NCBI RefSeq assembly: GCF_003751225.1
Contig: NZ_RJKE01000001.1
Location: 496,001 to 560,000 of the forward strand
Direction of reading: 5' to 3'
DNA length: 64,000 nucleotides
DNA from: Actinocorallia herbida
Lineage (GTDB): Bacteria > Actinomycetota > Actinomycetes > Streptosporangiales > Streptosporangiaceae
The translations under genes and the position numbers were made by a program. Numbering within the stretch: the stretch's first letter is position 1; each line of letters begins with the position of its first letter. Positions 1-64,000 of this stretch are shown here, in pieces. The notes under the pieces were generated by a model, which searched no databases, was not told the origin of the DNA, and saw only the letters and a list, made by a program, of their open reading frames with translations.

Positions 1-1839
1 GGCGAGGGAACCGAGGGTGGAGGCGAGGACGGCGTTGGTGCGGAAGCCGGCCCAGGTGTACCAGCGCAGGTCGTGGTCGGTGCGGCGGACGACGGTGCCG
101 CCGGGGTGGACGGTGGGGAGGGCGTCTTCGCGGGCCTCGGCCAGGTGGGCGGTGGCGCGGCGGGTGAGGGAGACGGGTGGGTCGGCGCCCAGGAGGACCT
201 CGCGGCAGGCGCGGGTGAGGGCGTAGGAGGCGCCGGAGAGGCCTGGGGAGTACCAGCGGGCCTTGCCGCGCAGGTCGGAGGGTTCGACGAAGCAGCGGCG
301 GCGCTTCCAGTCGATCCAGGTGACCTTCCAGCTGCGGCCCGCCAGCAGGAGGACGCGCGGGCCCTCGACGGCCTCGGTGAGCAGCATCGGGTCGGTGCGG
401 CCGATCTCCTGCCGGCCGGAGATGACGGTGAACTCGGGCGGCGCGGTGAAGACCGCGGTCATGCCCATGAAGTGGCGGCGCCCGAACCGGGCCTCGGCCT
501 CGGGGCCGATGAACAGGAACTCGCCGTCCCGCTCCAGGAAGCCCTCGTTCACCAGGTGGGCGACGATCGGCTCAGCGCTCCGGTCGAACGGTGCCAGGCC
601 ATTCCACGACTGAGCCCAGAGCCCGCGCCCGATCTTGTTCTCCTGGAGCGCGAGCCCGAGCACCTGCTGGGCGACGATGTGCCGCGGCTCCGGCGGTGCC
701 AAGACGGGCTCGACGTACCCGCGCCCCCACAGGAGCAGCAAGGCAGCCGCTTCGACCAGCGAGTCGAGGTCGAGCGCCAGGAAGAGGCAGTTGCGCACCG
801 ACCCGGCCCGCCGCCCGGTCCGCCCGAGCCGCTGGAGGAACGACGCGACGCTGGAAGGCGCGTTGATCTGGATCACCCGGTCCAGGTCCCCGACGTCGAT
901 CCCCAGCTCCAGCGTGCTGGTCGAGACGATGACGCAGTCCCGCCCCGAAGCGAACGCCTCCTCGGCCCGCCGTCTCTCGTCCACCGACAGCGAGGCATGG
1001 GACAGGAACGTGGTGACGTCCCGCGCCCGCAGCGCCGCCCCCAGCTCCTCCACGAGCTGCCGAGAGTCGCAGAACACCAGCCGCTTCTCACCCCGGTGCA
1101 GCGCCGCGATCACCTTCGCCGCGTTGGCGACGGACCCGACGTAGTCGAGTTCGATCTCCCCGGGCGGCGGCAGCACCGGCGTGCCCACCACATCCGGTGC
1201 GACCACGGCCCGCGGCCGGGAGCCGCGCGAGGATCCCTGCAACCACTCCATCAGCTCTTCTGGATTCCCGACGGTCGCCGACAGCCCCACCCGCTGGATC
1301 GGCCGCCCCGCCACCCGGCTGAGCCGCTCCAGCACCGCGAGCAGATGCCACCCCCGGTCGTCCCCGGCGAACGCGTGTACCTCGTCCACGACGATCGCCC
1401 GCAGCCCCGAGAACACCGTCCGATGGTCGACGTTGACGCTCACCAGCATCGCCTCCAGCGATTCCGGCGTCGTCAGCAGGATGTCCGGCCGGTCCCGCAG
1501 CAGCGCCCGCCGCCGCGAGGAGGTCACGTCCCCGTGCCACAGCCCGACCCGCCGCCCCACCCACCCGCAGTAGGTCTCCAGCCGGGGCAGCAGGTTGTTC
1601 AGCAGCGCCTTGATCGGGCACACGTACAGGACCGAAAGCCCCGTCCACCGCTCCCGTTCCATCGCCGACAGCAGCGGGAATACCGCTGCCTCGGTCTTTC
1701 CTCCCGCGGTCGGCGCCAGTAGCAGCGCGTCCGACCCACCCATGACGGGCCCGACCGCCTCCCGCTGCAACGGCCGCAGCGCGGGCCACCCGAGCGTGTT
1801 GACGATGTGGTGAACCAGCACGGGCGAGAGATCGTCCAT
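1..1839 (-). CDS. brxHI: BREX type 2 helicase BrxHI, 3' end beyond window
   Basis: DEAD/DEAH-box superfamily 2 helicase of the Lhr-like BrxHI type, expected to act on DNA within the BREX type 2 defence complex. About 613 residues are visible and the C-terminus lies outside the window. Reading from the ATG at 1839 the protein starts MDDLSPVLVHHIVNTLG. It carries motif I APTAGGKT, motif II DEVH, motif III LSAT and motif VI QRLGRTGR in the expected order. The start lies 14 bases after the brxD stop, so it is the last gene of the pglWXYZ-brxD-brxHI operon. Identity rests on the helicase motifs and gene order; the exact subfamily cannot be proved by eye. Confidence 0.88.
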   Translation of the reverse strand, partial: MDDLSPVLVHHIVNTLGWPALRPLQREAVGPVMGGSDALLLAPTAGGKTEAAVFPLLSAMERERWTGLSVLYVCPIKALLNNLLPRLETYCGWVGRRVGLWHGDVTSSRRRALLRDRPDILLTTPESLEAMLVSVNVDHRTVFSGLRAIVVDEVHAFAGDDRGWHLLAVLERLSRVAGRPIQRVGLSATVGNPEELMEWLQGSSRGSRPRAVVAPDVVGTPVLPPPGEIELDYVGSVANAAKVIAALHRGEKRLVFCDSRQLVEELGAALRARDVTTFLSHASLSVDERRRAEEAFASGRDCVIVSTSTLELGIDVGDLDRVIQINAPSSVASFLQRLGRTGRRAGSVRNCLFLALDLDSLVEAAALLLLWGRGYVEPVLAPPEPRHIVAQQVLGLALQENKIGRGLWAQSWNGLAPFDRSAEPIVAHLVNEGFLERDGEFLFIGPEAEARFGRRHFMGMTAVFTAPPEFTVISGRQEIGRTDPMLLTEAVEGPRVLLLAGRSWKVTWIDWKRRRCFVEPSDLRGKARWYSPGLSGASYALTRACREVLLGADPPVSLTRRATAHLAEAREDALPTVHPGGTVVRRTDHDLRWYTWAGFRTNAVLASTLGSLA

Positions 1840-1853
1840 CGGGAGCCCGCCCG

Positions 1854-3161
1854 TCAGAGATCGAGGTCGATGTCGTCGGCTGCCGCCGCGCTGCGCTCGG
1901 CCTCGTTCAGCTCGGCGGACGAGAGGGTGAGCGCGTAGTGCAACCGCGGATCGAACTCCGAGAACTCCTCGACCCGGTCCAGCACGTCGGCGACGAGCTT
2001 GCGCAGGAACACCCGCGGCGCGATCCCCACCTTGCCCCCGAGCCCGCCCGTGACGGCCGTGGCCAGCTCCGCGATGTACGCGTCGTCTACGGCCTCATTG
2101 ATCCGCTGCGCGTCCGTCGCACCAGCCGCGTAGAGGTCGCGCACGGCCCTGCCGAGTTCGCCCAGGCGCGGTAGGTCGAACCCGGTGAGCCGGAGCTGGA
2201 CCGCGCGGGGCGAGTCGAAGCGCGGGTCGGTGGTGAAATCGGTGGCCAGCCGCTGGGCGAGCGGTGGCAGCCGCTGCACCCCCTGCTGCCCGTCGTAGAA
2301 GGCCGGAGTGCCCGTGACGACCAGGAACAGCCCGGGGAAGCGCCCGGTGTCGATCTCGTCGATGAGCTGCCGCAGCGCGTTCAGCCCCTTCTCCCGGACG
2401 TCGCCGCGCACCCGCTGCAGGGTCTCGATCTCGTCCAGGACGAGCAGCAGCCCGGGGTGCCCGCTGTCGCGCAGCACCGTGAGCAGCCCTTGCAGGAAGC
2501 CGAGCGCCGCGAAGTGGTCGAGGTCGCCGCGAACCCCGGCGGTGCGCTTGGCGGTGGCGGCGACGGACTTCTGCCCGCCGAGCCAGGCGATCAGCGCCTC
2601 CGCGGTGGCCGTGTCGCCCGCGCCACGCGCCCGGTGGTAGCCGCGCAGCGCGGCCGAGAAGGCGGGAGTGGTCCGAGCGACGTCGGCGAGCCGCCGTTCC
2701 ATCAGCTCCTCGACGGCCTTGGCCAGCGCGTCGTCGTCAAGATCGCCCTCGTCGAGGACGTCTTCTTCGAGCGTGTAGAACCAGCCGTCGATGACGGCGC
2801 GAAGGGCGCTCGGCGCGTGCGTGGCGGTCGCGAGCCGTTCGGTGAGGCGGCGGTAGACGGTCTCCAGCCGGTGCAGCGGCGTCTCGGTCTCGGAGATCTG
2901 GATCTCCGCTACGGCCAGGCCCGCTCGCTTCGCGCGCTCGCCCAGCCACCGGGCGAAGAAAGTCTTGCCCGAGCCGTACTCGCCGCGCACCGCGTGGAAG
3001 GCCGCGCCGCCCTTGGCGACGGTATCCAGTTCCTCGTCGAGGCTGCCTGCGAACCGGTCGAGCCCGACGGCGAACAGGTCGAGGCCCGCTTGCGGCACGG
3101 TGCCGCGGCGCAGCGCGTCGATGACCTCGCGCCGCCGCGCGGCGCTGACCTGCCCGCTCAC
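1854..3161 (-). CDS. brxD: BREX type 2 ATP-binding protein BrxD
   Basis: P-loop ATPase of 435 residues, typical for BrxD. The Walker A is in VRGEYGSGKTFFARW (around residues 57-71) and the Walker B in LLLVLDEIETL (around residue 240). The GTG start at 3161 overlaps the pglZ stop (GTGA), which implies translational coupling. BrxD is a conserved component of type 2 BREX and probably powers or switches the complex together with the helicase. The C-terminus ends in an acidic DDIDLDL. The assignment is by sequence character and by position between pglZ and brxHI. Confidence 0.9.
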   Translation of the reverse strand: MSGQVSAARRREVIDALRRGTVPQAGLDLFAVGLDRFAGSLDEELDTVAKGGAAFHAVRGEYGSGKTFFARWLGERAKRAGLAVAEIQISETETPLHRLETVYRRLTERLATATHAPSALRAVIDGWFYTLEEDVLDEGDLDDDALAKAVEELMERRLADVARTTPAFSAALRGYHRARGAGDTATAEALIAWLGGQKSVAATAKRTAGVRGDLDHFAALGFLQGLLTVLRDSGHPGLLLVLDEIETLQRVRGDVREKGLNALRQLIDEIDTGRFPGLFLVVTGTPAFYDGQQGVQRLPPLAQRLATDFTTDPRFDSPRAVQLRLTGFDLPRLGELGRAVRDLYAAGATDAQRINEAVDDAYIAELATAVTGGLGGKVGIAPRVFLRKLVADVLDRVEEFSEFDPRLHYALTLSSAELNEAERSAAAADDIDLDL

Positions 3162-5797
3162 AGCCCGAACTGCTCGCGCAGCAGCGCGACGTCCAGCCGC
3201 ACGGTCCGTCCGCCGTCGATGAGACCTAGCACGGGATAGCCCTCGACGTTCAGCAGCCGCTCCAGCACGGTCACGAACGGGATCGCATCGCGCGAGGCCC
3301 GGCCGCCCGCTGCAGCGGCGACCGCGGCGGGCGACAGCCTGTGGCCGTCAGCGGATACGAGCGCATCGATGACTGTGATGACCTGCGCATTGTCCGGAGC
3401 CCGCCGCACGTGGCGCTTCTGCTCGCGGAACCGCTCGCTGGCCACGACCTGGGAGCCGAGGCTCTGGACGATGTCCAGCAGCGCCCCGCTGTCGGGCGCA
3501 GCCAGCCGGACGGGAGCCTCGACGACGGCCGCGGCCCCGCCCTGCCACCAGGACGGTGTCACGGTCTCCGGCGCCAGTTCCCGCACGGCGGGCGGAGCGA
3601 CGTCCATCGAGGGAACGAAGGTCAGGACCGGCACGGTCATCTCCGCGAGAGACGCCCCGCCGTGGTAGCCGCTCTTGCGCGATGTGTAACGCAGGTCCTC
3701 GCGCCACGGCACGGTCACGGTGCCGCCGCCTTCGAGGACCCGGGGTCCGCTCACCGAAACCTCGCCCTGTGCGGGCGAGCCGATGCGCCACCGGGCGGCA
3801 CCGGTACCGCCGGGCGCGGGCGCGTTCTCACTGCGTTCCAGCACATGTCCATGGTCGGACACCAGCACCAGCGGACGGCCCGCGCCACGCGCCGCCCCGG
3901 CCAACTCGGCGAGATGGCCGATGTCGGAGACGGACCACTGCCAGCGCGCGCGCCCGTGGTCGAGCGCCTCGTCGATGGTGTTCAGCACCACGGCGACGAC
4001 GGCCTCACCGGCGATCGCGTCGTGCAGCGGCTGGGCGAGCCGCTGCCCCGCTCCCCCGGCGATGTCGGCTTTGTGGAACAGCAGCGCCTCGCGGCGGTGC
4101 GTGCGGAAGTAGGCGGCGAATCCGTCGCTCTCGGCCTTCTGGCCGCCGCTCGTGGGTGTTCCACTGAGCAGTGATGCCCGGCTGAGAGTGGTGAGCGAGG
4201 GGATCATGGCCACGGCGGCGCGGCGCGCACCGGTCGCGGAGACCTCTTTCCAGCCACCCCGGTACAGCTCCTCGCCGAGTTCGGCGGCGACGGCGGCGCT
4301 CATGCCGTCCAGCACGAGGACGAGGGGGGCACGGACCGCGCCGAGCGGCAGGACGACCTTGGTGAGCACGTCCTCGATGAGCAGGCAGCCGCCGGGCTCG
4401 ACGGAGGTGGCGTGCGCGGCCCAGGCCGTGAGGCGTCCTGCGAAGGCCTCGTCCAGCAGGTTCCGCCGAGCCTGCGCTTCGGTGAACAGCAGCCGGTAGG
4501 CGCCCGCCACGATCGGGTCGCTGTCCTGGTCGCCGTCCCAGAGGACCGCGAGCGCGCGGTCGACCCAACCCCAGGAGGCCAGGTGCTCGCGCACCCCCAC
4601 GGAGACCGAGGTGACGAGTGGCTCCGTCGCGTCGTCGAGCCAGCGCCGCAACCGGACGGCCATGCGGGCCGTGGTGAGCCGGTCGGCGTTCAGGTCGGCG
4701 AGCCGGTGATCGGCGAGATGACGCAGCGCGGTCTCAGCGCAGTCGGAGTTGCCGCCGAGGGCGTGGGCGAGCTGCTGGAGCCGAACACGCATCCCCGAGG
4801 GAAGGTAGGGGTTGTCGGCGAGCGCATCGCGGATTCCCGCCTGCTCGGCGAGCTCGTCCGCTCGGTCGACCACGGCCTTGACGCGGTCCCCTGCGCCGCC
4901 GCGGCCGGACGCGGCCTCACCGATCCAGCGGGTGAGAGTGCCCTGGACGGCGGAGCTGAAGGTCTTCAGGTCCGTGACGGAGGGGGCGGCAGCGCCGAAA
5001 AGCCCGCCAACGGCCAGGGCGGCCTCTGGTGCGGCCCGGGCGTCGGTCAGCACCGCGCTGACGACGCCCAACGCCATCGCGTCGGAGGCGCGGCCCTGCT
5101 CGGCGAGCGAGAGGACGATCACGGCCGCGTCGCCCACATGGCCGCGCAGCCAGGCGGTGATGCCCTCGCGCTCGTCGGCGGAGAGCTTGGCGAACTCGCC
5201 GGGAAAGAGCGCCGTCCGCGACCAGGCGAGCAGCGCGTCGAGGTCGAAGACACGGCCCATCCGCTCCTCGATCAGCACCCGGACCGCTGCGTCGAGGCTG
5301 AGCAGCCTGCCGCCGCTCCGCCGCCAGTCCGCGGTGGCCGCGGCGGCGCGCCAGCCGACTGCCGGCTCGGCGGCCAGAAGCGCCTCGACCAGCCAGGTGT
5401 TCCGGCGGATGCGCGGGTCGATCTGGGCGGCACCGAAGCGGCGCCGCACGATCTCCTCCAGGGAGACCGTCAACGTCGTCCGGCGCAGCGCGTGGGCGCA
5501 CAGGTCGAGTCCGAGCTGGGCGGGCGGGGCCGTGGTGGTGACGACGAGGGTGTCCCCGTCCTCGGCATCCTCGGCGGTCCGGTGCCTCAGCCAGGCGTCG
5601 GCGACGCCGAGGACGGACGGCTGGTCGGTGACGCTGATCCGTCGTTCCCTGCCGTCGATCCGCATCGAGAACCGCTCCGACGCGCCCTGTTCATAGCGGC
5701 CGTGCACCAGGACGAGCCGGTGTTCGGGCTTGCGCTCCAGCTCGACCTCGAGCAGAGCCTCGACGATCCGCCGGTCAACGACGGGTGCTTCGGTCAT
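3158..5797 (-). CDS. pglZ: BREX phosphatase-like protein PglZ
   Basis: PglZ-family protein of 879 residues. The central part has the alkaline-phosphatase-like PglZ fold: LVLVLDGMS (metal-binding Asp), PSLTTLSRASLLSG (the Thr/Ser nucleophile region) and LVLVSDHGHV (metal-binding Asp/His). The N-terminal half is helical and family-specific. An ATG at 5797 overlaps the pglY stop (ATGA); an upstream in-frame start at 5830 would lie inside pglY and is less likely. PglZ is the signature gene of all BREX systems. In the Streptomyces Pgl model it works with the kinase PglW and the ATPase PglY to restrict phage after the first growth cycle. Confidence 0.94.
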   Translation of the reverse strand: MTEAPVVDRRIVEALLEVELERKPEHRLVLVHGRYEQGASERFSMRIDGRERRISVTDQPSVLGVADAWLRHRTAEDAEDGDTLVVTTTAPPAQLGLDLCAHALRRTTLTVSLEEIVRRRFGAAQIDPRIRRNTWLVEALLAAEPAVGWRAAAATADWRRSGGRLLSLDAAVRVLIEERMGRVFDLDALLAWSRTALFPGEFAKLSADEREGITAWLRGHVGDAAVIVLSLAEQGRASDAMALGVVSAVLTDARAAPEAALAVGGLFGAAAPSVTDLKTFSSAVQGTLTRWIGEAASGRGGAGDRVKAVVDRADELAEQAGIRDALADNPYLPSGMRVRLQQLAHALGGNSDCAETALRHLADHRLADLNADRLTTARMAVRLRRWLDDATEPLVTSVSVGVREHLASWGWVDRALAVLWDGDQDSDPIVAGAYRLLFTEAQARRNLLDEAFAGRLTAWAAHATSVEPGGCLLIEDVLTKVVLPLGAVRAPLVLVLDGMSAAVAAELGEELYRGGWKEVSATGARRAAVAMIPSLTTLSRASLLSGTPTSGGQKAESDGFAAYFRTHRREALLFHKADIAGGAGQRLAQPLHDAIAGEAVVAVVLNTIDEALDHGRARWQWSVSDIGHLAELAGAARGAGRPLVLVSDHGHVLERSENAPAPGGTGAARWRIGSPAQGEVSVSGPRVLEGGGTVTVPWREDLRYTSRKSGYHGGASLAEMTVPVLTFVPSMDVAPPAVRELAPETVTPSWWQGGAAAVVEAPVRLAAPDSGALLDIVQSLGSQVVASERFREQKRHVRRAPDNAQVITVIDALVSADGHRLSPAAVAAAAGGRASRDAIPFVTVLERLLNVEGYPVLGLIDGGRTVRLDVALLREQFGL

Positions 5798-8700
5798 CGC
5801 GGCGGCTCCACGCCCTGGACCGGCCGCCACACCAGCTCGACTTCGGCTCCGGGATGAGCGTTCAGGTAGTCGCGCATCTCCTTGGACACGAGCTGGAGGT
5901 CACCCTCGACGCTCGCGGCGCGCACGGTGCGGCGGCGTCCCGCTCCGGAGACCGGCGGGTCGCCGTTCTCGGTGAGCGAGGTCTGGCTGGCCGTCGGCCG
6001 CGTGCCGGAGGCACCTCCCTGTTCGGGCACGGAGGGAATCTCGGGCTTGAAGACCTTCGGTACGACGGGGTCGGGCTTGGGGGGTGCCACGACCGACTCC
6101 GCCAGGACCCGCTGGACCAGTTCGCTGGTCTTCGCCTCGGCGGTCCGCAGGGCGTCGGCGAGCGGTCGCAGGTAGTCGGGGGAGTTCGCGGCCTCGCTCA
6201 GCGCGGTCGTCACCGCCAGCGCCGACCGCCCGACGCCGTCCTCACGCCGGACCAGAGACGGCAGGGACCCGAGGGTCTGCCAGCCCGTCCGGCGCAGCGC
6301 CGCCGCGACCTGCGGGGCGCTCTTGACGGCGTTGCCCAGCTCCTTGTCCTGGGTCCGGTAGGTCACCGCGGCGAGTTCACGCACGAGCTCTGTGGCGTTC
6401 TCCTTCTGCGCCAGGCGGGCCAGGAAGGAGGCCGCGTCGTCGGCGGCGGCCAGACGCGCGGCGTCCGGCGCCAGGCCGAGCGTGTCGGCGTGCTCGCGCA
6501 GGAGGTTCCGCACGTTCAGGACGTCCTGGTCGAACTCGGCGATCTGCTCACGCAGCAAGGCGGCGAGCTTGTCGACGTTGCGCGAGAACGGGAGCGGCGG
6601 CACGTCCTTGCCGAACACGGCCTGGAGCCTGGCTCGAGCGGCCGCGTACTCCTCCGGGCTCGGCTTGTCCTGGTCGCGCAGCACCCAGCCGGGGCCGATC
6701 CTGTCCACCTCCGGGGCCGCGGACGGCACACCCTGGAACACCCAGGCGCGGTCGGCGAGCAGCGCGTAGACGGAGATGACGAGGTTGGACACGTTCCGGT
6801 CCAGGCCCGTCCAGCCGAGGTCGGCGATCCAGGTGCGGATGTCCTCGACCTGCAGGTCGCGGGTGTCCTTGCCGCTCTGCGCGGCACGCTGGTCGATCCG
6901 GCGCAGCCACTCGGTCCCGACGTTGAGCGGCCCGTCGTGCACCTCGCCGAGGTCCAGCGGGTGGACGATCCGGCGCATGAGGCCGAGCTTGTCCCGGTCG
7001 ACGACGACGCGCCGCTCGCCGTCGTCCATCGCCAGCGCGATCCACTTCAGCACGGTCTTCAGGTCGCCCGGGGTGACGGCCTTGCGGGCGCCCGCGGTGT
7101 CGAAGTTCGGGTGCTTGGGGTACATGGCCGCGAACATCGCGTCGGCGAGCTGCTCGGCGTTGAACTTGAAGCCCGCGCCGCCGTGCAGGCGCGGGTCGCG
7201 CAGCTCCGGGTTCAGCGAGCTCACGTGCCGGTTCTCGGGCACCTCGGCACCGATGTTGCTGTCCGACTCACCGGTCCGGCCGACGATCCCGTAGAGGTAC
7301 TGCAGGACGGTCTTCAGCTCGTTGGTGAGGGTGTCCTTCTGGGACTCCAGGTACTGGGCGATGCGGGCCTGCTCCTCGGAGGACTTGTCGCCCGCGTACT
7401 CGCGCAGTTTGCCGTTCTGGAGCAGGAAGGAGATCCGCAGGAGCCGTCCGAGCTGCTTGCCGCGCTGCGCCGACAGGTGGTGGGGCAGCCAGACCAGTGT
7501 GTCGGCCTCCAGGCCGTCGCGCCGCAGCTCCTCGACCCGCTGGTAGTCGTCGCTGGGGTACTTGTCAGTATCGAACGGGTAGTCCAGGACGAACCGCACA
7601 TGGCCTGGGACCGAGGGCTTGAACTGGTCGACGGTCATCTTGGCGTCGCGGACGTTGTCGAAGATGAACTCCGCGGTGCGCCTGCTGCCCCGCCAGACGA
7701 TCTCCCGCTCGCTGACGAACGCGCCCGTGTCCTTGACGTCGAGCGCCTCCCACAGGTGCTTCTTGATCCACAGTCGCCGGGTGCCCGCGTGGTCCTCGCC
7801 GGTGACCCGCTCCAGCAGCGGCTCGATGTCGAGGTCGGTGAGGTTCAGCGAGAAGACGGGGTCGTGGTCGCCGTCCGCGCGGATCTCGCCGAAGCCGCTG
7901 GTGATGAGCCGTTTGAGCCGCGCGTTGACGATGCTCGCGGGCTCGCTCACCCGCGACTTGATCGAGCCGAGGTTCAGCGCCGCAAGCCGGGCTCCAGTGA
8001 GCCGCTTCAGCGCGTTGACGTCGGGGGCCAGGGTGGACAGGATCAGCGTCTTCACCAGCCTGTCGTCGGCCTGGTAGCGGGCGTCGTCGGCGGAGCCGTA
8101 CTCCTCCAGCAGGTTGGCCTTGACGCGGGCGTGGAAGCGGGTGGCGGCGGCGGCCTCGTGCTTGAGCCGGTCGCTGAACGCCTCGCCGATCCCGCCGGAC
8201 AGCACGTCCCACAGGTCACCGACGGGGATGATCTGGCCGAGCTTGAGGGTGGAGCCGCGCTGGCGGAGCATCTCGCTGAGCAGCTTGAGGCCGGTCCGCT
8301 CGCGCTGGAGCGCGCCTGAGAGGGCGACGAGCACGTTGAGCAGGGCGGGCGACAGCGGGTAGACGTCGCGGAAGTCGTTCCAGGTGGCCTCGGTCGCGCC
8401 GCCCGAGTCCAGCAGGACGTCCCGGACCTCCTGGTCCTCGGACGAGACGTCGGCGAACGCGTCGGCGAGCTGCTGCCGCATCCCCTCGCGGGGGCGCAGG
8501 ACGCGCTCCCTGATGATCGCGGGGAGGTTGCGGTCCTCCAGGCTGATCACCTGGAAGCGGCCCGCGAGGTACTCGACCTGGCGTTCCAGGTTGCGGACCT
8601 CGGCGCCCATCACGTCCTCGCCGACGAGCTTCGACAGGTCGCGCTGGCGGGAGATGAAGGAGATGATCGGGACGGGCCGGACGGAGTCCTCGGCCTCGAT

Positions 8701-9603
8701 GAGCTTGACGAGCTTGCTGACCTCGTCGTTCACCATCTCCTGGTTGGACATATGAGCCTGGAGCCACAGGATCAGCTCGTCCAGGAACAGCACGAGCCCG
8801 TTGTAGCCGTGCTGGTGGGCGTGCCTGCTGATGACGCCGAGGCCCTCGTCCAGCGGGAGGAAGGCGTCCCGGACGCCGGCCTGGCCGCGCGCGTAGCTGG
8901 ACAGCGGGCCGGTGAGCAGCGCGGAGACGAGCGCGTCGCGCTCGGTGGAGCCGTGCGGGGCGGCGAACGCGGCGTCCAGCGTGGCAGTGGTCCAGCCGAC
9001 GGCGCCGCCGATCGGCATGACGTCGTCGGGGTCGGGCTCGGGGATGGCGGAGGAGCCGAGCCACTTGGCGAAGGCCGCGTCATCCGACAGGAACTCGCGC
9101 TGCCGGCGCGCGTCGGCGAGCAGCGCGTCGGAGCGGTAGACCGCCGGGACGGGCAGGCCGAGCTCGCGCACCGCGGTGACGTAGCCGCCCAGCAGCTTCG
9201 AGCCGAGGTCGGTCGCGCCCACCAGGTGGTAGGGGACCATGATGAACCTGCGGCCGCTCAGCCACTCGGAGTTCTCGGCGTACAGCTCGCGCAGCCTCGG
9301 CTTGCCGAGGACGGCCTGGTGGCCTTCCAGGACGGCGTGCAGCACGGTCATAAAGTGCGACTTACCGGAGCCGAACGAGCCGTGCAGGTAGGCGGCCAGG
9401 GACGTGTTCCCGGTGAGCGCGATCCTCACCTGGGAGAGGGCGGCGTCGAAGGCTTCCTTGAGCTGGTCGGTGACGACGTACTGGTCCACCAGGACGGCGG
9501 TCGCGTCGAACCCGCCCGACAGCTCGACCTTGAACTGCCCCGCGTGGACCTCCTCGGGGAGGTCCAGGACGTCCTTCAGGTACAGCTCTTCCACCGGGCT
9601 CAT
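5794..9603 (-). CDS. pglY: BREX type 2 ATPase PglY
   Basis: Large ATPase of 1,269 residues, the type 2 counterpart of BrxC. The Walker A is HGSFGSGKSHF (around residues 74-84) and the Walker B is LVLFLDELILWL (around residue 290). The C-terminal region is proline-rich and basic, then ends PVQGVEPPR. The ATG at 9603 overlaps the pglX stop (ATGA). The frame stays open to 9891, but that extension lies inside pglX and would add unrelated sequence, so I reject it. It is required with PglX, PglZ and PglW for the Pgl phenotype in Streptomyces coelicolor. Confidence 0.94.
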   Translation of the reverse strand: MSPVEELYLKDVLDLPEEVHAGQFKVELSGGFDATAVLVDQYVVTDQLKEAFDAALSQVRIALTGNTSLAAYLHGSFGSGKSHFMTVLHAVLEGHQAVLGKPRLRELYAENSEWLSGRRFIMVPYHLVGATDLGSKLLGGYVTAVRELGLPVPAVYRSDALLADARRQREFLSDDAAFAKWLGSSAIPEPDPDDVMPIGGAVGWTTATLDAAFAAPHGSTERDALVSALLTGPLSSYARGQAGVRDAFLPLDEGLGVISRHAHQHGYNGLVLFLDELILWLQAHMSNQEMVNDEVSKLVKLIEAEDSVRPVPIISFISRQRDLSKLVGEDVMGAEVRNLERQVEYLAGRFQVISLEDRNLPAIIRERVLRPREGMRQQLADAFADVSSEDQEVRDVLLDSGGATEATWNDFRDVYPLSPALLNVLVALSGALQRERTGLKLLSEMLRQRGSTLKLGQIIPVGDLWDVLSGGIGEAFSDRLKHEAAAATRFHARVKANLLEEYGSADDARYQADDRLVKTLILSTLAPDVNALKRLTGARLAALNLGSIKSRVSEPASIVNARLKRLITSGFGEIRADGDHDPVFSLNLTDLDIEPLLERVTGEDHAGTRRLWIKKHLWEALDVKDTGAFVSEREIVWRGSRRTAEFIFDNVRDAKMTVDQFKPSVPGHVRFVLDYPFDTDKYPSDDYQRVEELRRDGLEADTLVWLPHHLSAQRGKQLGRLLRISFLLQNGKLREYAGDKSSEEQARIAQYLESQKDTLTNELKTVLQYLYGIVGRTGESDSNIGAEVPENRHVSSLNPELRDPRLHGGAGFKFNAEQLADAMFAAMYPKHPNFDTAGARKAVTPGDLKTVLKWIALAMDDGERRVVVDRDKLGLMRRIVHPLDLGEVHDGPLNVGTEWLRRIDQRAAQSGKDTRDLQVEDIRTWIADLGWTGLDRNVSNLVISVYALLADRAWVFQGVPSAAPEVDRIGPGWVLRDQDKPSPEEYAAARARLQAVFGKDVPPLPFSRNVDKLAALLREQIAEFDQDVLNVRNLLREHADTLGLAPDAARLAAADDAASFLARLAQKENATELVRELAAVTYRTQDKELGNAVKSAPQVAAALRRTGWQTLGSLPSLVRREDGVGRSALAVTTALSEAANSPDYLRPLADALRTAEAKTSELVQRVLAESVVAPPKPDPVVPKVFKPEIPSVPEQGGASGTRPTASQTSLTENGDPPVSGAGRRRTVRAASVEGDLQLVSKEMRDYLNAHPGAEVELVWRPVQGVEPPR

Positions 9604-12600
9604 CCCTTCGTCCCCTTGAGGAATTCCTTCGTCGGCCGCCAGGCCGCCAGCAGCTCGGCCGACAGCTCGTGCCGGGAGAGCTGCTCTTCCAGGAAGGCCG
9701 CGAACTCCTCGGCCGGGCTGCCTTCCCACTCCGCGTCGTACTCGCCGTGCCACTGCCTCACCCACGGCATCTGCTCCAGCAGGCCGGCCAGCAGCGGCGC
9801 GATCCGCTCGGCGCCCCACTGCTCCTTGACGCGATCGCGCACCAGCGTGATCAGCGCCTGCGCCTGGTCCTTGTGATCCCAGCCCGCCCACCCGAGCAGC
9901 AGCGCGTCATCGGTGTGCAGAGCCGCACCCGGGTAGGACACGAACCGCTCCTTGGGCACATCGAGCTTGCCGCGGTGCGACCAGTACCAGGGCTTGCGGA
10001 AGTCCGCGGAGGTGTACTTAGGCGGCACATCGATGTCGATCTTCCGCTCCTCGCGGTCCTCCTGCCGCTGCAGCTCCCAGGTCTTCTCCCACGCTTCGCG
10101 CTTGCGCAGCCCGGAGTCCTTGTAGCGCAGCGCCGCCAGGTAGGGAACGCACTCCTCCTTGACGACCTCTTCGAGGATCGCGGCGAGCGGCAGATCCGGC
10201 TTCCCAAGATGATCGGCCGCATAAAGCCGAGCCACCTCACGCAGATCCGAGTCATCCTGCAGGCGCGAGGCAAGTTCCCCGACCGTCATCGTCCGCGGCT
10301 GCGTCATCCCGCCCCGCCGCACGAACCACAGCTCCTTGCGCTCACACCGGTCGAGAATCCACTCCCGCAGCGCCGCCTTCTCCTTGGCCTCCCAAGAGTC
10401 CGCCGACCAGCGCCGCTTGAACTCCGGCCGCTCCAACAGCCCGATGTCCTGCGGCCGCTGCTCGATCATCTCGATCCGAGCCTGCACGACCTTCGTGTAC
10501 TCCGGATCCCACTCTTCGGGCGTCTCGGTGACGGGCGCCGACCCATGGCGGACGTACCACTGCTGAACGGCTTCATCATCGCCGTTCTCACGTGCCTGAA
10601 GAATCTCGAATGCACGCTGCCCAAGGGAAACGGCAGAGGCGGAACCCGAGGAGGTTACTCTCGATGCGTCTTGTTCGCTGATCAGCCCGTAGATTCTGTA
10701 GGCGTGCCAATCAAGCTCCTCCTGGAGCATGATCATTCGCTGCCTGATCTTAGTGCTCCGGAGCCTGGACGCGCTAAGCAACTCCCGACTAGGCGGCTCA
10801 TGTGCGACGGCGGCGGCTGGCTCAGCCGCATTGAGCTCCGAAGCCAGACGATCAAGTTCTCTACCCAGGTGAACCGGTCTCTCTGCAGGAACCGGAAACT
10901 CTTCGAGCTTTGTCCCAGTGAACTCGAAGAAGCTCTCCCAGGCGTAGCGCCCGGTTCCACGTTCCCCTCCTCGGTTCCCCTTGTCGTGGCTGACCTGCTT
11001 CAGCCAGAAGCAGGCGGTCGAGGAGTTCAGCAGGCCGAGCAGTCCGAGGTGGTCGTCCTCGCTCGCCGTCTCGGGCAGCTTGATGACCGGCGCGGATCTG
11101 TTGAATACCTTGCCCCCGCGATCGAGGACAAAGTGATTGTGTGTTGCTACGAAAGAGAAAGCGATAGAATATTTACTAACAAATCTTCGAGGGAAGAACA
11201 TTGAATGGTCGAACCAGCGAAGACCACGCTCTTCGAGTGTTTTGTTAAAGTCAATTCTCATGCGCAGAATTGTGCGATTTTTCCACACGAATCTATGCTC
11301 GATGTTGTTGAGGTCTCGAGGCTTTGCTTCTTCGGTATATGGGAAAAACGACGAATCTGACGGGCGAATCACATAGTCGCGAACCTCGTCCCCGCGGACC
11401 GCGGGCATATTTGAATCCGCCATACCGTGTGTCTTCCAGGAATGTTTCGGCATGAAGAATGCCTCGTCCTGTCCGGTGTGAGTGGTCCGTCCTGTTTCCA
11501 GGAATATCCCGCTTAGTCGTTGTTCTGGGTTCCTGTTGATTCGTTCAAACAGTTCGCCAGCGCCGCCACCGCTCAACGACCATGGGTGTGAACGGAGTGT
11601 TTGTCGCGGGAGGCGCACGGAGCTAATCCAGGCGGACTCGCTTCGGGGCTTTCCGATCTGTTCCTCGATGGCGCGCCAGACCAGTCCATCGGCAGGGTCT
11701 TCGGGTTGTCCTGGTTCTCCGCGTACGCCGAGTAGAGTTTGGATGGATTCGCGCTCGAAAGGGAGCCGATTGCGTCCAGACAGGATGACGGTTGGAGTTC
11801 CATGTCCTGGAATAAATGCACCCGAGGTGTCAATTACGTGGGTGAGGTCCACGCTGGGGAAAAACTCTTCGATCAGACTTCTTCCGAACTCGCGCTTCAT
11901 GAAAGAGTTCGCAGTAATCTGCCCAGTGAACCCTGCGCTGCGGTCATCGCCACCGGCGAATATGGCGAGGTTAAAGATGAGTTGAGCAAACGGTACTGAA
12001 AGTGCGTAAAGGCCTGAGCATGCGTTGTAGCCGTTTTTGTAATTCCTGCTTTCCTGCTTGTCTTTAACTGTGATGTAAGGGGGATTTCCGACTGATACAT
12101 GGTAACTGTTGCGGCCGAGAAGGTCTGAAGATCGGGTGTAAATCCCGATGTCCTCGGTTTTGTAATAGAACTCGTCGTCGGTGGCGAGGAGGTCGCCTTG
12201 GATGCCGGGGCCACCTCGGCCGTGGAGGAGGGAGTCGCCCACGGCGATGTTGAGGGGGAAGACGGGGGCCGAAGAGAGTCGGGGCTCTTTGGCGGCGTTT
12301 AGGGCCGCTACCAGGAGGCGGAAGCGGGCGATGGCGGCGGCGAAGGGGTTCTTGTCGCAGCCGTGGACGGAGTCCAGGGCTAGACGGATGCGGTCCCACT
12401 TGGGCATGGCGGGGGCCTGCTTGTCCCAGGCGGCGAGGATGCGGTGGAAGAGGCCTAGGAGGAAGTGGCCGGAGCCGCAGGCGGGGTCGATGGTGCGGAG
12501 GCCCAAGGCGCGGCCCTCGTCGTCGACCGGGCCGGACCAGGCGGCGGGGGTGTGGGGCCAGACGGGCTGGAGGCCGAATTCCTCAAGGGCCGGGGTGAGG

Positions 12601-13253
12601 GTGAGGTCGAGGATGAATTCCTCTACGAACTCCGGGGTCTGGAGGAGTGCGTAGGTCTTCTGGGCGTGTTCGCTGAGGTCCTGGTAGAGGTCGCCTAGGA
12701 AGCGGGTGTCGTGGCCCTTGAAGGTCCAGGGGATGTTGCCTTCGGCGTCGGGGGTGCGCCAGAACTTGAGGAGGGCGGCCGCCGCTTCGTAGGAGGGGTC
12801 GGCTTCCCAGAGGGGGTTGTGGGCCTCGTCGAAGAGGCCGGCGACCGTGGGGTGGGAGGAGGCGAGGGCGGTGAAGGAGGCCTTCAGCCAGTCGCGGTCG
12901 TTGTGGGAGGGGTTCTCGCGGAAGTAGTGGGCGTGGTGGTCTTCGGCGTCCGCCAGGCGGTCGCCGGGGCCGGAGATCCATGGCTGGTCGATCAGCTCGT
13001 TGTCCTCGCAGTACCGGACGAAGACCGTGCCGAGCACCCAGGCGACGGCGATCTGGGTCAGGCGGTCCTCGCGCCAGTCGGTGTAGTTGACCGCGATGCG
13101 CTGGGCGGTGCGGGCCCGCTGGTGCTCGGTCGTCAGCCTGCTCCGCAGCGCCTCGTCGGTGTCGGAGGTCGCGCGCAGGTCGTCCACGAGGGCGGTCACC
13201 TGCTTGCGCAGGTCGGAGACGAGGGTGCGCTCGGCGTTCTTGCGGCGGGCCAC
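9600..13253 (-). CDS. pglX: BREX type 2 adenine-specific DNA methyltransferase PglX
   Basis: N6-adenine methyltransferase of 1,217 residues. The SAM-binding motif I is DPACGSGHFLLG (Ala at residue 258) and the catalytic motif IV is NPPY (390-393). It methylates host DNA so that the system can tell self from phage. The start is a GTG 4 bases after the pglW stop. Base composition changes sharply inside the gene: I hand-counted 49 G+C in 120 bases at 11,161-11,280 (about 41%), against 39 of 60 (65%) at 12,241-12,300. The AT-richer part spans roughly residues 365-898, from just before NPPY through the expected target-recognition region. No long homopolymer G tract like the phase-variable one of S. 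coelicolor pglX was seen. Confidence 0.93.
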   Translation of the reverse strand: MARRKNAERTLVSDLRKQVTALVDDLRATSDTDEALRSRLTTEHQRARTAQRIAVNYTDWREDRLTQIAVAWVLGTVFVRYCEDNELIDQPWISGPGDRLADAEDHHAHYFRENPSHNDRDWLKASFTALASSHPTVAGLFDEAHNPLWEADPSYEAAAALLKFWRTPDAEGNIPWTFKGHDTRFLGDLYQDLSEHAQKTYALLQTPEFVEEFILDLTLTPALEEFGLQPVWPHTPAAWSGPVDDEGRALGLRTIDPACGSGHFLLGLFHRILAAWDKQAPAMPKWDRIRLALDSVHGCDKNPFAAAIARFRLLVAALNAAKEPRLSSAPVFPLNIAVGDSLLHGRGGPGIQGDLLATDDEFYYKTEDIGIYTRSSDLLGRNSYHVSVGNPPYITVKDKQESRNYKNGYNACSGLYALSVPFAQLIFNLAIFAGGDDRSAGFTGQITANSFMKREFGRSLIEEFFPSVDLTHVIDTSGAFIPGHGTPTVILSGRNRLPFERESIQTLLGVRGEPGQPEDPADGLVWRAIEEQIGKPRSESAWISSVRLPRQTLRSHPWSLSGGGAGELFERINRNPEQRLSGIFLETGRTTHTGQDEAFFMPKHSWKTHGMADSNMPAVRGDEVRDYVIRPSDSSFFPYTEEAKPRDLNNIEHRFVWKNRTILRMRIDFNKTLEERGLRWFDHSMFFPRRFVSKYSIAFSFVATHNHFVLDRGGKVFNRSAPVIKLPETASEDDHLGLLGLLNSSTACFWLKQVSHDKGNRGGERGTGRYAWESFFEFTGTKLEEFPVPAERPVHLGRELDRLASELNAAEPAAAVAHEPPSRELLSASRLRSTKIRQRMIMLQEELDWHAYRIYGLISEQDASRVTSSGSASAVSLGQRAFEILQARENGDDEAVQQWYVRHGSAPVTETPEEWDPEYTKVVQARIEMIEQRPQDIGLLERPEFKRRWSADSWEAKEKAALREWILDRCERKELWFVRRGGMTQPRTMTVGELASRLQDDSDLREVARLYAADHLGKPDLPLAAILEEVVKEECVPYLAALRYKDSGLRKREAWEKTWELQRQEDREERKIDIDVPPKYTSADFRKPWYWSHRGKLDVPKERFVSYPGAALHTDDALLLGWAGWDHKDQAQALITLVRDRVKEQWGAERIAPLLAGLLEQMPWVRQWHGEYDAEWEGSPAEEFAAFLEEQLSRHELSAELLAAWRPTKEFLKGTKG

Positions 13254-13257
13254 GGGC

Positions 13258-16200
13258 TCAGGCCTTTCCGAGGGAGTCGCGGGATGCGAGGGCGTCGAGG
13301 TAGGAGGTGTCGAGGACCGACCATTCGGCCGAGCCGATGGCCTCGACCGTCATTCCGTCCAGCGTAGGGCTGTTCTTGGGCGCCTGAGAGGGGCACAGCA
13401 GCCACATTCCGTGAGGTGCCGTCTCCGGGCGGCGAGCGGCCTGCTGGAGCGCCACGAGCGCCGAGTGACCGCCGTCGGCCGCGTACCGGGCGAGGAGCCC
13501 CGCGTTGTGCAGCAGCAGGACGGTCTTCGGGTCCGCGCCCAGCGCCGTGATGGCCGTCACGGTACGCTCCCAGGCGAGCTTCACATAGGAGGCGAAGCCG
13601 GGAGGGATCGTGCCGGTGCGCCCGTACTTGTCGTCGGCGCGCAGCAGGCCGGCGAAGTCGGTCCCCTGCTCGGCCGCGAGTCCACGCAGCTCCCGGAGGA
13701 AGACGTCGGTGACGTCGACCACGCGCACCGGATGGGTGAGGCCGAGCCGCTCGACCGTGCCGGGCACCTTCTTCTGCGCGATGGTCAGCGCCACGAACCC
13801 GCCTTCGTCGAGCGCGCGCCGCAGGTTCAGCTCGCTGCGGTGCGCGGGCTGACCTGCCGTGCCGTCGCCGGGCGTGAAGGTGAACATGCCCGTCGCGGTG
13901 GACGACGGGTGCGGCGCCGGCGCGGGCGGCCGGAACTCCTTGGTGCTCGCGTCGTAGGTGTAGGGGAAGCCCGCGTCGCGGAGGGCGTCCTGCAGCTCGA
14001 CGTAGGTCGGGGCGGGCTCCAGCACGGCGAGGTCGGGGAACCTCGCGCGCAGCCGCTCCAGCAGCGCGGCGACCCCGATGCCGCGGTCGTGGGCCGCGCC
14101 TGCGGCGGCCTGCGAGATCCGCAGCGCCCGCAGCAGGTCGAGGTCTCGCGGGTACAGGTCGAGCCGAGGGGAGGCGACGGCGGAGCGCGAGGCGGAGGCG
14201 GCCAGCGCCAGCAGGCGCTCGTCCGGGAAGGCGTCGAGACCCTCGGGCGGGTCGACCAGGCGCAGCGCGGCCATGACCTCTGAGCGGCCCGGCAGCGGAT
14301 CGGCGTCGGCGAGCAGGTCGGCGGCCGCACCGAGGGCGAGCGCGTATTCGACCAGCTCACTCGGCGTCGGGTCGTCGGTGCCCGGCAGGGACTCCAGGCT
14401 CACGAAGATCTCGTCGCGGGCCCGCGTGTAGGTGAGCCGGGGCTCGTCCTCCTCAGGCCGTCCGTTCCACGTCTCGGCGAGGATCGCGGCCCGCATCACG
14501 GTCGTGGCGCGGGCGAGGGCCTGCTCCTGGGTGCCCTCTACACCGCCGCGGGCCGCCCGGAACGCCGCGGTGAGCTGTCCGGCGGTCATCACGCCGCCGT
14601 TCCTGGCGAGGACCGCGACGAGCTCGTCGCGGACGTTCGCCAGCCACGGTGCCGCGAACCAGGTTCCGGCGCTCTTGGACAGGGCGTTGTAGACGGCCTG
14701 GGTGGTCATCTCGAACCGGTCGGCGAGCAGCCGGGCGGCGGGCCAGACCGGGGGAGCGGGCTCGTCGTCGGCGGGAAGGCCGAGGGTCCACAGGACGGCC
14801 TTGTATCCCTTCGCGCCGCGCCTCCCGGCGGGCGGGGCGACGAGCCGCGCGAGCACGTCGATCCCCAGGCGCCCCTCGTACCCGGTGAGCTGATCGGTCG
14901 CACCCTCAGGGGCAGGAGGCGGTTCGACGGGGCCGGTGAGCAGAGGCTCCCACTGGCGGCGGCGCTGGAGCAGCTCGCGCCGCATGTTGCGGCCCGCGCC
15001 TCGGGCCCGGGACAGTTCGTGCGGCGGGATGGCCAGCAGTTCGCGGACGGTCGAGGCGCCGAAGGAGTCGGCGAGGGACACCGCCCTGGGCGACAGCCCG
15101 GACGCCCGGAGGTTCGTGTCGAGGGTCGCGGCCTCGGCGGCGGCCTCGCGCTGGTCCTCCAAGGTGGCGCCGGAGGCCTCGGAGCCGATCGGGGCCATCG
15201 CGTCCGCGGCCCGGAACACCTCGCGCCAGGCGTCCTCCATCATGCGCAGCGTGTCGAACCGCTGGGCGACGTCCCGGTGCATGGCCCGGTGGAAGAAGGC
15301 GGTGAGCCCGTCGCGCAGCGCGGGCTCGAACAGCTCGGCGGCGACCTTGGGGTGGTCGTCGCCGGTGACGGCCGGGCTGGTCTGGCCGTCGCCCCAGACC
15401 GGGCGCTCCTTGGTGGCCATCTCGTGCAGCGTGACGGCGGCGGCGTACCGCTCGGCGTGGTCGTCGAACGCCGGGCGGCTGATCGTGCCGAGGAACGGGT
15501 CGAGGTAGCCGCGGGTGCCGGTACGGGTGTCCTGGTCGGAGGCCGCGGCGTGGGAGAAGTCGAAGAGCTTCAGCTCGCGGTTGCGGTCCACCCGCTGGAA
15601 CACGCCGAGGTTCTCGGGCTTCAGGTCGCGGTGCCGCACGCCCTTGCCGGCGAGCTGGTCGAGGGCCCGGAACAGATCTTCGCCGAAGCGTGACAGGTAG
15701 TGGTAGGAGAGCTTGCCGTCGGTGTCGAGCCAGGCGCGCAGCGACTGCTCGCCGGCGTACTCCAGATCCAGGACGGTACGGCCGGCGAGGGTCTGCGGCC
15801 CGTCCAGGAGCCGGATGATCGGCCCGCCGCCGACCTTGGCGAGGATCTGCGCCTCCTTGCGGAGCTGGTCGGCCGCGACGTTCTCGTCGACGGCGACCTT
15901 GAGCACGCGCCGGTCGGTGTCGCGCTCCCCTTCCTCGTCCTCGGTCTCGCAGGAGACGAGGAGGGCGCGCCCGGTCGATCCCGTGCCGAGGACGCGCTCG
16001 ACCGTCCACGCCTTGTGCCCGTCGATCCGGATCACGTTGCCGGGGACCGCGCTCAGCGGGTCGGCCTGGACCGGAGCCTCTTCCTCGGCCCGCCGGGTCG
16101 CGGCGTCGAGCTGCTTCAAGAACCTGTCGGCGGACTCGATCCGCTTGGTGACGTCGCCGAGCGTGGCGTCGTGGACGAGCTGGTCGAGCTCGGTGGACAC

Positions 16201-17592
16201 GCCGTCGGCCACGCCGGACGGGCGCAGGCCGCCGTCCTTGAGCAGGTCCAGGAGGGTCGCCCGGTCGTGGGCAGGGGGAAGGCCGGTGAGGATCAGGTAG
16301 GAGAGCGCGCCGAGGCCGAACATGTCGAGCTCGACGGGATCGGGGTAGCGGCCGTCGAACTCGGGGGCGAGGTAGAGCTGGGCGGAGTCCTCGATGTGGT
16401 CGGCGGCGGCCGGGCTGTTGCCCAGGCTCCGGCCGGAGGACGTGTCGAAGTCGCGCGCCGCGGTCTGCCAGTCGATGATCCGGAGCTGCGGCCTGCTGCC
16501 GTCGGCCTTGGCCGAGACGTAGACGGAGCGGGCGGACAGGGCCCGGTGGTAGAGGGAGCGGCCGTGCGCGTACCGGAGGGCCTCGGCGAGCTGGTGGATC
16601 ATGCCGATCCGCGTCTCCGGCGCCAGGTTCGCGCCGTGCACGTCGAGGTAGGTGTCCAGGCGGAGGTCATCGGACCCGTGGCGGAAGAGGATGGCGGACC
16701 CGCCGAGGTGCTCGCGCAGGTCGACGGCCTGGGCGATGCCGGGGTGGGTGATCCCCTGGAGCACCTGGTACTCGCGCAGCGCCGCACGGTGCACCGAGGC
16801 CCGCGCCTCGTCGGAGGAACTCTGCGGGACCAGGTAGATCCGGACACGCCCCTCCTCCTCCACGAGGCCGGACTTGCGGGCGAGCCTGTCCTCCCAGGTG
16901 GGGCCGGAGTCGAGCGGGGTGGGCTCCAGCTTCCAGTCGTCGGCGTCGCCGTAGCGCAGGTGCCGCTGCGACTGGGAGATGCCGATCTTCTCCAGGAGCT
17001 TCGGCAGATGCTGGGAGAACCGGGCGTCGAGCGGCTGCGGCTTGGAGGCGAGCAGGATGCCCTGCTCGAACGCGGGAAGACCCGACTCGGCGTACCGGCC
17101 GTAGACGGCGGGGCGCTGGGCGGCGTCCAGCTCGCAAACGAGGCGGTCGTCGGTGAGGAACACCGACGGCTCGACCCGCGGGATCGGCACGTTGAGACCC
17201 AGCTCACGGACCGCCCACTGGAGCTGGCTGCGCAGCTCCTTGGACTTGCGGTCGGTCAGGTGCAGCGGGTTGGTAAGGGTCAGGATGCGGCGGTCCCGGG
17301 TGTGGAACCGCCAGGTCTGCCCCGAGTTGACCACCCGGCCGGGGTGCGCCTTGAACTCCACAAGGTGCAGGCCGCTGGGAGAGGCGAGAAGGAGATCGCA
17401 CTCGTTGACCCGGCCAGACCGGGCGGTGAAGGTGAACGTCGCCCAGGCCCGGTACGGCTCGTTCTTGGGCATCAGCCCGCGGACGTAGTCCAGAGCCTCC
17501 TGCTCATGCGGATGCTCCGAAGGCCGCTCCTGGAACCACCGCCGCACTTCCCGCGGCGGCTGGGGAACAGGCCTACGACCACCGGATGCCAC
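13258..17592 (-). CDS. pglW: BREX type 2 serine/threonine kinase PglW with NERD domain
   Basis: Protein of 1,444 residues. An N-terminal NERD (nuclease-related) domain keeps the D66...E79-F-K81 signature. A first kinase-like domain (about 215-500) has HRA in place of HRD and IDW in place of DFG, so it looks like a pseudokinase. A second kinase domain (about 530-800) has a glycine loop LGTGSTG, HRDLKPEN at 654-661 and DFS at 678-680, so it is probably active. An HhH-like segment and a long C-terminal region follow. The GTG start at 17592 is preceded by GAGGAGA. It is the first gene of the BREX operon and is known in Streptomyces to be a kinase needed for Pgl defence. Confidence 0.93.
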   Translation of the reverse strand: MASGGRRPVPQPPREVRRWFQERPSEHPHEQEALDYVRGLMPKNEPYRAWATFTFTARSGRVNECDLLLASPSGLHLVEFKAHPGRVVNSGQTWRFHTRDRRILTLTNPLHLTDRKSKELRSQLQWAVRELGLNVPIPRVEPSVFLTDDRLVCELDAAQRPAVYGRYAESGLPAFEQGILLASKPQPLDARFSQHLPKLLEKIGISQSQRHLRYGDADDWKLEPTPLDSGPTWEDRLARKSGLVEEEGRVRIYLVPQSSSDEARASVHRAALREYQVLQGITHPGIAQAVDLREHLGGSAILFRHGSDDLRLDTYLDVHGANLAPETRIGMIHQLAEALRYAHGRSLYHRALSARSVYVSAKADGSRPQLRIIDWQTAARDFDTSSGRSLGNSPAAADHIEDSAQLYLAPEFDGRYPDPVELDMFGLGALSYLILTGLPPAHDRATLLDLLKDGGLRPSGVADGVSTELDQLVHDATLGDVTKRIESADRFLKQLDAATRRAEEEAPVQADPLSAVPGNVIRIDGHKAWTVERVLGTGSTGRALLVSCETEDEEGERDTDRRVLKVAVDENVAADQLRKEAQILAKVGGGPIIRLLDGPQTLAGRTVLDLEYAGEQSLRAWLDTDGKLSYHYLSRFGEDLFRALDQLAGKGVRHRDLKPENLGVFQRVDRNRELKLFDFSHAAASDQDTRTGTRGYLDPFLGTISRPAFDDHAERYAAAVTLHEMATKERPVWGDGQTSPAVTGDDHPKVAAELFEPALRDGLTAFFHRAMHRDVAQRFDTLRMMEDAWREVFRAADAMAPIGSEASGATLEDQREAAAEAATLDTNLRASGLSPRAVSLADSFGASTVRELLAIPPHELSRARGAGRNMRRELLQRRRQWEPLLTGPVEPPPAPEGATDQLTGYEGRLGIDVLARLVAPPAGRRGAKGYKAVLWTLGLPADDEPAPPVWPAARLLADRFEMTTQAVYNALSKSAGTWFAAPWLANVRDELVAVLARNGGVMTAGQLTAAFRAARGGVEGTQEQALARATTVMRAAILAETWNGRPEEDEPRLTYTRARDEIFVSLESLPGTDDPTPSELVEYALALGAAADLLADADPLPGRSEVMAALRLVDPPEGLDAFPDERLLALAASASRSAVASPRLDLYPRDLDLLRALRISQAAAGAAHDRGIGVAALLERLRARFPDLAVLEPAPTYVELQDALRDAGFPYTYDASTKEFRPPAPAPHPSSTATGMFTFTPGDGTAGQPAHRSELNLRRALDEGGFVALTIAQKKVPGTVERLGLTHPVRVVDVTDVFLRELRGLAAEQGTDFAGLLRADDKYGRTGTIPPGFASYVKLAWERTVTAITALGADPKTVLLLHNAGLLARYAADGGHSALVALQQAARRPETAPHGMWLLCPSQAPKNSPTLDGMTVEAIGSAEWSVLDTSYLDALASRDSLGKA

Positions 17593-17672
17593 CCGCGTCT
17601 CTCCTCGCCCCGTCCTTCTGCCCGAACGAGCAGGTTACCGCCCATACGACTGAGCGGAGGAAAGAGATCAAG

Positions 17673-17701
17673 ATCATAGGGAAATTCTCTGGAGATCGTT
17701 A
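17673..17701 (-). promoter_or_regulatory. Possible promoter of the pglW operon
   Basis: In the AT-rich stretch before pglW the minus strand reads TATGAT (17673-17678), a good -10 hexamer. About 17 bases upstream is only a weak -35 (TAACGA, near 17696-17701). It lies about 80 bases ahead of the pglW GTG, in the 165-base gap after the DUF397 gene. This is a pattern match only. Confidence 0.3.
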
Positions 17702-17757
17702 TAAACAGCGGCCCGCAGGCCACCCACTGACCCGGCCGTAAGTCGAGGTGGCGCAAC

Positions 17758-17946
17758 TCAGCGGCGCTCTCTGATCGCCCTTATCAGGACTGCGGCTGCT
17801 GCCAGGGAGAGGTGGTGCGCATGCCCGGAGGGGTTCTTTGAGTCTCTGATCACGATGCGGTCTGTAGCCGTTGCGATCTCGACGCAGTCCCCCTCGTGCC
17901 CGCTGTGGCTGCTCTTGCGCCACTCCAGCCTGACGTCGCCGATCAT
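17758..17946 (-). CDS. DUF397 domain protein
   Basis: Small protein of 62 residues with the classic DUF397 pattern: LEWRKSSHSGHEGDCVEIA, then IVIRDSKNPSG and a short helical tail. DUF397 genes occur in many copies in actinomycetes and nearly always follow an XRE/DUF5753 gene; some pairs (WhiJ/AbaA-like) influence development and antibiotic production. Its ATG overlaps the stop of the upstream XRE gene (ATGA), so the pair is co-translated. It is probably a partner that modulates the regulator. A link to the adjacent BREX operon is possible but unproved. Confidence 0.9.
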   Translation of the reverse strand: MIGDVRLEWRKSSHSGHEGDCVEIATATDRIVIRDSKNPSGHAHHLSLAAAAVLIRAIRERR

Positions 17947-18767
17947 AGGTTCTCCATGGCTTTGCGGATCATGATCAGGGATTCGTCGTGAGACTTTGCT
18001 CGGCCTCTGATCATGTCAAACCTTACATCGAATTCTGCGGTCTGTCCCGGTTCGTCAACAAAGACTCCTGAACCGGCGGATTCGGTATAGGCGGCGCGAC
18101 TTCCATCTTCCAATGTCAGAACGATGAAGCCTCCGGTGAGCCCGGGATAATAGCCGCAATCCTGCGGAACTATCTGAACCATCACATGTGCGCGTTCCGC
18201 GAGGGTGAGCAGGTGCCTGAGCTGATCTCGATGATCTTCTTTGCTGCCGATCCTCCTGTACAGAATTCCCTCGTCGAGAACAAGGAATATGGTCGGCGGA
18301 CTCACTCGGTCGAAGACTTGACGCTGGCGTTCAACGCGCTGCTCCGCTACGCCCGACGCGCTTTCCCCGTCGCTGGCGGTCGACATGATGGCGTTGATCG
18401 TCTCCTGGGTCTGAAAGAGCCCGTGCACGAGCATGGGTGAGAAGATCTTCATGGTGTTGGCGCGGCGCTCGCGTTCCAAGTACTCCGGGAACCCCTTGGG
18501 GAGGTAGGCGAGGCGGCGGGTGTTACTCAAGGTCTTCCACAGGCGCTGGAAGACGCCGTTGGTCGTGAAGTGGGCGTCGCAGTCTTCGGCGAACTTGCGG
18601 GACGGCAGGTTCTTGCAGTCCTCGACCTGGCCCACGTACTGCGAGGTATATCGGAGTTCGCGGGACAGCTCTGCCTTGGTTAGGCCTGCCTGCTCGCGCC
18701 ATGCGCGCAGCTCGTCGGCGAACGCGCGTAGCGGAGCCAGGGTCAGGGGTTCGCGCTTCGCGGGCAT
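17943..18767 (-). CDS. XRE-family regulator with DUF5753 domain
   Basis: Protein of 274 residues. The N-terminus has an XRE helix-turn-helix (AWREQAGLTKAELSRELRYTSQ, about residues 20-45), and the rest is the DUF5753 ligand/partner domain (Y-L-ERERRANTMKIFSPMLVHGLFQT and the VMVQIVPQDCGYYPGLTGGF region). The start MPAKREPL at 18767 is chosen because GGAGG sits just upstream; the open frame extends to 18842 without a ribosome binding site. It belongs to the WhiJ-type regulators paired with DUF397. Its divergent upstream region contains a perfect palindrome that may be its operator. Confidence 0.9.
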   Translation of the reverse strand: MPAKREPLTLAPLRAFADELRAWREQAGLTKAELSRELRYTSQYVGQVEDCKNLPSRKFAEDCDAHFTTNGVFQRLWKTLSNTRRLAYLPKGFPEYLERERRANTMKIFSPMLVHGLFQTQETINAIMSTASDGESASGVAEQRVERQRQVFDRVSPPTIFLVLDEGILYRRIGSKEDHRDQLRHLLTLAERAHVMVQIVPQDCGYYPGLTGGFIVLTLEDGSRAAYTESAGSGVFVDEPGQTAEFDVRFDMIRGRAKSHDESLIMIRKAMENL

Positions 18768-18923
18768 GGCTTCCTCCCCGGAAACAAGACAGATCATGTC
18801 TTTTCGGTGGGGGTGATGGGCCCCGGCGGTTTGGAACACCATAGGTCAATCATCCGGGATGCGGCCTGTGAATCCGCGAAGTGGTGACGATCTGCGGGTC
18901 GGGGATTATGTGTGCATGATGAA

Positions 18924-18943
18924 TGAAACCTCGAGAGGTTTCA
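18924..18943. promoter_or_regulatory. TGAAACCTC palindrome, probable operator
   Basis: Perfect inverted repeat with 9-base arms, TGAAACCTC and GAGGTTTCA, and a 2-base centre. Another half-site, GGTTTCAT, follows within a few bases (18,949-18,956). It lies in the divergent gap between the XRE/DUF397 pair and the small gene at 19058. It would be a natural binding site for the XRE regulator. Confidence 0.5.
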
Positions 18944-19057
18944 TTTGGGGTTTCATATGTCCTAAGTTTCCCTTCGGTAGGGTTCCTGGTGTTCGGTAGT
19001 TATTCGGGTGCAGAGTGTTCTTCATCAGTGACATTCACCGATGGAAAGAGGTCTCTC

Positions 19058-19288
19058 ATGCCCAAGCCGCTGCCGCCCATTGATTGGGACATTCTGCGCA
19101 AGAAATACCCCACCTGGAGAATCCGTCCCACGGCCGAGGGCACATCCCTCATGGCGACCCGCTGGGACAGATTCGGCCTCACCGACGCCGAACTCGTCGC
19201 CGGCCTCCACATGACCCTCATCGAAGACACCCCCGACGAACTCACCGCCGCCCTCACCGCCCAGCACGCCATCGAGGACACCCTGTGA
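19058..19288 (+). CDS. Small hypothetical protein
   Basis: 76 residues starting MPKPLPPIDWDILRKKYP, with a GGAAAGAGG ribosome binding site upstream. Soluble, with alternating basic and acidic helices and no motif I recognise. The N-terminal WDILRKKYPTWRI and the C-terminal LHMTLIEDTPDEL suggest a compact helical protein. It overlaps the next gene by GTGA, so the two form a small operon. It faces away from the XRE/DUF397 pair and may be controlled by it. Such small genes next to WhiJ-like pairs are common in actinomycetes, but no function is known to me. Confidence 0.65.
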   Translation: MPKPLPPIDWDILRKKYPTWRIRPTAEGTSLMATRWDRFGLTDAELVAGLHMTLIEDTPDELTAALTAQHAIEDTL

Positions 19289-19749
19289 TCCCCTACGGCC
19301 TCCTCGGCACCTTCCTCCTCACCTCCTACGTCCTCGTCCTGGCCCTCCTCCTGATCACCTGCGCGATCCGTGACCGCCTCACCCCCAAGGGCCGCCACCA
19401 CCACCTTCCCGAAGCACCGGAACTCCTCGCCCCCACCGCCGAGACCCCCCGTCCCGCACCAGCACATCCTGAGGAATCCCCACCCTCCCTCGTCCCGCCC
19501 ATTCCCGCCCGCCGACCACACCCGGGAGATCGTCTGGTCGCCCCGACACTCCGGAGCCGCTCGCTCCCAGCACCCGCGACCACGCGCACCGTCCCACCCA
19601 CCCGGGCCCCATCACCCCTGATCACCCGACCCGACCTGACGTCCCCGCCCTGCCCAAGCAGCTCGCCCAGGCCCGTCCGTCCCGCGCACCCGGCACCCCA
19701 CCCGTCCACCGCTCCCGGCCCCGGCCCACGCCGAACCCTGGCCGCCTGA
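19285..19749 (+). CDS. Membrane-anchored proline-rich hypothetical protein
   Basis: 154 residues from a GTG that overlaps the previous stop. Residues 1-26 form one hydrophobic membrane segment (IPYGLLGTFLLTSYVLVLALLLITCAI). A long proline-, arginine- and histidine-rich low-complexity tail follows to the end. The overlap and the clean N-terminal membrane segment support a real gene, but the tail could be partly non-conserved sequence. No function is assigned. The first IS630 element begins 131 bases after its end. Confidence 0.5.
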   Translation: MIPYGLLGTFLLTSYVLVLALLLITCAIRDRLTPKGRHHHLPEAPELLAPTAETPRPAPAHPEESPPSLVPPIPARRPHPGDRLVAPTLRSRSLPAPATTRTVPPTRAPSPLITRPDLTSPPCPSSSPRPVRPAHPAPHPSTAPGPGPRRTLAA

Positions 19750-19877
19750 CACGCCGCAACGCCTAGGCCGCACCCCCGACTCCCGGCGGGGCGGCCTCGG
19801 CGACAGGCGGCGGCTGAAGCCCGCAACTCCGGCTTCCTCCAGTCCGCAGGTTCAGTCACCTTCTCAGCGCCATGATG

Positions 19878-21206
19878 CTAGTGTCCTGCGCCTGAAATTC
19901 GTCGGCAAAATCGTGCGAGGGATTCGAGGATCTCTTCGGCGGTCTTGGTCCAGATGAAGGGCCGGGGGTTGCTGTTCCAGTCGTTGATCCAGTCGCGGAT
20001 GTCGGCTTCCAGGGCCTGGACGCTTTTGTGGGCGCCACGGCGGATCTTCTGGTCGGCCAGGAAGCCGAACCAGCGTTCCACCTGGTTGATCCAGGAGGAC
20101 CCCGTCGGGGTGAAGTGCATGTGGAAACGTGGGTGCTTGGCGAGCCACGCTTTGATCGCCGGGGTCTTGTGGGTGCCGTAGTTGTCCACGATGAGGTGGA
20201 CGTCCAGGTCGGCGGGCACGGTCTTGTCGATGGTGATCAAGAACTTCTTGAACTCCGCGGCCCGGTGCTGGCGGTGCATCTGGCCGATGACGGTGCCGTC
20301 GGCGATGTCGAAGGCTGCGAACAGGGTGGTGGTGCCGTGCCGGGCATAGTCATGGGTGCGGCGCTCGGGCATGCCCGGCATCATCGGCAGAACAGGTTGC
20401 GACCGGTCCAGCGCCTGGATCTGCGACTTCTCGTCCGTGCACAGGACCACCGCCTTCTCGGGCGGGTCGTGGTAGAGGCCGACGATGTCGACGACCTTCT
20501 CGACCAGCAGCGGGTCGGTCGACAGCTTGAACGTCTCAGCCCGGTGCGGCTTGAGCCCGAAATCACGCCAGATCCGGCCGATCGTCGACTTCGACAGGCC
20601 GCTGCGCTCGGCCATCGACGCCCGCGACCAGTGTGTGGCGTTCTTCGGCGTCTCCTCCAACGTCGCCACCACCACTTCCTCCACCTGATCCAGAGTGATC
20701 GACGGAGGCCGGCCCGGCCGCTCCTCGTCCATCAACCCATCCAACCCCAGCCGGACGAACCGGCCACGCCACTTGGAGACGGTGGAGGCGTCCACCCCCA
20801 ACCGGGCGGCGACGTCCTTGCTGCTCATCCCGTCCGCACACGCCAATATGATCTTCGCTCGCATCGCCAGGACCTGCGCGGACTTCGCCCGCCGAGCCCA
20901 CCGCACCAGCACCACCCGCTCATCATCACCCACCCTCAGCACGGCCTTGGGCCGGCCCTCCCGAGGCGCATCCAGCAACCCCTCCACCCCACCGCGCGCG
21001 AACGCCGCCCGCCACTTGCGCACCGTCGTCACCGACACCCCTAGATCACGCGCCACCCGCGCGTTACTCGCCCCGGGCTCAGCACACGCCAGCACGATCC
21101 CCACCCGAAGAGCCAACGCCGACGACTCCACTGACACACCCACCAACCGCGCCCGCTCGACCTCACCCAGCTCGATCTCGACCGCAGCAGGACCCCGATT
21201 CGCCAT
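19878..21206 (-). CDS. IS630-family transposase with two helix-turn-helix modules
   Basis: 442 residues, longer than the usual 340-360. Two similar helix-turn-helix modules lie in tandem ([15 protein letters not shown] and [15 protein letters not shown]), each followed by a GRP-type linker (EGRPK, PGRPP). The DDE domain shows CTDEKS (first Asp), VDNYGTH (second Asp) and WINQVERWF (Glu). The reading frame runs through the left terminal repeat, and its TAG stop uses the TA target duplication plus one flanking base. The start is [13 protein letters not shown] at 21206; an ATG at 21221 is also possible and neither has a clear ribosome binding site. Confidence 0.9.
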
Positions 21207-21252
21207 AACAACACGATACATACTTAACCAACGAATTTCAGGCGCAGGACAC
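19881..21252 (-). mobile_element. IS630-family insertion sequence A
   Basis: 1,372-base element bounded by perfect 22-base terminal inverted repeats (19,881-19,902 and 21,231-21,252; outer end GTGTCCTGCGCC). It is flanked by TA on both sides (19,879-19,880 and 21,253-21,254), the target duplication expected for the IS630/Tc1 superfamily. It holds one transposase gene. It abuts a second, unrelated IS630 element with a single shared TA between them. The perfect ends and intact gene suggest a recent arrival. Confidence 0.93.
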
Positions 21253-21254
21253 TA

Positions 21255-22447
21255 GTGGCTCGTCACGCAACCTTGCTGGGGTAACTGGTCCAGGAGCGGA
21301 TCGGGGAGCTGGCCGCGAAGCTCGTCTTCGGTCGGGCATGCTGGTTGTGCCAGCGGATGTAGGCGCCGATCGCGGTGTTCTGTTCGCGGTGGCTGCGGTG
21401 GTCGGTGCCGTTGAGCGCGAAGTAGCGCAGGGCGGCGAATTCGGATTCGATCCAGTTCAGCCAGGAGCCGTAGGTCGGCAGGAACACCAGGTCGACGTCG
21501 TTGGCGGTCGCCCATGCCCTGACCTCGGGGTGCTTGTGGGGCGAGTAGTTGTCGCAGATCACGTGCAGTCGCTCGCCGGGCCATCGTGCGCGCAGGGACT
21601 TGAGGAAGGACAGGAACTCGCGCCAGCGTTTCCGGTTGCGGATCCGGTAGTAGATCCTGCCGGTGGCCAGGTCGAGGGCGCCGAGCATGTGCCGGACCCC
21701 GTCGTTGCGGTTGAACGTCGCGCGCAGCCTGGCCGGATGCCCGGCCGGCCGCCAGGTCTTGCCCTTGCGGGGCATCAGGTTGAGCGGCCCGAACTCGTCC
21801 ACGCAGATCACCCGCCCGCCCTCGGGCGGGGTGTCGTAGAGGGTCAGGACGGCGTGCATCTTGGTGATGAAATCCGGATCGTTGCTGCTCTTCCAGGTCG
21901 TGGTGGTCTGCCACGACACCCCGCCGGTCTTCAGGATCCGCCGCAGGTGCTCAACGCTGAGCGACGTGACCAGCCCGATGTTCTCCAGGTGGGCGGCGAG
22001 CTTGGCCAGGCTCCACGTGGAGAAGGCGGTGATGCCCCATTCGGCGGGGGTCGTCCGGGCGATCAGGCAGATGCGCTCACGCACCCACTCACCGATCCTC
22101 CTCGGACGGCCCCCGCTCCATTTTGGGTCCAGCGCATCGAACCCCCGCTCATTGAACGCGTGCACCACCGACCGGACATAGTCGTCGCTCACCTGCATCA
22201 ACGACCTGATCGCCGATGCCGACTGGCCCTGAGCGGACATCAAGACAACGATCGCCCGCCGCAGCTTCACCGGGTCCTTCGCCGACCGGGTGATCCGCTG
22301 AAGCTTGCGGCCCTCCTCCATCGACAACGCACGCACGAACACCTCGGGCTTACGCGCCACGACCACCTCCCAGAACAGGCCTGGGACAAGGCTCCCGCGC
22401 CCACCCTCGGAGATCAAATAGCCCAGGAACGTTCAGGGACGAGCCAC
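21255..22447 (-). mobile_element. IS630-family insertion sequence B
   Basis: 1,193-base element with terminal inverted repeats: GTGGCTCGTC at the left end and its complement at the right end are perfect over 10 bases, with scattered matches for about 16 more. TA flanks both ends (21,253-21,254 and 22,448-22,449). The left TA is also the right-hand TA of element A, so the two elements stand directly side by side in the same orientation. The single transposase is intact. It is unrelated in sequence to element A beyond the shared superfamily. Confidence 0.9.
21263..22360 (-). CDS. IS630-family transposase
   Basis: 365 residues from a GTG (reads MARKPEVFVRALSMEEGRK) preceded by GGGAGG; an in-frame ATG at 22417 lacks a good site. 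A helix-turn-helix lies near the N-terminus (SASAIRSLMQVSDDYVRSVVHAFNERG), then a second winged segment. The DDE catalytic domain has ICVDEFGPL, VICDNYSPHKH and GSWLNWIESEF. It catalyses cut-and-paste transposition of element B into TA. Length and motifs are typical, and no frameshift is seen. Confidence 0.93.
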   Translation of the reverse strand: MARKPEVFVRALSMEEGRKLQRITRSAKDPVKLRRAIVVLMSAQGQSASAIRSLMQVSDDYVRSVVHAFNERGFDALDPKWSGGRPRRIGEWVRERICLIARTTPAEWGITAFSTWSLAKLAAHLENIGLVTSLSVEHLRRILKTGGVSWQTTTTWKSSNDPDFITKMHAVLTLYDTPPEGGRVICVDEFGPLNLMPRKGKTWRPAGHPARLRATFNRNDGVRHMLGALDLATGRIYYRIRNRKRWREFLSFLKSLRARWPGERLHVICDNYSPHKHPEVRAWATANDVDLVFLPTYGSWLNWIESEFAALRYFALNGTDHRSHREQNTAIGAYIRWHNQHARPKTSFAASSPIRSWTSYPSKVA

Positions 22448-22488
22448 TAGTGAGTTCGGACTGACCGCCGTGTCGGTGCCAAGACCGG

Positions 22489-23523
22489 CTATGAGGTCTT
22501 CTGGGCCGTCGACGCTGCGCGGCTGGAGGCTTGGAAGAAGACGTGGGAGATACGGGCGGTCTGGGGGCGTCGCTCGTACTCGTTGCCGATGAGGTGGGCG
22601 GTGATGCTGCATCCGAGGGTGAGGTCGGGGTAGGTGGCGAGTTCGATGGCGCGCTGGTAGCCCGCTCGTGCTGCGATCGAGAGCCAGGCGGTGGAATGTC
22701 GGGTGAAGCCGTCGCAGCCGAGCAGGACGGCGATGAGGTAGGCGCTGCGGGGCCGTTCCGGGGAAGTGGCGACGGCTTGGCGGTAGAGGCGTCCGCCGGT
22801 ACGGCCGTACTGGGCGGTCATCCAGTCCGCGGCGATCTGGTCGAAGTCGGCGGTGGGCAGGGGGACGAGCCCGTAGCGCAGGTCTTCGTCTCCGTACAGT
22901 TCGGCGACCTCGCGTTCGAAGCGGGCCGGGGACATGACGATGTACTCCGCCAGGGAGGGTCCGGGCGGAGGCTGGAGCTGGTCGTCGGGTGGCCATGTCG
23001 AGGCGCCCTGGGGCCAGGCGGCGAGAAGGCGGTCGTCGTGTTCACCGTCGCCACCGGCGTAGATGGCGAAGGCGTCATCGAGGGCGTCGCCGTCGAGCGG
23101 GCCGGACTCGGTGACCGGCGCCGGCAGCACGTCATGCACGGGCCTGGGCGGGGATCCGGGACGGGGCGCGCGGCGGGCCCGCTGGAGGTCCTGCTGGGCG
23201 GCGGCGTACCAGTCACCCCACTGACGCTCGGTGCCGATCTCGGCGAGCCCTTCTGGGGTTGCGGTGGCGCGGCAGACCCGGACGATCGCCCGGACCAGCT
23301 TCCAGTCGGGCAGGCCCGCCCGATTGCCCTTGAGGTGGTCGTCGACGGTGGAGCGCGCCAGCGAAGTGCTGATTTCGCCTTTGGCCAGGAGGCGGGCGGC
23401 GAGCCGGGCGAGCTCGGAGGTATTGGAGATGTCCGCGGACAGCAGCGCGCGGTTCAGCCGGGCGACGAACGCGGCGACGGGATCGGCTTCTCCCGCGCGA
23501 TCACCTTCATACAAGGCCCCCAC
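22489..23523 (-). CDS. Hypothetical protein with N-terminal HTH-like region
   Basis: 344 residues from a GTG. The first 90 residues look like a divergent XRE-type DNA-binding region of the kind seen in actinobacterial regulators (FVARLNRALLSADI, then ELARLAARLLAKGEISTSLARSTVDDHLKGNRAGLPDWKLVRAIVRVC). A proline-rich linker follows, then a C-terminal domain without a recognised motif (about 180-344). It is transcribed away from the large inverted repeat at 23,702-23,779 and could bind it. Element B ends about 40 bases past its stop. The function is unknown; a regulator is my inference. Confidence 0.75.
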   Translation of the reverse strand: MGALYEGDRAGEADPVAAFVARLNRALLSADISNTSELARLAARLLAKGEISTSLARSTVDDHLKGNRAGLPDWKLVRAIVRVCRATATPEGLAEIGTERQWGDWYAAAQQDLQRARRAPRPGSPPRPVHDVLPAPVTESGPLDGDALDDAFAIYAGGDGEHDDRLLAAWPQGASTWPPDDQLQPPPGPSLAEYIVMSPARFEREVAELYGDEDLRYGLVPLPTADFDQIAADWMTAQYGRTGGRLYRQAVATSPERPRSAYLIAVLLGCDGFTRHSTAWLSIAARAGYQRAIELATYPDLTLGCSITAHLIGNEYERRPQTARISHVFFQASSRAASTAQKTS

Positions 23524-23684
23524 CTGTCTTGATCAACGGCCACCCGAGAAGGACGGGGCCACGGCCACCGGCCCTTCCTGACAGAGGCGGCCCCGGAGAA
23601 CTGCGCATAGTGCGCGCTTCCGGTGGCGTAGCCCCGTAACAGGCATTTCACCATCGCGGATCAAGCCGTCAGGGCCGGATGGCC

Positions 23685-23779
23685 GATCCCGGCAAACTCC
23701 AGCAGATCCCGGCAGATCCCGTGAAAACGCCTTCATGTTCGCCGCTGCTCGCATGCGCGAAGGATCTGCCGGGATCTGC
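23685..23779. repeat. 18-base inverted repeat with GATCCCGGCA iterons
   Basis: This 311-base gene-free stretch (23,524-23,834) separates two divergent genes. It holds a perfect 18-base inverted repeat (23,702-23,719 and 23,762-23,779; left arm GCAGATCCCGGCAGATCC) with a 42-base loop. GATCCCGGCA occurs directly at 23,685 and 23,705, in part at 23,715, and inverted at 23,767. This density of half-sites suggests a protein-binding array (operator, replication or attachment site) rather than a terminator, since no T tract follows. Confidence 0.7.
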
Positions 23780-23834
23780 CGGACGCTGCCGAGGGCATGG
23801 TCGCCTGAGCCTGGGGCGGGCAAAGGTTGGGGCC

Positions 23835-24077
23835 ATGACCACCATGTCCACGCTGTGCGCGGCCCGGGGCCGAGCACACCGACGAGCCGAGCCGCCCGTG
23901 CGCCGACCCCGGCCGGCCGACGGCCCCGACCACAACCTGCTGATGCTGCTCATCGCAGACCGCGAGGTCCGTACCGGCCGGACCCTGCCGCCCGGCCCGT
24001 GTGAGGACCTCACCGAGGAACAGCTCATCGCGTTCTGGGCCGACCCGCACCTCGAACCCGACGCGGCCACGCGATGA
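23835..24077 (+). CDS. Small hypothetical protein
   Basis: 80 residues from ATG at 23835 (MTTMSTLCAARGRAHRRAE). An arginine-rich N-terminus is followed by a helical part (DHNLLMLLIADREVRTGRTLPPGPCEDLTEEQLIAFWADPHLEP). The stop overlaps the ATG of the next gene (ATGA), supporting translation of both. No domain is recognised. Pairs like this occur in actinomycete accessory and mobile DNA; that is context only. The ribosome binding site is weak. Confidence 0.55.
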   Translation: MTTMSTLCAARGRAHRRAEPPVRRPRPADGPDHNLLMLLIADREVRTGRTLPPGPCEDLTEEQLIAFWADPHLEPDAATR

Positions 24078-24265
24078 ACGGCCGCGCCTTCACCGCGATC
24101 GGCACGGCCGCCACTGCCGGCGGCTTCTTCCTCGCCCTGATGAACGGCGCCACCTGGCCCGAAGCGCTCCTGACGACCATCACGGTCGCCACACCCTTCA
24201 TCTGTATCCCCCTCGCCGCCCGCCGCGACGACAATGACCAAGGCGGAGCACCGCCGCCGCCCTGA
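24074..24265 (+). CDS. Small membrane protein
   Basis: 63 residues with two predicted membrane segments (AFTAIGTAATAGGFFLALMN and EALLTTITVATPFICIPLAA), then a charged, proline-rich tail (RRDDNDQGGAPPPP). It starts inside the stop of the previous gene. The hairpin topology recalls small spread-type or holin-like proteins of mobile elements, but the sequence gives no firm link. After it, 24,266-24,453 shows no gene. Confidence 0.55.
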   Translation: MNGRAFTAIGTAATAGGFFLALMNGATWPEALLTTITVATPFICIPLAARRDDNDQGGAPPPP

Positions 24266-24453
24266 CCCGAGGCAACCCACGCCAGCCTTACAGGACAGCG
24301 GCGATCCAGCGAGTGCCCGACCCGCTCATCTCAGCTCGGCTGCTCCGCGCAAGGCCCGCTGGGCAGCCGACGCCCGATGCCGGCTCCTACGTCAGTTGCG
24401 GCTTAGGCTCACTTGGCGAGGTCGGCTTCCTCCCGACCTCGCCCGACCTCGTC

Positions 24454-26043
24454 CTACCCTCCGGCTTCGATGGAAGCGAGATGCCGCTGTTGGAGCGCCT
24501 TGCGCTCGACCTCCGGGATCATCATCGACTCAGCGAGCACGGCGGCGAATGCGTCCACCTGGGTGCCCTCGACGTCGGTGGGGAAGAGCCAACGGATGTT
24601 CTCGTCCCGTGTGATGAGGTCGATCGTGCGACGCCCGCCTTTGTCCTGCGCGGCGGCTGACCTGACGTAGCGCACCTGGTCGAGCGGGATGTCCTGGCGG
24701 AGTTCGCCCTGTTCCAGGAACGCGCTCGCCTTGGCCGTGATGATGCGGCGATCGGTGATGGCGACCAGCGTCCTCGCCGCTCCCTTGTCCCGCGCCGCCG
24801 CCACCTTCTCCTTCGCGCCGCTGAGGATCGCCGAGACGGGGCCGAGTGCGTCGAGTTGCTCGGGGAATCCGAGGACGCGAACGGTCTCACCGTCGTCGAG
24901 GAACCAGCGTAGGACGCGCAGGTACGGCTCAGGGCCCAGGGATTCCGGCGCGCAGACGACGGCCGGGGCCTCGAGTGGAGGTGCCGGCGGACGGAGGACA
25001 TCTGCAAGGGGCTCGATGGCCTCGAGGAGATGGGCCGCGGCATGACGGGCCGCCGCCGAGTCCCTCCGCTTGCTCGGCATGGAGAGCGTTTCGCGTCCGG
25101 AGAGCTCGGCGATGATCCGCAGTTCCCTGGTCAATGAGTTGACGAGTCTCTTCGTCTCGGGGAGCGCGACCTCGAACTCCGCACGAGTGTCGCGCAGGAT
25201 GACGTCGACGAGTCGGGCCTCCTTGACGTCCACGGATTCTCGCGCCCTCGCGGCGTGGAGCGCCTGGTAGCCGATCCACGCCTTGAGGGAGGACAGAAGG
25301 GCGTTCGCGTCGAAGACGATCGCCTCGGCGTTGGCCTCGAGATACGCACGGCGGCCGGTCGCGTCGACCCCGTGGATCTGCCGGAGGTGCTTATCGACTT
25401 TCAGCCGATACTGCCTACGCTGCGCGATCAGTGCCGTTTCGCTGCCGACTATCTTCTCCCACTCGGACGTCGTGACCGATTTGATCTCCCGAGCCCTGTC
25501 GATGGCCTGGTCGATTGTGGCGACGAGCGCCATGAGCTCGGCCCATTGCCCGATACGGATTTCCGCCAGTACCCGGCTCGTCAGCGCGATGTTGGTCTTG
25601 ACCAGGCCGGTGATCTCACTCAACTGCATCTGCAGGGCGACCATGGCCAGCGCGGGCCCGAGCGCGGTCGCGGCCTGTGCGGCGCTCACCGCGGTCACCG
25701 GGACGAAGCGGGCCTGCGCGATGACGCGGCCGTTGAGCATCACGGCGCCGAGGTTCGCGCCGTCCTTGACGGCGAGCGTCGCGCCGGAGTTCAGCAGCGA
25801 TTGGGTCACGCCGCCGATCCTGTACAGACCCTGCGCGCTGGCGACCGCCGTCGCGAGGTTTCCGGCTACGGTCGCCGTGTTCCCGATCGAGGACAGGACA
25901 GCGGAGATCCGAGCACGGTCGGAGGTCGGTGCAAGCCAGGAGTCGAGCAGATCGAGTTCGAGTTCCGCAGGGAGCTCGCCGAAGGGCACGACGACCCCGG
26001 GGACCACCTCCACCAAGACCAAAGAGTCCGAAGTTTCCCGCAT
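24454..26043 (-). CDS. Unknown 529-residue protein with PH-like C-terminal domain
   Basis: Starts MRETSDSLVLVEVVPGVVV at 26043 with GGGAG upstream. Residues about 45-150 are rich in Ala, Val, Gly and Ser (TVAGNLATAVASAQGLYRIGG and VTAVSAAQAATALGPALAMVALQ), compatible with amphipathic or membrane-associated helices. The centre (150-380) is long and helical. The last 120 residues resemble a bacterial PH-like domain (TLVAITDRRIITAKASAF, then RTIDLITRDENIRWLFPTD). The gene lies 107 bases after the DUF262 gene on the same strand and may belong to that operon or have its own promoter (TATAAG at 26,106-26,111 on the minus strand). I do not recognise the family. Confidence 0.8.
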   Translation of the reverse strand: MRETSDSLVLVEVVPGVVVPFGELPAELELDLLDSWLAPTSDRARISAVLSSIGNTATVAGNLATAVASAQGLYRIGGVTQSLLNSGATLAVKDGANLGAVMLNGRVIAQARFVPVTAVSAAQAATALGPALAMVALQMQLSEITGLVKTNIALTSRVLAEIRIGQWAELMALVATIDQAIDRAREIKSVTTSEWEKIVGSETALIAQRRQYRLKVDKHLRQIHGVDATGRRAYLEANAEAIVFDANALLSSLKAWIGYQALHAARARESVDVKEARLVDVILRDTRAEFEVALPETKRLVNSLTRELRIIAELSGRETLSMPSKRRDSAAARHAAAHLLEAIEPLADVLRPPAPPLEAPAVVCAPESLGPEPYLRVLRWFLDDGETVRVLGFPEQLDALGPVSAILSGAKEKVAAARDKGAARTLVAITDRRIITAKASAFLEQGELRQDIPLDQVRYVRSAAAQDKGGRRTIDLITRDENIRWLFPTDVEGTQVDAFAAVLAESMMIPEVERKALQQRHLASIEAGG

Positions 26044-26150
26044 GCGTCTTCTGCTCCCTCGTTCGCCGGTCCCGTGATTCAAGCGCAGACCAGTGCTTCT
26101 GCGGGCTTATACGGAGAATTGCGAAGCTTGTTGGGGTGAGGGACGGCGGG

Positions 26151-27881
26151 TCATTCGGTGTCGATGTCAGGTTCTGCGGCGCGTTGGGTGGGGATCGCGA
26201 CGCCCATCTGGTTGATGAACGCGAGTTCCTGCTCGGCGAGACGGGAGGCGCGCAGGGAGATGAACTCCTCGGCCGCTCCCGACTCGTAGAGGACAAGGGC
26301 GTCGGGGGACATGCCGACGGCGCCGTCCTCGGCGGCCATGCGCAGGCTCCGGTGGAGGAACCGGTCGGTCGGGATGGCGAAGGAATTGGGCTCCAGGACG
26401 GCGCGGTTGCCTGGGCTCGAGCCGTTCGCGAGGCCGGAGATGGAGATGAGCTTGCGGAAGCCGGCGGTGTCGTGGTCGCGGACGACGTCGACGGCCGCGT
26501 ACTCACGGCCGTTGAGGGAGCGGCGAATCGGGTAGGTCTTCAGCTCCCACAGCACGTATGCGCGGACACGGGCGCTGCGCAGGTCGAACCGCTCGGGGAA
26601 CGGGCGGGGGCGCTGCTCGACGAAGTCGAACATGCCCTGCGAGCCCGCGAAGTCCGCCAAGTGCATCTGGCCTTCGGCGAACGCCCACATGTCCTGGATG
26701 GACTGGCGGCTCGTCGTGGAGTTGACGCTCGCGAAGTGGCCCGACCAGGAGGTGATCCAGAACCAGCGGACCAGGGCGTCGCTCTGCCCCTGCGTCGGCT
26801 CCGGGCGCAGGTGGAAGAACTGGGCGAGCAGCATGAGCTGGGCGTTCGGATACGGCACCAGCCGCGCCAGCGGCGCCCCGACCTTGGTCTTGAGGAAGGC
26901 GACCGCGCGGGAGAGCGCCTCGTCGGTGTCGTGCACCGCGCGCTCGATCTTGCCCTCGACGCGGCGGGCCAGGACGTCCCAGCGCGCTCCGGTGACCTCC
27001 TCCTCACCGGCGACGGCCAGCAGTGCGCGGAACCCGGTCGTCGAGTTGATCCGGCCGAAGCCCTCGCCCTCGATCCGCTCCAGGATGCCGTCGATGCTGT
27101 CGGCCAGCGTGGTGGAACCGCCCGCGTAGGTGAGAGCCGAGACCATCTGGTCCGGGCTCATCTCCTGGCCCTTGCTGTTGACTCGGGAGAAGACCTCGAC
27201 GGCCTGCGAGAGGTCGCCGCCCAGCAGCTTCACCACCGAGATCTTGTAGGACTTGATCCGCTGGGCGACCTGCTCGGCCTCCTCGATGAGCGCATCGAAT
27301 GCCGGGCCCCGGCGGGTGTCGCCGAGCCGGCGTGCGTACGACAGGAAATCCAGGGTTTTCAGAACCGAGCGCATCGGCAGGTAGTTGTCCGGCGGCGCCG
27401 CGGCCTTCCGCCAGTGGACATAGCGGTTCGAGCGGGTGTCGCCCGCACCGAGGACCCGGTACACGCGCCACTTCCAGTCGTCCGGGCCCTCCTCGCCGTC
27501 GTCGTCCCGCCGGTAGAGGCAGGAGTACAGCGTGGACAGGCGCTGGTGCCCGTCGAGCACGTAAGTCAGATCGGAGCCCGAGGACTCCGGTACGCGCAGG
27601 CCGCCGACCTGCTTCAGGCTTTCCAGCTCCAGGTTCGTCTTCCACAGCAGGACGCTGCCGATCGGGTAGCCGCGCTCGATGCTGTCGAAGAGGTCGAGCA
27701 TCTGCTCGGGGCGCCAGACGAACGGCCGCTGGAACTTCGGGACCCGCAGCTGGCCGACGTGCACCTCGTCGAGGAAGCCCTCCAGCAGGTTCACCTCGGG
27801 CTGTACCCGGAGCTGCCCGCCGCCGCTGGAGGTGAGGTTCTCCGGACCGGTGAGGCCGTGCTCGTCCGCGTCGGTGGTCAT
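26151..27881 (-). CDS. DUF262 domain protein (GmrSD-like N-terminal module)
   Basis: 576 residues. The N-terminus has the DUF262/ParB-Srx-like signature: VPKFQRPFVWRPEQMLDLFDSIERGYPIGSVLLWK (about 47-81), split by a loop from LDGHQRLSTLYSCLY (109-123). The usual DGQQR is DGHQR here (D110-R114). DUF262 binds nucleotides and drives the GmrSD type IV restriction enzymes and other defence proteins. I see no DUF1524/HNH nuclease domain at the C-terminus, so a partner may supply cleavage. It starts 10 bases after the TOPRIM-like gene, with AGGAAAG upstream, and forms an operon with that gene and the ATPase. Confidence 0.88.
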   Translation of the reverse strand: MTTDADEHGLTGPENLTSSGGGQLRVQPEVNLLEGFLDEVHVGQLRVPKFQRPFVWRPEQMLDLFDSIERGYPIGSVLLWKTNLELESLKQVGGLRVPESSGSDLTYVLDGHQRLSTLYSCLYRRDDDGEEGPDDWKWRVYRVLGAGDTRSNRYVHWRKAAAPPDNYLPMRSVLKTLDFLSYARRLGDTRRGPAFDALIEEAEQVAQRIKSYKISVVKLLGGDLSQAVEVFSRVNSKGQEMSPDQMVSALTYAGGSTTLADSIDGILERIEGEGFGRINSTTGFRALLAVAGEEEVTGARWDVLARRVEGKIERAVHDTDEALSRAVAFLKTKVGAPLARLVPYPNAQLMLLAQFFHLRPEPTQGQSDALVRWFWITSWSGHFASVNSTTSRQSIQDMWAFAEGQMHLADFAGSQGMFDFVEQRPRPFPERFDLRSARVRAYVLWELKTYPIRRSLNGREYAAVDVVRDHDTAGFRKLISISGLANGSSPGNRAVLEPNSFAIPTDRFLHRSLRMAAEDGAVGMSPDALVLYESGAAEEFISLRASRLAEQELAFINQMGVAIPTQRAAEPDIDTE

Positions 27882-27891
27882 GGCGTCTTTC

Positions 27892-28863
27892 CTAGATGAT
27901 CCGGTCGATCAGGGCAAGCAGCGCCTTCAGCTCTTCGCACACCTCGCTGCCGAGCGCCGCGAAGTCCGACTCTTTCACGTTCCCGGCCTCCACCTCGCGT
28001 TCGAGAAGCTGCGGCAACCCTTCGCCGAATCCCTCTCTCAGGCCTTTCACCGTTGCAGGGGGCAGCGTCGCGAAGAGTTCGGCTTGGGCTGCGGGGACGA
28101 CGGCCTGCTTCGTCTTCTTGTCGGCGAAGCCGTTCTTGATGTCGATGTGGGCACGCTGCTCGGGAATGAGCGACTTCAGGAGGGAGATCCTGGTGGTGAG
28201 GGCGGACTGGCGTCCCTTGACCGCGGCCAGCACCTTGGTGGGAATGTAGTTCTCCACCTCGCGGCGGATCAGGATGTGTCCCTCGATCGCATCCTTGCGC
28301 AGGTCGGCGGCGACCTTCTCGTGCTTGGACCGCTCGTTCGGGGTCATGCGGTCGCCGTCGAAGACGAACACGACTCGGCGCAGCAGCCGGAAGCCGGCGG
28401 CCTCGTGCCGTGCGCGCTTCGGCAGCTCGCCCCCGCCCCCGCTGTGCGTGAACTCCAGCCATGATTTCCGTTCGGCCGCGATCACGCGCTCTCGCCCGAA
28501 GACCCGGGCGACGGCCAAGAGGAACGAGCGGTCGGCGTCGCCGTTCTCGACCACGACCTTGGCGGACCGCCCGAGGTCGGCGGTGTGGTCGGCAAGACTG
28601 TCAGCGGTGACCGAGATGGTGTCGGCCCGCTCACGGCGGCGGCTCGACGTCCAGGCACGGGCGGACACGGACGCCTTGCGAGCGAATCTGGTGTAGGTCG
28701 ACGCCCTGGAGGGCGTGTGCTCGCTGAAGAAGCACTCGATCGCGGGGAGCTGCCGTGGATCGACGACCCAGTCGTGGCGGTCCTCGGTGAAGTACCGCAT
28801 CAGCGTGACGACGTCCTCGAAGCCTCCGGTGGTGAAGGCGTCCGATGCGACCTCGACCCTCAT
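27892..28863 (-). CDS. TOPRIM-like (DUF4435/OLD-type) protein
   Basis: 323 residues. The spacing of acidic motifs matches a TOPRIM fold: VVVENGDADRSFL (E106, D109, D111), VVFVFDGDRMT (D169, D171) and HILIRREVENYIP (E202, E204, N205). The EN-Y element is typical of DUF4435 proteins, the AriB-like partners of AAA ATPases. It starts inside the stop of the ATPase gene (ATGA), so a stable complex with that ATPase is likely. It may be a metal-dependent nuclease or an effector released by the ATPase, as AriB is in PARIS. The family call is by motif reading only. Confidence 0.65.
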   Translation of the reverse strand: MRVEVASDAFTTGGFEDVVTLMRYFTEDRHDWVVDPRQLPAIECFFSEHTPSRASTYTRFARKASVSARAWTSSRRRERADTISVTADSLADHTADLGRSAKVVVENGDADRSFLLAVARVFGRERVIAAERKSWLEFTHSGGGGELPKRARHEAAGFRLLRRVVFVFDGDRMTPNERSKHEKVAADLRKDAIEGHILIRREVENYIPTKVLAAVKGRQSALTTRISLLKSLIPEQRAHIDIKNGFADKKTKQAVVPAAQAELFATLPPATVKGLREGFGEGLPQLLEREVEAGNVKESDFAALGSEVCEELKALLALIDRII

Positions 28864-30098
28864 GCCTCATCCCTCTCGAGCTGGGCCCTCATGAGCTTCT
28901 TCGTCTCCTCGAAATCCTCCGAGAAGACGTCCTCCGGCCAGTAGTCCAGATCGCCGTAGGCGTCCACGTGAATCCGGCGTGCCCGTGAGATCCCGTCAGC
29001 GTGCTCGACGAAGTAGACCGCGAGGTCATCCGGCGAGAGCTTCTCCTCGGCGATCCGCCGGCGCAGGCGCAGCAGCAGGGTTTCGCTGTGTGTCTCCACG
29101 AGGAATCGGCCACCGCGCTGTACACCCTGCAGGAACAGATCACCGAGCACCGCGTGGAATGCGGGGTGCAGGTGCAACTCCGGCTCTTCGATGATCTGCA
29201 ATGGTGTCTCGTTGTCCGGTCGCAGCAGGTGCTGTGCTTGCTGGACGACAAGAGGGAGTACCTGTGCGACACCGGTCCCGGAGTCCAGCAGGTTGACCGC
29301 GAGTTCCGGGTTGGCGGTCGAGCGCAGGACCACGGCGAAGAGGGGACCCTGCGGCTCCACCTCGATACGCCAGTCGCCGAGGCCACCGCTCAGGAGCTCG
29401 TTCACTGCGTTCAGGAGTCTGCCGTCGCGCCGCACGTGGTCGTTGACCAGCATTCCCGCGGCGTTCTCGCCGGAACTTCCCACATCCGCGGCCATCCGCG
29501 ACGGCAGGCGTGTGAGCCGCGCCGGTCGCTGCCGGTAAGGGCTCAGGTAGTGGGAGGCTCCGAAGGACTCCCTGACCATCTGGACGAGTTCGTCGAAGGG
29601 GCTGCCGTCCAGGAGCGTGGGGAGCAGGCCCTGGAACCGGGCGGTGAGGGGTGGGGGGATTTCGTTCCCGTCGACGGTCAGGACGTACGTCCGAGGCCCG
29701 TAGTCGCCGTCCCACCGCAGGAGGACGTCGCGTATGGAGCTGCCGAGTGACAGGTCACGGACGAACTGAGTGCGCTGTTCGTCGATGTTCTGGATGGTGG
29801 CACCGACCTCGCAGGATTCCCGCCCGTCCGAGACGAGAAAGTCGATGTGGAGCGGGCGGTGTGGGTTGCGGCCGTAGACGAGGTCGAGGAAGTCCGGAGG
29901 GTCGTCGCCGAGCTGGTCGAGGTCGAGCGGTAGCGAGGAATCGGTGTGGATTCCCGTCTCCAGCAGCAGCGGCAGCCGGGTCAGCGCGCTCTTGCCCGAG
30001 TTGTTCTTCCCCAGGATCAGGGTGATCGGCCGCAGGTCGAGCTCCTGCCTCTCCTTGAAGCACCGGTAGTTCTCGACGGCCATCCGCAACAGCGCCAT
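28860..30098 (-). CDS. AAA ATPase with DUF3696-type C-terminus
   Basis: 412 residues of the ABC-like/SMC-type AAA_15/AAA_21 ATPase class found in OLD, PARIS and other defence systems. Residues 1-37 give FRCF-like YRCFKER and the Walker A GKNNSGKS (30-37). LLDSGTGVAQVLPLVVQ is the signature-like helix, IIEEPELHLHP is the Walker B with the D-loop, and FLVETHSETLLLRLRR carries the switch His. The end, GDLDYWPEDVFSEDFEE, matches the DUF3696 tail. It is the first gene of an operon with the TOPRIM-like and DUF262 genes. Confidence 0.88.
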   Translation of the reverse strand: MALLRMAVENYRCFKERQELDLRPITLILGKNNSGKSALTRLPLLLETGIHTDSSLPLDLDQLGDDPPDFLDLVYGRNPHRPLHIDFLVSDGRESCEVGATIQNIDEQRTQFVRDLSLGSSIRDVLLRWDGDYGPRTYVLTVDGNEIPPPLTARFQGLLPTLLDGSPFDELVQMVRESFGASHYLSPYRQRPARLTRLPSRMAADVGSSGENAAGMLVNDHVRRDGRLLNAVNELLSGGLGDWRIEVEPQGPLFAVVLRSTANPELAVNLLDSGTGVAQVLPLVVQQAQHLLRPDNETPLQIIEEPELHLHPAFHAVLGDLFLQGVQRGGRFLVETHSETLLLRLRRRIAEEKLSPDDLAVYFVEHADGISRARRIHVDAYGDLDYWPEDVFSEDFEETKKLMRAQLERDEA

Positions 30099-30368
30099 GC
30101 CGCCACCGTAACGCGAAAGAAGTCGCGCTGTATTGCGTTTGCCGACGTTCCGGGTATCCGGTGGCTCGGCCGGCGCGGGCAGTGGTCTGGAGAGGAGGTG
30201 GTGGAACCCAGAGCTGCGATATCCGCGGTCGTCACCAGACCGCGGATGCGTGTCCCCAGATAGCTGCGGTCGCTCCGTGTTAACGCAAACCCTGGCCTAT
30301 CTGTCTTCGTGGTTGAAGTGGCGTTGTGTGGTGTCGGATAGGTGCAAAATAAGACATGCGCGACTCAT

Positions 30369-30393
30369 TATGATCTACTCGGATCAGAGTAGA
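30369..30393 (+). promoter_or_regulatory. Promoter -10 and TCTACTC operator-like repeat
   Basis: The divergent gap 30,099-30,416 has one clear signal. A TATGAT -10 hexamer (30,369-30,374) runs into a perfect 7-base inverted repeat, TCTACTC-ggatca-GAGTAGA (30,374-30,393). The repeat would cover the start point of the nuclease-helicase gene at 30417, a typical repressor position. No convincing -35 is seen. The rest of the gap holds nothing I can name. Confidence 0.45.
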
Positions 30394-30416
30394 CGAATGG
30401 TTCTTGTGAGGTATCG

Positions 30417-32447
30417 GTGTCCCAGACTCCTCGTTGTGCACGACGAAGCAGCGTGAGAACGCTCAGGGAGGAGCTGACGCACTCCTCGATATCGAAGACG
30501 GTCTTCAAGCAGACGTTGGCCGACCACTACAAGGCGGCGACGGGTAAGACCTCCACCGACAAGCAGAGGGAGACCTGGGTCTCGAGTCTGTCGGCTCTCG
30601 CGCGGGAGCTGATAGAGGCCGGTCTGGGCGATCTCGAGATGATCGTGGAGTACGTGATGCCCACGAACAAGGGCAGTCAGGCGGACGTGGTGCTCGCGGG
30701 TACCGACGCGCAGGGAAACGACGTACTGATGGTCGTCGAGCTGAAGCAGTGGAGTGCTGCCGCCGCATACGAGGACGATGCTCTCTTCGATGAAGATGAC
30801 TGGGACGAGGGGGACCTTCCCAACGTCTCCGAGGATGAAGAGGCAGATGAAAGTCCTGCCGGCGCTCAGGCCCACGCGCACTCGGGCAAGTCAGAGCTTT
30901 TCGTTGTTCCGGGAATGTCGGTGCCGAAGGCACACCCCCTAGACCAGCTGGAGGGCTACTGCGAGACGATCATCAACTACGTCGAGATGGTCCGGGAGCG
31001 GCCGGAGGCCGTTCACGGCGTGGTGTATCTGCACAACGCACAGAACTCGACTGTTGACGACCTGCTGCAACGCCCTGAGGAGCCCCGGAGACGGATCTTC
31101 ACGGGAAGCACGCGCGGGGCGTTCATCGGCTACCTCCAGCAGGTTTTCGCGCCCGACCCCGGGTGGGAGGTCGGAGATCGCTTTCTGAACAGCGCCATAG
31201 CACCTAGCCCGTCCCTCCTGGAGATGGTGGCCGACATCATCGCGGACCGGCGCCACTTCACCCTGCTCGACGGGCAGGTGGACGCATATAAGGCCGTGGA
31301 GCAAGCGGTGCGCAACGCAGAGGACGACGGAACCAAGCGCGTGGTCGTCATCGTGGGGCGGGCGGGCTCGGGGAAGACGGCGATCGCCCTGGAACTCCTC
31401 GGGAATCTGGCCAGGAGGGGAATCGCCGTCGAGTTCGCCGCAGGCTCGGGTGCGATGGCCGAGACTGTCCGGAGAGAACTCGCGAAGAATCGCAAGGGAC
31501 ATCGCAAGCTCGTCAACAAATTCCACCGGTACGTCGATCCAGACCGCAGTCTGGACGTGCTCATCGTGGATGAGGCCCACCGTGCGAGAAGCAAGACGCG
31601 GATACAGTTCCAGAGTCGTTACAACAGCGATGAACACCAGCTCAGAACGCTCATCAAGGCTGCCCGTGTAGTGGTCTTCCTGACGGATCATCATCAGAGC
31701 ATCCGGCCGAACGAGAACGGCACCGTCACGGCCATCAAGAACGCCGCACAGACTCTCGACGTGTGCTTCTATCCGGTCATGGAGTTGAAGGACCAGTGGA
31801 GATGCGGAGGCAGCGGCATCTTCGAGGAGTGGCTCCGTGCCCTCCTCGGTCTCGGCCGTGAGGATCACGAATCCCGCGTGGGTGAGAGTGCTGTGAAGTG
31901 GGACCCCGACCCATCCTTCGAAGTGCGGCTCGCGTCCTCGCCGGAGGCGATGGAGAACTTCCTCATCGAGAGGATCGAGGAGGGCAGGTCTGCGCGTATC
32001 GCCGCCGGTTACTGCTGGGCGTGGGACAAGAATCCAGATGGGGAACTCACGAAGGACGTCGTCGTAGGGGACTGGAGACGTCCCTGGAACAATCCCCTTG
32101 GGAAAAATCTGGGAAGTGCTCCACCCTCACAGCTGTGGGCCAGCGCAGACGGGGGCTTTGAACAGATCGGCTGCGTCTACACTGCTCAGGGCCTCGAATA
32201 CGACTGGGCCGGGGTGATCGTCGGGGACGATCTGGTGGTCCGTGACGGCCACCTGGTCACGGACAGGTCGAAGAGCGCCGATCGAACCGTGCGCTCCAGA
32301 AAGGTGTCCAATGAACGTTTTGACCAACTGATCCGTAACACATACTACGTCCTGTTGACCAGGGGCATGCGTGGTGTGGTCATCTATTCAACAGATGCGG
32401 AAACTCGCGAGTACCTCCGTGAGCTGATCGCTGCAACGGTGGATTGA
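30417..32447 (+). CDS. PD-(D/E)XK nuclease-like / DUF2075 helicase fusion, copy 1
   Basis: 676 residues from a GTG preceded by GAGG. The N-terminal part has a PD-(D/E)XK-like core (IVEYVMPTNKGSQADVVLAG ... VVELKQWS: Asp, then E-x-K). An acidic insert of about 35 residues (FDEDDWDEGDLPNVSEDEE) follows and is absent from copy 2. The C-terminal DUF2075/superfamily 1-like helicase has the Walker A GRAGSGKT (314-321), the Walker B VLIVDEAH, QWRCGGS, VYTAQGLEYDWAGV and LLTRGMRGVV. It probably unwinds and cuts nucleic acid. GC is lower than in copy 2: 34 of 60 bases against 40 of 60 in the DEAH region. Confidence 0.85.
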   Translation: MSQTPRCARRSSVRTLREELTHSSISKTVFKQTLADHYKAATGKTSTDKQRETWVSSLSALARELIEAGLGDLEMIVEYVMPTNKGSQADVVLAGTDAQGNDVLMVVELKQWSAAAAYEDDALFDEDDWDEGDLPNVSEDEEADESPAGAQAHAHSGKSELFVVPGMSVPKAHPLDQLEGYCETIINYVEMVRERPEAVHGVVYLHNAQNSTVDDLLQRPEEPRRRIFTGSTRGAFIGYLQQVFAPDPGWEVGDRFLNSAIAPSPSLLEMVADIIADRRHFTLLDGQVDAYKAVEQAVRNAEDDGTKRVVVIVGRAGSGKTAIALELLGNLARRGIAVEFAAGSGAMAETVRRELAKNRKGHRKLVNKFHRYVDPDRSLDVLIVDEAHRARSKTRIQFQSRYNSDEHQLRTLIKAARVVVFLTDHHQSIRPNENGTVTAIKNAAQTLDVCFYPVMELKDQWRCGGSGIFEEWLRALLGLGREDHESRVGESAVKWDPDPSFEVRLASSPEAMENFLIERIEEGRSARIAAGYCWAWDKNPDGELTKDVVVGDWRRPWNNPLGKNLGSAPPSQLWASADGGFEQIGCVYTAQGLEYDWAGVIVGDDLVVRDGHLVTDRSKSADRTVRSRKVSNERFDQLIRNTYYVLLTRGMRGVVIYSTDAETREYLRELIAATVD

Positions 32448-32604
32448 ACGCGGGAGGCCACCCGGGTGAGACTCCTGCGACGGTCTAGGGCAGGCGAGGC
32501 TAGGCTGATCTGCGTTCAGGCGGCCCGACGGGCTTTCGGTCATCGGTTTATGCCGGAGATGCCCCCACCCGCGCGTTGATTCGTGCTGCCCGGGGGTGGG
32601 TTGG

Positions 32605-34458
32605 GTGACGGCGTTCCGTCATTCCGCGTCGAGTGTTGCGGCGTTGGCGTCTCCGGTGGAGCGGGTGTTGAGTGAGCGGATCGCCGAGCATCTCAGGGTG
32701 GCGATGCGGGTGAATCCGGGGGAGTCAGAGCGGCGGTCGTGGGATCGGAGCCTGCCGGTGCTGGCGCGGGATCTTGTGGACGCGGGGCTCGGGCAGGTGG
32801 AGATGCTGGTGGAGTACCAGCTTCCGCTGACGAGCAAGCGGGCGGATGTGGTGCTGGCCGGCGTCGACCATGACGGGAACGACGCATATGTCGTGGTCGA
32901 GCTGAAGCAGTGGAGTCGCGCCGAGTCCTACGAGGACGACGAGGAACTCGTGCTCGTGGAGAGCATGCCGGGAGGGCCGAAGCTGCACCCCTCGCGTCAG
33001 GTGGGGCAGTACTGCGAGTACCTACGGGACTTCGTGGCGGCGCTGGACGGTCGGCAGCTAGGGGGCGTCGCCTATCTGCACAACGCCGAGGACGGGGACG
33101 TGCTCGACCTGCTCGGGCAGGTCACGTCCGAAGAGGGGCGGCTGTTCACCAAGACGCGGCGCGGCGCGTTCCAGGAGTACTTGAAGACGCGGTTCTCCGA
33201 GGCGCCCGGGGCGGGTGCGGGCGACCGGCTGCTGGAGAGCGCGATCCGGCCGTCGAAGCAGCTGATGAGGCTTGGGGCGGAGGAGATCAAGAAGCAGGAG
33301 CAGTTCGTTCTGTTGGACGAGCAGCGGCTGGCCTATGACCTCGTGATGCACGCCGTGAAGGCCGCTCACCAGGCGGACAGCAAGCGCGTCGTGCTGGTCA
33401 CGGGCGGGCCGGGGAGCGGGAAGAGCGTCATCGCACTCTCGGTGCTCGGCGAGCTGTTCCGGCAGGGGAGGACCGCGCTCCACGCGACGGGCTCCTCGGC
33501 TTTCACGACGACACTTCGCAACCATGTCGGGAAGGGGACGAAGCGGGTCAAGGACCTGTTCAAGTACTTCAACAGCTTCATGGCGGCGGAGAAGAACTCG
33601 CTCGACGTGCTCATCTGCGACGAGGCGCACCGGATCCGGGAGACGTCGGTCAACCGGTACACGAAGGCGGCGCTGCGCACGGGTCGGCCGCAGATCGACG
33701 AGCTGATCGCGGTCGCGCGGGTGCCGGTGTTCCTGCTCGACGAGAACCAGGTCGTGCGGCCGGGGGAGCTGGGCAGCCCCGCCGAGATCCGGGCCTATGC
33801 CGAGGGCCAGGGGTTCACGGTCCACGAGGTCTCGCTGGACGCTCAGTTCCGTTGCGGGGGCAGTGCGGCGTACGAGGACTGGGTGCTGCGGCTGCTCGGG
33901 CTGCGCGGCGACGGGCCGGTCCCGTGGCAGGGCGACGACCACTTCCGCGTCGAGGTGGCCGAGAGCCCCGGGGCGATGGAGAAGCGGCTCCAGGGGGAGC
34001 TGGACTCCGAGTACTCCGCGCGCATGACCGCCGGGTACTGCTGGCGGTGGAGCGACCCCGTTGACGGCGAGCTCGTCCCGGACGTGCGTATCGGGGGCTG
34101 GGAGAGGCCCTGGAACGTCAAGGGGGACCGGGCGGTCGGGATGGCGCCGCCCAGCCCGATGTGGGCGACCGCGCCCGGCGGGTTCGGGCAGGTGGGCTGC
34201 GTCTACACCGCGCAGGGGTTCGAGTACGACTGGAACGGCGTGATCCTCGGGCCCGATCTCGTGATCCGGGGAGGCAGGTTCACGGCCGTGCGGGAGGCGA
34301 CGAAGGACCCGGCGTTCAAGAAGACGACCAGTCCGCAGGAGTACGACCGGCTGATCCGGCACACCTACAAGGTGCTGCTCACGCGGGGAATGATGGGCAC
34401 GGTCCTGTACTCGACGGATGAGGAGACCCAGGGGTTCCTGGACGGGCTCGTCGGTTGA
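32605..34458 (+). CDS. PD-(D/E)XK nuclease-like / DUF2075 helicase fusion, copy 2
   Basis: 617 residues, paralogous to the gene just upstream. The nuclease-like core is VEYQLPLTSKRADVVLAG ... VVVELKQWS. The helicase motifs are GGPGSGKS (267-274), VLICDEAHRIRET, DAQFRCGGS, VYTAQGFEYDWNGV and LLTRGMMGTVLYSTD. It lacks the acidic insert of copy 1 and has higher GC, so the pair is not a recent simple duplication. The start is GTG 32605 (MTAFRHSASS), with GGGGGTGG upstream; GTG 32596 is an alternative. The 157-base gap to copy 1 allows a separate promoter. Likely role: nuclease-helicase in defence or DNA processing. Confidence 0.85.
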   Translation: MTAFRHSASSVAALASPVERVLSERIAEHLRVAMRVNPGESERRSWDRSLPVLARDLVDAGLGQVEMLVEYQLPLTSKRADVVLAGVDHDGNDAYVVVELKQWSRAESYEDDEELVLVESMPGGPKLHPSRQVGQYCEYLRDFVAALDGRQLGGVAYLHNAEDGDVLDLLGQVTSEEGRLFTKTRRGAFQEYLKTRFSEAPGAGAGDRLLESAIRPSKQLMRLGAEEIKKQEQFVLLDEQRLAYDLVMHAVKAAHQADSKRVVLVTGGPGSGKSVIALSVLGELFRQGRTALHATGSSAFTTTLRNHVGKGTKRVKDLFKYFNSFMAAEKNSLDVLICDEAHRIRETSVNRYTKAALRTGRPQIDELIAVARVPVFLLDENQVVRPGELGSPAEIRAYAEGQGFTVHEVSLDAQFRCGGSAAYEDWVLRLLGLRGDGPVPWQGDDHFRVEVAESPGAMEKRLQGELDSEYSARMTAGYCWRWSDPVDGELVPDVRIGGWERPWNVKGDRAVGMAPPSPMWATAPGGFGQVGCVYTAQGFEYDWNGVILGPDLVIRGGRFTAVREATKDPAFKKTTSPQEYDRLIRHTYKVLLTRGMMGTVLYSTDEETQGFLDGLVG

Positions 34459-34546
34459 ATCCCGCCACCTCGTTCTTTCGGCCGGGCACGGGCCTGTGGG
34501 GTCCGGGCCTTGTGGGGCAGGGTGCGCTTTGCCAGGGTTGAGTCGT

Positions 34547-35137
34547 ATGGGGATCTTGCGTGCGGGGCGGCGCCGACCGCCCGGCGTCTTCACCGGGCTG
34601 TTGGCCTCGGCTGTTCTTCTGTGGACGGCGGCGGCGTTCTGGGAGGTCGTGGGGATCCTGCTGTGGCTGGTGCTCGGTGTCGTCACCCTGGTCTGCTGGG
34701 GGCGCGGCGTCGCCGCGGAGGTGCGGCCGGAGTGGGACGGCGGCGAGAGGCTTGCCGTGATCTTGCTCAGGTCGGCGCTGGTGCCCGTTCTGGTCTGTGC
34801 GTCCCTGGCCGTCTCGGTGGCCGGACTCCCCACACGGGCCGCCTTCGCGGTCTCGCGTCCCTCGCTGGAACGTGCGGCCGACGCCCGGTCCGGGGACACC
34901 CGGATCGCGGGAGTGCTCCCGGCCTACCTGGAGTTCCAGGATGAGGGGGCCGTCTACTACACCGTGGACGCCGGCCTGGGCCTCTCACCCTGCGGCTTCC
35001 TGCGCCTCCACCCCGGTAAGGACCTCTCCGATGTCGTCGCCGCACACGGCGAACACCTCTCCGGCCCCTGGCACACCTACTGCTACGACCCCTGGGAGAG
35101 CCCCTTCTACGACCCTGCCGAAGACGAGGCCGAGTAA
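34547..35137 (+). CDS. Hypothetical membrane protein
   Basis: 196 residues from ATG at 34547 (MGILRAGRRRPPGVFTG). Two or three hydrophobic segments (about 14-55: FTGLLASAVLLWTAAAFWEVVGILLWLVLGVVTLVCW; and LAVILLRSALVPVLVCASLAVSVAG) precede a soluble C-terminal domain. That domain contains aromatic and cysteine residues (LEFQDEGAVYYTVDAGLGLSPCGFLRLHP, WHTYCYDPWESPFYDP). The ribosome binding site is weak and the frame stays open upstream. No family is recognised. It marks the shift back to chromosomal genes after the defence island. Confidence 0.65.
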   Translation: MGILRAGRRRPPGVFTGLLASAVLLWTAAAFWEVVGILLWLVLGVVTLVCWGRGVAAEVRPEWDGGERLAVILLRSALVPVLVCASLAVSVAGLPTRAAFAVSRPSLERAADARSGDTRIAGVLPAYLEFQDEGAVYYTVDAGLGLSPCGFLRLHPGKDLSDVVAAHGEHLSGPWHTYCYDPWESPFYDPAEDEAE

Positions 35138-35216
35138 GCCGGGCGGCATGCCCGTCCACTACTGGGATTCGCAGCACGGCGTACGGGGTCGGGTCCTCCG
35201 GTTCTACGCTGGGTGG

Positions 35217-35570
35217 ATGGAGCGGATGGAAGAGTTGGCGGCGAGGTTGCGGGTGGCGGCGGAGCGGCGCGGGTGGGAGGGGTTTCATACGCCCAAGAAC
35301 CTTGCGATGGCGTTGGCGGGGGAGGCCGGGGAGCTGCTGGCGGAGTTCCAGTGGCTGACGCCGGAGGAGTCGGCGCGGGTGATGGACGATGCGGCGAAAG
35401 CGGCCGCGGTGCGGTCGGAGATGGCCGACGTGTTCACGTACCTCGTGGAGCTCGCGGACGTGCTCGGGGTGGATCTCGTGCGGGCGGCGCAGGACAAGGC
35501 CGACGTCGTGGAGGAGAGGTACAGGACGGGGTACTACGGGGAGCCGAAGGCGAACGGTCAAGGGCTGTAG
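35217..35570 (+). CDS. MazG-like nucleotide pyrophosphohydrolase
   Basis: 117 residues of the small MazG/RS21-C6 (dCTPase-like) type. The metal-binding helices are present: EAGELLAEFQWL (E-x2-E/E) and MADVFTYLVELADVLGVDL (the E-x3-D pattern from RSEMADV). HTPKNLAMALAGEAGELLAEF is nearly invariant in actinobacterial homologues. It hydrolyses (d)NTPs to monophosphates, a nucleotide-pool cleaning role. The start MERMEELAARL at 35217 is close to a TACGCT -10-like hexamer, so the mRNA may be leaderless. Its last 13 bases overlap the convergent gene on the other strand. Confidence 0.85.
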   Translation: MERMEELAARLRVAAERRGWEGFHTPKNLAMALAGEAGELLAEFQWLTPEESARVMDDAAKAAAVRSEMADVFTYLVELADVLGVDLVRAAQDKADVVEERYRTGYYGEPKANGQGL

Positions 35571-36505
35571 ACGGGGGCGGCGGTGAAGGAGGGGGAGAGC
35601 TTCAGGCGGTAGGGGAGGGCGTGGAGCCAGGTGCGGGAGTGGGTCAGCGGGTGGTCGGGGTGGGAAGGATCGAAGGACTGCTCGTCTGACGGCAGGTAGG
35701 GGAGGGCGGTCCTGACGGCGGGGGCGTAAGGGTGCGGCGCCGGGGCGCCGGAGCGGGGATCGGGAGGGTCGGGGGCGTCTATGACGTGGTGGAGGTAGAC
35801 CGCCCGGGTGGCGCGCAGCAGCCAGACGGTGAAGGTGTACGAGACGCGGGGACGGGCCGCGTGGGTGACCTTGGCGAGGCAGGCCAGGCCCGTCATGTCG
35901 CCGATCGTGACGGGGTCGGCGGAGATGAGGCAGCCGACGCGGGCGTGCCGGACGGTGAGGGCGCGCCGGGCGGCGGGGAGGTCGTCCAGCCAGTGCGGGA
36001 CGTCGGGGGGCGCGGCGCCGGGCTGGAACAGGATCCGGCCTCCGGTGCGCGCGTCGGTCCAGAAGGCCGAGCCGTGCGGACGGTGCCAGCCCGAGGTGTC
36101 CAGGGCGGCGGCGGGCGCGAGGGCGAAGCGCAGCGGCGTGACGTCCGGGGGAGGGCCGTCGACGCGGTACGCGACAGGGGACACCTCGCCCGGGGATCCG
36201 ACCCGCAGAACCTCCCGTAGGGTCCGGACGGCGAGGTCGACCAGGCCGGACGCCGAGGAGTCCAGGTCGAGAGGCGGCAGAGCGAAGCCCTGGGGGGAGG
36301 GGAGCCAGCCGAGCCGTCCAGGGGATTCGTCCGGGGGGAGCTGCAGGGGGCCGCGGGCGGGGGAGAGGAAGGCCGAGAGGGCGTCGGGCCGCTTGTAGAG
36401 CGCCAGATAGCGCCCGCCGGGCCCGCGCAGGAAGAGGTCGGTGTCCGGTGGCGCCGTGTGGAGTACCTCGCTGAGGACGGTTCCGTACTCTTCCCAATCG
36501 GTCAT
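35558..36505 (-). CDS. Hypothetical protein
   Basis: 315 residues starting MTDWEEYGTVLSEVLHTAPPDTD at 36505, preceded by GGAGGGTC. The frame stays open to 36682 but without a ribosome binding site. Soluble, with no membrane segment or motif that I recognise. It contains LFLRGPGGRYLALYKRPDALSAFL near the N-terminus and a central region rich in Asp/Pro/Ala. It converges on the MazG-like gene with a 13-base overlap. It looks like an actinobacterial conserved hypothetical. Confidence 0.7.
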   Translation of the reverse strand: MTDWEEYGTVLSEVLHTAPPDTDLFLRGPGGRYLALYKRPDALSAFLSPARGPLQLPPDESPGRLGWLPSPQGFALPPLDLDSSASGLVDLAVRTLREVLRVGSPGEVSPVAYRVDGPPPDVTPLRFALAPAAALDTSGWHRPHGSAFWTDARTGGRILFQPGAAPPDVPHWLDDLPAARRALTVRHARVGCLISADPVTIGDMTGLACLAKVTHAARPRVSYTFTVWLLRATRAVYLHHVIDAPDPPDPRSGAPAPHPYAPAVRTALPYLPSDEQSFDPSHPDHPLTHSRTWLHALPYRLKLSPSFTAAPVYSP

Positions 36506-36616
36506 CTTTCGACCCTCCGGACCGCGCACCCCCGCTGTCAACGCGGAAGCCCGCCGAACACCGTCCGTATCCGGCCACCCGAGGGCGGTCCGAGGTGCCG
36601 TCACGCGGGCGGGACC

Positions 36617-36676
36617 GTGACCGCTTTCACCGGGTGTGAAGGCATTCACCAGCCGGTTGTGGCCGCTTTCACCGGG
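36617..36676. repeat. TTCAC repeats in the upstream region of the catabolic operon
   Basis: CCGCTTTCACCGGGT occurs twice (36,617-36,631 and 36,662-36,676). The first copy continues as TTCAC-cgggt-GTGAA, a 5-base inverted repeat, and another TTCAC follows. It sits in the 492-base gap 36,506-36,997, about 300 bases upstream of the catabolic promoter and about 110 upstream of the divergent gene. It could be an activator or repressor site for either side. Confidence 0.4.
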
Positions 36677-36942
36677 TCCCATCCCGATAGCGGACGGTAT
36701 TTGGCAATCGCTCAGTGGATCGATCAGATGACACGGGGTAGGTAACGCGCCTGTTGCGCCGTCCTCACCATCGGCTTCGCCGGGCGTCCAAAAGTGACCA
36801 CTTTTCGGGCTCCTCCGCGCCGCTCGCCGGCCTCGGCCGATCTTGCGGGAAGGCCGTGCCCGTAGGGCTTTCCTGCCCTTGGCCAGGGTTTGGCCAACGC
36901 CATGCGCAGCCGATGATCACCTGGTTAACCTCACGGTGATAT

Positions 36943-36972
36943 TTGACATTTGATATGAGATATCACCAGAAT
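36943..36972 (+). promoter_or_regulatory. Catabolic operon promoter with embedded operator
   Basis: A TTGACA -35 (36,943-36,948) and CAGAAT -10 (36,967-36,972) are 18 bases apart. Between them lies a perfect palindrome, TGATAT-gag-ATATCA (36,951-36,965). A wider inverted repeat, GGTGATAT / ATATCACC (36,935-36,942 and 36,960-36,967), surrounds it. A repressor bound here would block RNA polymerase directly. The GntR/FCD regulator encoded at the end of the operon is the obvious candidate. Confidence 0.6.
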
Positions 36973-36997
36973 CCTGGTCATCAGTCGAGGAGTTGGG

Positions 36998-38083
36998 GTG
37001 AGGGGCGTGACGGTGGCTCAGGAAGAGCGCGACGGTCTCGTGGAAGCCGGGTGGCTGCTCGAAGCGGTCGCCGGGGTGTTCCGGGCGGTCGGGTTCGGCG
37101 AGGACGCGGCCTCGGTCGTGGCGGAGTCGCTCGTGGAGGCCGACCTGAGGGGGGTCTCCTCGCACGGGGCCATGCTCGTGCCGATGTACGTGGACCGGAT
37201 CCTCGCCGGATCGGTGTCCCGCAAGGAGAGCGCGGAGGTCGTCGTGGACCTCGGCGCGGTCGCGGTGCTCGACGCGGGCGACGCGCTCGGTCAGCTGACG
37301 TCCGACCAGGCGATGGCGCTGGCCGTAGCGAAGGCCAAGAAGCACGGGGTCGGCGCGGTCGCCGTCCGGCACGCGTTCCACTTCGGCGGCGCGTTCCGCT
37401 ACGTGCAGGCCGCCGCCGCGAGCGGCTGCGTCGGGATCGCCGCGGCCAACACCCGGCCGCTGATGCCCGCCCCCGGCGGTGCGCAGCCCGTCGTCGGCAA
37501 CAACCCGATCGCGATCGGCGTGCCCGGCAAGGACGGCCACCCCGTCGTCCTGGACATGGCGCTGTCCGAGGCCGCGCTCGGCAAGATCCGGATCGCCGCC
37601 GCCGAAGGCCGCGAGATCCCGGTGACCTGGGCGACCGACGCCGAGGGCGGCCCGACCACCGACCCGAACGCCGCACTCAAGGGAATGCTGCTCCCGGCCG
37701 CCGGCCACAAGGGCTTCGGCCTCGCGCTCATCGTCGACGTCCTCACCGGAGTCCTGTCCGGCGGATCCTCCGGCAGCAAGGTCAAGGGCCTGTACGCCGA
37801 CGTGTCCGTGCCGAACGACTGCGCGCACTTCTTCCTCGCGCTGGACCTCGCCTCCTTCGGCGACGCCGACGGGTTCGCCGACCGGATGGCCGCCCTCGCC
37901 GCCGAGGTCACCGGCTCGCCCACCGCCCCGGGCGTCGACCGGCTCTACCTGCCCGGCCAGATCGAGGCCGAGCGCAGCGACACCGCCGCCGCGCGCGGCG
38001 TGAAGGTCGAGGCGAGCGTGCTGAAGGCGCTGCAAGAGACCGCCGCCAAGGTCGGCGCGACCCTTCCGGAAGTGCGCCGATGA
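36998..38083 (+). CDS. Ldh-family (malate/L-lactate-type) NAD(P)-dependent dehydrogenase
   Basis: 361 residues of the LDH2/MDH2 (YlbC/ComC-like) oxidoreductase family. Conserved elements: SLVEADLRGVSSHG, the catalytic-type HAFHFGGAFRYVQAA, ANTRPLMPAPGG, GNNPIAIGVP, LDMALSEAALGKI and PAAGHKGFGLALIVDVLTG. These enzymes oxidise 2-hydroxy acids or reduce 2-oxo acids and cyclic imines with NAD(P). The GTG start has GAGGAG upstream; a GTG at 37007 is possible. It is the first gene of the catabolic operon, 26 bases after the predicted -10, and overlaps the SDR gene by ATGA. Confidence 0.9.
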   Translation: MRGVTVAQEERDGLVEAGWLLEAVAGVFRAVGFGEDAASVVAESLVEADLRGVSSHGAMLVPMYVDRILAGSVSRKESAEVVVDLGAVAVLDAGDALGQLTSDQAMALAVAKAKKHGVGAVAVRHAFHFGGAFRYVQAAAASGCVGIAAANTRPLMPAPGGAQPVVGNNPIAIGVPGKDGHPVVLDMALSEAALGKIRIAAAEGREIPVTWATDAEGGPTTDPNAALKGMLLPAAGHKGFGLALIVDVLTGVLSGGSSGSKVKGLYADVSVPNDCAHFFLALDLASFGDADGFADRMAALAAEVTGSPTAPGVDRLYLPGQIEAERSDTAAARGVKVEASVLKALQETAAKVGATLPEVRR

Positions 38084-38802
38084 TCCGGACCACCTTCGAC
38101 GCGACCGGCGAGGTCGTCGTCATCACCGGCGGCGCGAACGGCATCGGCGCGGGCCTCGCCCGCGGGATCGCCGCGCGCGGCGGCCAGGCCGTCGTCTTCG
38201 ACGTGGCCCCCGGCCTCGACCTGGACGGCGTCGAGCACGTCAAGGTCGATGTCTCCGACCGCACGGCGGTCTTCGCCGCGGTCGAAGGCGTGCTGGCCCG
38301 GCACGGCCACATCGACGGGCTCGTCGCGGGCGCCGCGATCCAGCCCCGCACGAAGGTCGCCGAGATGCCGTCGGACGAGTGGGCCCGCACCCTGGGCGTC
38401 AACCTCGACGGCGTCGTGTGGTCGTGCCAGGCCGTCCTGCCCTCGATGATCGAACGGCGCAGCGGCTCCATCGTGATGTTCACGTCGGGGCTGGCGCACA
38501 TGGGCCGCGCCGAGGCGTCCGCGTACGCCGCGAGCAAGGGCGCGCTCATCCCCTTCGCGAAGTCCCTGGCCGCCGAGGTCGCCGAGCACCGCGTCCGCGT
38601 GAACGTGCTCGCCCCCGGCGTCATCGACACGCCCCAATTCCAAGCCGCCAACCCCCAGGGCGGCGAACGCGAGCACTGGGCCAAGACGACCGGCATCGGC
38701 ACGCCTGAAGACGTGGTCGGCCCGCTGCTCTTCCTGCTGTCGGACGCCGCGACGATGACCGGCTCCCAGCTCAGCCGCGACCGCGCGTACCCCAAGGAGT
38801 GA
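38080..38802 (+). CDS. SDR-family oxidoreductase
   Basis: 240 residues, classical short-chain dehydrogenase. Cofactor motif ITGGANGIGAGLA, NLDGV, the catalytic Ser in MFTSGL, YAASK, and VLAPGVIDTP. The acidic VFDVAP after beta-2 favours NAD(H). The C-terminus is unusual: it ends TGSQLSRDRAYPKE, where most family members have a TG-x-L-NVDGG ending. It starts inside the stop of the Ldh gene. Probably oxidises an alcohol or dihydrodiol intermediate of the pathway. Confidence 0.9.
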   Translation: MIRTTFDATGEVVVITGGANGIGAGLARGIAARGGQAVVFDVAPGLDLDGVEHVKVDVSDRTAVFAAVEGVLARHGHIDGLVAGAAIQPRTKVAEMPSDEWARTLGVNLDGVVWSCQAVLPSMIERRSGSIVMFTSGLAHMGRAEASAYAASKGALIPFAKSLAAEVAEHRVRVNVLAPGVIDTPQFQAANPQGGEREHWAKTTGIGTPEDVVGPLLFLLSDAATMTGSQLSRDRAYPKE

Positions 38803-38804
38803 CC

Positions 38805-40430
38805 ATGTCCGACCCTCTCAAGGAGAACCAGGACCTTTTGCCCGTCGCGATCGTCGGCGGGGGCCCGGTCGGCCTCATCACCGCTCTCGGCCTCGTCCAC
38901 CACGGCGTCCCCGTCGCCGTGTTCGAGGAGGACGACAGCCTGTCCCTCGACACCAAGGCGGGCACGATCCTCACCCGGACCCTCGAGGTCCTCCACCGCT
39001 TCGACGCCCTCGACCCCGTCCTGCGCGCCTCCCTGCGCATCGACGAGATCGGCGAGATCGACCGGGTCACCAACGAGCCGACCCTGTCGGTCCGGACGGG
39101 CGAGCTGACCGAGGACACCCGCTTCCCGTTCGTCATCAACATCCCGCAGCACCACCTGGAGCCCGTCCTGCGCGACGCGTTCGAGGCCAAGGCGCCGGGC
39201 GCGCTGCGCATGTCGCGCCGCCTGGAGAAGTTCACGCAGCACGCCGACCACGTCGAGCTGCACCTGAACGGCCCCGAGGGACCGGAGACGTTCAAGGCCC
39301 GCTACCTGCTGGGCTGCGACGGAGGCCGCTCCACGATCCGCGAGCAGCTCGGCATCACCGTCGAGGGCAAGACCCTCGAAGAGCGCTACATGCTCGTCGA
39401 CATCAAGGCCGACCTCGACGTCGCCAGCCCGCGCGACTACCCGTACCTGGCCTACTTCTCCGACCCGCAGGAGTGGATGATCCTCGTCCGCCAGCCGCAC
39501 TGCTGGCGGTTCCTCTACCCGCTCCCGAAGGACGCGGCCGAGCTGACGATCGAGGAACTGCGCGAGAAGACCCGCAGGTTCATCGGCGACGTCGAGGACA
39601 TCGAGGTCATCGGCACCAACGTCTACAACGTGCACCACCGGGTCGCCCGCAAGTGGCGCGACGGCAGGGTCTTCCTGCTCGGCGACGCCGCCCACCTCAT
39701 CACCCCGATGTGGGCGCTCGGCCTCAACACCGGTGTGCTCGACGCGTCGAACCTGCCGTGGCGCCTGTCCTGGGTGCTGCGCGGCTGGGCCGACGAGTCG
39801 ATCCTCGACGGCTACGAGGTCGAGCAGGCGCCCGTCGCGGTCAAGGGCTCCGGCGAGATGTCGGAGGCGGCCCGCCAGTACATGGCCCGCGAGGGCGAGG
39901 CGCTGGACGCGATGACCGACGGGAACTGGGGCAACGCCTTCACCCGCTCGATGCTCGGTGTCACCCTCGACGTCGACGGCAAGGGCGAGTGGTCGATGGT
40001 CAAGACCGGGAGCACCCCGCTGCCCGTCAACGCCGGCGACCGCGCGCCCGACCTGCCCGTCTTCGGCCCCGACGGCGGTGGCGTCCACCTGCACGACCTG
40101 ACCAGGGACGCGTTCGTCGCCCTGTACTTCACCGACACGCGCCGCCGCCCGGCCATCCCCGCCCAGGACAGCCCGGCGCTGAGGCGCTTCGCGGTGTCCC
40201 GCTGGGACGCCCCGCACGACTCCGGCCTGCGCGACCGCGCCCTGTTCGACCCGGCCGAGCGGGTCCGCCGCCGCTTCGGCGTCCCGGCCGACACCGTCGT
40301 CCTCCTGCGCCCCGACGGGCACGTCGCGGCGATCCTCCCGTTCGACCCGGCCTCCACCACGGACGTCGCGGCCGAGGTCTACGCCCGCATCACCGGCCGC
40401 GCGCCCGCGGCCTTCGAGGAGAACGCATGA
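38805..40430 (+). CDS. FAD-dependent aromatic monooxygenase (MhpA/PHBH class)
   Basis: 541 residues. The FAD motif GGGPVG is at 18-23, the DG motif is GCDGGRSTIREQLG (about 172-185) and the GD motif is LLGDAAHLITPMWALGLNTGV (about 290-310). A C-terminal thioredoxin-like domain (about 415-541) is as in group A hydroxylases such as MhpA or phenol hydroxylase. It uses NAD(P)H and O2 to hydroxylate an aromatic ring. The start ATG 38805 follows AAGGAG with 5-base spacing; GTG 38799 is rejected. This is probably the ring-activating step of the operon. Substrate unknown. Confidence 0.9.
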   Translation: MSDPLKENQDLLPVAIVGGGPVGLITALGLVHHGVPVAVFEEDDSLSLDTKAGTILTRTLEVLHRFDALDPVLRASLRIDEIGEIDRVTNEPTLSVRTGELTEDTRFPFVINIPQHHLEPVLRDAFEAKAPGALRMSRRLEKFTQHADHVELHLNGPEGPETFKARYLLGCDGGRSTIREQLGITVEGKTLEERYMLVDIKADLDVASPRDYPYLAYFSDPQEWMILVRQPHCWRFLYPLPKDAAELTIEELREKTRRFIGDVEDIEVIGTNVYNVHHRVARKWRDGRVFLLGDAAHLITPMWALGLNTGVLDASNLPWRLSWVLRGWADESILDGYEVEQAPVAVKGSGEMSEAARQYMAREGEALDAMTDGNWGNAFTRSMLGVTLDVDGKGEWSMVKTGSTPLPVNAGDRAPDLPVFGPDGGGVHLHDLTRDAFVALYFTDTRRRPAIPAQDSPALRRFAVSRWDAPHDSGLRDRALFDPAERVRRRFGVPADTVVLLRPDGHVAAILPFDPASTTDVAAEVYARITGRAPAAFEENA

Positions 40431-40834
40431 CCGAGCAGCAGAACTCCGGCCTGGTCGGGCCGGACGGCGAGCCGATCGCCGCGCACGACAACACCCACCT
40501 CGTCGGCCCGGACGGCAAGCCCGTCTCGCTGGGGAGCGTCGGCCAGAACATCCTCCTGGAGAACGAGTTCGTCAGGGTCTGGGAGATCGACCTCCAGCCC
40601 GGCCAGAAGCAGCCGTGGCACCAGCACGTCAACCCGTACCTCGTCGTCGCGATCGAGGCCGCGGACAACCGGATCGACGCCCTCATCGGCGGCGACCCGC
40701 GCCTGGTGCACGAGCCGGCGGGCGGCGTCATCTACCGCGAGCCGGGCGAGGTCCACATGCTCACCAACCGCGGCGACTCGCGTTACGTCAGCCGCCTCAT
40801 CGAACTGAAGTTCCTGGGAGAGAACCGTGCCTGA
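40427..40834 (+). CDS. Small cupin-domain protein
   Basis: 135 residues, one cupin barrel. The first motif has metal ligands in PGQKQPWHQHVNPYLVV and the second is around PGEVHMLTN. The N-terminus carries a GLVGPDGEPIA / HLVGPDGKPVS repeat. It overlaps the monooxygenase stop (ATGA) and the next cupin start. It may be a dioxygenase, isomerase or binding protein; a cupin beside a ring hydroxylase fits an extradiol-type ring-cleaving enzyme, but the sequence alone does not prove it. Confidence 0.8.
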   Translation: MTEQQNSGLVGPDGEPIAAHDNTHLVGPDGKPVSLGSVGQNILLENEFVRVWEIDLQPGQKQPWHQHVNPYLVVAIEAADNRIDALIGGDPRLVHEPAGGVIYREPGEVHMLTNRGDSRYVSRLIELKFLGENRA

Positions 40835-41351
40835 GCCGATCCGTCCGAAGCGCCCCGAGGGCATCTCCGAGAGCGAGTGGGCCGAGAACCTGTCGGAGCC
40901 CGCCAACTACGGCGGCGAGGCGCCCGACCGCTCCCGGGAGCAGGACGTCCCCGGCCCCGACGGCGAGGTCATGGGCAGGTTCCGCGAGATCCTCCTGCAG
41001 GTCCAGGACCTGGAGTGGCTCGACAAGACCCTCGAAGGGCTGTCGCACAAGCCGCTGTGGCGCAACGACGACACCGGCGCGTCGATCTCCCTCGTGCGGT
41101 TCAAGAAGGGCTCGGGCATCCCGTCCCGGCACTCGCACGCCTCGAACCAGTTCATGTTCTGCCTTTCCGGCCGGTACACGTACGTCCCGACCGGGCTGAC
41201 CCTCACGCAGGGCTCCTTCTACTGGAACCCCAAGGGCAGCCTGCACGGCCCCACCCACGCGGACGAGGACACCGTCCTGCTGGAGATCTACGACGGGCCG
41301 CACTACCCGACGCAGCCCGATTGGTACAGCAGCGAGGAAGACACCCGCTGA
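40827..41351 (+). CDS. Cupin-domain protein, possible ring-cleaving dioxygenase
   Basis: 174 residues from a GTG inside the end of the previous gene. The cupin motif 1 is GSGIPSRHSHASNQFMFCLSGRYTY and motif 2 is GSFYWNPKGSLHGP, giving His ligands for Fe(II) or Mn(II). Length and the HSHASNQ motif resemble the single-domain cupin dioxygenases of the 2,4'-dihydroxyacetophenone-cleaving type. With the FAD hydroxylase just upstream it is a good candidate for oxidative ring or side-chain cleavage. The assignment is inferential. Confidence 0.78.
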   Translation: MPEPIRPKRPEGISESEWAENLSEPANYGGEAPDRSREQDVPGPDGEVMGRFREILLQVQDLEWLDKTLEGLSHKPLWRNDDTGASISLVRFKKGSGIPSRHSHASNQFMFCLSGRYTYVPTGLTLTQGSFYWNPKGSLHGPTHADEDTVLLEIYDGPHYPTQPDWYSSEEDTR

Positions 41352-41382
41352 ACCCGCGCAGCCGCGCCTTCTGAGGAGAGAA

Positions 41383-41781
41383 ATGCCCAAGCAGGAAGTC
41401 GTCAGCCCCGAACTCGCCGTGCCGAACGGCCACTTCGCCCAGGCGACCGTCGCCAAGGCCGCGGGCCGGTTCGTGTTCATCTCCGGGATGACCGCCCGCA
41501 ACGCGTCCGGCGGCGTCACCGGCGTCGGCGACGTCAGCGCCCAGACCCACCAGGTCTGCCAGAACCTGAAGGCCGCGGTCGAGGCCGCGGGCGGCACCCT
41601 GGACGACATCGCCCGGGTCGACGTCTACGTCCGCAACATGGAGGACTTCCAGGCCATCCACGCCGTGCGCCGCCAGTACTTCACCGGTGTGGCGCCCGCG
41701 TCGACGATGGTCGAGGTCTCCAAGTTCGTGAACAAGGACTACCTCATCGAGATCAACGCCATCGCCGTGGTGGGTGACTGA
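41383..41781 (+). CDS. RidA-family deaminase
   Basis: 132 residues of the RidA/YjgF/UK114 family, with GAGGAGA before the ATG. Conserved features: RFVFISGMTAR, QVCQNLKAAVEAAGGTLDDIARVDVYVRNMEDF and APASTMVEVSKF (the Arg-equivalent position near the end is replaced by Lys/Val context). Members deaminate enamines and imines; 2-aminomuconate deaminase belongs to this family. In this operon it could deaminate a ring-cleavage product from an amino-aromatic compound. Confidence 0.9.
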   Translation: MPKQEVVSPELAVPNGHFAQATVAKAAGRFVFISGMTARNASGGVTGVGDVSAQTHQVCQNLKAAVEAAGGTLDDIARVDVYVRNMEDFQAIHAVRRQYFTGVAPASTMVEVSKFVNKDYLIEINAIAVVGD

Positions 41782-42659
41782 TGAGGTACGGAGCGGCGGT
41801 CCTCGACGGGGTGCGGCGCACCGTCGTCATCCTGGGCGACCAGGCCGCGGCCCTCCCGCTCGGCGCGCCGACCCCCGACGACGCCGTCCGCGACGCCGCC
41901 GCGCTGGAGGCGATCCGGGCCGGGGTCGAGGACGCCGAGCGCGTCCCGCTGGCGGGCCTGGACCTGCGCGCCCCCCTCGCCCGCTTCAACCGCGACGTCC
42001 TGTGCACCGGCTGGAACTACTGGGAGCACTTCGAGGAGTCGAAGGGCAAGCGCGAGGGGCAGGACCCCAAGGAGCGCCCGACGCACCCGACGTTCTTCAC
42101 CAAGGGCCCGGACACCGTCATCGGCCCGAACGACGACATCGCGTTCGACCCGGAGATCTCCACCAAGTGGGACTACGAGGCCGAGGTCGCGATCGTCATC
42201 GGGAAGACCGGACGGTCGATCCCCGAAGACAAGGCACTGGATTACGTCGGCGGTTACCTCATCGCCAACGACGTCTCCCAGCGCGACCTCCAGCGCGCGC
42301 ACGGCGGCCAGTGGCTGAAGGGCAAGAGCATCGACGCCACGATGCCACTCGGCCCGTGGATCACCACGCCCGACGAGATCGCCGACCCGCACGACCTCGC
42401 GATCACCTTCGACCTCAACGGAGTCCGTCTCCAGGACGCCACCACGAAGCTGACCGCGTTCTCGTTCGCCCAGGTCATCGCCGAGCTGAGCTGGGGGATG
42501 ACGCTGCGCGCCGGAGACGTGGTGCTGACCGGCACCCCGCACGGCATCGGCAACGCCCGCGAGCCGCAGATCTTCCTCAAGGAGGGCGACGAGCTCGTGA
42601 CCCGGGTCGAGGGCCTCGGCGAGCTGCGCAACCGGATGGTCCGCACCCGCCTCGCCTGA
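41781..42659 (+). CDS. Fumarylacetoacetate hydrolase family protein
   Basis: 292 residues. The FAH-superfamily metal site is visible: STKWDYEAEVAIVIGKTGRSIP (E-x-E) and GGYLIANDVSQRDLQ (Asp), with KGKSIDATMPLGPWITTPDE downstream and VLTGTPHGIG near the end. Family members hydrolyse acylpyruvates, isomerise or decarboxylate 2-oxo dioic acids, or hydrate oxopentenoate. It overlaps the RidA stop (TGATG). Role: probably a late step after ring cleavage. Confidence 0.9.
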   Translation: MRYGAAVLDGVRRTVVILGDQAAALPLGAPTPDDAVRDAAALEAIRAGVEDAERVPLAGLDLRAPLARFNRDVLCTGWNYWEHFEESKGKREGQDPKERPTHPTFFTKGPDTVIGPNDDIAFDPEISTKWDYEAEVAIVIGKTGRSIPEDKALDYVGGYLIANDVSQRDLQRAHGGQWLKGKSIDATMPLGPWITTPDEIADPHDLAITFDLNGVRLQDATTKLTAFSFAQVIAELSWGMTLRAGDVVLTGTPHGIGNAREPQIFLKEGDELVTRVEGLGELRNRMVRTRLA

Positions 42660-42716
42660 CCCACCCCGACCCCGACCCCCGCCCCCCGCCCTCGGAACTA
42701 GGAGACCACGCCCCTC

Positions 42717-43682
42717 ATGGCCGGCATCGACCTGCACACCCACCTCGCCCCCGTCCTCACAGACGTCGCGGCGCTGCCCGGCATCGAGCCGGACGGCGGA
42801 CGGCTCGTCGTCGACGGGTCGCGGGTCGGCCTGCCCCGGCTCTACCAGCCGGAGGCCCTGGAGGCGTGGCTCGCCGACCTGGGCCTGGAAGCGGGCGCGG
42901 TCTCCGCCCCGCCGCCGTTCTTCCGCCAGCACCTCGGGGAAGAGGAGACCGTCGTCTGGGTCCGCGCCCTCAACGACGGGATCCTCCAGGCCACCGAGGG
43001 CCGCCCGACGCTCCTGCCGATGGCCTACCTGCCGCTCGACCGGCCGGAAGCCGCCGCGGCGGAGCTCGAGCGGCTGCTGGCCGAGGACGCCGGCTGGGTC
43101 GGCTTCGCCGCCTCCGCGGGCGGGGGCTCGGTGAGCCTCGCCGACGGGAGCCTGGACCCGGTGTGGGAGCTGCTGGCCGCCGACGGCCGCCCGCTGCTCC
43201 TGCACCCGGGGGCCAGCCCCGACCCACGGCTCAAGGATTTCTACCTGGCCAACCTGCTCGGCAACCCGTACGAGACGGGCGTGGCCGTCGCCCAGCTCCT
43301 CTTCGGCGACGTGCCCGGCCGCTTCCCCGGCGTCCGGTTCCTGCTCGTGCACTGCGGCGGCGTCCTCACCTCCGTGCTCGGCCGCTGGCAGCGCGGCATC
43401 GACACCGAGCGGCCCGGCCTTCCCACCCTCACCACCCCCCTCTCCGAGGCGATCGACTGCTTCTACGTCGACTGCCTCGCCCATGACTCCGCCGTCGTCG
43501 ACCTCGCGGTCGCCACGTTCGGCGGTGACCGGATCGTCCTCGGCAGCGACTGGCCGTTCCCGATGGGCAGCGACGACCCCGCGTCGCTCGTCGCCCATCT
43601 CGACGGGGACCTCGTGCGCCGGATCAGCGAAGAGAACGCCCGGGCTCTGCTGTCCTCCCACAGAGTGAAGGAAGAACGATGA
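42717..43682 (+). CDS. Amidohydrolase 2 (ACMSD-like) family enzyme
   Basis: 321 residues of the ACMSD/gamma-resorcylate-decarboxylase-type TIM-barrel family. Metal ligands: the N-terminal DLHTHL (H7, H9), LLLHPG, LVHCGG and the final Asp in LGSDWPFPMG. Family members decarboxylate aromatic or muconate semialdehyde carboxylates, or hydrolyse lactones. An AGGAG lies about 13 bases upstream of the ATG, a loose spacing. The stop overlaps the substrate-binding protein start (ATGA). In context it may decarboxylate an aminocarboxymuconate-like product. Confidence 0.88.
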   Translation: MAGIDLHTHLAPVLTDVAALPGIEPDGGRLVVDGSRVGLPRLYQPEALEAWLADLGLEAGAVSAPPPFFRQHLGEEETVVWVRALNDGILQATEGRPTLLPMAYLPLDRPEAAAAELERLLAEDAGWVGFAASAGGGSVSLADGSLDPVWELLAADGRPLLLHPGASPDPRLKDFYLANLLGNPYETGVAVAQLLFGDVPGRFPGVRFLLVHCGGVLTSVLGRWQRGIDTERPGLPTLTTPLSEAIDCFYVDCLAHDSAVVDLAVATFGGDRIVLGSDWPFPMGSDDPASLVAHLDGDLVRRISEENARALLSSHRVKEER

Positions 43683-44695
43683 AGCTCACCTCTACCGCCC
43701 GGCTCGCGGGCATCGCCGGAGTCCTCCTCATGGCCGTCACCGCGTGCGGCGGCGGCGCCGAGGACGGCGGCTCCGGCGCATCCCTGGAGAAGGTCAACTA
43801 CCTCACGTCGTTCAACACCTTCGGCCGCGACGCGTACGTCTACGTCGCGGAGGAGAAGGGCTACTTCGACGAGGCCGGCATCGACATCGACATCAAGCCG
43901 GGCTCCGGCACCGTCGACGTCATGAAGCTGCTGGCCAGCGGACGCGCCGACTTCGGCCCCGGCGACTTCACCGCCGCGTCCATCACCATCGCCAAGGAGA
44001 AGCTGCCCGTCACGTCGGTGGCCATGATCCACCAGAAGACGATGGCCGGGATCATCTCGCTGGAGGGCAACGGCATCGCCGCGCCCAAGGATCTGGAAGG
44101 CAAGACCGTCGCCGACCAGTCCGGGTCCACCAACCAGGTGACGTTCCCCGTCTACGCCAAGGCCGCGGGCATCGACGCCGCCAAGGTGAAGTTCGTCGGC
44201 TCGTCCCCGGCCGCGCTGCCCCAGCTCCTCGCGGGCGGCAAGGCCGACGCGATCGGCCAGTTCATGGTCGGCGCGCCGCTCATCGAGAAGGCCGCCAAGG
44301 ACAAGAAGGCCGTCCTCCTTCCCTACGGCGACCTCCTTCCGGAGCTCTACGGCAACTCGCTGATGACCTCCACGAAGCTCGCCGACGAGAAGCCGGAGCT
44401 CGTCGAGAAGTTCACCGGAGCCCTGCTCAAGGGCCTCCAGTACGCGATCGACAACCCCGAGGAGACCGGCGAGATCCTCAAGAAGTTCCAGCCGACCCAG
44501 GACCCGGCGATCGCCACCGCCGAGATGCAGGCGATGAAGGACTACGTCCTGCCCCAGGGAGCCACCATCGGCGCCGTCGACGAGGCCAGGGTCAAGGCCA
44601 ACATCGACATCCTCACCGAGGCGGGGGCCATCCCGTCCGGCGTTACCCCCGACCAGCTCGTCGACCTCGACGTCGCGGTCCAGGCGGAGAAGTAA
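43679..44695 (+). CDS. ABC transporter substrate-binding lipoprotein (NMT1/TauA-like)
   Basis: 338 residues. A lipoprotein signal peptide ends in the lipobox AVTAC (Cys23). The mature part follows the SsuA/TauA/THI5 (NMT1) pattern: YLTSFNTFGRDAYVYVAEEKGYFDEAGIDIDIKPGSG, then LLASGRADFGPGDFTAA. These receptors bind sulfonates, pyrimidines, phthalate-type and other aromatic acids. It is the first gene of the importer, directly after the catabolic enzymes, so it probably binds the operon's substrate outside the membrane. Confidence 0.92.
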   Translation: MKLTSTARLAGIAGVLLMAVTACGGGAEDGGSGASLEKVNYLTSFNTFGRDAYVYVAEEKGYFDEAGIDIDIKPGSGTVDVMKLLASGRADFGPGDFTAASITIAKEKLPVTSVAMIHQKTMAGIISLEGNGIAAPKDLEGKTVADQSGSTNQVTFPVYAKAAGIDAAKVKFVGSSPAALPQLLAGGKADAIGQFMVGAPLIEKAAKDKKAVLLPYGDLLPELYGNSLMTSTKLADEKPELVEKFTGALLKGLQYAIDNPEETGEILKKFQPTQDPAIATAEMQAMKDYVLPQGATIGAVDEARVKANIDILTEAGAIPSGVTPDQLVDLDVAVQAEK

Positions 44696-44708
44696 CAGGA
44701 GACCGCAG

Positions 44709-45479
44709 ATGATCGAGCTCAGGCAGGTATCACAGATCTTCCAGACCCGGGAGGGTCGCGTCCACGCGCTGGACGATGTCAGCCTCACCGTCGAACGCAA
44801 CGAGTTCGTCACCCTCGTGGGGCGTTCGGGCTGCGGCAAGTCCACGCTGCTGCGCATGGTCGCGGGCCTGCAGAAGCCGACCTCGGGTTCGGTGACGGTC
44901 GGCGGCAGGCCCGTCGACAAGCCCCGGCAGGACGTCAGCTTCATGTTCCAGAAGGCGGCGCTGCTGCCCTGGCGCACGGTGCTCGACAACGTGATGCTGC
45001 CGGTGGAGATCCTCAAGCTGGACAAGGAATCCCACCGGCGGAGGGCGCACGAACTCCTCGAACTGACCGGTCTCGCCGGGTTCGAGAAGCGCCTCCCGCA
45101 TGAGCTCTCGGGCGGTATGCAGCAGCGGGTCTCGCTGTGCCGCTCGCTCATCCAGAACCCGGACGTCCTGCTCATGGACGAGCCGTTCTCCGCCCTGGAC
45201 GCCCTCACCCGCGAGGAGCTCTCCGTCGAGCTCCAGCGGATCAAGATGGAGCAGGAGACGACCATCGTGTTCGTCACGCACTCCATCGAGGAGGCCGTCC
45301 TGCTCGCCGACCGGGTCGTGGTGCTCAGCCCGCGGCCCGGCCGGCTCCGCAAGATCATCGACGTGGACATCCCGCGTCCCCGCACGCTCGGGCACAACGC
45401 CTACGCCGACCGCGTCACCTCGGTGAGCGCCGAGCTGCACGAACTGCTCATGCCCGAGCCCGCCGGAGGCCACCGATGA
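44709..45479 (+). CDS. ABC transporter ATP-binding protein (SsuB/TauB-like)
   Basis: 256 residues. Walker A GRSGCGKST (about 39-47), Q-loop FMFQKAALLPWRTV, signature LSGGMQQR, Walker B VLLMDEPFSALD and the switch His in FVTHSIEEA. The AALLPWRTVLDNV and PRPGRL motifs are typical of nitrate/sulfonate/taurine-type importers. It lies 13 bases after the receptor gene, with AGGAG upstream, and overlaps the permease start by ATGA. Confidence 0.94.
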   Translation: MIELRQVSQIFQTREGRVHALDDVSLTVERNEFVTLVGRSGCGKSTLLRMVAGLQKPTSGSVTVGGRPVDKPRQDVSFMFQKAALLPWRTVLDNVMLPVEILKLDKESHRRRAHELLELTGLAGFEKRLPHELSGGMQQRVSLCRSLIQNPDVLLMDEPFSALDALTREELSVELQRIKMEQETTIVFVTHSIEEAVLLADRVVVLSPRPGRLRKIIDVDIPRPRTLGHNAYADRVTSVSAELHELLMPEPAGGHR

Positions 45480-46300
45480 CCGCAGACTCCCTCGTGCGCA
45501 AGAAGGGGCCGAAGGACCGGCGCAAGAAGCCGCGGACGAACCCGCGCGACGTGGTGATGAGCTGGAGCATGCCGGTCCTCGGCGTGATCGGCACGATCGT
45601 CCTGTGGTGGGCGGCGACCGCGGTCTTCGCGATCGACCCGTTCCTCGTGCCGTCGCCGGGCGACGTTCTCGCGTCGTTCACGACCCAGCCCGGCTACCTC
45701 ATGGAGCAGTTCTGGGTGACCCTGCTGGAGACGATCCAGGGCTTCGCGCTGGCCGTCCTCATCGGTGTTCCGATCGCCGTCGTCATCGCGATGTCGAAGC
45801 TCGTCGAGCAGATCGTCTACCCGCTGCTGCTGATCGTGAACTCCGTGCCGAAGGTGGCCATCGCCCCGATCCTGGTGGTCTGGATGGGCTTCGGGCAGAT
45901 GCCGAAGATCGTCATGGTCTTCCTGCTATGCTTCTTCCCCATTGTGATCTCCACCGCGACGGGTCTGAAGAACACGCCGACCGAGCTGGTCGACCTGGTC
46001 AAGTCGCTGGGATCCAGCCACCTCCAGGCGTTCTTCAAGGTGCGATTCCCCAATGCGATGCCGCACGTCATGGTCGGTCTGAAGACCGCGATCTCCCTCG
46101 CCGTCATCGGCGCCGTCATCGCCGAGTTCGTCGGCGCGGACGCGGGTCTCGGCTTCGTCATCGTCCAGTCCGGCGCCAGCGCGGACACCGCCCTGGCGTT
46201 CGCCTCGATGGCCCTGCTCGGGCTGATGAGCGTGGTCCTCTTCTACGTGCTCAGCGCGCTTGAGAAGGTCCTCCTTCCGTGGGCAGAGGACAACCGTTGA
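45476..46300 (+). CDS. ABC transporter permease (SsuC/TauC-like)
   Basis: 274 residues with a basic cytoplasmic N-terminus and about six membrane helices. The EAA-type loop lies in LVDLVKSLGSSHLQAFFKVRFPNAMPHVMVGLKTAISLAVIGAVIAEF, followed by GADAGLGFVI, characteristic of the BPD_transp_1 permeases of nitrate/sulfonate/aromatic importers. The start overlaps the ATPase stop. With the previous two genes it forms a complete importer, presumably working as a permease homodimer. Confidence 0.93.
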   Translation: MTADSLVRKKGPKDRRKKPRTNPRDVVMSWSMPVLGVIGTIVLWWAATAVFAIDPFLVPSPGDVLASFTTQPGYLMEQFWVTLLETIQGFALAVLIGVPIAVVIAMSKLVEQIVYPLLLIVNSVPKVAIAPILVVWMGFGQMPKIVMVFLLCFFPIVISTATGLKNTPTELVDLVKSLGSSHLQAFFKVRFPNAMPHVMVGLKTAISLAVIGAVIAEFVGADAGLGFVIVQSGASADTALAFASMALLGLMSVVLFYVLSALEKVLLPWAEDNR

Positions 46301-46977
46301 GCGAGAGCGTCGGACCGTCGGCCCTGACCCCGCGCAAGGGGCGGACACTCGCCGACACCGCGGCGTCCGAGGTGCACCGGATGATCCTGGCGGGGGAACT
46401 CCCCGCCGGGTCGCCGCTCCGCCTCAACGACCTCGCCGCGCAGCTCGACATGAGCCCGATGCCCGTCCGGGACGCCATGCGCCGGCTGGAGGCGCTCGGC
46501 CTCGTCGAGATCATCCCGCACAAGGGCGCCAGGGTCCGCGAGCTGACCGAGGACGACCTGCGCGACACCTACGAGATCCGGATCGAGCTCGAGTCGCTGG
46601 CCACCGCCAGGGCCGCGCTCATGATCACCCCGGACGCGGTGGAGAGGGCCGCGGCCTCCCTCGCCCAGCACGAGGACCTGCTCAAGGCCGGTGACGTCGA
46701 CGCCGCGCGGCGCGCGCACACCGAGTTCCACTTCACCATCTACCGGGCGTCGGGGTCGCTGTGGCTGCCCCGGGCGATCGAACCGGTCTGGCAGAACAGC
46801 GAGCGGTACAGGTTCGCCACGCCGGACGCCGAACGGCGGCGGCTCAGCCACCTGGAGCACCAGGCGATCCTCGACGCCTGCGCCGCGCACGACGGGGAGG
46901 CCGCGGCGGCCGCGCTGCGCGCCCACCTGGAGAGCACCATGCACCGCATCCTCGCGGCGATGTCCGCCCGCGGGTGA
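46297..46977 (+). CDS. GntR-family regulator with FCD domain
   Basis: 226 residues from a TTG at 46297, which overlaps the permease stop (TTGA) and follows AGAGGA. A GTG at 46279 has no ribosome binding site. The winged helix is at about 20-80 (ASEVHRMILAGELPAGSPLRLNDLAAQLDMSPMPVRDAMRRLEALGLV), then the FCD effector domain (about 95-215) with the metal/ligand residues D-x3-H and H-x3-H (AHTEFHFTIYRA, HLEHQAIL). FCD regulators often repress catabolic operons until a pathway acid binds. The palindrome in the operon promoter is its likely target. Confidence 0.9.
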   Translation: MSESVGPSALTPRKGRTLADTAASEVHRMILAGELPAGSPLRLNDLAAQLDMSPMPVRDAMRRLEALGLVEIIPHKGARVRELTEDDLRDTYEIRIELESLATARAALMITPDAVERAAASLAQHEDLLKAGDVDAARRAHTEFHFTIYRASGSLWLPRAIEPVWQNSERYRFATPDAERRRLSHLEHQAILDACAAHDGEAAAAALRAHLESTMHRILAAMSARG

Positions 46978-47023
46978 TTTCCGGCTCAATGCGTACCTGA
47001 TCCACCGGCTGCCCCCAGAACAG

Positions 47024-47054
47024 TTGTACTCTCAAAATGTTTGTAGAAGTACAA
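47024..47054. promoter_or_regulatory. TTGTA/TACAA operator upstream of the MFS gene
   Basis: TTGTA-gaag-TACAA (47,041-47,054) is a perfect inverted repeat, and TTGTACT (47,024-47,030) also pairs with AGTACAA (47,048-47,054). Three half-sites in 31 AT-rich bases, 22 bases before the MFS start, fit a MarR- or TetR-type operator. The MarR gene downstream of the transporter is a candidate regulator. Confidence 0.5.
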
Positions 47055-47076
47055 GTAACTATCTCGGGGGTGGTCG

Positions 47077-48531
47077 GTGAGTTCTCCGCTGGACAAACGG
47101 CGCCGGATGCTGATCCTGATCGCCTGCTGCATGTCCCTGCTCATCGTCAGCCTCGACAACACGGTGCTGAACGTGGCGCTCCCGTCCATCAAGACGGATT
47201 TCGACGCTTCGGTGACCGGTCTCCAATGGGCCCTCGACGCCTACACGCTCGTCCTCGCGGTGTTCCTCATGCCCGCAGGGGCGCTCGCCGACCGGTTCGG
47301 GCGGCGCCGGGTCTTCCGGATCGGGCTCGGAATCTTCACGGCCGCGTCGCTGCTGTGCAGCCTCGCCCCCGGACTCGGGTGGCTCATCGGCGCCCGCGTC
47401 CTCCAGGCCGTCGGCGGGTCGATGCTCAACCCGGTCGCGATGGCGATCATCACCAACACCTTCACCGACCCGCGAGAGCGGGGCCGCGCCATCGGTGTGT
47501 GGGGCGGCGTCGTCGGGATCAGCATGGCCGCGGGGCCGCTCGTCGGCGGCGGGCTCGTCGCGGTGTCCGGCTGGCGGTCCATCTTCTGGCTCAACGTCCC
47601 CATCGGCCTCCTCGCGATCTACCTGGCGACCCGGCACATCCCGGAGTCCAAGGCGGCCAGGGCCCGGCGCTTCGACCCCGTCGGCCAGCTGCTCGTCGCC
47701 GGTCTGCTCGGCGCGACCGCCTACGGGATCATCGAAGGCCCCCTGCACGGGCTCGGCAGCCCCGTCGTCATTGGATCGGCCACCACGGCGGTCCTCTGCC
47801 TCGGCGCGCTGCTCTGGTACGAGCCGCGCCGTACCGACCCGTTCATCGACCTCCGGTTCTTCCGCAGCCCGCCTTTCACCGGGGCCGCCCTCATCGCGAT
47901 CTGCGCGTGCGCGGCGCTCGGCGGATTCCTCTTCGTCAACACCCTCTACCTCCAGGACGTGCAGGGCTACAGCGCGCTGGAGGCAGGCCTGTTCATGCTG
48001 CCGATGGCGCTGATGACCCTGGTGTGCGCGCCGATCTCCGGGCGTCTCGTCGGCGGGCACGGCCCGCGCCTGCCACTGCTCCTCGCCGGGGTCTGCCTGA
48101 CCGGATCGGGTCTTCTGCTCGCGCTCACCGCACGCGGCGAACTGCCGGTCTGGGCGCTGCTCGGCGGGTTCCTCCTGTTCGGCATCGGCTTCGGCATGGT
48201 GAACTCGCCGATCACCGACGCCGCGGTGTCCGGCATGCCCCGTGAGCAGGCGGGCGTCGCCGGGGCCCTGGCCTCGACCAGCCGCCAGGTGGGCACCGCC
48301 GTCGGCGTCGCCGTCATCGGCTCGGTCGTCGCCCACGCCCAGCTCTCCTCGACCGGCTTCGCCACCGCCCAGCGCGTCACCTACTGGATCATCGCCGCCT
48401 GCGGCGCCGTGGTCTTCCTCCTGGGCGCGGCCACCACCGGCCCCCGAGCCCGCGCCGCGGCCACCCGCAACGCCGCCCACCTGGGTCTCCCCACCGAGTC
48501 CCGCGAACCCGCCCTGACGGCCAAGCCCTGA
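47077..48531 (+). CDS. DHA2-family MFS exporter (EmrB/QacA type)
   Basis: 484 residues with about 14 membrane helices. The motif LDNTVLNVALPSIKTDF is characteristic of DHA2 exporters, and motif A appears as GALADRFGRRRVF. The GTG start has GGGGGTGG upstream. These proton antiporters export drugs, dyes or aromatic compounds. It has its own operator-like promoter, separate from the catabolic operon, and is followed by a MarR gene. It could export a toxic pathway intermediate or an unrelated drug. Confidence 0.92.
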   Translation: MSSPLDKRRRMLILIACCMSLLIVSLDNTVLNVALPSIKTDFDASVTGLQWALDAYTLVLAVFLMPAGALADRFGRRRVFRIGLGIFTAASLLCSLAPGLGWLIGARVLQAVGGSMLNPVAMAIITNTFTDPRERGRAIGVWGGVVGISMAAGPLVGGGLVAVSGWRSIFWLNVPIGLLAIYLATRHIPESKAARARRFDPVGQLLVAGLLGATAYGIIEGPLHGLGSPVVIGSATTAVLCLGALLWYEPRRTDPFIDLRFFRSPPFTGAALIAICACAALGGFLFVNTLYLQDVQGYSALEAGLFMLPMALMTLVCAPISGRLVGGHGPRLPLLLAGVCLTGSGLLLALTARGELPVWALLGGFLLFGIGFGMVNSPITDAAVSGMPREQAGVAGALASTSRQVGTAVGVAVIGSVVAHAQLSSTGFATAQRVTYWIIAACGAVVFLLGAATTGPRARAAATRNAAHLGLPTESREPALTAKP

Positions 48532-48606
48532 TGACGCCTTCCGATGATGCCGGGCGATCACCGGGTACGGGCAGGGCGGAGCCGCCGGGCGGGCTACGGT
48601 GACGCC

Positions 48607-49080
48607 GTGGAGAACGACGCCGTGAACGACGCCGTGAACGAATCCGTACGCGACGGCATGAGCGAGGACACCGCCGTCCGGGTGTGGCGGGGGCTGCGGA
48701 CCCTCGTGCTGGACCGGGCGGACCGGCGCCGCGAGGTCTCCGACGCCCTGGGCGTCAGCTTCGGCATGGCCAAGGCACTGCGCCTGGTCACCGAGGCCGG
48801 CGAGATGAGCATGAGCCTGCTCGCCGCCAAACTGGTGACCGACGCGCCCTACACCTCCCTCCTCGTCGAGGGCCTGGTCCAGCGGGACTACGTGACCCGC
48901 ACCCCCGACCCGGCCGACCGCCGCCGCAAACTCGTCCGCCCCACCCCCGAGGGCCGCGCCGCCGCCGCCACCGCCGCGGCCATCCTCGACACCCCGCCCG
49001 GCGCCCTCCTGTCCCTCCCCGCCCCCGACCTGGCCGCCCTGGACGCCATCGTCACCCGCCTCACCACCCCCGACACCTGA
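48607..49080 (+). CDS. MarR-family regulator
   Basis: 157 residues. The winged helix is in [50 protein letters not shown], with the classic DPADRR wing. The GTG start at 48607 gives MENDAVNDAVNESV; an ATG at 48658 is possible. A TACGGT hexamer lies close to the start, so a leaderless mRNA is possible. As MarR proteins often control neighbouring exporters, it probably regulates the MFS gene 75 bases upstream. Confidence 0.88.
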   Translation: MENDAVNDAVNESVRDGMSEDTAVRVWRGLRTLVLDRADRRREVSDALGVSFGMAKALRLVTEAGEMSMSLLAAKLVTDAPYTSLLVEGLVQRDYVTRTPDPADRRRKLVRPTPEGRAAAATAAAILDTPPGALLSLPAPDLAALDAIVTRLTTPDT

Positions 49081-49251
49081 CAGGCCGTCACCCGCCCATC
49101 CCGATGCTCCTGCCCGGCCCGGCCCGTCGCGGCCCCGCCCCGCTCGCCCGCTGCGCGAACGAACACGCACGGCGGGCCCCGGTGCGGCGACGCCGCGCCC
49201 GCGTGGGGCCGCCCCATGGCCGAACGCCGCCTGGGCGGCGCCACGCCCGGG

Positions 49252-50448
49252 TCAGGCGGGCGGGCGGGACCAGGTCCAGGGGTAGGCGGGGTCCTGGCAC
49301 GAGAAGGCGGCCTCGCCCAGGTCCAGGGGGCGGAAGGTGTCGACCATGACGGCGAGCTCGTCGAAGGACTCGGCGCCGATGCTGCGCTCGTAGGCGCCGG
49401 GCTGGGGGCCGTGGGTGTGGCCGCCCGGGTGGAGGGAGATCGAGCCCTGGGCGATGCCGGAGCCCTTGCGGGCCGCGTAATCGCCGCCGCAGTAGAACAT
49501 CACCTCGTCCGAGTCCACGTTCGAGTGGTAGTAGGGCACGGGGATCGACAGAGGGTGGTAGTCGACCTTGCGCGGCACGAAGTTGCAGATGACGAACCCC
49601 GAGCCCTCGAAGACCTGGTGGACGGGCGGCGGCTGGTGGATCCGGCCGGTGATCGGCTCGAAGTCGGCGACGTTGAACGTGTACGGGTACAGGCAGCCGT
49701 CCCACCCGACGACGTCGAACGGGTGGTGCGGCAGCAGGTAGGAGGTGCCGTCCACGCCCTCCGGTCCCCGGTGCTTCACCAGCAGCTCCACCTCGCCGGA
49801 GGAGTCGGCCAGCAGCGGCTCGGACGGCCCGTGCAGATCGCGTTCGCAGTAGGGCGCGTGCTCCAGGAACTGCCCGTACTTCGACAGGTACCGCCGCACC
49901 GGGGTGATGTGCGAGGACGCCTCGACGCAGTAGGCGCGCACGGGCTGCCCGCCGCCCGGCACCCACCGGTGGGCGGTGCCGCGCGGGATCAGCACGTAGT
50001 CGCCCTGCCGGAAGGGCAGGGCTCCGAAGACCGTCTCCAGGGTGCCCGCGCCCGACTCGATGTAGACGCACTCGTCCCCGACGGCGTCCCGGAACAGCGG
50101 GGACGGGCTGCCCGCCACCACGTAGCAGATCCGGACGTCGGCGTTGGCGAGCAGGACGCGGCGGCCCGTCACCGCGTCGGTCTCCCGCCAGTCGTCGGCG
50201 CCGAACAGCTCGTGCGGGCGCAGGTGCCGGGGGAGCAGGGGCAGGTTCGCCCGGACGGGCCCGCCGGGCGGCGTCCAGGGCCGCGCGTCGGAGAGCGCGG
50301 AGGGCAGCCCGCGGTGATACAGCAGCGAGGAGTCGCTGAAGAAGCCCTCCTCGCCCATCAGCTCCTCGTAGTAGAGGCCGCCTTCCGGCGTGCGGTGCTG
50401 CGTGTGCCGCTTGGGAGGCACGTTTCCGACACTGCGATAGTGGGCCAC
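49252..50448 (-). CDS. hmgA: Homogentisate 1,2-dioxygenase
   Basis: 398 residues from a GTG (reads VAHYRSVGNVPPKRHTQHR) preceded by GGGGGAGG. The iron-ligand motifs fit the family: YYHSNVDSDEVMFYCGGDY (His and Glu) and LHPGGHTHGPQPGAYE (His). Other conserved parts are PYTFNVADFEPITG and GVDGTSYLLPHHPFDVVGWDG. It opens the homogentisate ring to maleylacetoacetate in tyrosine and phenylalanine breakdown. No other gene of that pathway lies next to it; the FAH-family protein at 41,781 belongs to another operon and is not an obvious partner. Confidence 0.93.
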   Translation of the reverse strand: MAHYRSVGNVPPKRHTQHRTPEGGLYYEELMGEEGFFSDSSLLYHRGLPSALSDARPWTPPGGPVRANLPLLPRHLRPHELFGADDWRETDAVTGRRVLLANADVRICYVVAGSPSPLFRDAVGDECVYIESGAGTLETVFGALPFRQGDYVLIPRGTAHRWVPGGGQPVRAYCVEASSHITPVRRYLSKYGQFLEHAPYCERDLHGPSEPLLADSSGEVELLVKHRGPEGVDGTSYLLPHHPFDVVGWDGCLYPYTFNVADFEPITGRIHQPPPVHQVFEGSGFVICNFVPRKVDYHPLSIPVPYYHSNVDSDEVMFYCGGDYAARKGSGIAQGSISLHPGGHTHGPQPGAYERSIGAESFDELAVMVDTFRPLDLGEAAFSCQDPAYPWTWSRPPA

Positions 50449-50503
50449 GACCTCGCCTCCCCCTGATCGCTCCGCCGCGGGCCTTTTCCTCACTGTAATC
50501 GAT

Positions 50504-50531
50504 GGCCCTGTGATCCAGGTCACCAAGGGCC
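50504..50531. promoter_or_regulatory. Nested inverted repeat upstream of hmgA
   Basis: GGCCCT (50,504-50,509) and AGGGCC (50,526-50,531) enclose GTGA-tccagg-TCAC (50,510-50,523). The double palindrome sits in the 112-base gap between the methyltransferase stop and the hmgA start. It may be an hmgA operator or the stem of a methyltransferase terminator; no T tract is present. Confidence 0.4.
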
Positions 50532-50560
50532 GGTGAGGGGGCCCGCCGGCCGACGGCTCT

Positions 50561-51637
50561 TCAAGCCCGCAGGTGGTAGAAGCGCCACAGGTCGTGCTCG
50601 ATGGCCGCCGTGTTCGACCCCTCGGGGTAGCCGGCCCGGAGCGCGTACTCGTGCACCATCGAAGGCCGCAGCACCGTGCCCGCCTCTACCTGCGGCTCCT
50701 CCGCCCGGGTCGCGGGCAGGCAGTGCAGGGTGCTGAAACCGTAGTTCAGCCGCTCCAGCAGATCGCCGGGCGCGGCGTAGGACTCGGCGACCCGCTCGTC
50801 CCCGACGAGCACCGAGCCGCCCGGTGCCAGCAGCCCGTGCACCTGGCGCAGCACCCCCACCGGATCCGCCATGTCGTGCAGCGCCTCGAAGAGGCAGACC
50901 AGCTCGTAGCGGTCGTCGCCGGCCTCGAACGACGCGGCGTCCGCGCACGCGAACGTCACCCGGTCCGACAGGCCGCGCTCGGCCGCGTTGCCCTTCGCCT
51001 CCTCCACCGACTCCCGGTCGAGGTCGACGCCCTGGACCTCGGCCTCGGGAAAGGCCTCGGCGAGGGCGATCGTGGACCAGCCGGTGCCGCAGCCCAGATC
51101 GAGGATCCTGGCACCGGGAACGGAGAGCCGTTCGGCGACCCCGGGCAGCGCGCGCACCCACCCGGAGGCCGACGCCAGGTACATGGGCCGGTTCAGCCCG
51201 CCGATGCCGTGTCGGGTGCCCGCGCCGTAGGACGAGAAGGGCACGCCGCCGCCGTGCCGGTAGGCGTCGGCGACCTCGGGCAGCGTCCAGGCGATCGAGG
51301 TGAAGAACTCCGGCAGCGCGCCCAGGTAGAACGGGCTGTCGGTGTCCAGAAGCACCTCCCGGGCCTCCTCGGGCAGGCGGAACGCCCGCAGGTACGGATC
51401 GCCCGCCGGATCCTCCTCCGCCACCTTCAGCCAGCCCGCCACCCCCTGCTGCTCCAGCCATTCGCGCGCGTACCGCGGATGGACGCCCGTCGCGTCGGCG
51501 AGCCCCCGGGCGTCCAGCGGCCCCTCTTCCAGCGCCCGGTACAGCCCGAGCCGCGTGCCGAGCCACATGTTGAGCAGTTCGAGCCCCACCACCGTGTCGC
51601 CGATCACCCGGTCGACCAGTTCCTCCACCTCGGCCAT
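50561..51637 (-). CDS. Class I SAM-dependent methyltransferase
   Basis: 358 residues starting MAEVEELVDRVIGDTVVG at 51637, with GAGGAGGGGG upstream. The N-terminal winged helix (LGLYRALEEGPLDARGLADATGVHPRYAREWLEQQ) resembles the dimerisation domain of O-methyltransferases. The SAM motif I is ILDLGCGTGWSTIALAEAFP (about 173-192), then VQGVDLDRESVEEA. The substrate is unknown. Homologues are widespread in actinomycetes, some near natural-product genes. It is upstream of hmgA on the same strand. Confidence 0.88.
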   Translation of the reverse strand: MAEVEELVDRVIGDTVVGLELLNMWLGTRLGLYRALEEGPLDARGLADATGVHPRYAREWLEQQGVAGWLKVAEEDPAGDPYLRAFRLPEEAREVLLDTDSPFYLGALPEFFTSIAWTLPEVADAYRHGGGVPFSSYGAGTRHGIGGLNRPMYLASASGWVRALPGVAERLSVPGARILDLGCGTGWSTIALAEAFPEAEVQGVDLDRESVEEAKGNAAERGLSDRVTFACADAASFEAGDDRYELVCLFEALHDMADPVGVLRQVHGLLAPGGSVLVGDERVAESYAAPGDLLERLNYGFSTLHCLPATRAEEPQVEAGTVLRPSMVHEYALRAGYPEGSNTAAIEHDLWRFYHLRA

Positions 51638-51884
51638 CGAAGCCCCCTCCTCGAAATCCCCGTTCCGGCCCGCGGCCCCCGCCACCGACCGAGGCCCCTC
51701 GGGACCTGCCCCAGATCATCGCCGCTTTCCCGCGACTTCGCTGGACGCCCTGTGGACAACTCATCGAACCCCTGGTCACGCGGGCGACACGGGCGGCTCA
51801 CCCCGCGGGTGGTTCCGGCATGTTCGGCAAGCAGGGAGAATCCACATATAAATCAGCAAACATCATGAAAGAGGGCAGTGCACG

Positions 51885-52463
51885 GTGGGCATGACGGTGA
51901 CGGTCTTCTGCGCGTCCAGCACCCGGATCGACCCCAAGCACGTGGAGGTCGCCCGCGAGGTCGGCGCCGAGCTGGCGCGGCGCGGGCACACCCTGGTGAC
52001 GGGCGGCGGGATCCAGTCGTGCATGGGCGCGGTCGCCGAGGCGGCCCGCGAAGGCGGTGCGCGCACCGTGGGCGTCGTGCCCGAGGGCATGCCCGCGGCC
52101 CAGGAGGCGCCCGACGGGGACAACGACGAACTCGTCCTCGTCACCGACATGCGGGCGCGCAAGGCCGAGATGGATCGCCGCGCCGACGCCTTCCTCGTGC
52201 TCCCCGGCGGCATCGGCACGCTGGAGGAGCTGTTCGAGATCTGGGTCGCGCGCAGCCTGGACTTCCACGCCAAGCCCATCGTGATCCTCGACCCGCACGG
52301 GGTCTACGGCCCGCTGCGCACCCTCATGGACCACCTGCTGGCCGAGGGCTTCAACCGGCCCGCCGCGGGCGACGCCGTCCGCTTCACCGGCGACGTCGCC
52401 GAGGCGCTGGACCACCTGGAGGCCGAGTACGGGCGCAGGGCCGAGGAGCTGCTGGAGTTCTGA
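51885..52463 (+). CDS. LOG-family (TIGR00730) cytokinin riboside phosphoribohydrolase
   Basis: 192 residues with the LOG signature: VTGGGIQSCMGAVAEAA, DMRARKAEMDRRADAFLVLPGGIGTLEELFEIW (the PGGxGTxxE motif). These enzymes split nucleoside 5'-monophosphates of the cytokinin type into base and ribose phosphate; the older name 'lysine decarboxylase-like' is misleading. The GTG start follows GAGGG with 9-base spacing; ATG 51891 is also possible. The 247-base divergent gap upstream has an AT-rich stretch (ATATAAATCA) that probably holds its promoter. Confidence 0.9.
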   Translation: MGMTVTVFCASSTRIDPKHVEVAREVGAELARRGHTLVTGGGIQSCMGAVAEAAREGGARTVGVVPEGMPAAQEAPDGDNDELVLVTDMRARKAEMDRRADAFLVLPGGIGTLEELFEIWVARSLDFHAKPIVILDPHGVYGPLRTLMDHLLAEGFNRPAAGDAVRFTGDVAEALDHLEAEYGRRAEELLEF

Positions 52464-52512
52464 GTCCCGTCGACTGCCGGACGCCGTGCGTTCAACCCCA
52501 TCGGTCAGGCTC

Positions 52513-52528
52513 CGGGGTGATCACCCCG
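52513..52528. promoter_or_regulatory. Perfect 16-base palindrome CGGGGTGATCACCCCG
   Basis: This palindrome lies between the LOG gene and the PhoX-like gene, 24 bases before the latter's ATG. No T run follows, so an operator or a weak LOG terminator stem are both possible. Confidence 0.4.
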
Positions 52529-52552
52529 CTTTGACCAAGGAGCTCCTGAACC

Positions 52553-53881
52553 ATGAGTGTTTCCCGCCGCGGCTTCGTGGCCGGGGGCGCGGTGTCCATC
52601 GCGCTCGCCGGAAGCCTTGACTCGGTCTTCGCGACCTCCGCGGGCGCGGGTGCGCCCGACGTGCAGGGCTACGGCCCGCTGGTGCCCGACCCCGAGGGCA
52701 TCCTCGACCTGCCGAAGGGCTTCGAGTACAAGATCCTCTCCACGCAGGGCGACCCGCTGCCCGGCGGGGGCGTCGTGCCCGGCAAGCACGACGGCACCGC
52801 GACCTTCCCCGGCAGCCGCCACGACGACCTGCGGCTGGTCCGCAACCACGAGCAGGGCAACAGCGGCACCAAGGCCGTCGCCCGCCCCGAGTGGACCTAC
52901 GACCCCGCGGCCTTCGGCGGGACCACGACGGTGCACCTCAACCGGCACAACGACGTCATCGACCAGTACGTCAGCCTCGCCGGGACCGCCACGAACTGCG
53001 CGGGCGGCGCCACCCCCTGGGGCACCTGGCTCAGCTGTGAGGAGACCGAGGGCTTCACCGGCCAGACCAAGACCCACGGCTGGGTCTTCGAGGTCGACCC
53101 CACGGGCCGCAAGACCGTCGCGGAGCCCATCGAGCCGCTCGGCCGCTTCGCCCACGAGGCGGTGTGCATCGACCCTCACGACGACACCATCTACCTCACC
53201 GAGGACGCCAGCGGCCCCTTCGGGTTGTTCTACCGGTTCCGTCCCGAGGCCCGCCGCGGCGGCTACCACTCGTACCGCAAGGGCGGCGTCCTCCAGGCGA
53301 TGCGCGTCCCCGGAGTGCCCGACCTGTCGGCGATCACCGAGGCCGGGACCGTGCTCAAGGGCGTCAAGTGGGTGGACGTGCCCGACCCGTCGGCCAAGGT
53401 GACCTCCACCCGCAAGCAGTTCACCGACATCACCCGCGCGCAGAAGCTCGAAGGCGCCTGGTGGGGCCGGGGCAAGGCCTACTTCGTGGCCTCCTACGCG
53501 CGCAAGTCGTCCGGTGCGGCCGGGGACCACGCGGGCCAGGTCTGGACCTACGACCCCAAGCGCAACACGCTGGAGCTCGAGCTGATCTTCGCGCCCGGCG
53601 GGCAGTTCGACTCACCGGACAACATCACCGTCTCCCCGTACGGCGGCGGCGTCATCCTCGCCGAGGACGGCGACGGCGAGCAGTTCCTGATCGGCACCAC
53701 CGCCAAGGGCGACCCCTTCGCCCTCGCCCGCAACGCGCTCAACGACGTCGAGTTCACCGGCGTCACCTTCTCGCCCGACGGCCGCACCCTCTTCGCCAAC
53801 CGGCAGGACGGCCCCGGCGTCACCTTCGCGATCACCGGCCCGTGGCAGCGCCTCGACCGCCACGACCACGGCCACCGCTAA
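52553..53881 (+). CDS. PhoX-family (DUF839) secreted phosphatase-like protein
   Basis: 442 residues. The N-terminus is a Tat signal peptide (SVSRRGFVAGGAVSIALAGSLDSVFA). Conserved PhoX/DUF839 parts: DDLRLVRNHEQ, GGATPWGTWLSCEETEG, GRFAHEAVCIDP, YLTEDAS and SPDNITVSPYGGGVILAEDGDGEQFL. PhoX enzymes are Ca/Fe-dependent phosphatases active outside the cell. An AAGGAGC site precedes the ATG. Whether this member hydrolyses phosphate esters is not certain. Confidence 0.9.
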   Translation: MSVSRRGFVAGGAVSIALAGSLDSVFATSAGAGAPDVQGYGPLVPDPEGILDLPKGFEYKILSTQGDPLPGGGVVPGKHDGTATFPGSRHDDLRLVRNHEQGNSGTKAVARPEWTYDPAAFGGTTTVHLNRHNDVIDQYVSLAGTATNCAGGATPWGTWLSCEETEGFTGQTKTHGWVFEVDPTGRKTVAEPIEPLGRFAHEAVCIDPHDDTIYLTEDASGPFGLFYRFRPEARRGGYHSYRKGGVLQAMRVPGVPDLSAITEAGTVLKGVKWVDVPDPSAKVTSTRKQFTDITRAQKLEGAWWGRGKAYFVASYARKSSGAAGDHAGQVWTYDPKRNTLELELIFAPGGQFDSPDNITVSPYGGGVILAEDGDGEQFLIGTTAKGDPFALARNALNDVEFTGVTFSPDGRTLFANRQDGPGVTFAITGPWQRLDRHDHGHR

Positions 53882-53893
53882 GGCACGTCTCGG

Positions 53894-54196
53894 CTAGGCC
53901 AGCGCCCGCTTCCCGAGTGCAGGGGGGCGGGCGCCCTTGATCGTCGCGACCATGTCCAGGACCTGCCGCAGCTCGTCGGGGTCGGCATTGGACTCGACCG
54001 CGCTGACCCCGAGGAAGGCGTAGACCGCCGCGGCCGCCAGAGGCCCGCTGCCCGTCCCGGAAAGGCGGACCCGCACCGGCCCCCGCGCGAGGAGCGCGCG
54101 GACCTCCTCGGCGGACGGGTCGGTTCCCGCGTCGGTCAGGGCCTCCGGGTCCTCCGGGTCCTCCGGGCAGGTCGTCCACAGCACGTGCTCCTCCAT
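53894..54196 (-). CDS. Hypothetical protein
   Basis: 100 residues, starting MEEHVLWTTCPEDPEDPEALTD at 54196. The N-terminal half is acidic; the C-terminal part has AAAAVYAFLGVSAVESNADPDELRQVLDMVATIKGARPPALGKRAL. There is no recognised domain. It converges on the PhoX-like gene with a 12-base gap and is divergent from the gene at 54248. Codon use is as in the neighbours. Confidence 0.6.
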   Translation of the reverse strand: MEEHVLWTTCPEDPEDPEALTDAGTDPSAEEVRALLARGPVRVRLSGTGSGPLAAAAVYAFLGVSAVESNADPDELRQVLDMVATIKGARPPALGKRALA

Positions 54197-54247
54197 GCCT
54201 GAGAGCATGGCACGATCGGGGGACGACGCCGATCGGAGGGGACCCCG

Positions 54248-54751
54248 ATGCCCGTAGTGCTCCTGCTCGCCGCGCTCGCCGTGGTGGCCGCGACGGTCGT
54301 CCTCGCGCTCGGCCGCGGAGGAGAACTCGCCGAGCCCGCCGACGACAACCCGCCCAGCGGCATCCCGGACGACAGGCTGCCCCGCTCGGCCGACGCGGTC
54401 CTGCTGCGGCTCCCCAAGAGCCCGTGGGGCTACACCGTGCCGGTCGCAGACGACGCGCTGGGTAAGCTCACCCAGGCGCTCGCGGTCCGCGAGGAGCAGG
54501 TGGCCAGGCTGGAGCGCGAGCTCGCGCTGCTGCGCGAGGAGGCGCGTAAGGCGCCGGAGGACGCGGCGCCCGGAGAAACCGATCTCGCGGAGTTCGGCGG
54601 GGCCCCGGGAAGCACCGCCCTGGAGCCGTGGGAGTTCGTCGGGCCATCGCAGGGCACGCCCGGAGAGGCCGGGCGGTGGGCGAAGCAGGAGGAGCCGTGG
54701 ACGAGCGGGGAGCCGGAGTGGCGCTGGGAGGAGCAGCAGCGCAACCAGTGA
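54248..54751 (+). CDS. Membrane-anchored coiled-coil hypothetical protein
   Basis: 167 residues with GGAGGGGA upstream. One N-terminal membrane helix (VVLLLAALAVVAATVVLALG) is followed by RLPRSADAVLLRLPKSPWGYTVPVADDALGKLTQAL, a coiled coil (VREEQVARLERELALLREEARK) and an acidic, Trp-rich tail. The middle part recalls the short DivIVA-domain proteins often found upstream of tag in actinomycetes. It overlaps tag by GTGA, so the two are co-expressed. Confidence 0.75.
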   Translation: MPVVLLLAALAVVAATVVLALGRGGELAEPADDNPPSGIPDDRLPRSADAVLLRLPKSPWGYTVPVADDALGKLTQALAVREEQVARLERELALLREEARKAPEDAAPGETDLAEFGGAPGSTALEPWEFVGPSQGTPGEAGRWAKQEEPWTSGEPEWRWEEQQRNQ

Positions 54752-55311
54752 CCTGCGCCTGGGCCGCTTCGACCCCTGAGTACGTGCTCTACCACGACCA
54801 GGAGTGGGGCCGCCCGGTCACCGACGACACGGGCCTGTACGAGCGGCTGTCCCTGGAGGCCTTCCAATCGGGCCTGTCCTGGCTCACCATCCTGCGCAAA
54901 CGGGAGAACTTCCGCCGCGCCTTCGACGGCTTCGACCCGGCCAAGGTGGCCGCCTACACCGAGCGTGACGTGGCCCGGCTGATGGCCGACGCCTCCATCG
55001 TGCGCAACCGCAGCAAGATCGAGGCGGCCGTCGCCAACGCCCGTGCGGCCCTCGACCTGCCCGGCGGCGTCGCCCGGTTGATCTGGGGATTCGCCGATCC
55101 CGACGCACCGGCTCCGCGGACCCCGGCCGACGTCCCGGCCGTGACCGAGGGGTCCAAGGGACTCGCCAAAGCCCTGAAGAAAGCCGGTTTCCGCTTTGTC
55201 GGTCCGACCACCGCCTATGCCCTCATGCAGGCATGCGGCCTGGTCAACGACCATGTTTCGGGCTGTCCGGCACGGCCTTTCTCCGGCCCGGGAGCGATCT
55301 CTCCCCTCTGA
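54748..55311 (+). CDS. tag: DNA-3-methyladenine glycosylase I
   Basis: 187 residues of the Tag family, which removes 3-methyladenine from alkylated DNA in base excision repair. All zinc-ligand positions are present: Cys3 and His16 (CAW...YHDQEWG), then the C-terminal H-x3-C (NDHVSGC). Other conserved parts are FQSGLSWLTILRKRENFRRAFDGFD and GFRFVGPTTAYALMQACGLVNDH. The GTG start overlaps the stop of the coiled-coil gene. Confidence 0.95.
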   Translation: MTCAWAASTPEYVLYHDQEWGRPVTDDTGLYERLSLEAFQSGLSWLTILRKRENFRRAFDGFDPAKVAAYTERDVARLMADASIVRNRSKIEAAVANARAALDLPGGVARLIWGFADPDAPAPRTPADVPAVTEGSKGLAKALKKAGFRFVGPTTAYALMQACGLVNDHVSGCPARPFSGPGAISPL

Positions 55312-55314
55312 TCG

Positions 55315-55345
55315 TTACCACTTCGCGCCCGGAACACGGGATAAT
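55315..55345 (+). promoter_or_regulatory. Possible promoter of the DUF3117 gene
   Basis: GATAAT (55,340-55,345) is a good -10 hexamer; TTACCA (55,315-55,320) is a weak -35 at 19-base spacing. It is about 90 bases before the DUF3117 start, just after tag. Confidence 0.4.
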
Positions 55346-55433
55346 GTCAACTACTGAAAGACGCGGAGCTGGAGCGGCCCGGGCCTCCCAAGGCCCGAAC
55401 GGCCTCTGGGCCGGGAAGGAAGGGGATGCACGC

Positions 55434-55601
55434 ATGGCGGCGATGAAGCCGCGGACAGGTGACGGTCCGCTCGAAGTTACCAAGGAGGGGCGCGGCATCG
55501 TCATGCGCGTGCCGCTTGAGGGCGGCGGCCGGCTCGTGGTGGAGCTGACCCCCGACGAGGCCAGGGAGCTGGGCAACGCGCTCGGCGCCGTCGTCGGCTA
55601 G
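55434..55601 (+). CDS. DUF3117 family protein
   Basis: 55 residues (MAAMKPRTGDGPLEVTKEGRGI...), nearly identical along its length to the DUF3117 proteins found throughout actinobacteria. The core LEVTKEGRGIVMRVPLEGGGRLVVELTPDEA predicts a small beta-strand domain. GGAAGGAAGGGG lies upstream of the ATG. The function is unknown to me. A terminator follows directly. Confidence 0.93.
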   Translation: MAAMKPRTGDGPLEVTKEGRGIVMRVPLEGGGRLVVELTPDEARELGNALGAVVG

Positions 55602-55624
55602 CCGACTGCCCCATCTGCCTCTGC

Positions 55625-55667
55625 GGTCCCGGCCGCGTCCCCCCTTGGGCCGCCCGGGACCCTTTTT
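55625..55667 (+). terminator. Rho-independent terminator after the DUF3117 gene
   Basis: GGTCCCGG (55,625-55,632) pairs perfectly with CCGGGACC (55,654-55,661) and is followed by CTTTTTG. It lies 24 bases after the DUF3117 stop and before pepA. Confidence 0.8.
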
Positions 55668-55720
55668 GCTTTGAACAGGGCGATTGTCCTGTTCGTCCGT
55701 CTTTGTGCTGGAGGAGTACC

Positions 55721-57103
55721 GTGCCCGTCCTGACCGGTGTCCGTGCCGTCGAGGGTCCGCTGTCCCAGGTGCCCGGCGCGCAGGTGCTCGCGGTGCCCCA
55801 GGGCGTCGATCCCGGATTCGACACCGGGTTCGCGCCGGCCGAACTGCTGGAGTTCCGGGAGGCCAAGGGCGAGGCCGGGGAGATCATCTCCGTCCCGGTC
55901 CGCGTCGACGGCGTGTTCCGCGAACTGCTGCTGTACGGGATCGGCGAGGGCACCCCGGCCGACCTCCGCAAGGCCGGGGCCGCGGTCGCCGCCCGGGCCA
56001 AGGGCAAGGACGTGCTGGCGGTCGTCCCGCCCGAGGGCGACCTCACCACCTTCACCGAGGCCGCGCTGCTGGCCGGGTACGACTACCGGCTCAAGACCGG
56101 TGAACCCAAGAAGTTCGCGGACATCGTCCTGGTCGGCGCGGAGCCGTCCCAGCGCGGCGCGGTCTACGCGCGCGCCGCGGCGCTCGCCCGCGACCTCACG
56201 AACACCCCGTCGAACGAGAAGGGCCCGGCCTGGCTCGCCGAGCAGGCCAGAACCGTCGCCGAAGGCAAGGGCCTCGGGGTGCGGGTCTGGGACGAGGACG
56301 ACCTCGCGGCCCAGGGCTTCGGCGGCCTCCTGGCGGTCGGCTCCGGTTCGCCCCGCCCGCCCCGCCTCATCCAGCTCTCCTACGAACCCGAAGGCGCGAC
56401 CCGGCACATCGTGCTGGTCGGCAAGGGCATCACCTTCGACACCGGCGGCATCTCGATCAAGCCCGCGGCCTCGATGACCACCATGAAGACCGACATGGCG
56501 GGCGGCGCCGTCGTCATCGGCGTCCTGTCCGCGCTGCGCGACCTCCAGGTGCCCGTCAAGGTCACCGGGCTGATCGCGGCCGCCGAGAACATGCCGTCCG
56601 GCTCGGCGATGCGCCCGTCCGACGTGATCACCCACTTCGGCGGCCTGACCTCCGAGGTGCTCAACACCGACGCCGAGGGCAGGCTCGTGCTCGCCGACGC
56701 GCTCGCCTACGCCGACGCCGAGCTCGCGCCCGACGCCGTCGTCGACATCGCCACCCTCACCGGAGCCGCCAAGGTCGCCCTGGGCCTCAAGCACGGCGCG
56801 CTGTTCGCCACCGACGAGGCCCTCGCGGCCGAGTTGGAGGCCGCCGCGAAGACCGCCGAGGAGCCGGTGTGGCGGATGCCGCTCATCGACGACTACCGGC
56901 CCGCGATCGTCTCGGACGTCGCCGACGTCGCCAACATCGAGAAGCGCGGCTTCGGCGGCGGCTCGATCATGGCCGCGCTGTTCCTGGAGAAGTTCGCGGG
57001 AAGCCGCCCCTGGGCGCACCTGGACGTGGCGGGCCCGGCCCGGTCCGGCTCATCGGCCACCGCCTACGGTGTCAGGCTCTTCCTCGACTGGCTCACCGCC
57101 TGA
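55721..57103 (+). CDS. pepA: Leucyl aminopeptidase (M17 family)
   Basis: 460 residues from a GTG with GGAGGAG 4 bases upstream. The M17 catalytic domain has LVGKGITFDTGGISIKP (Lys and Asp ligands), KTDMAGGAVV, and the family hallmark NTDAEGRLVLADAL. C-terminal parts are TLTGAAKVALG and HLDVAGPA. It is a two-metal aminopeptidase that removes N-terminal residues from cytoplasmic peptides, usually as a hexamer. The N-terminal domain is shorter and more variable, as is usual. Confidence 0.94.
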   Translation: MPVLTGVRAVEGPLSQVPGAQVLAVPQGVDPGFDTGFAPAELLEFREAKGEAGEIISVPVRVDGVFRELLLYGIGEGTPADLRKAGAAVAARAKGKDVLAVVPPEGDLTTFTEAALLAGYDYRLKTGEPKKFADIVLVGAEPSQRGAVYARAAALARDLTNTPSNEKGPAWLAEQARTVAEGKGLGVRVWDEDDLAAQGFGGLLAVGSGSPRPPRLIQLSYEPEGATRHIVLVGKGITFDTGGISIKPAASMTTMKTDMAGGAVVIGVLSALRDLQVPVKVTGLIAAAENMPSGSAMRPSDVITHFGGLTSEVLNTDAEGRLVLADALAYADAELAPDAVVDIATLTGAAKVALGLKHGALFATDEALAAELEAAAKTAEEPVWRMPLIDDYRPAIVSDVADVANIEKRGFGGGSIMAALFLEKFAGSRPWAHLDVAGPARSGSSATAYGVRLFLDWLTA

Positions 57104-57176
57104 CCGAGGCCACCGCCGAGCGCCCCGGGTCCACCGCGATCCGGGGCCCGGGATCCCCTCGCGTCCTTCGTGCGGA

Positions 57177-57812
57177 TCAGGCCTCTTTCGGGGGCGCCTT
57201 GCGGACCACGCGGCGCTTCTTGGGCAGCCCGACACGCCGGTCCTCGAACGGCGCGTCGGTCCGCTTGCGCACCTCGCGGATCACCTCGTCGGGCTTGACC
57301 GTCCAGCCCGGCAGCGTCGCGACGTTCCAGCGCAGCACCGCGGTGCCCGGCATCCCCTGGGTCTTGACCCGCAGGATCTCCGCACCCGACACATGCGCGG
57401 CGTGCGCGCTCTCCGGCTCCGGCAGGAACGCCAGCTGGTGTGCGGTCCCCTTGCCGGTGAGGACGCCCTGGGTCCACGCGCACACCGAGGCGATCTCGCC
57501 CCACGGCAGCACCCGGTCGCCGCGGCGCGGCATCGGCCACTTGGCGGGGATCCTGACGCCCTCGTCCTCCAGCACCAGCAGCGGGCGGCGGCCCAGCAGA
57601 TGGCCGAGCAGCACCAGCAGGACGGCGCCGAACGCGAGGGTCCCGGTGACGCCGAGGAACAGGAACACGACACCGCCGACGCTCGCGGGATCGGCCACCC
57701 CGCCGACGATGAACAGAACCGAGCAGACCAGCAGGATCGTCACTCCGACGACCTGGCCGGAACCCTGGAAGGACGGACGGAGCCTTACCTCGACGGGGGG
57801 AGTGTCAGCCAC
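57177..57812 (-). CDS. Hypothetical membrane protein
   Basis: 211 residues from a GTG at 57812, just upstream of the end of the methyltransferase gene it overlaps in operon order (methyltransferase stop at 57805). Two membrane helices at about 25-75 (VVGVTILLVCSVLFIVGGV and VFLFLGVTGTLAFGAVLLVLLGHLLG) precede a soluble part with a PH-like pattern (RPLLVLEDEGVRIPAKW, RVLPWGEIASVCAWTQG). The tail is basic (RRVVRKAPPKEA). No function assigned. Confidence 0.75.
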   Translation of the reverse strand: MADTPPVEVRLRPSFQGSGQVVGVTILLVCSVLFIVGGVADPASVGGVVFLFLGVTGTLAFGAVLLVLLGHLLGRRPLLVLEDEGVRIPAKWPMPRRGDRVLPWGEIASVCAWTQGVLTGKGTAHQLAFLPEPESAHAAHVSGAEILRVKTQGMPGTAVLRWNVATLPGWTVKPDEVIREVRKRTDAPFEDRRVGLPKKRRVVRKAPPKEA

Positions 57813-58425
57813 GATGCTTCTGCGCAATCAGAAGGCCGTCCCCTATGGGGAGCAGCAGGGGGATGAGGGACTCGTCCTCGGCGATGAGGCGGGCGGTGGT
57901 CTCCACGCCGAGCGCGTCCGCGGGGTCGGTGCACGGCCGGAGCGCGTCGTCGAACACCACGACCCCGCCCGGGCGCAGCAGCCGCTGGGCCGCCGCCAGG
58001 TAGTCGGGGTACTCGCGCCGCACGGCGTCGCAGAAGACGAGGTCGTAGGCGGCGTCGGTGAGCCGCGGCAGGACGTCGAGGGCGCGGCCGCTGATCATCC
58101 TGGTGCGGCCCGCGGCGAATCCGGCGTCGGTGTAGGCGATCTTGGCCAGGCGCTGGTTCTCCGGCTCCACGTCCACACTGGTGAGGACGCCCTGCGGGTG
58201 CATCCCGCGCAGCAGCCAGATGCCCGACACGCCGCACCCAGAACCGATCTCCACGACGGTCCTGGCGTTGACCAGGGAGGCCAGGAGGCGCAAGGCCGCC
58301 CCGCCGCCCGGGCCGATGGGATCCGCTGAGAACTCCTCGCTGAGCCGTCTCGCCTCGCGCAGCGGCTCATCCTCCGGGGACAACCACTCCCCGTAGGTCT
58401 GCACCTCGTTGATGGCCGCCTCCAA
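57805..58425 (-). CDS. Class I SAM-dependent O-methyltransferase
   Basis: About 206 residues of the catechol-OMT-like (Methyltransf_3/24) family. Motif I is VVEIGSGCGVSGIWLL, then LTSVDVEPENQRLA, DLVFCDA (Asp metal ligand) and VVVFDDAL. Such a gene lies upstream of sigE in many actinomycetes. The start is uncertain: TTG 58425 and GTG 58404 both fit the conserved N-terminus VQTYGEWLSPEDEPL, and the frame is open to a GTG at 58518. It is divergent from sigE and overlaps the next gene by a few bases. Confidence 0.85.
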   Translation of the reverse strand: MEAAINEVQTYGEWLSPEDEPLREARRLSEEFSADPIGPGGGAALRLLASLVNARTVVEIGSGCGVSGIWLLRGMHPQGVLTSVDVEPENQRLAKIAYTDAGFAAGRTRMISGRALDVLPRLTDAAYDLVFCDAVRREYPDYLAAAQRLLRPGGVVVFDDALRPCTDPADALGVETTARLIAEDESLIPLLLPIGDGLLIAQKHRG

Positions 58426-58559
58426 GCCCTGACATCGACTCCGCGTGAAGACGATAGCGCCGTCGGGGAACGAAGGCGCGTTCCGAGGCGTTCTAAAAAT
58501 CACGGTCCGAGGGAGCACGGTTCCTTGGCGAAGCAGGGGAAAGGGTGATCTGAGACACC

Positions 58560-59165
58560 ATGGCGGTCTCAGCTATTCCATATCAGGGTGCGGCGGGAAG
58601 GGACGTCGGGCGGGAGAACGCGCCCGCCGCCGAATGGTCGCCACCCTCGTGGGAGCAGGTCGTCAAGGACCACTCCCTGCGCGTCTACCGGCTCGCTTAC
58701 CGGCTCACCGGCAACCAGCACGACGCCGAGGACCTCACGCAGGAGGTCTTCGTCCGCGTCTTCCGGTCCCTGGCCAACTACACCCCCGGCACGTTCGAGG
58801 GCTGGCTGCACCGGATCACCACCAACCTCTTCCTCGACCAGGCCCGGCGCAAGCAGCGGATCAGGTTCGAGGGACTCGCCGACGACGCGGCCGACAGGCT
58901 GCCCGGACGTGAGAAGTCCCCCGCCCAGGTCTACGAGGACACCAACTTCGACAACGACGTCCAGGCGGCGCTCGACGCTCTGTCGCCGGACTACCGCGCC
59001 GCCGTCGTGCTCTGCGACATCGAGGGCCTGTCGTACGAGGAGATCTCGGCCACGCTCGGGGTGAAGATCGGCACCGTGCGCAGCCGTATCCACCGGGGCC
59101 GCGCGCAGCTGCGCGCCGCCCTCGCCCACCGCGCTCCCGCAGAAAAGAAGGGGATCGCTCTGTGA
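58560..59165 (+). CDS. sigE: ECF RNA polymerase sigma factor SigE
   Basis: 201 residues. Region 2 is [59 protein letters not shown] and region 4 is [48 protein letters not shown]. It is the cell-envelope stress sigma factor of the mycobacterial/streptomycete SigE type. The stop overlaps the anti-sigma gene start (GTGA), and htrA and tatB follow, as in related genomes. Confidence 0.94.
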
Positions 59166-59722
59166 GCTGCCTCGGGGAACGTCTTACCGCGCTGGTCGAC
59201 GGGGAACTCGACCACGACGAGCGTGACAGGGCGCAGGCGCACCTCGTGCTGTGCGCCGGCTGCCGCACCGAGGTCGAGGCGATGCGTTCGGTCAAGCGCC
59301 GCCTCGGCGCGCTCGGCGGGACGACGCCGAGCACCGATCTGATGATCGGTCTGTACAACCTGGGCCGGACCCCGGCGACGCCGGTCCCGGCGCCCGATTT
59401 CTTCCAGGCCCTGATGATGACGGGCCAGACGGACATGCCGGACCGCTACCGCAGGCCGCGGGACAACCGTCCGGCCCGCAGCCCCGGCGTCTTCGCCAAC
59501 CCGAGTTCCTACACCGCGCCCCGGCGGCGCATCCCGCGCGCGCGCTCGCTCGTCGTGGGGGCGGCGACGCTGGCCGCGCTGGGGGCGGGCACGGCCTCCA
59601 GCGTGGGTCCCACGGTGGCGCGCGTACCGAACGTCACTCCCTCGTTCACCCAGCAGGTCTCCGGCAGCAACGGCCTCACTCAGGTCCGGCTGCCGCGCCG
59701 TCTCGATGAGGCCAAGCGCTGA
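59162..59722 (+). CDS. Zinc-binding anti-sigma factor for SigE
   Basis: 186 residues. The N-terminus has the ZAS motif H27-x3-C31-x2-C34 (AHLVLCAGC) after [15 protein letters not shown] hydrophobic segment (about 128-150, [23 protein letters not shown]) may anchor it to the membrane. It is co-translated with sigE and resembles RseA/CseE-type anti-sigma factors that hold SigE inactive until envelope stress releases it. Confidence 0.9.
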
Positions 59723-59808
59723 GTACGGTTTAGGTTGTCTTACGGCAATCACACGGTCGATCGGCGACCATGAAACCGTTACATCTCAGGCTCGTCGAGG
59801 AGTGGGTC

Positions 59809-61374
59809 ATGACGGACGACAAGGGGTCGCACGAGGCAGTCGAGGAGGGCCCGGCAGGGCCGGTGTTCTCTCCGCCGGACACTCCCGCAGCCCCGTCCGA
59901 CAAGCTCGTGGTCTCGCGGGCGGCCGCCGCGGCGAACGCGCCCCAGCCGACGATGGTCGATGGCGCGGTCGTGCAGGCCCAGGAGTCTCCCTGGGCCTCG
60001 GGCGCGCAGCGGCTGCCGGAGTCCGCGCCACCGCGTTACCAGGACAATCCGCCGCTCTACCAGGACGCGCCGCCCGCCTACGGCGAACCGCGTCCGGGAT
60101 TCGCGCCGGCCCGGCAGGGCGCTTACTGGCCGGGCACCCAGCCCGCCGCACCGCCGCCACCGATCATTCCCGGCATGGCGCCGCCGCCCCCGCCTCCCCC
60201 CGGAGGCCAGGGGCTGCCGCCCGGCGGTCCCGGCGCGCCCAACTGGGCGCCCGTGCCGCCGCCCGCGTCCGCGCCGCGGCGCACGCCCGGTGTCGGGGTG
60301 TTCGCGATCGGGGCGCTCGTCATCGCGCTGGTGGCCAGCGCGGTCGGCGCCGGCGTCGCGGTGTCGGTGACCAACGACGACGGCAGCGTCAACGCGCCGG
60401 TCTCGATCGGCGGCGGCAGCGGCAACGGCGAGAGCCAGCAGGCCAGGGACCCGAAGTCGGTGGCGGGCGTCGCGCAGAAGGTGCTGCCGAGCGTCGTGAC
60501 GGTCAAGGTGAGCCTCGCCAACGGCGAAGGCGGCACGGGCACCGGATTCATCGTCCGGGGCGGCTACATCATCACCAACAACCACGTGGTGGAGGCCGGG
60601 GGCGGTGGCACCCCGTCCATCAACGTCGTGTTCAGCGACGAGAAGGAGGTCAGCGCGGCGGTCGTCGGCACCTCCGCGGAGAACGACGTCGCCGTGCTGA
60701 AGCCCCAGGGCCAGCATTCGCTGCCCGAGCTGGAGCTCGGCGACTCCGACGCGCTCGCGCCGGGCGACCCGGTGATCGCGATCGGCTCGCCGCTCGGCCT
60801 CACCGGCTCGGTCACCACGGGCATCATCTCGGCCAAGGACCGGGTCGTGCCCACCGGCGACGAGAACGGCTCCGACGGCGGCATGATCACCGCGTTGCAG
60901 ACCGACGCCGCGATCAACCCCGGCAACTCGGGCGGACCGCTGGTGAACGCGGCCGACGGCAAGGTGATCGGCATGAACACCGCGATCGCCAGCCTCGGCC
61001 AGGGCTCCGGTGAGAGCGGCAGCATCGGCCTGGGCTTCGCCATCCCGATCAACAAGGTGCGCCAGGTCGCCGACGCGCTCATCGAGGGCAAGACCGTCCG
61101 GAAGACGATGATCGGCATCAGCATGAACACCCAGTACCAGGGTGACGGCGTGCAGATCCTCGACAGCGCGCAGGGCATCGTCAAGGACGGCCCCGCCGAC
61201 AAGGCCGGGCTGAAGCCCGGCGATCTGGTCCTCAAGGTCGACGACAGGGCGGTGACCTCCACCGACGCGCTTGTGGCGATCATCTCCTCGCACGCTCCGG
61301 GCGACACCGTCACGCTGACGTACCGGCGCGATGGCCAGCAGGGGACCGTCAAGGTCACCCTCGGCCAGGGCTGA
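59809..61374 (+). CDS. htrA: HtrA-like trypsin/PDZ serine protease
   Basis: 521 residues from ATG 59809, with GAGGAG upstream; ATG 59770 has no site. A cytoplasmic Pro-rich N-terminus (about 1-165) precedes one membrane helix (GVGVFAIGALVIALVASAVGAGVAV). The protease domain has the triad: TNNHVVEA (His), AENDVAVLK (Asp), NPGNSGGPL (Ser). A C-terminal PDZ domain is at about 425-515. It degrades misfolded envelope proteins and, in related bacteria, belongs to the SigE regulon. Confidence 0.94.
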   Translation: MTDDKGSHEAVEEGPAGPVFSPPDTPAAPSDKLVVSRAAAAANAPQPTMVDGAVVQAQESPWASGAQRLPESAPPRYQDNPPLYQDAPPAYGEPRPGFAPARQGAYWPGTQPAAPPPPIIPGMAPPPPPPPGGQGLPPGGPGAPNWAPVPPPASAPRRTPGVGVFAIGALVIALVASAVGAGVAVSVTNDDGSVNAPVSIGGGSGNGESQQARDPKSVAGVAQKVLPSVVTVKVSLANGEGGTGTGFIVRGGYIITNNHVVEAGGGGTPSINVVFSDEKEVSAAVVGTSAENDVAVLKPQGQHSLPELELGDSDALAPGDPVIAIGSPLGLTGSVTTGIISAKDRVVPTGDENGSDGGMITALQTDAAINPGNSGGPLVNAADGKVIGMNTAIASLGQGSGESGSIGLGFAIPINKVRQVADALIEGKTVRKTMIGISMNTQYQGDGVQILDSAQGIVKDGPADKAGLKPGDLVLKVDDRAVTSTDALVAIISSHAPGDTVTLTYRRDGQQGTVKVTLGQG

Positions 61375-61431
61375 CCAGCAGAAGAAGCGGCCCCGGCCCT
61401 GTCCTCAGGGCGGTAGGGCGCGGATACTCTA

Positions 61432-61460
61432 GGGGGGCCGGGCGCAGATCCCGGCCCCCC
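61432..61460 (+). promoter_or_regulatory. Strong hairpin directly before tatB
   Basis: GGGGGGCCGGG (61,432-61,442) and CCCGGCCCCCC (61,450-61,460) are perfect 11-base arms with the loop CGCAGAT. A TACTCT -10-like hexamer (61,425-61,430) lies just upstream and the tatB ribosome binding site (GGAGG) just downstream. It may fold in the tatB leader, or end htrA transcription. No T run is present. Confidence 0.55.
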
Positions 61461-61477
61461 GTGGCATGGAGGCGCAG

Positions 61478-61843
61478 TTGTTCGATGTGGGTCTGCCCGA
61501 GGCGCTGGTCCTCGTGGTTCTCGCCCTGGTGATCTTCGGGGACAAGCTGCCCTCCTACGCCCAGCAGGCGGGCCGCGCGCTACGCCAGCTCCGCCAGATG
61601 GCGCAGTCGGCGCAGAACGACCTGAAGGACGGTCTGGGCCCTGAGTTCCAGGATTTCGATCCGCGGGACCTCAACCCCAAGAACTTCGTGCGCAAGCACC
61701 TGTTCGAGGGCGACAACGATCCCCTGGGCATCAAGGGCCTCGATCTCGGCCTCGACCTCGACGACAAGTCGTACGCGTCGACGGCTTCGGAGCGGCGGCT
61801 CGGGTCCGACGAGCGTCCTCCGTTCGACTCCGAGGCCACCTGA
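61478..61843 (+). CDS. tatB: Sec-independent translocase protein TatB
   Basis: 121 residues. One N-terminal membrane helix (LPEALVLVVLALVIFGDKLP), then an amphipathic helix (YAQQAGRALRQLRQMAQSAQNDLKD) and a polar tail, as in TatB/TatA. The TTG at 61478 is chosen because GGAGG lies 5 bases upstream and family members begin MFDVG; the ATG at 61466 contains the ribosome binding site itself. It is part of the twin-arginine export system that would move the PhoX-like protein of this window. Confidence 0.9.
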   Translation: MFDVGLPEALVLVVLALVIFGDKLPSYAQQAGRALRQLRQMAQSAQNDLKDGLGPEFQDFDPRDLNPKNFVRKHLFEGDNDPLGIKGLDLGLDLDDKSYASTASERRLGSDERPPFDSEAT

Positions 61844-61881
61844 GCGAGGCCCCACCGAGTGCGAGAGCACGACAGAGCGCA

Positions 61882-61940
61882 GAACGAAGAAAGACCGCCC
61901 GCTTCCCTTCACAGGGAGAGCGGGCGGTCTTTCTTCGTTC
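61882..61940. terminator. Bidirectional terminator between tatB and mrp
   Basis: Perfect 22-base inverted repeat (61,882-61,903 and 61,919-61,940) with a loop that itself pairs (TCCCT/AGGGA). The outer arms give TCTTTCTTCG on each strand after the GC-rich core GACCGCCCGCT. It serves two convergent genes, tatB and mrp. Confidence 0.92.
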
Positions 61941-61949
61941 GGGGTCGGG

Positions 61950-63086
61950 TCAGCGCCCGGCGGGCGAGACGCTGAGCTGGCGGCCGAGCAGGCCGCGGCT
62001 GCGCCCGGCCAGGTTCTCGGCGATCCGGCGCAGCTCGGCCGCGGCCGGGGCGTCCGGGTCGGAGAGCACCAGCGGCTTGCCGGCGTCGCCGCCCTCGCGC
62101 AGCCGCACGTCCAGCGGCACCTGGCCGAGGAGCGGCACCCGCGCGCCGAGCGTCTTGGTCAGCTCGTCGGCGACGGTCTGGCCGCCGCCCTCGCCGAACA
62201 CGTACTGCCGCTCGCTGCAGTGGTCGCACTGGAGGTAGGACATGTTCTCGATGACGCCGGCGACCTGCTGGTGGGTCTGCGCGGCGATCGCGCCGGCCCG
62301 CTCGGCCACCTCGGCGGCGGCCTGCTGCGGCGTGGTGACCACGAGGATCTCCGCGTTCGGCAGCAGCTGGGCGACGGAGATCGCGATGTCGCCGGTGCCG
62401 GGCGGCAGGTCCATCAGCAGGATGTCCAGGTCACCCCAGTACACGTCGGCGAGGAACTGCTGGAGCGCGCGGTGCAGCATCGGGCCGCGCCACACGACGG
62501 GCTGGTTGCCCGGGGTGAACATGCCGACCGAGATCACCTTCACGTCATGCGCCGACGGCGGCATGATCATGTCCTCGACCTTGGTCGGGCGGTCGTCCAC
62601 GCCGAGCATGCGCGGCACGGAGTGGCCGTAGATGTCGGCGTCCACGACGCCCACCTTCCGGCCCAGGGCCGCGAAGGCCGCCGCGAGGTTCACCGTCACC
62701 GAGGACTTGCCCACGCCGCCCTTGCCGCTGGCGACCGCGTAGACCTTGGTCAGCGAGCTGGGCCTGGCGAACGGGATCTCCTTGGCGGGCTGACCGCCGC
62801 GCAGCGTGGTCTGGAGCTCCTTGCGCTGTTCGTCGCTCATCACGTCGAGTTCGACCTTGACGGACGAGGCGCCGATCTTGGTGACCGCGTCGGTCACGTC
62901 CTTGGTGATCCTGTCCCGCATGGGGCAGCCCGCGACCGTCAGGTAGACGCCCACGGTGACCGCGCCGTCCGCGGCGATCTCGATGTTCTTCACCATGCCG
63001 AGGTCGGTGATCGGACGGCGGATCTCCGGGTCCTGGACCGTGGCGAGTGCCGCAGTCACCTGTTCGGTCGTCAAAGGGGAGGCCAT
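61950..63086 (-). CDS. mrp: Mrp/NBP35-family iron-sulfur carrier ATPase
   Basis: 378 residues starting MASPLTTEQVTAALATV at 63086. An N-terminal MIP18/DUF59 domain (about 1-85, QDPEIRRPITDLGMVKNI) precedes the deviant Walker A ASGKGGVGKSSVTVNLA (about 119-135). Further motifs are DADIYGHSVPRMLG, DLPPGTGD and the Cys pair in QCDHCSERQ. It carries or assembles Fe-S clusters. No ribosome binding site is visible; CATACCAT just upstream could be a -10, hence a leaderless mRNA. The frame is open far upstream but that is chance. Confidence 0.93.
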   Translation of the reverse strand: MASPLTTEQVTAALATVQDPEIRRPITDLGMVKNIEIAADGAVTVGVYLTVAGCPMRDRITKDVTDAVTKIGASSVKVELDVMSDEQRKELQTTLRGGQPAKEIPFARPSSLTKVYAVASGKGGVGKSSVTVNLAAAFAALGRKVGVVDADIYGHSVPRMLGVDDRPTKVEDMIMPPSAHDVKVISVGMFTPGNQPVVWRGPMLHRALQQFLADVYWGDLDILLMDLPPGTGDIAISVAQLLPNAEILVVTTPQQAAAEVAERAGAIAAQTHQQVAGVIENMSYLQCDHCSERQYVFGEGGGQTVADELTKTLGARVPLLGQVPLDVRLREGGDAGKPLVLSDPDAPAAAELRRIAENLAGRSRGLLGRQLSVSPAGR

Positions 63087-63200
63087 GCGTCCATGGTATG
63101 GAACGCGGGGAGTGCGGGCGAACGCGGGGCGAGTCGACCGTGTCGCAACCGCAACCGAAGGACCACTTTCCGGAACCTCGCGACGCCTAGCATCGGGTCC

Positions 63201-63683
63201 GTGACAGACGTGAGCACCCTCCCCGGCTCGACGATCACCACCCGGGAACTGACGGTGTGGCGCACCCTGCTGCGCGCCCAGGTCCACATCTCCCGGCATC
63301 TGCACCAGGACCTCCTGGGTGAGCACGACCTCGCGCTGGGCTCCTATGACGTGCTCCAGCACCTGTCGGAGCAGCCCGACGGACGGCTGCGGATGAACGA
63401 CCTCGCCGACCGCGTCCTGCTGTCGCGCAGCGGCCTGACCCGCCTCGTCGACCGGCTCCAGCGCGACGGCCTGGTCCGGCGCGAGTCGTGCACGAGCGAC
63501 GCCCGCGGCCTGTTCGCGGTGATCACCATCGCCGGACGGGATCGGCTGCACCGGGCGACGATCACCCACCACCGCGGGGTGCGCGAACTCCTCCTCGGCC
63601 GCCTCGACGCCGCCGAGATGGACCAGTTCGAGGTGATCCTGCGCAAGCTGGCCCCGGACTACCCCGTGGCGCTGTCGGCCTGA
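63201..63683 (+). CDS. MarR-family regulator
   Basis: 160 residues from GTG 63201 (reads MTDVSTLPGS). The winged helix is LRMNDLADRVLLSRSGLTRLVDRLQRDGLVRRESCTSDARGLFAVIT. A TAGCAT hexamer 8 bases upstream and the absence of a ribosome binding site suggest a leaderless mRNA. It is divergent from mrp. Target unknown. Its end overlaps the DUF1003 gene on the other strand by about 25 bases. Confidence 0.9.
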   Translation: MTDVSTLPGSTITTRELTVWRTLLRAQVHISRHLHQDLLGEHDLALGSYDVLQHLSEQPDGRLRMNDLADRVLLSRSGLTRLVDRLQRDGLVRRESCTSDARGLFAVITIAGRDRLHRATITHHRGVRELLLGRLDAAEMDQFEVILRKLAPDYPVALSA

Positions 63684-64000
63684 CGGTCGTCCGGCCGCAT
63701 GTCCCGCAGCAGCTGCTGGAGTTCGGAGCGGATGAAGTCGCGGGTCGCGACCTCGCCGAGGCCCAGGCGCAGGCCCGCGATCTCCCGTGACAGGTACTCG
63801 GTGTCGGCCATGGTCCGCTCGGCCTGGGCCCTGTCCTGCTCGCCCTGCACCCGGTCCCGGTCGTCCTGCCGGTTCTGCGCGAGCAGGATCAGCGGGGCCG
63901 CGTAGGACGCCTGGAGCGACAGCATCAGGGTGAGGAAGATGAACGGGTACGGGTCGAACCGCCAGGAGGCGGGCATCAGGGCGTTCCAGGCGATCCACAG
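63659..64000 (-). CDS. DUF1003 family membrane protein, 5' part beyond window
   Basis: The last 113 or so residues are visible; the start lies past the right edge. It reads (L)WIAWNALMPASWRFDPYPFIFLTLMLSLQASYAAPLILLAQNRQDDRDRV, the standard DUF1003 core with the second membrane helix, followed by a helical cytoplasmic tail. DUF1003 proteins are small inner-membrane proteins of unknown function. It converges on the MarR gene. Confidence 0.88.
   Translation of the reverse strand: MWIAWNALMPASWRFDPYPFIFLTLMLSLQASYAAPLILLAQNRQDDRDRVQGEQDRAQAERTMADTEYLSREIAGLRLGLGEVATRDFIRSELQQLLRDMRPDDRQADSATG

Follow-up and report, generated by a model that had tools for sequence, protein, structure and literature searches.

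PARIS consists of two genes, an ABC/OLD-type ATPase (AriA) and a TOPRIM nuclease (AriB), and DUF4435 is the Pfam family of AriB. The OLD single-chain nucleases, and GajA of the Gabija system, follow the same ATPase-TOPRIM logic within one protein. Menshen comprises a DUF262 protein (NsnA), a DUF3696 ATPase (NsnB) and a third protein (NsnC), and one Menshen component is associated with an OLD-type TOPRIM domain according to a passage of a review (PMC10952713). GmrSD and BrxU also contain the DUF262 domain. A further group of three proteins, PDC-M55, is entered in PADLOC-DB 2.0.0 as a computationally derived candidate for defence, and this name was not found in a search of journal papers.

Results

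The three-gene locus and PDC-M55

In the window, the whole 64,000-nucleotide stretch of Actinocorallia herbida DNA that was analysed, three genes in the order A-B-C occupy positions 26151-30098 of the minus strand. Gene A (28860..30098, 412 aa) encodes an OLD/ABC-type ATPase with a DUF3696 tail, gene B (27892..28863, 323 aa) a candidate TOPRIM nuclease and gene C (26151..27881, 576 aa) a DUF262/GmrSD_N protein. The ORF coordinates give a 4-nt overlap of A and B and a spacing of 10 nt between B and C, and the arrangement of co-directional, overlapping or closely spaced genes reported in a preliminary description is real. No promoter-like sites were found in a scan, and the terminator-like sites (4 against 2.0 expected) were all on the plus strand. 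The downstream gene at 24454-26082 (542 aa) was rejected as a member of the unit for want of relatives in other trio loci, none being detected at E 1e-5 in one set of 24 loci or in another of 41, six of which span just 2-4 kb.

The adjacent proteins A, B and C match PDC-M55A, PDC-M55B and PDC-M55C (PDLC04707-04709) almost end to end, with E values of 7.5e-178, 1e-115 and 8.7e-236, respectively. All three proteins are alike in the two cases and no difference was found; for B this was the only PADLOC match. Judged by these matches, the trio is a further member of PDC-M55. The earlier statement that no named system has exactly this trio is therefore overturned, although PDC-M55 itself is an unproven candidate.

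The ATPase and the TOPRIM nuclease candidate

Gene A was described beforehand as an ATPase with a DUF3696 tail, and Pfam confirms this with the families AAA_15/AAA_21 and DUF3696 (28.7 bits, cut-off 22). Columns checked in 41 A proteins include GKNNSGKS at aa 30-37 and EEPELHLHP at aa 304-312, which we take to be the Walker A motif and the Walker B region, as well as H337, and W387-P388 lies within the DUF3696 tail in the alignment of 41 A proteins. E305 is replaced by Q in 11 of the 41, and ATP hydrolysis may therefore not be universal among A proteins. The next-best family for A after PDC-M55A is NsnB of Menshen, far behind at 1.6e-40, and the match to AriA of PARIS is weaker still (6.5e-20). 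The comparison with PARIS and GmrSD made in the preliminary description is fair as logic, but the ATPase resembles NsnB more closely than it does AriA.

For B, no Pfam family was listed up to E 1, and PDB sequence searches with B as a single sequence and as a profile gave no match. Six acidic residues, E106, D111, D169, D171, E202 and E204, are invariant in all 34 aligned rows, and N205 and Y206 are further listed motif residues; D109, which had been named together with the six, is not conserved (D in 3/34 rows). The predicted model of B (pLDDT 95) has the strand-helix order of a TOPRIM domain, with E106 following the first strand and D169/D171 the third. When this model was compared with PDB structures there was no match at E<=0.001; AriB, the comparison proposed beforehand, was indeed the top fold match, but a weak one (E 0.03, TM 0.26). 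The nearest outside relatives of B are single-chain OLD-type ATPase proteins. All five outside proteins found by searches with B are of this kind and are matched at their C-terminal part, and since they were chosen through these searches their match to B is not independent; the DxD motif reads DxE in two of the five. The invariant acidic motifs, the OLD-type similarity and the strand order of the model point to B as a TOPRIM nuclease candidate, as had been suspected of the middle protein, and B alone among the three has all of its nuclease residues present and invariant.

Distinction from PARIS, OLD and Menshen

The trio resembles PARIS in having an ABC/OLD-type ATPase and a TOPRIM nuclease candidate on separate genes and in the TOPRIM-type acidic motif set of B, but PARIS has two genes and the trio has a third one for a DUF262 protein. 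DUF4435 had no match in B nor anywhere in the genome, and DUF4435 proteins were found in 1 of 119 genomes searched. The trio is not PARIS because of this lack of DUF4435 and because of the third gene. In relation to the OLD single-chain nucleases and GajA, it divides ATPase and TOPRIM over two genes and adds the DUF262 gene.

With Menshen the trio shares a DUF262 protein and a DUF3696 ATPase, and it could be read as a Menshen subtype in which this machinery and its mechanism are common and the third protein is different. Such kinship would agree with NsnB being the next-best family of A, with a weak match of C to NsnA (7.8e-8) and with the OLD-type TOPRIM domain tied to one Menshen component, but C is nearer to HEC-05 (5.1e-21) than to NsnA, and the one Menshen locus compared (L096) has the order NsnA-NsnB-NsnC and starts with DUF262, where the trio ends with it. 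Moreover, the NsnC of L096 had no Pfam TOPRIM match, and B was rejected as a possible NsnC, having no similarity to the NsnC proteins of L087 and L096. The NsnC model PDLC03879, one of three such models, had no match in the genome. Since NsnC is lacking the trio is not Menshen, and a subtype relationship is considered unlikely.

The degenerate HNH site of the DUF262 protein

Protein C has the Pfam family GmrSD_N (DUF262, 7.4e-25) and a DGHQR motif at aa 110-114, and DGxQR is retained in 32/32 trio C proteins. Its model matches the BrxU fold with an E value of 1.5e-10 over 640 alignment columns. An HNH site is present in many solitary DUF262 relatives of C; these read HHFFP where C of the window reads RKLIS. 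Among the 32 trio C proteins the first His of the motif is never found, the Pro is found in two and the second position is His in 20 and Lys in the window, and the 26-29 alignment columns past the motif are empty in 31 of the 32 rows. By this alignment the HNH (DUF1524) site of the trio C proteins is degenerate, consistent with the preliminary view of a DUF262 protein without a visible nuclease tail, and the His in 20 of the 32 leaves loss of the nuclease not certain family-wide. The DUF262 domain, the DGxQR motif and the BrxU-like fold are shared with GmrSD and BrxU, but the degenerate HNH site separates the trio from them, and in the loci counted C is always accompanied by A and B.

Were C still a working nuclease, the locus might perform BrxU-like type IV restriction of modified DNA with A and B as accessory or immunity factors. 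The extended match to BrxU and the motif His kept in 20 proteins fit this reading, which is nevertheless very unlikely given the missing HNH residues and the empty columns behind them, the invariant acidic residues of B and two loci in which C is reduced to the DUF262 part alone while A and B are still open.

Distribution, co-inheritance and genomic setting

Counting the window and damaged copies, A-B-C was found in the same order at 43 distinct places in actinobacteria, enterobacterial plasmids, Paracoccus plasmids and a myxobacterium. Among 341 genomes of the same family, B had a full-model match in 21, and A matches at E<=1.2e-80 were found in exactly these 21 and no others, and the three genes are in order in the window and in all 20 fetched loci of same-family genomes. 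This joint presence and fixed order argue that the linkage is not due to chance. A genome-wide scan gave the A-B-C order in 34 of 35 loci; in the lone exception (L086), ATPase and TOPRIM are parts of one chain, in which the Pfam family OLD-like_TOPRIM scores above its cut-off. Pairwise distances also agree between the proteins A, B and C (r = 0.91, 0.85 and 0.91; 30 sequences; 0/2000 permutations each), and the linkage across genomes that had been proposed is conserved.

Some copies are damaged or shortened, A and C being broken in L050 and C being short in L049 and L051. The myxobacterium Enhygromyxa carries a variant in which DUF262 and a defence-type reverse transcriptase (UG33) form a fusion. 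Carriage of the trio by phages was rejected, as tblastn against 50,697 phage records gave no match and none was confirmed in viral contigs.

The BREX genes noted near the trio in the preliminary description are of type 2 and form a block at 1-17592 that shares the minus strand with the trio without being part of it, namely brxHI (1-1839), brxD (1854-3161), pglZ (3158-5830), brxC (5794-9891), pglX (9600-13253) and pglW (13258-17592). The trio is located upstream of pglW, from which it is separated by about 8.5 kb that include two IS630 transposase genes. Of the 33 actinobacterial loci in the scan, 4 have BREX genes beside the trio, which is a minority and an uncontrolled count. The window's BREX, IS630 and SLFN-helicase proteins and two other neighbour proteins were used as queries against the fetched loci, and the SLFN helicases had no match there at 1e-10. 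On conjugative Leclercia plasmids the trio adjoins traI and an integrase gene, it also occurs on a mobilizable Paracoccus plasmid, and in one of the plasmid copies IS1 has inserted into B alone. That the trio serves a mobile element or acts in an addiction-like manner instead of in anti-phage defence would be in line with these plasmid copies but is most unlikely, as the chromosomal BREX adjacency fits defence better and the conserved unit has no small antitoxin-like gene.

Discussion

The trio rather probably forms a single mobile module for defence, of the PDC-M55 type, in which a split OLD/PARIS-like ATPase-TOPRIM pair is gated by a DUF262 NTPase. What we infer for it concerns complex formation, the sensing partner, metal use, the substrate and anti-phage activity. 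The ABC-class, OLD-like ATPase A and the TOPRIM nuclease B would be the separately encoded halves of an OLD protein, as in PARIS, and A probably keeps B inactive until a trigger releases or activates it. With its HNH site degenerate and B alone having the complete invariant nuclease residues, C is likely a switch or sensor and not the cutter, and this NTPase may recognise in an NTP-driven manner a feature of the invader, for example modified DNA or a phage product. Triggered B would then cut RNA (tRNA, as AriB) or DNA (as OLD and GajA), and the cutting would stop the infection or the cell.

A more tentative and somewhat doubtful extension is that PDC-M55 is a modular platform, whose DUF262 NTPase gave up its HNH nuclease on joining the ATPase and the TOPRIM protein and has a tail that can be exchanged, as for the UG33 reverse transcriptase in the myxobacterium. 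A PDC-M55-like platform with an exchangeable tail was not found described in the papers searched.

With the proposed module a catalogued candidate gains a testable mechanism with named residues, in which three defence logics would be joined: the OLD/PARIS effector, the DUF3696 ATPase and the DUF262 NTPase. Solitary DUF262 proteins with an HNH motif, set against their counterparts in the trio, where this motif is not intact, perhaps illustrate an enzyme turned into a switch. The reverse transcriptase variant suggests a swappable tail on this DUF262 switch, and if that is true, the UG33 tail would link DNA synthesis to TOPRIM activation inside one system.

Gene order and match to a catalogued candidate

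The three genes of the trio are co-directional on the minus strand: A (28860-30098, 412 aa) encodes an OLD/ABC-type ATPase with Pfam AAA_15/AAA_21 and DUF3696, B (27892-28863, 323 aa) a TOPRIM nuclease candidate matching nothing in Pfam up to E 1, and C (26151-27881, 576 aa) a DUF262 protein (Pfam GmrSD_N). A and B share 4 nt, and 10 nt separate B from C. All three proteins match PDC-M55, a computational defence candidate in PADLOC-DB 2.0.0, nearly end to end (A 7.5e-178, B 1e-115, C 8.7e-236), so the trio is already catalogued and the statement in the preliminary description that no named system has this composition falls. After PDC-M55, the PADLOC families nearest to A were Menshen NsnB (1.6e-40) and HEC-03B (5.9e-39), and those nearest to C were HEC-05 (5.1e-21) and NsnA (7.8e-8); B matched no PADLOC family besides PDC-M55B. 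The name PDC-M55 was not mentioned in the papers that a search for it listed, preprints being outside that scope. Passages of a 2026 paper on archaeal immunity (PMC12988326) describe such candidates as the product of a 'guilt-by-embedding' approach, with experimental validation missing for most.

Distribution and co-inheritance

The trio is a real unit, and the linkage put forward in the preliminary description is conserved. Among the 341 genomes of the host's family, 24 matched the B model at E<=1e-3, comprising 21 with the full model, one decayed-trio remnant (G468) and, in G570 and G679, partial matches to other proteins. A was found at E<=1.2e-80 in exactly the same 21 genomes as full-length B, and weaker A matches (4.2e-33 to 5.9e-54) occurred in eight further family genomes, G468 included. 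C adjoined A and B in the window and 20 fetched loci, with A and C fragmented in L050. C matches at E<=1e-30 were present in 54 of the 341 genomes, and the weaker ones are common outside trios, so DUF262 proteins of this kind are also solitary. A phylum-wide draw gave B matches in 4/396 genomes: the window's own genome (whole model), G178 (model positions 57-313, A and C adjoining) and two with partial matches. A species-genome scan with the B alignment, which detects only places matching one of two peptide patterns, returned 35 loci, 34 of them in A-B-C order; the exception, L086 of Halolamina, encodes a 551-aa single-chain ATPase-TOPRIM protein.

With the B start taken as the one nearest to the expected A overlap, it lay <=7 nt from that overlap in all 23 other loci measured (24 fetched loci minus L031). 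In 21 of these 23, B and C lay -4 to 12 nt apart; the other two are the broken L050 and L042 (-212), where the C start was probably called too early. Repeats collapsed by B end, and damaged and short copies counted, there are 42 distinct trio places, or 43 with the window. Plasmid records from Paracoccus, Nonomuraea and Leclercia (two) carry the trio; on Leclercia p707804-3FII (L031:7731-9449) B is interrupted by IS1 with A and C annotated whole, and on pYUSHP29-2 B is uninterrupted.

Pairwise distances over 30 sequences correlated (r 0.91 for A-B, 0.85 for B-C, 0.91 for A-C; reached by 0/2000 permutations), with the Enhygromyxa outlier left out and L060, L067, L066, L080, L025, L086 and L002 set aside beforehand. 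Since shared descent of the hosts alone also yields correlated distances, this indicates co-inheritance, not function. B had the lowest mean identity, 0.39 versus 0.50 and 0.53 for the other two.

Genomic neighbourhood

The trio's strand also carries a type 2 BREX set (pglW, pglX, brxC, pglZ, brxD, brxHI), which begins some 8.5 kb downstream of C, with two IS630-family transposase genes (19878-22417) in between. BREX genes of this type were found in the fetched flanks of 4/33 actinobacterial scan loci (L053, L054, L056, L071), a raw, uncontrolled count. In two of these the trio begins 21 and 45 nt past brxHI on the same strand, and in the other two its place is between pglX and pglW, in opposite orientation, with pglW split over two frames in L056; L075 gave only a weak pglW match (3e-11). 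OLD-ABC ATPases with nucleases are described as frequent BREX companions in part of one report (PMC12839542). Directly downstream of C, a 542-aa gene (24454-26082) had no Pfam, PADLOC or NCBIfam match, and no relatives of it were found beside other trios in fetched or scan loci. Divergent from the trio are two paralogues in tandem (30417-32447 and 32596-34458), 42% identical to each other, with a Schlafen group 3 helicase domain and a partial match to PADLOC PDC-S41.

The ATPase and the TOPRIM candidate

Judged by its residues, A carries ABC motifs. G30, G35, K36, E304, E307, H337, W387 and P388 were invariant in 41 A proteins, the broken L025, L031, L050 and L080 and the single-chain L086 having been left out. 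Position 305 was E in 29, including the window, Q in 11 and H in one; E305 we take, by ABC ATPases, to be perhaps the catalytic Glu. Four other family DUF3696 ATPases (L115-L118) had no B-like or C-like ORF within the fetched 10-11 kb, and plasmid DUF3696 ATPases (L122-L125) have other partner genes. In three of these plasmid records a small gene and an 'RNA ligase family' gene come next after the ATPase, and the fourth has an HNH gene at that place.

By sequence and modelled fold order, B is a TOPRIM protein. E106, D111, D169, D171, E202, E204 and N205 were invariant among 34 aligned B proteins, and a second set (n=22) differed by a single S at 202; D109, listed with them in the preliminary description, is not invariant. 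A B profile run with filters off on 1056 ORFs of 28 loci found, below E 1e-4, the trio members L002 and L085, L025 with its decayed trio, and the C-terminal part of five single-chain ATPase proteins (6.8e-12 to 9.3e-5); as these five had entered the sample through earlier B searches, what is informative is the kind of protein they are, not the match itself. All five have AAA_15/AAA_21. Pfam OLD-like_TOPRIM was above cut-off in L086, below it in L003, L004 and L027, and absent in L026, and the B-matched stretch of L027 lies just past that segment, not on it. DxD was kept in three of the five (DxE in L003 and L026) and ENY in four (EYY in L004).

The AlphaFold2 model of B (mean pLDDT 95.1) shows the mid-part order beta101-105, alpha108-121, beta136-140, alpha147-156, beta164-168, alpha182-190, beta194-197; E106 follows the first of these strands and D169/D171 the third, in keeping with a TOPRIM domain. 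Against the PDB nothing was found at E<=0.001; AriB of PARIS (8v46_D) came top, weakly (E 0.03, probability 0.60, TM 0.26), and GajA ranked 38. The TOPRIM-like character first proposed for the middle protein is upheld by the acidic set, the OLD-type relatives and the strand order, though the AriB match is weak.

The DUF262 protein and its variable tail

The model of C (mean pLDDT 79.8) matches the folds of BrxU (E 1.5e-10) and SspE. From 43 non-trio C matches 16 regions were fetched, yielding 15 solitary C-like proteins (none from L107) with no A-like gene near them in the fetched stretches. Eleven of the 15 have an HHxxP-type motif and the other four fall outside the pattern used. These 11, in which HHxxP is present by selection, were aligned with 32 C proteins from trios, 28 from alignment A3 and four others. 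All 43 rows keep DGxQR, variable in its third letter. Within the HNH motif, the first His was found in 0/32 trio C proteins, the second in 20/32 (Lys in the window) and Pro in 2/32, and the following 26-29 columns were empty in 31/32, L028 aligning poorly there. The HNH site of trio C is thus degenerate, with one His often kept, agreeing with the absence of a visible nuclease tail originally remarked; some members may retain residual nuclease activity.

A DUF262-only C stands beside open A and B in Streptomonospora nanhaiensis (L060:10972-11697, 241 aa) and Nocardiopsis lucentensis (L067:9740-10510, 256 aa), by their labels one genus-level group, and may reflect one event or decay. In one locus, of Enhygromyxa salina (L085:10597-12741), C has 714 aa, and a reverse transcriptase (RVT_1 1e-7; PADLOC RT_UG33 2.9e-68) comes after its DUF262 part (9.4e-26); no single place in plasmid records covered 80% of this fusion among the matches listed (best 15 of 59). 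What differs between trios is thus the tail of C; A, B and the DUF262 part are constant. On a Klebsiella plasmid (L121:4994-7587) a C-like DUF262 gene adjoins a Pfam putAbiC gene, the fetched stretch having no A-like or B-like ORFs.

Related systems and a proposed mechanism

DUF262 is present in Menshen, Dazbog, PD-T4-2, GmrSD, BrxU and SspE, according to passages of PMC10952713. Menshen shares two protein kinds with the trio, which lacks NsnC; the order in an actinobacterial Menshen locus (L096) is NsnA (DUF262), NsnB (DUF3696 ATPase), NsnC. NsnC there had no Pfam TOPRIM match and no similarity to B. PMC10952713 associates an OLD-type TOPRIM with one Menshen component, which the single locus compared did not show. 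BrxU matches the modelled fold of C, but the trio C HNH is degenerate. Single-chain OLD-type proteins resemble B in their C-terminal part, whereas ATPase and TOPRIM are separate genes in the trio. PARIS provides the weak top match of the B model; its AriB, according to part of PMC12409363, is a two-metal tRNase that an AriA hexamer retains until binding of a phage trigger.

In the reading that we consider, as a whole, rather probable, an OLD-type nuclease is split into two proteins, A and B. A would likely hold B back and free it on a trigger, a model borrowed from PARIS, C, as a DUF262 NTPase with degenerate HNH, would likely provide a sensing or switching step, and freed B would cut DNA or RNA. 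We infer the formation of a complex, the trigger, the substrate and the protection. What the analysis adds is the anatomy of the system: the invariant TOPRIM set, the HNH of C, degenerate when set beside that of solitary C-like proteins, and the two variant forms of C, DUF262-only and with a reverse transcriptase.
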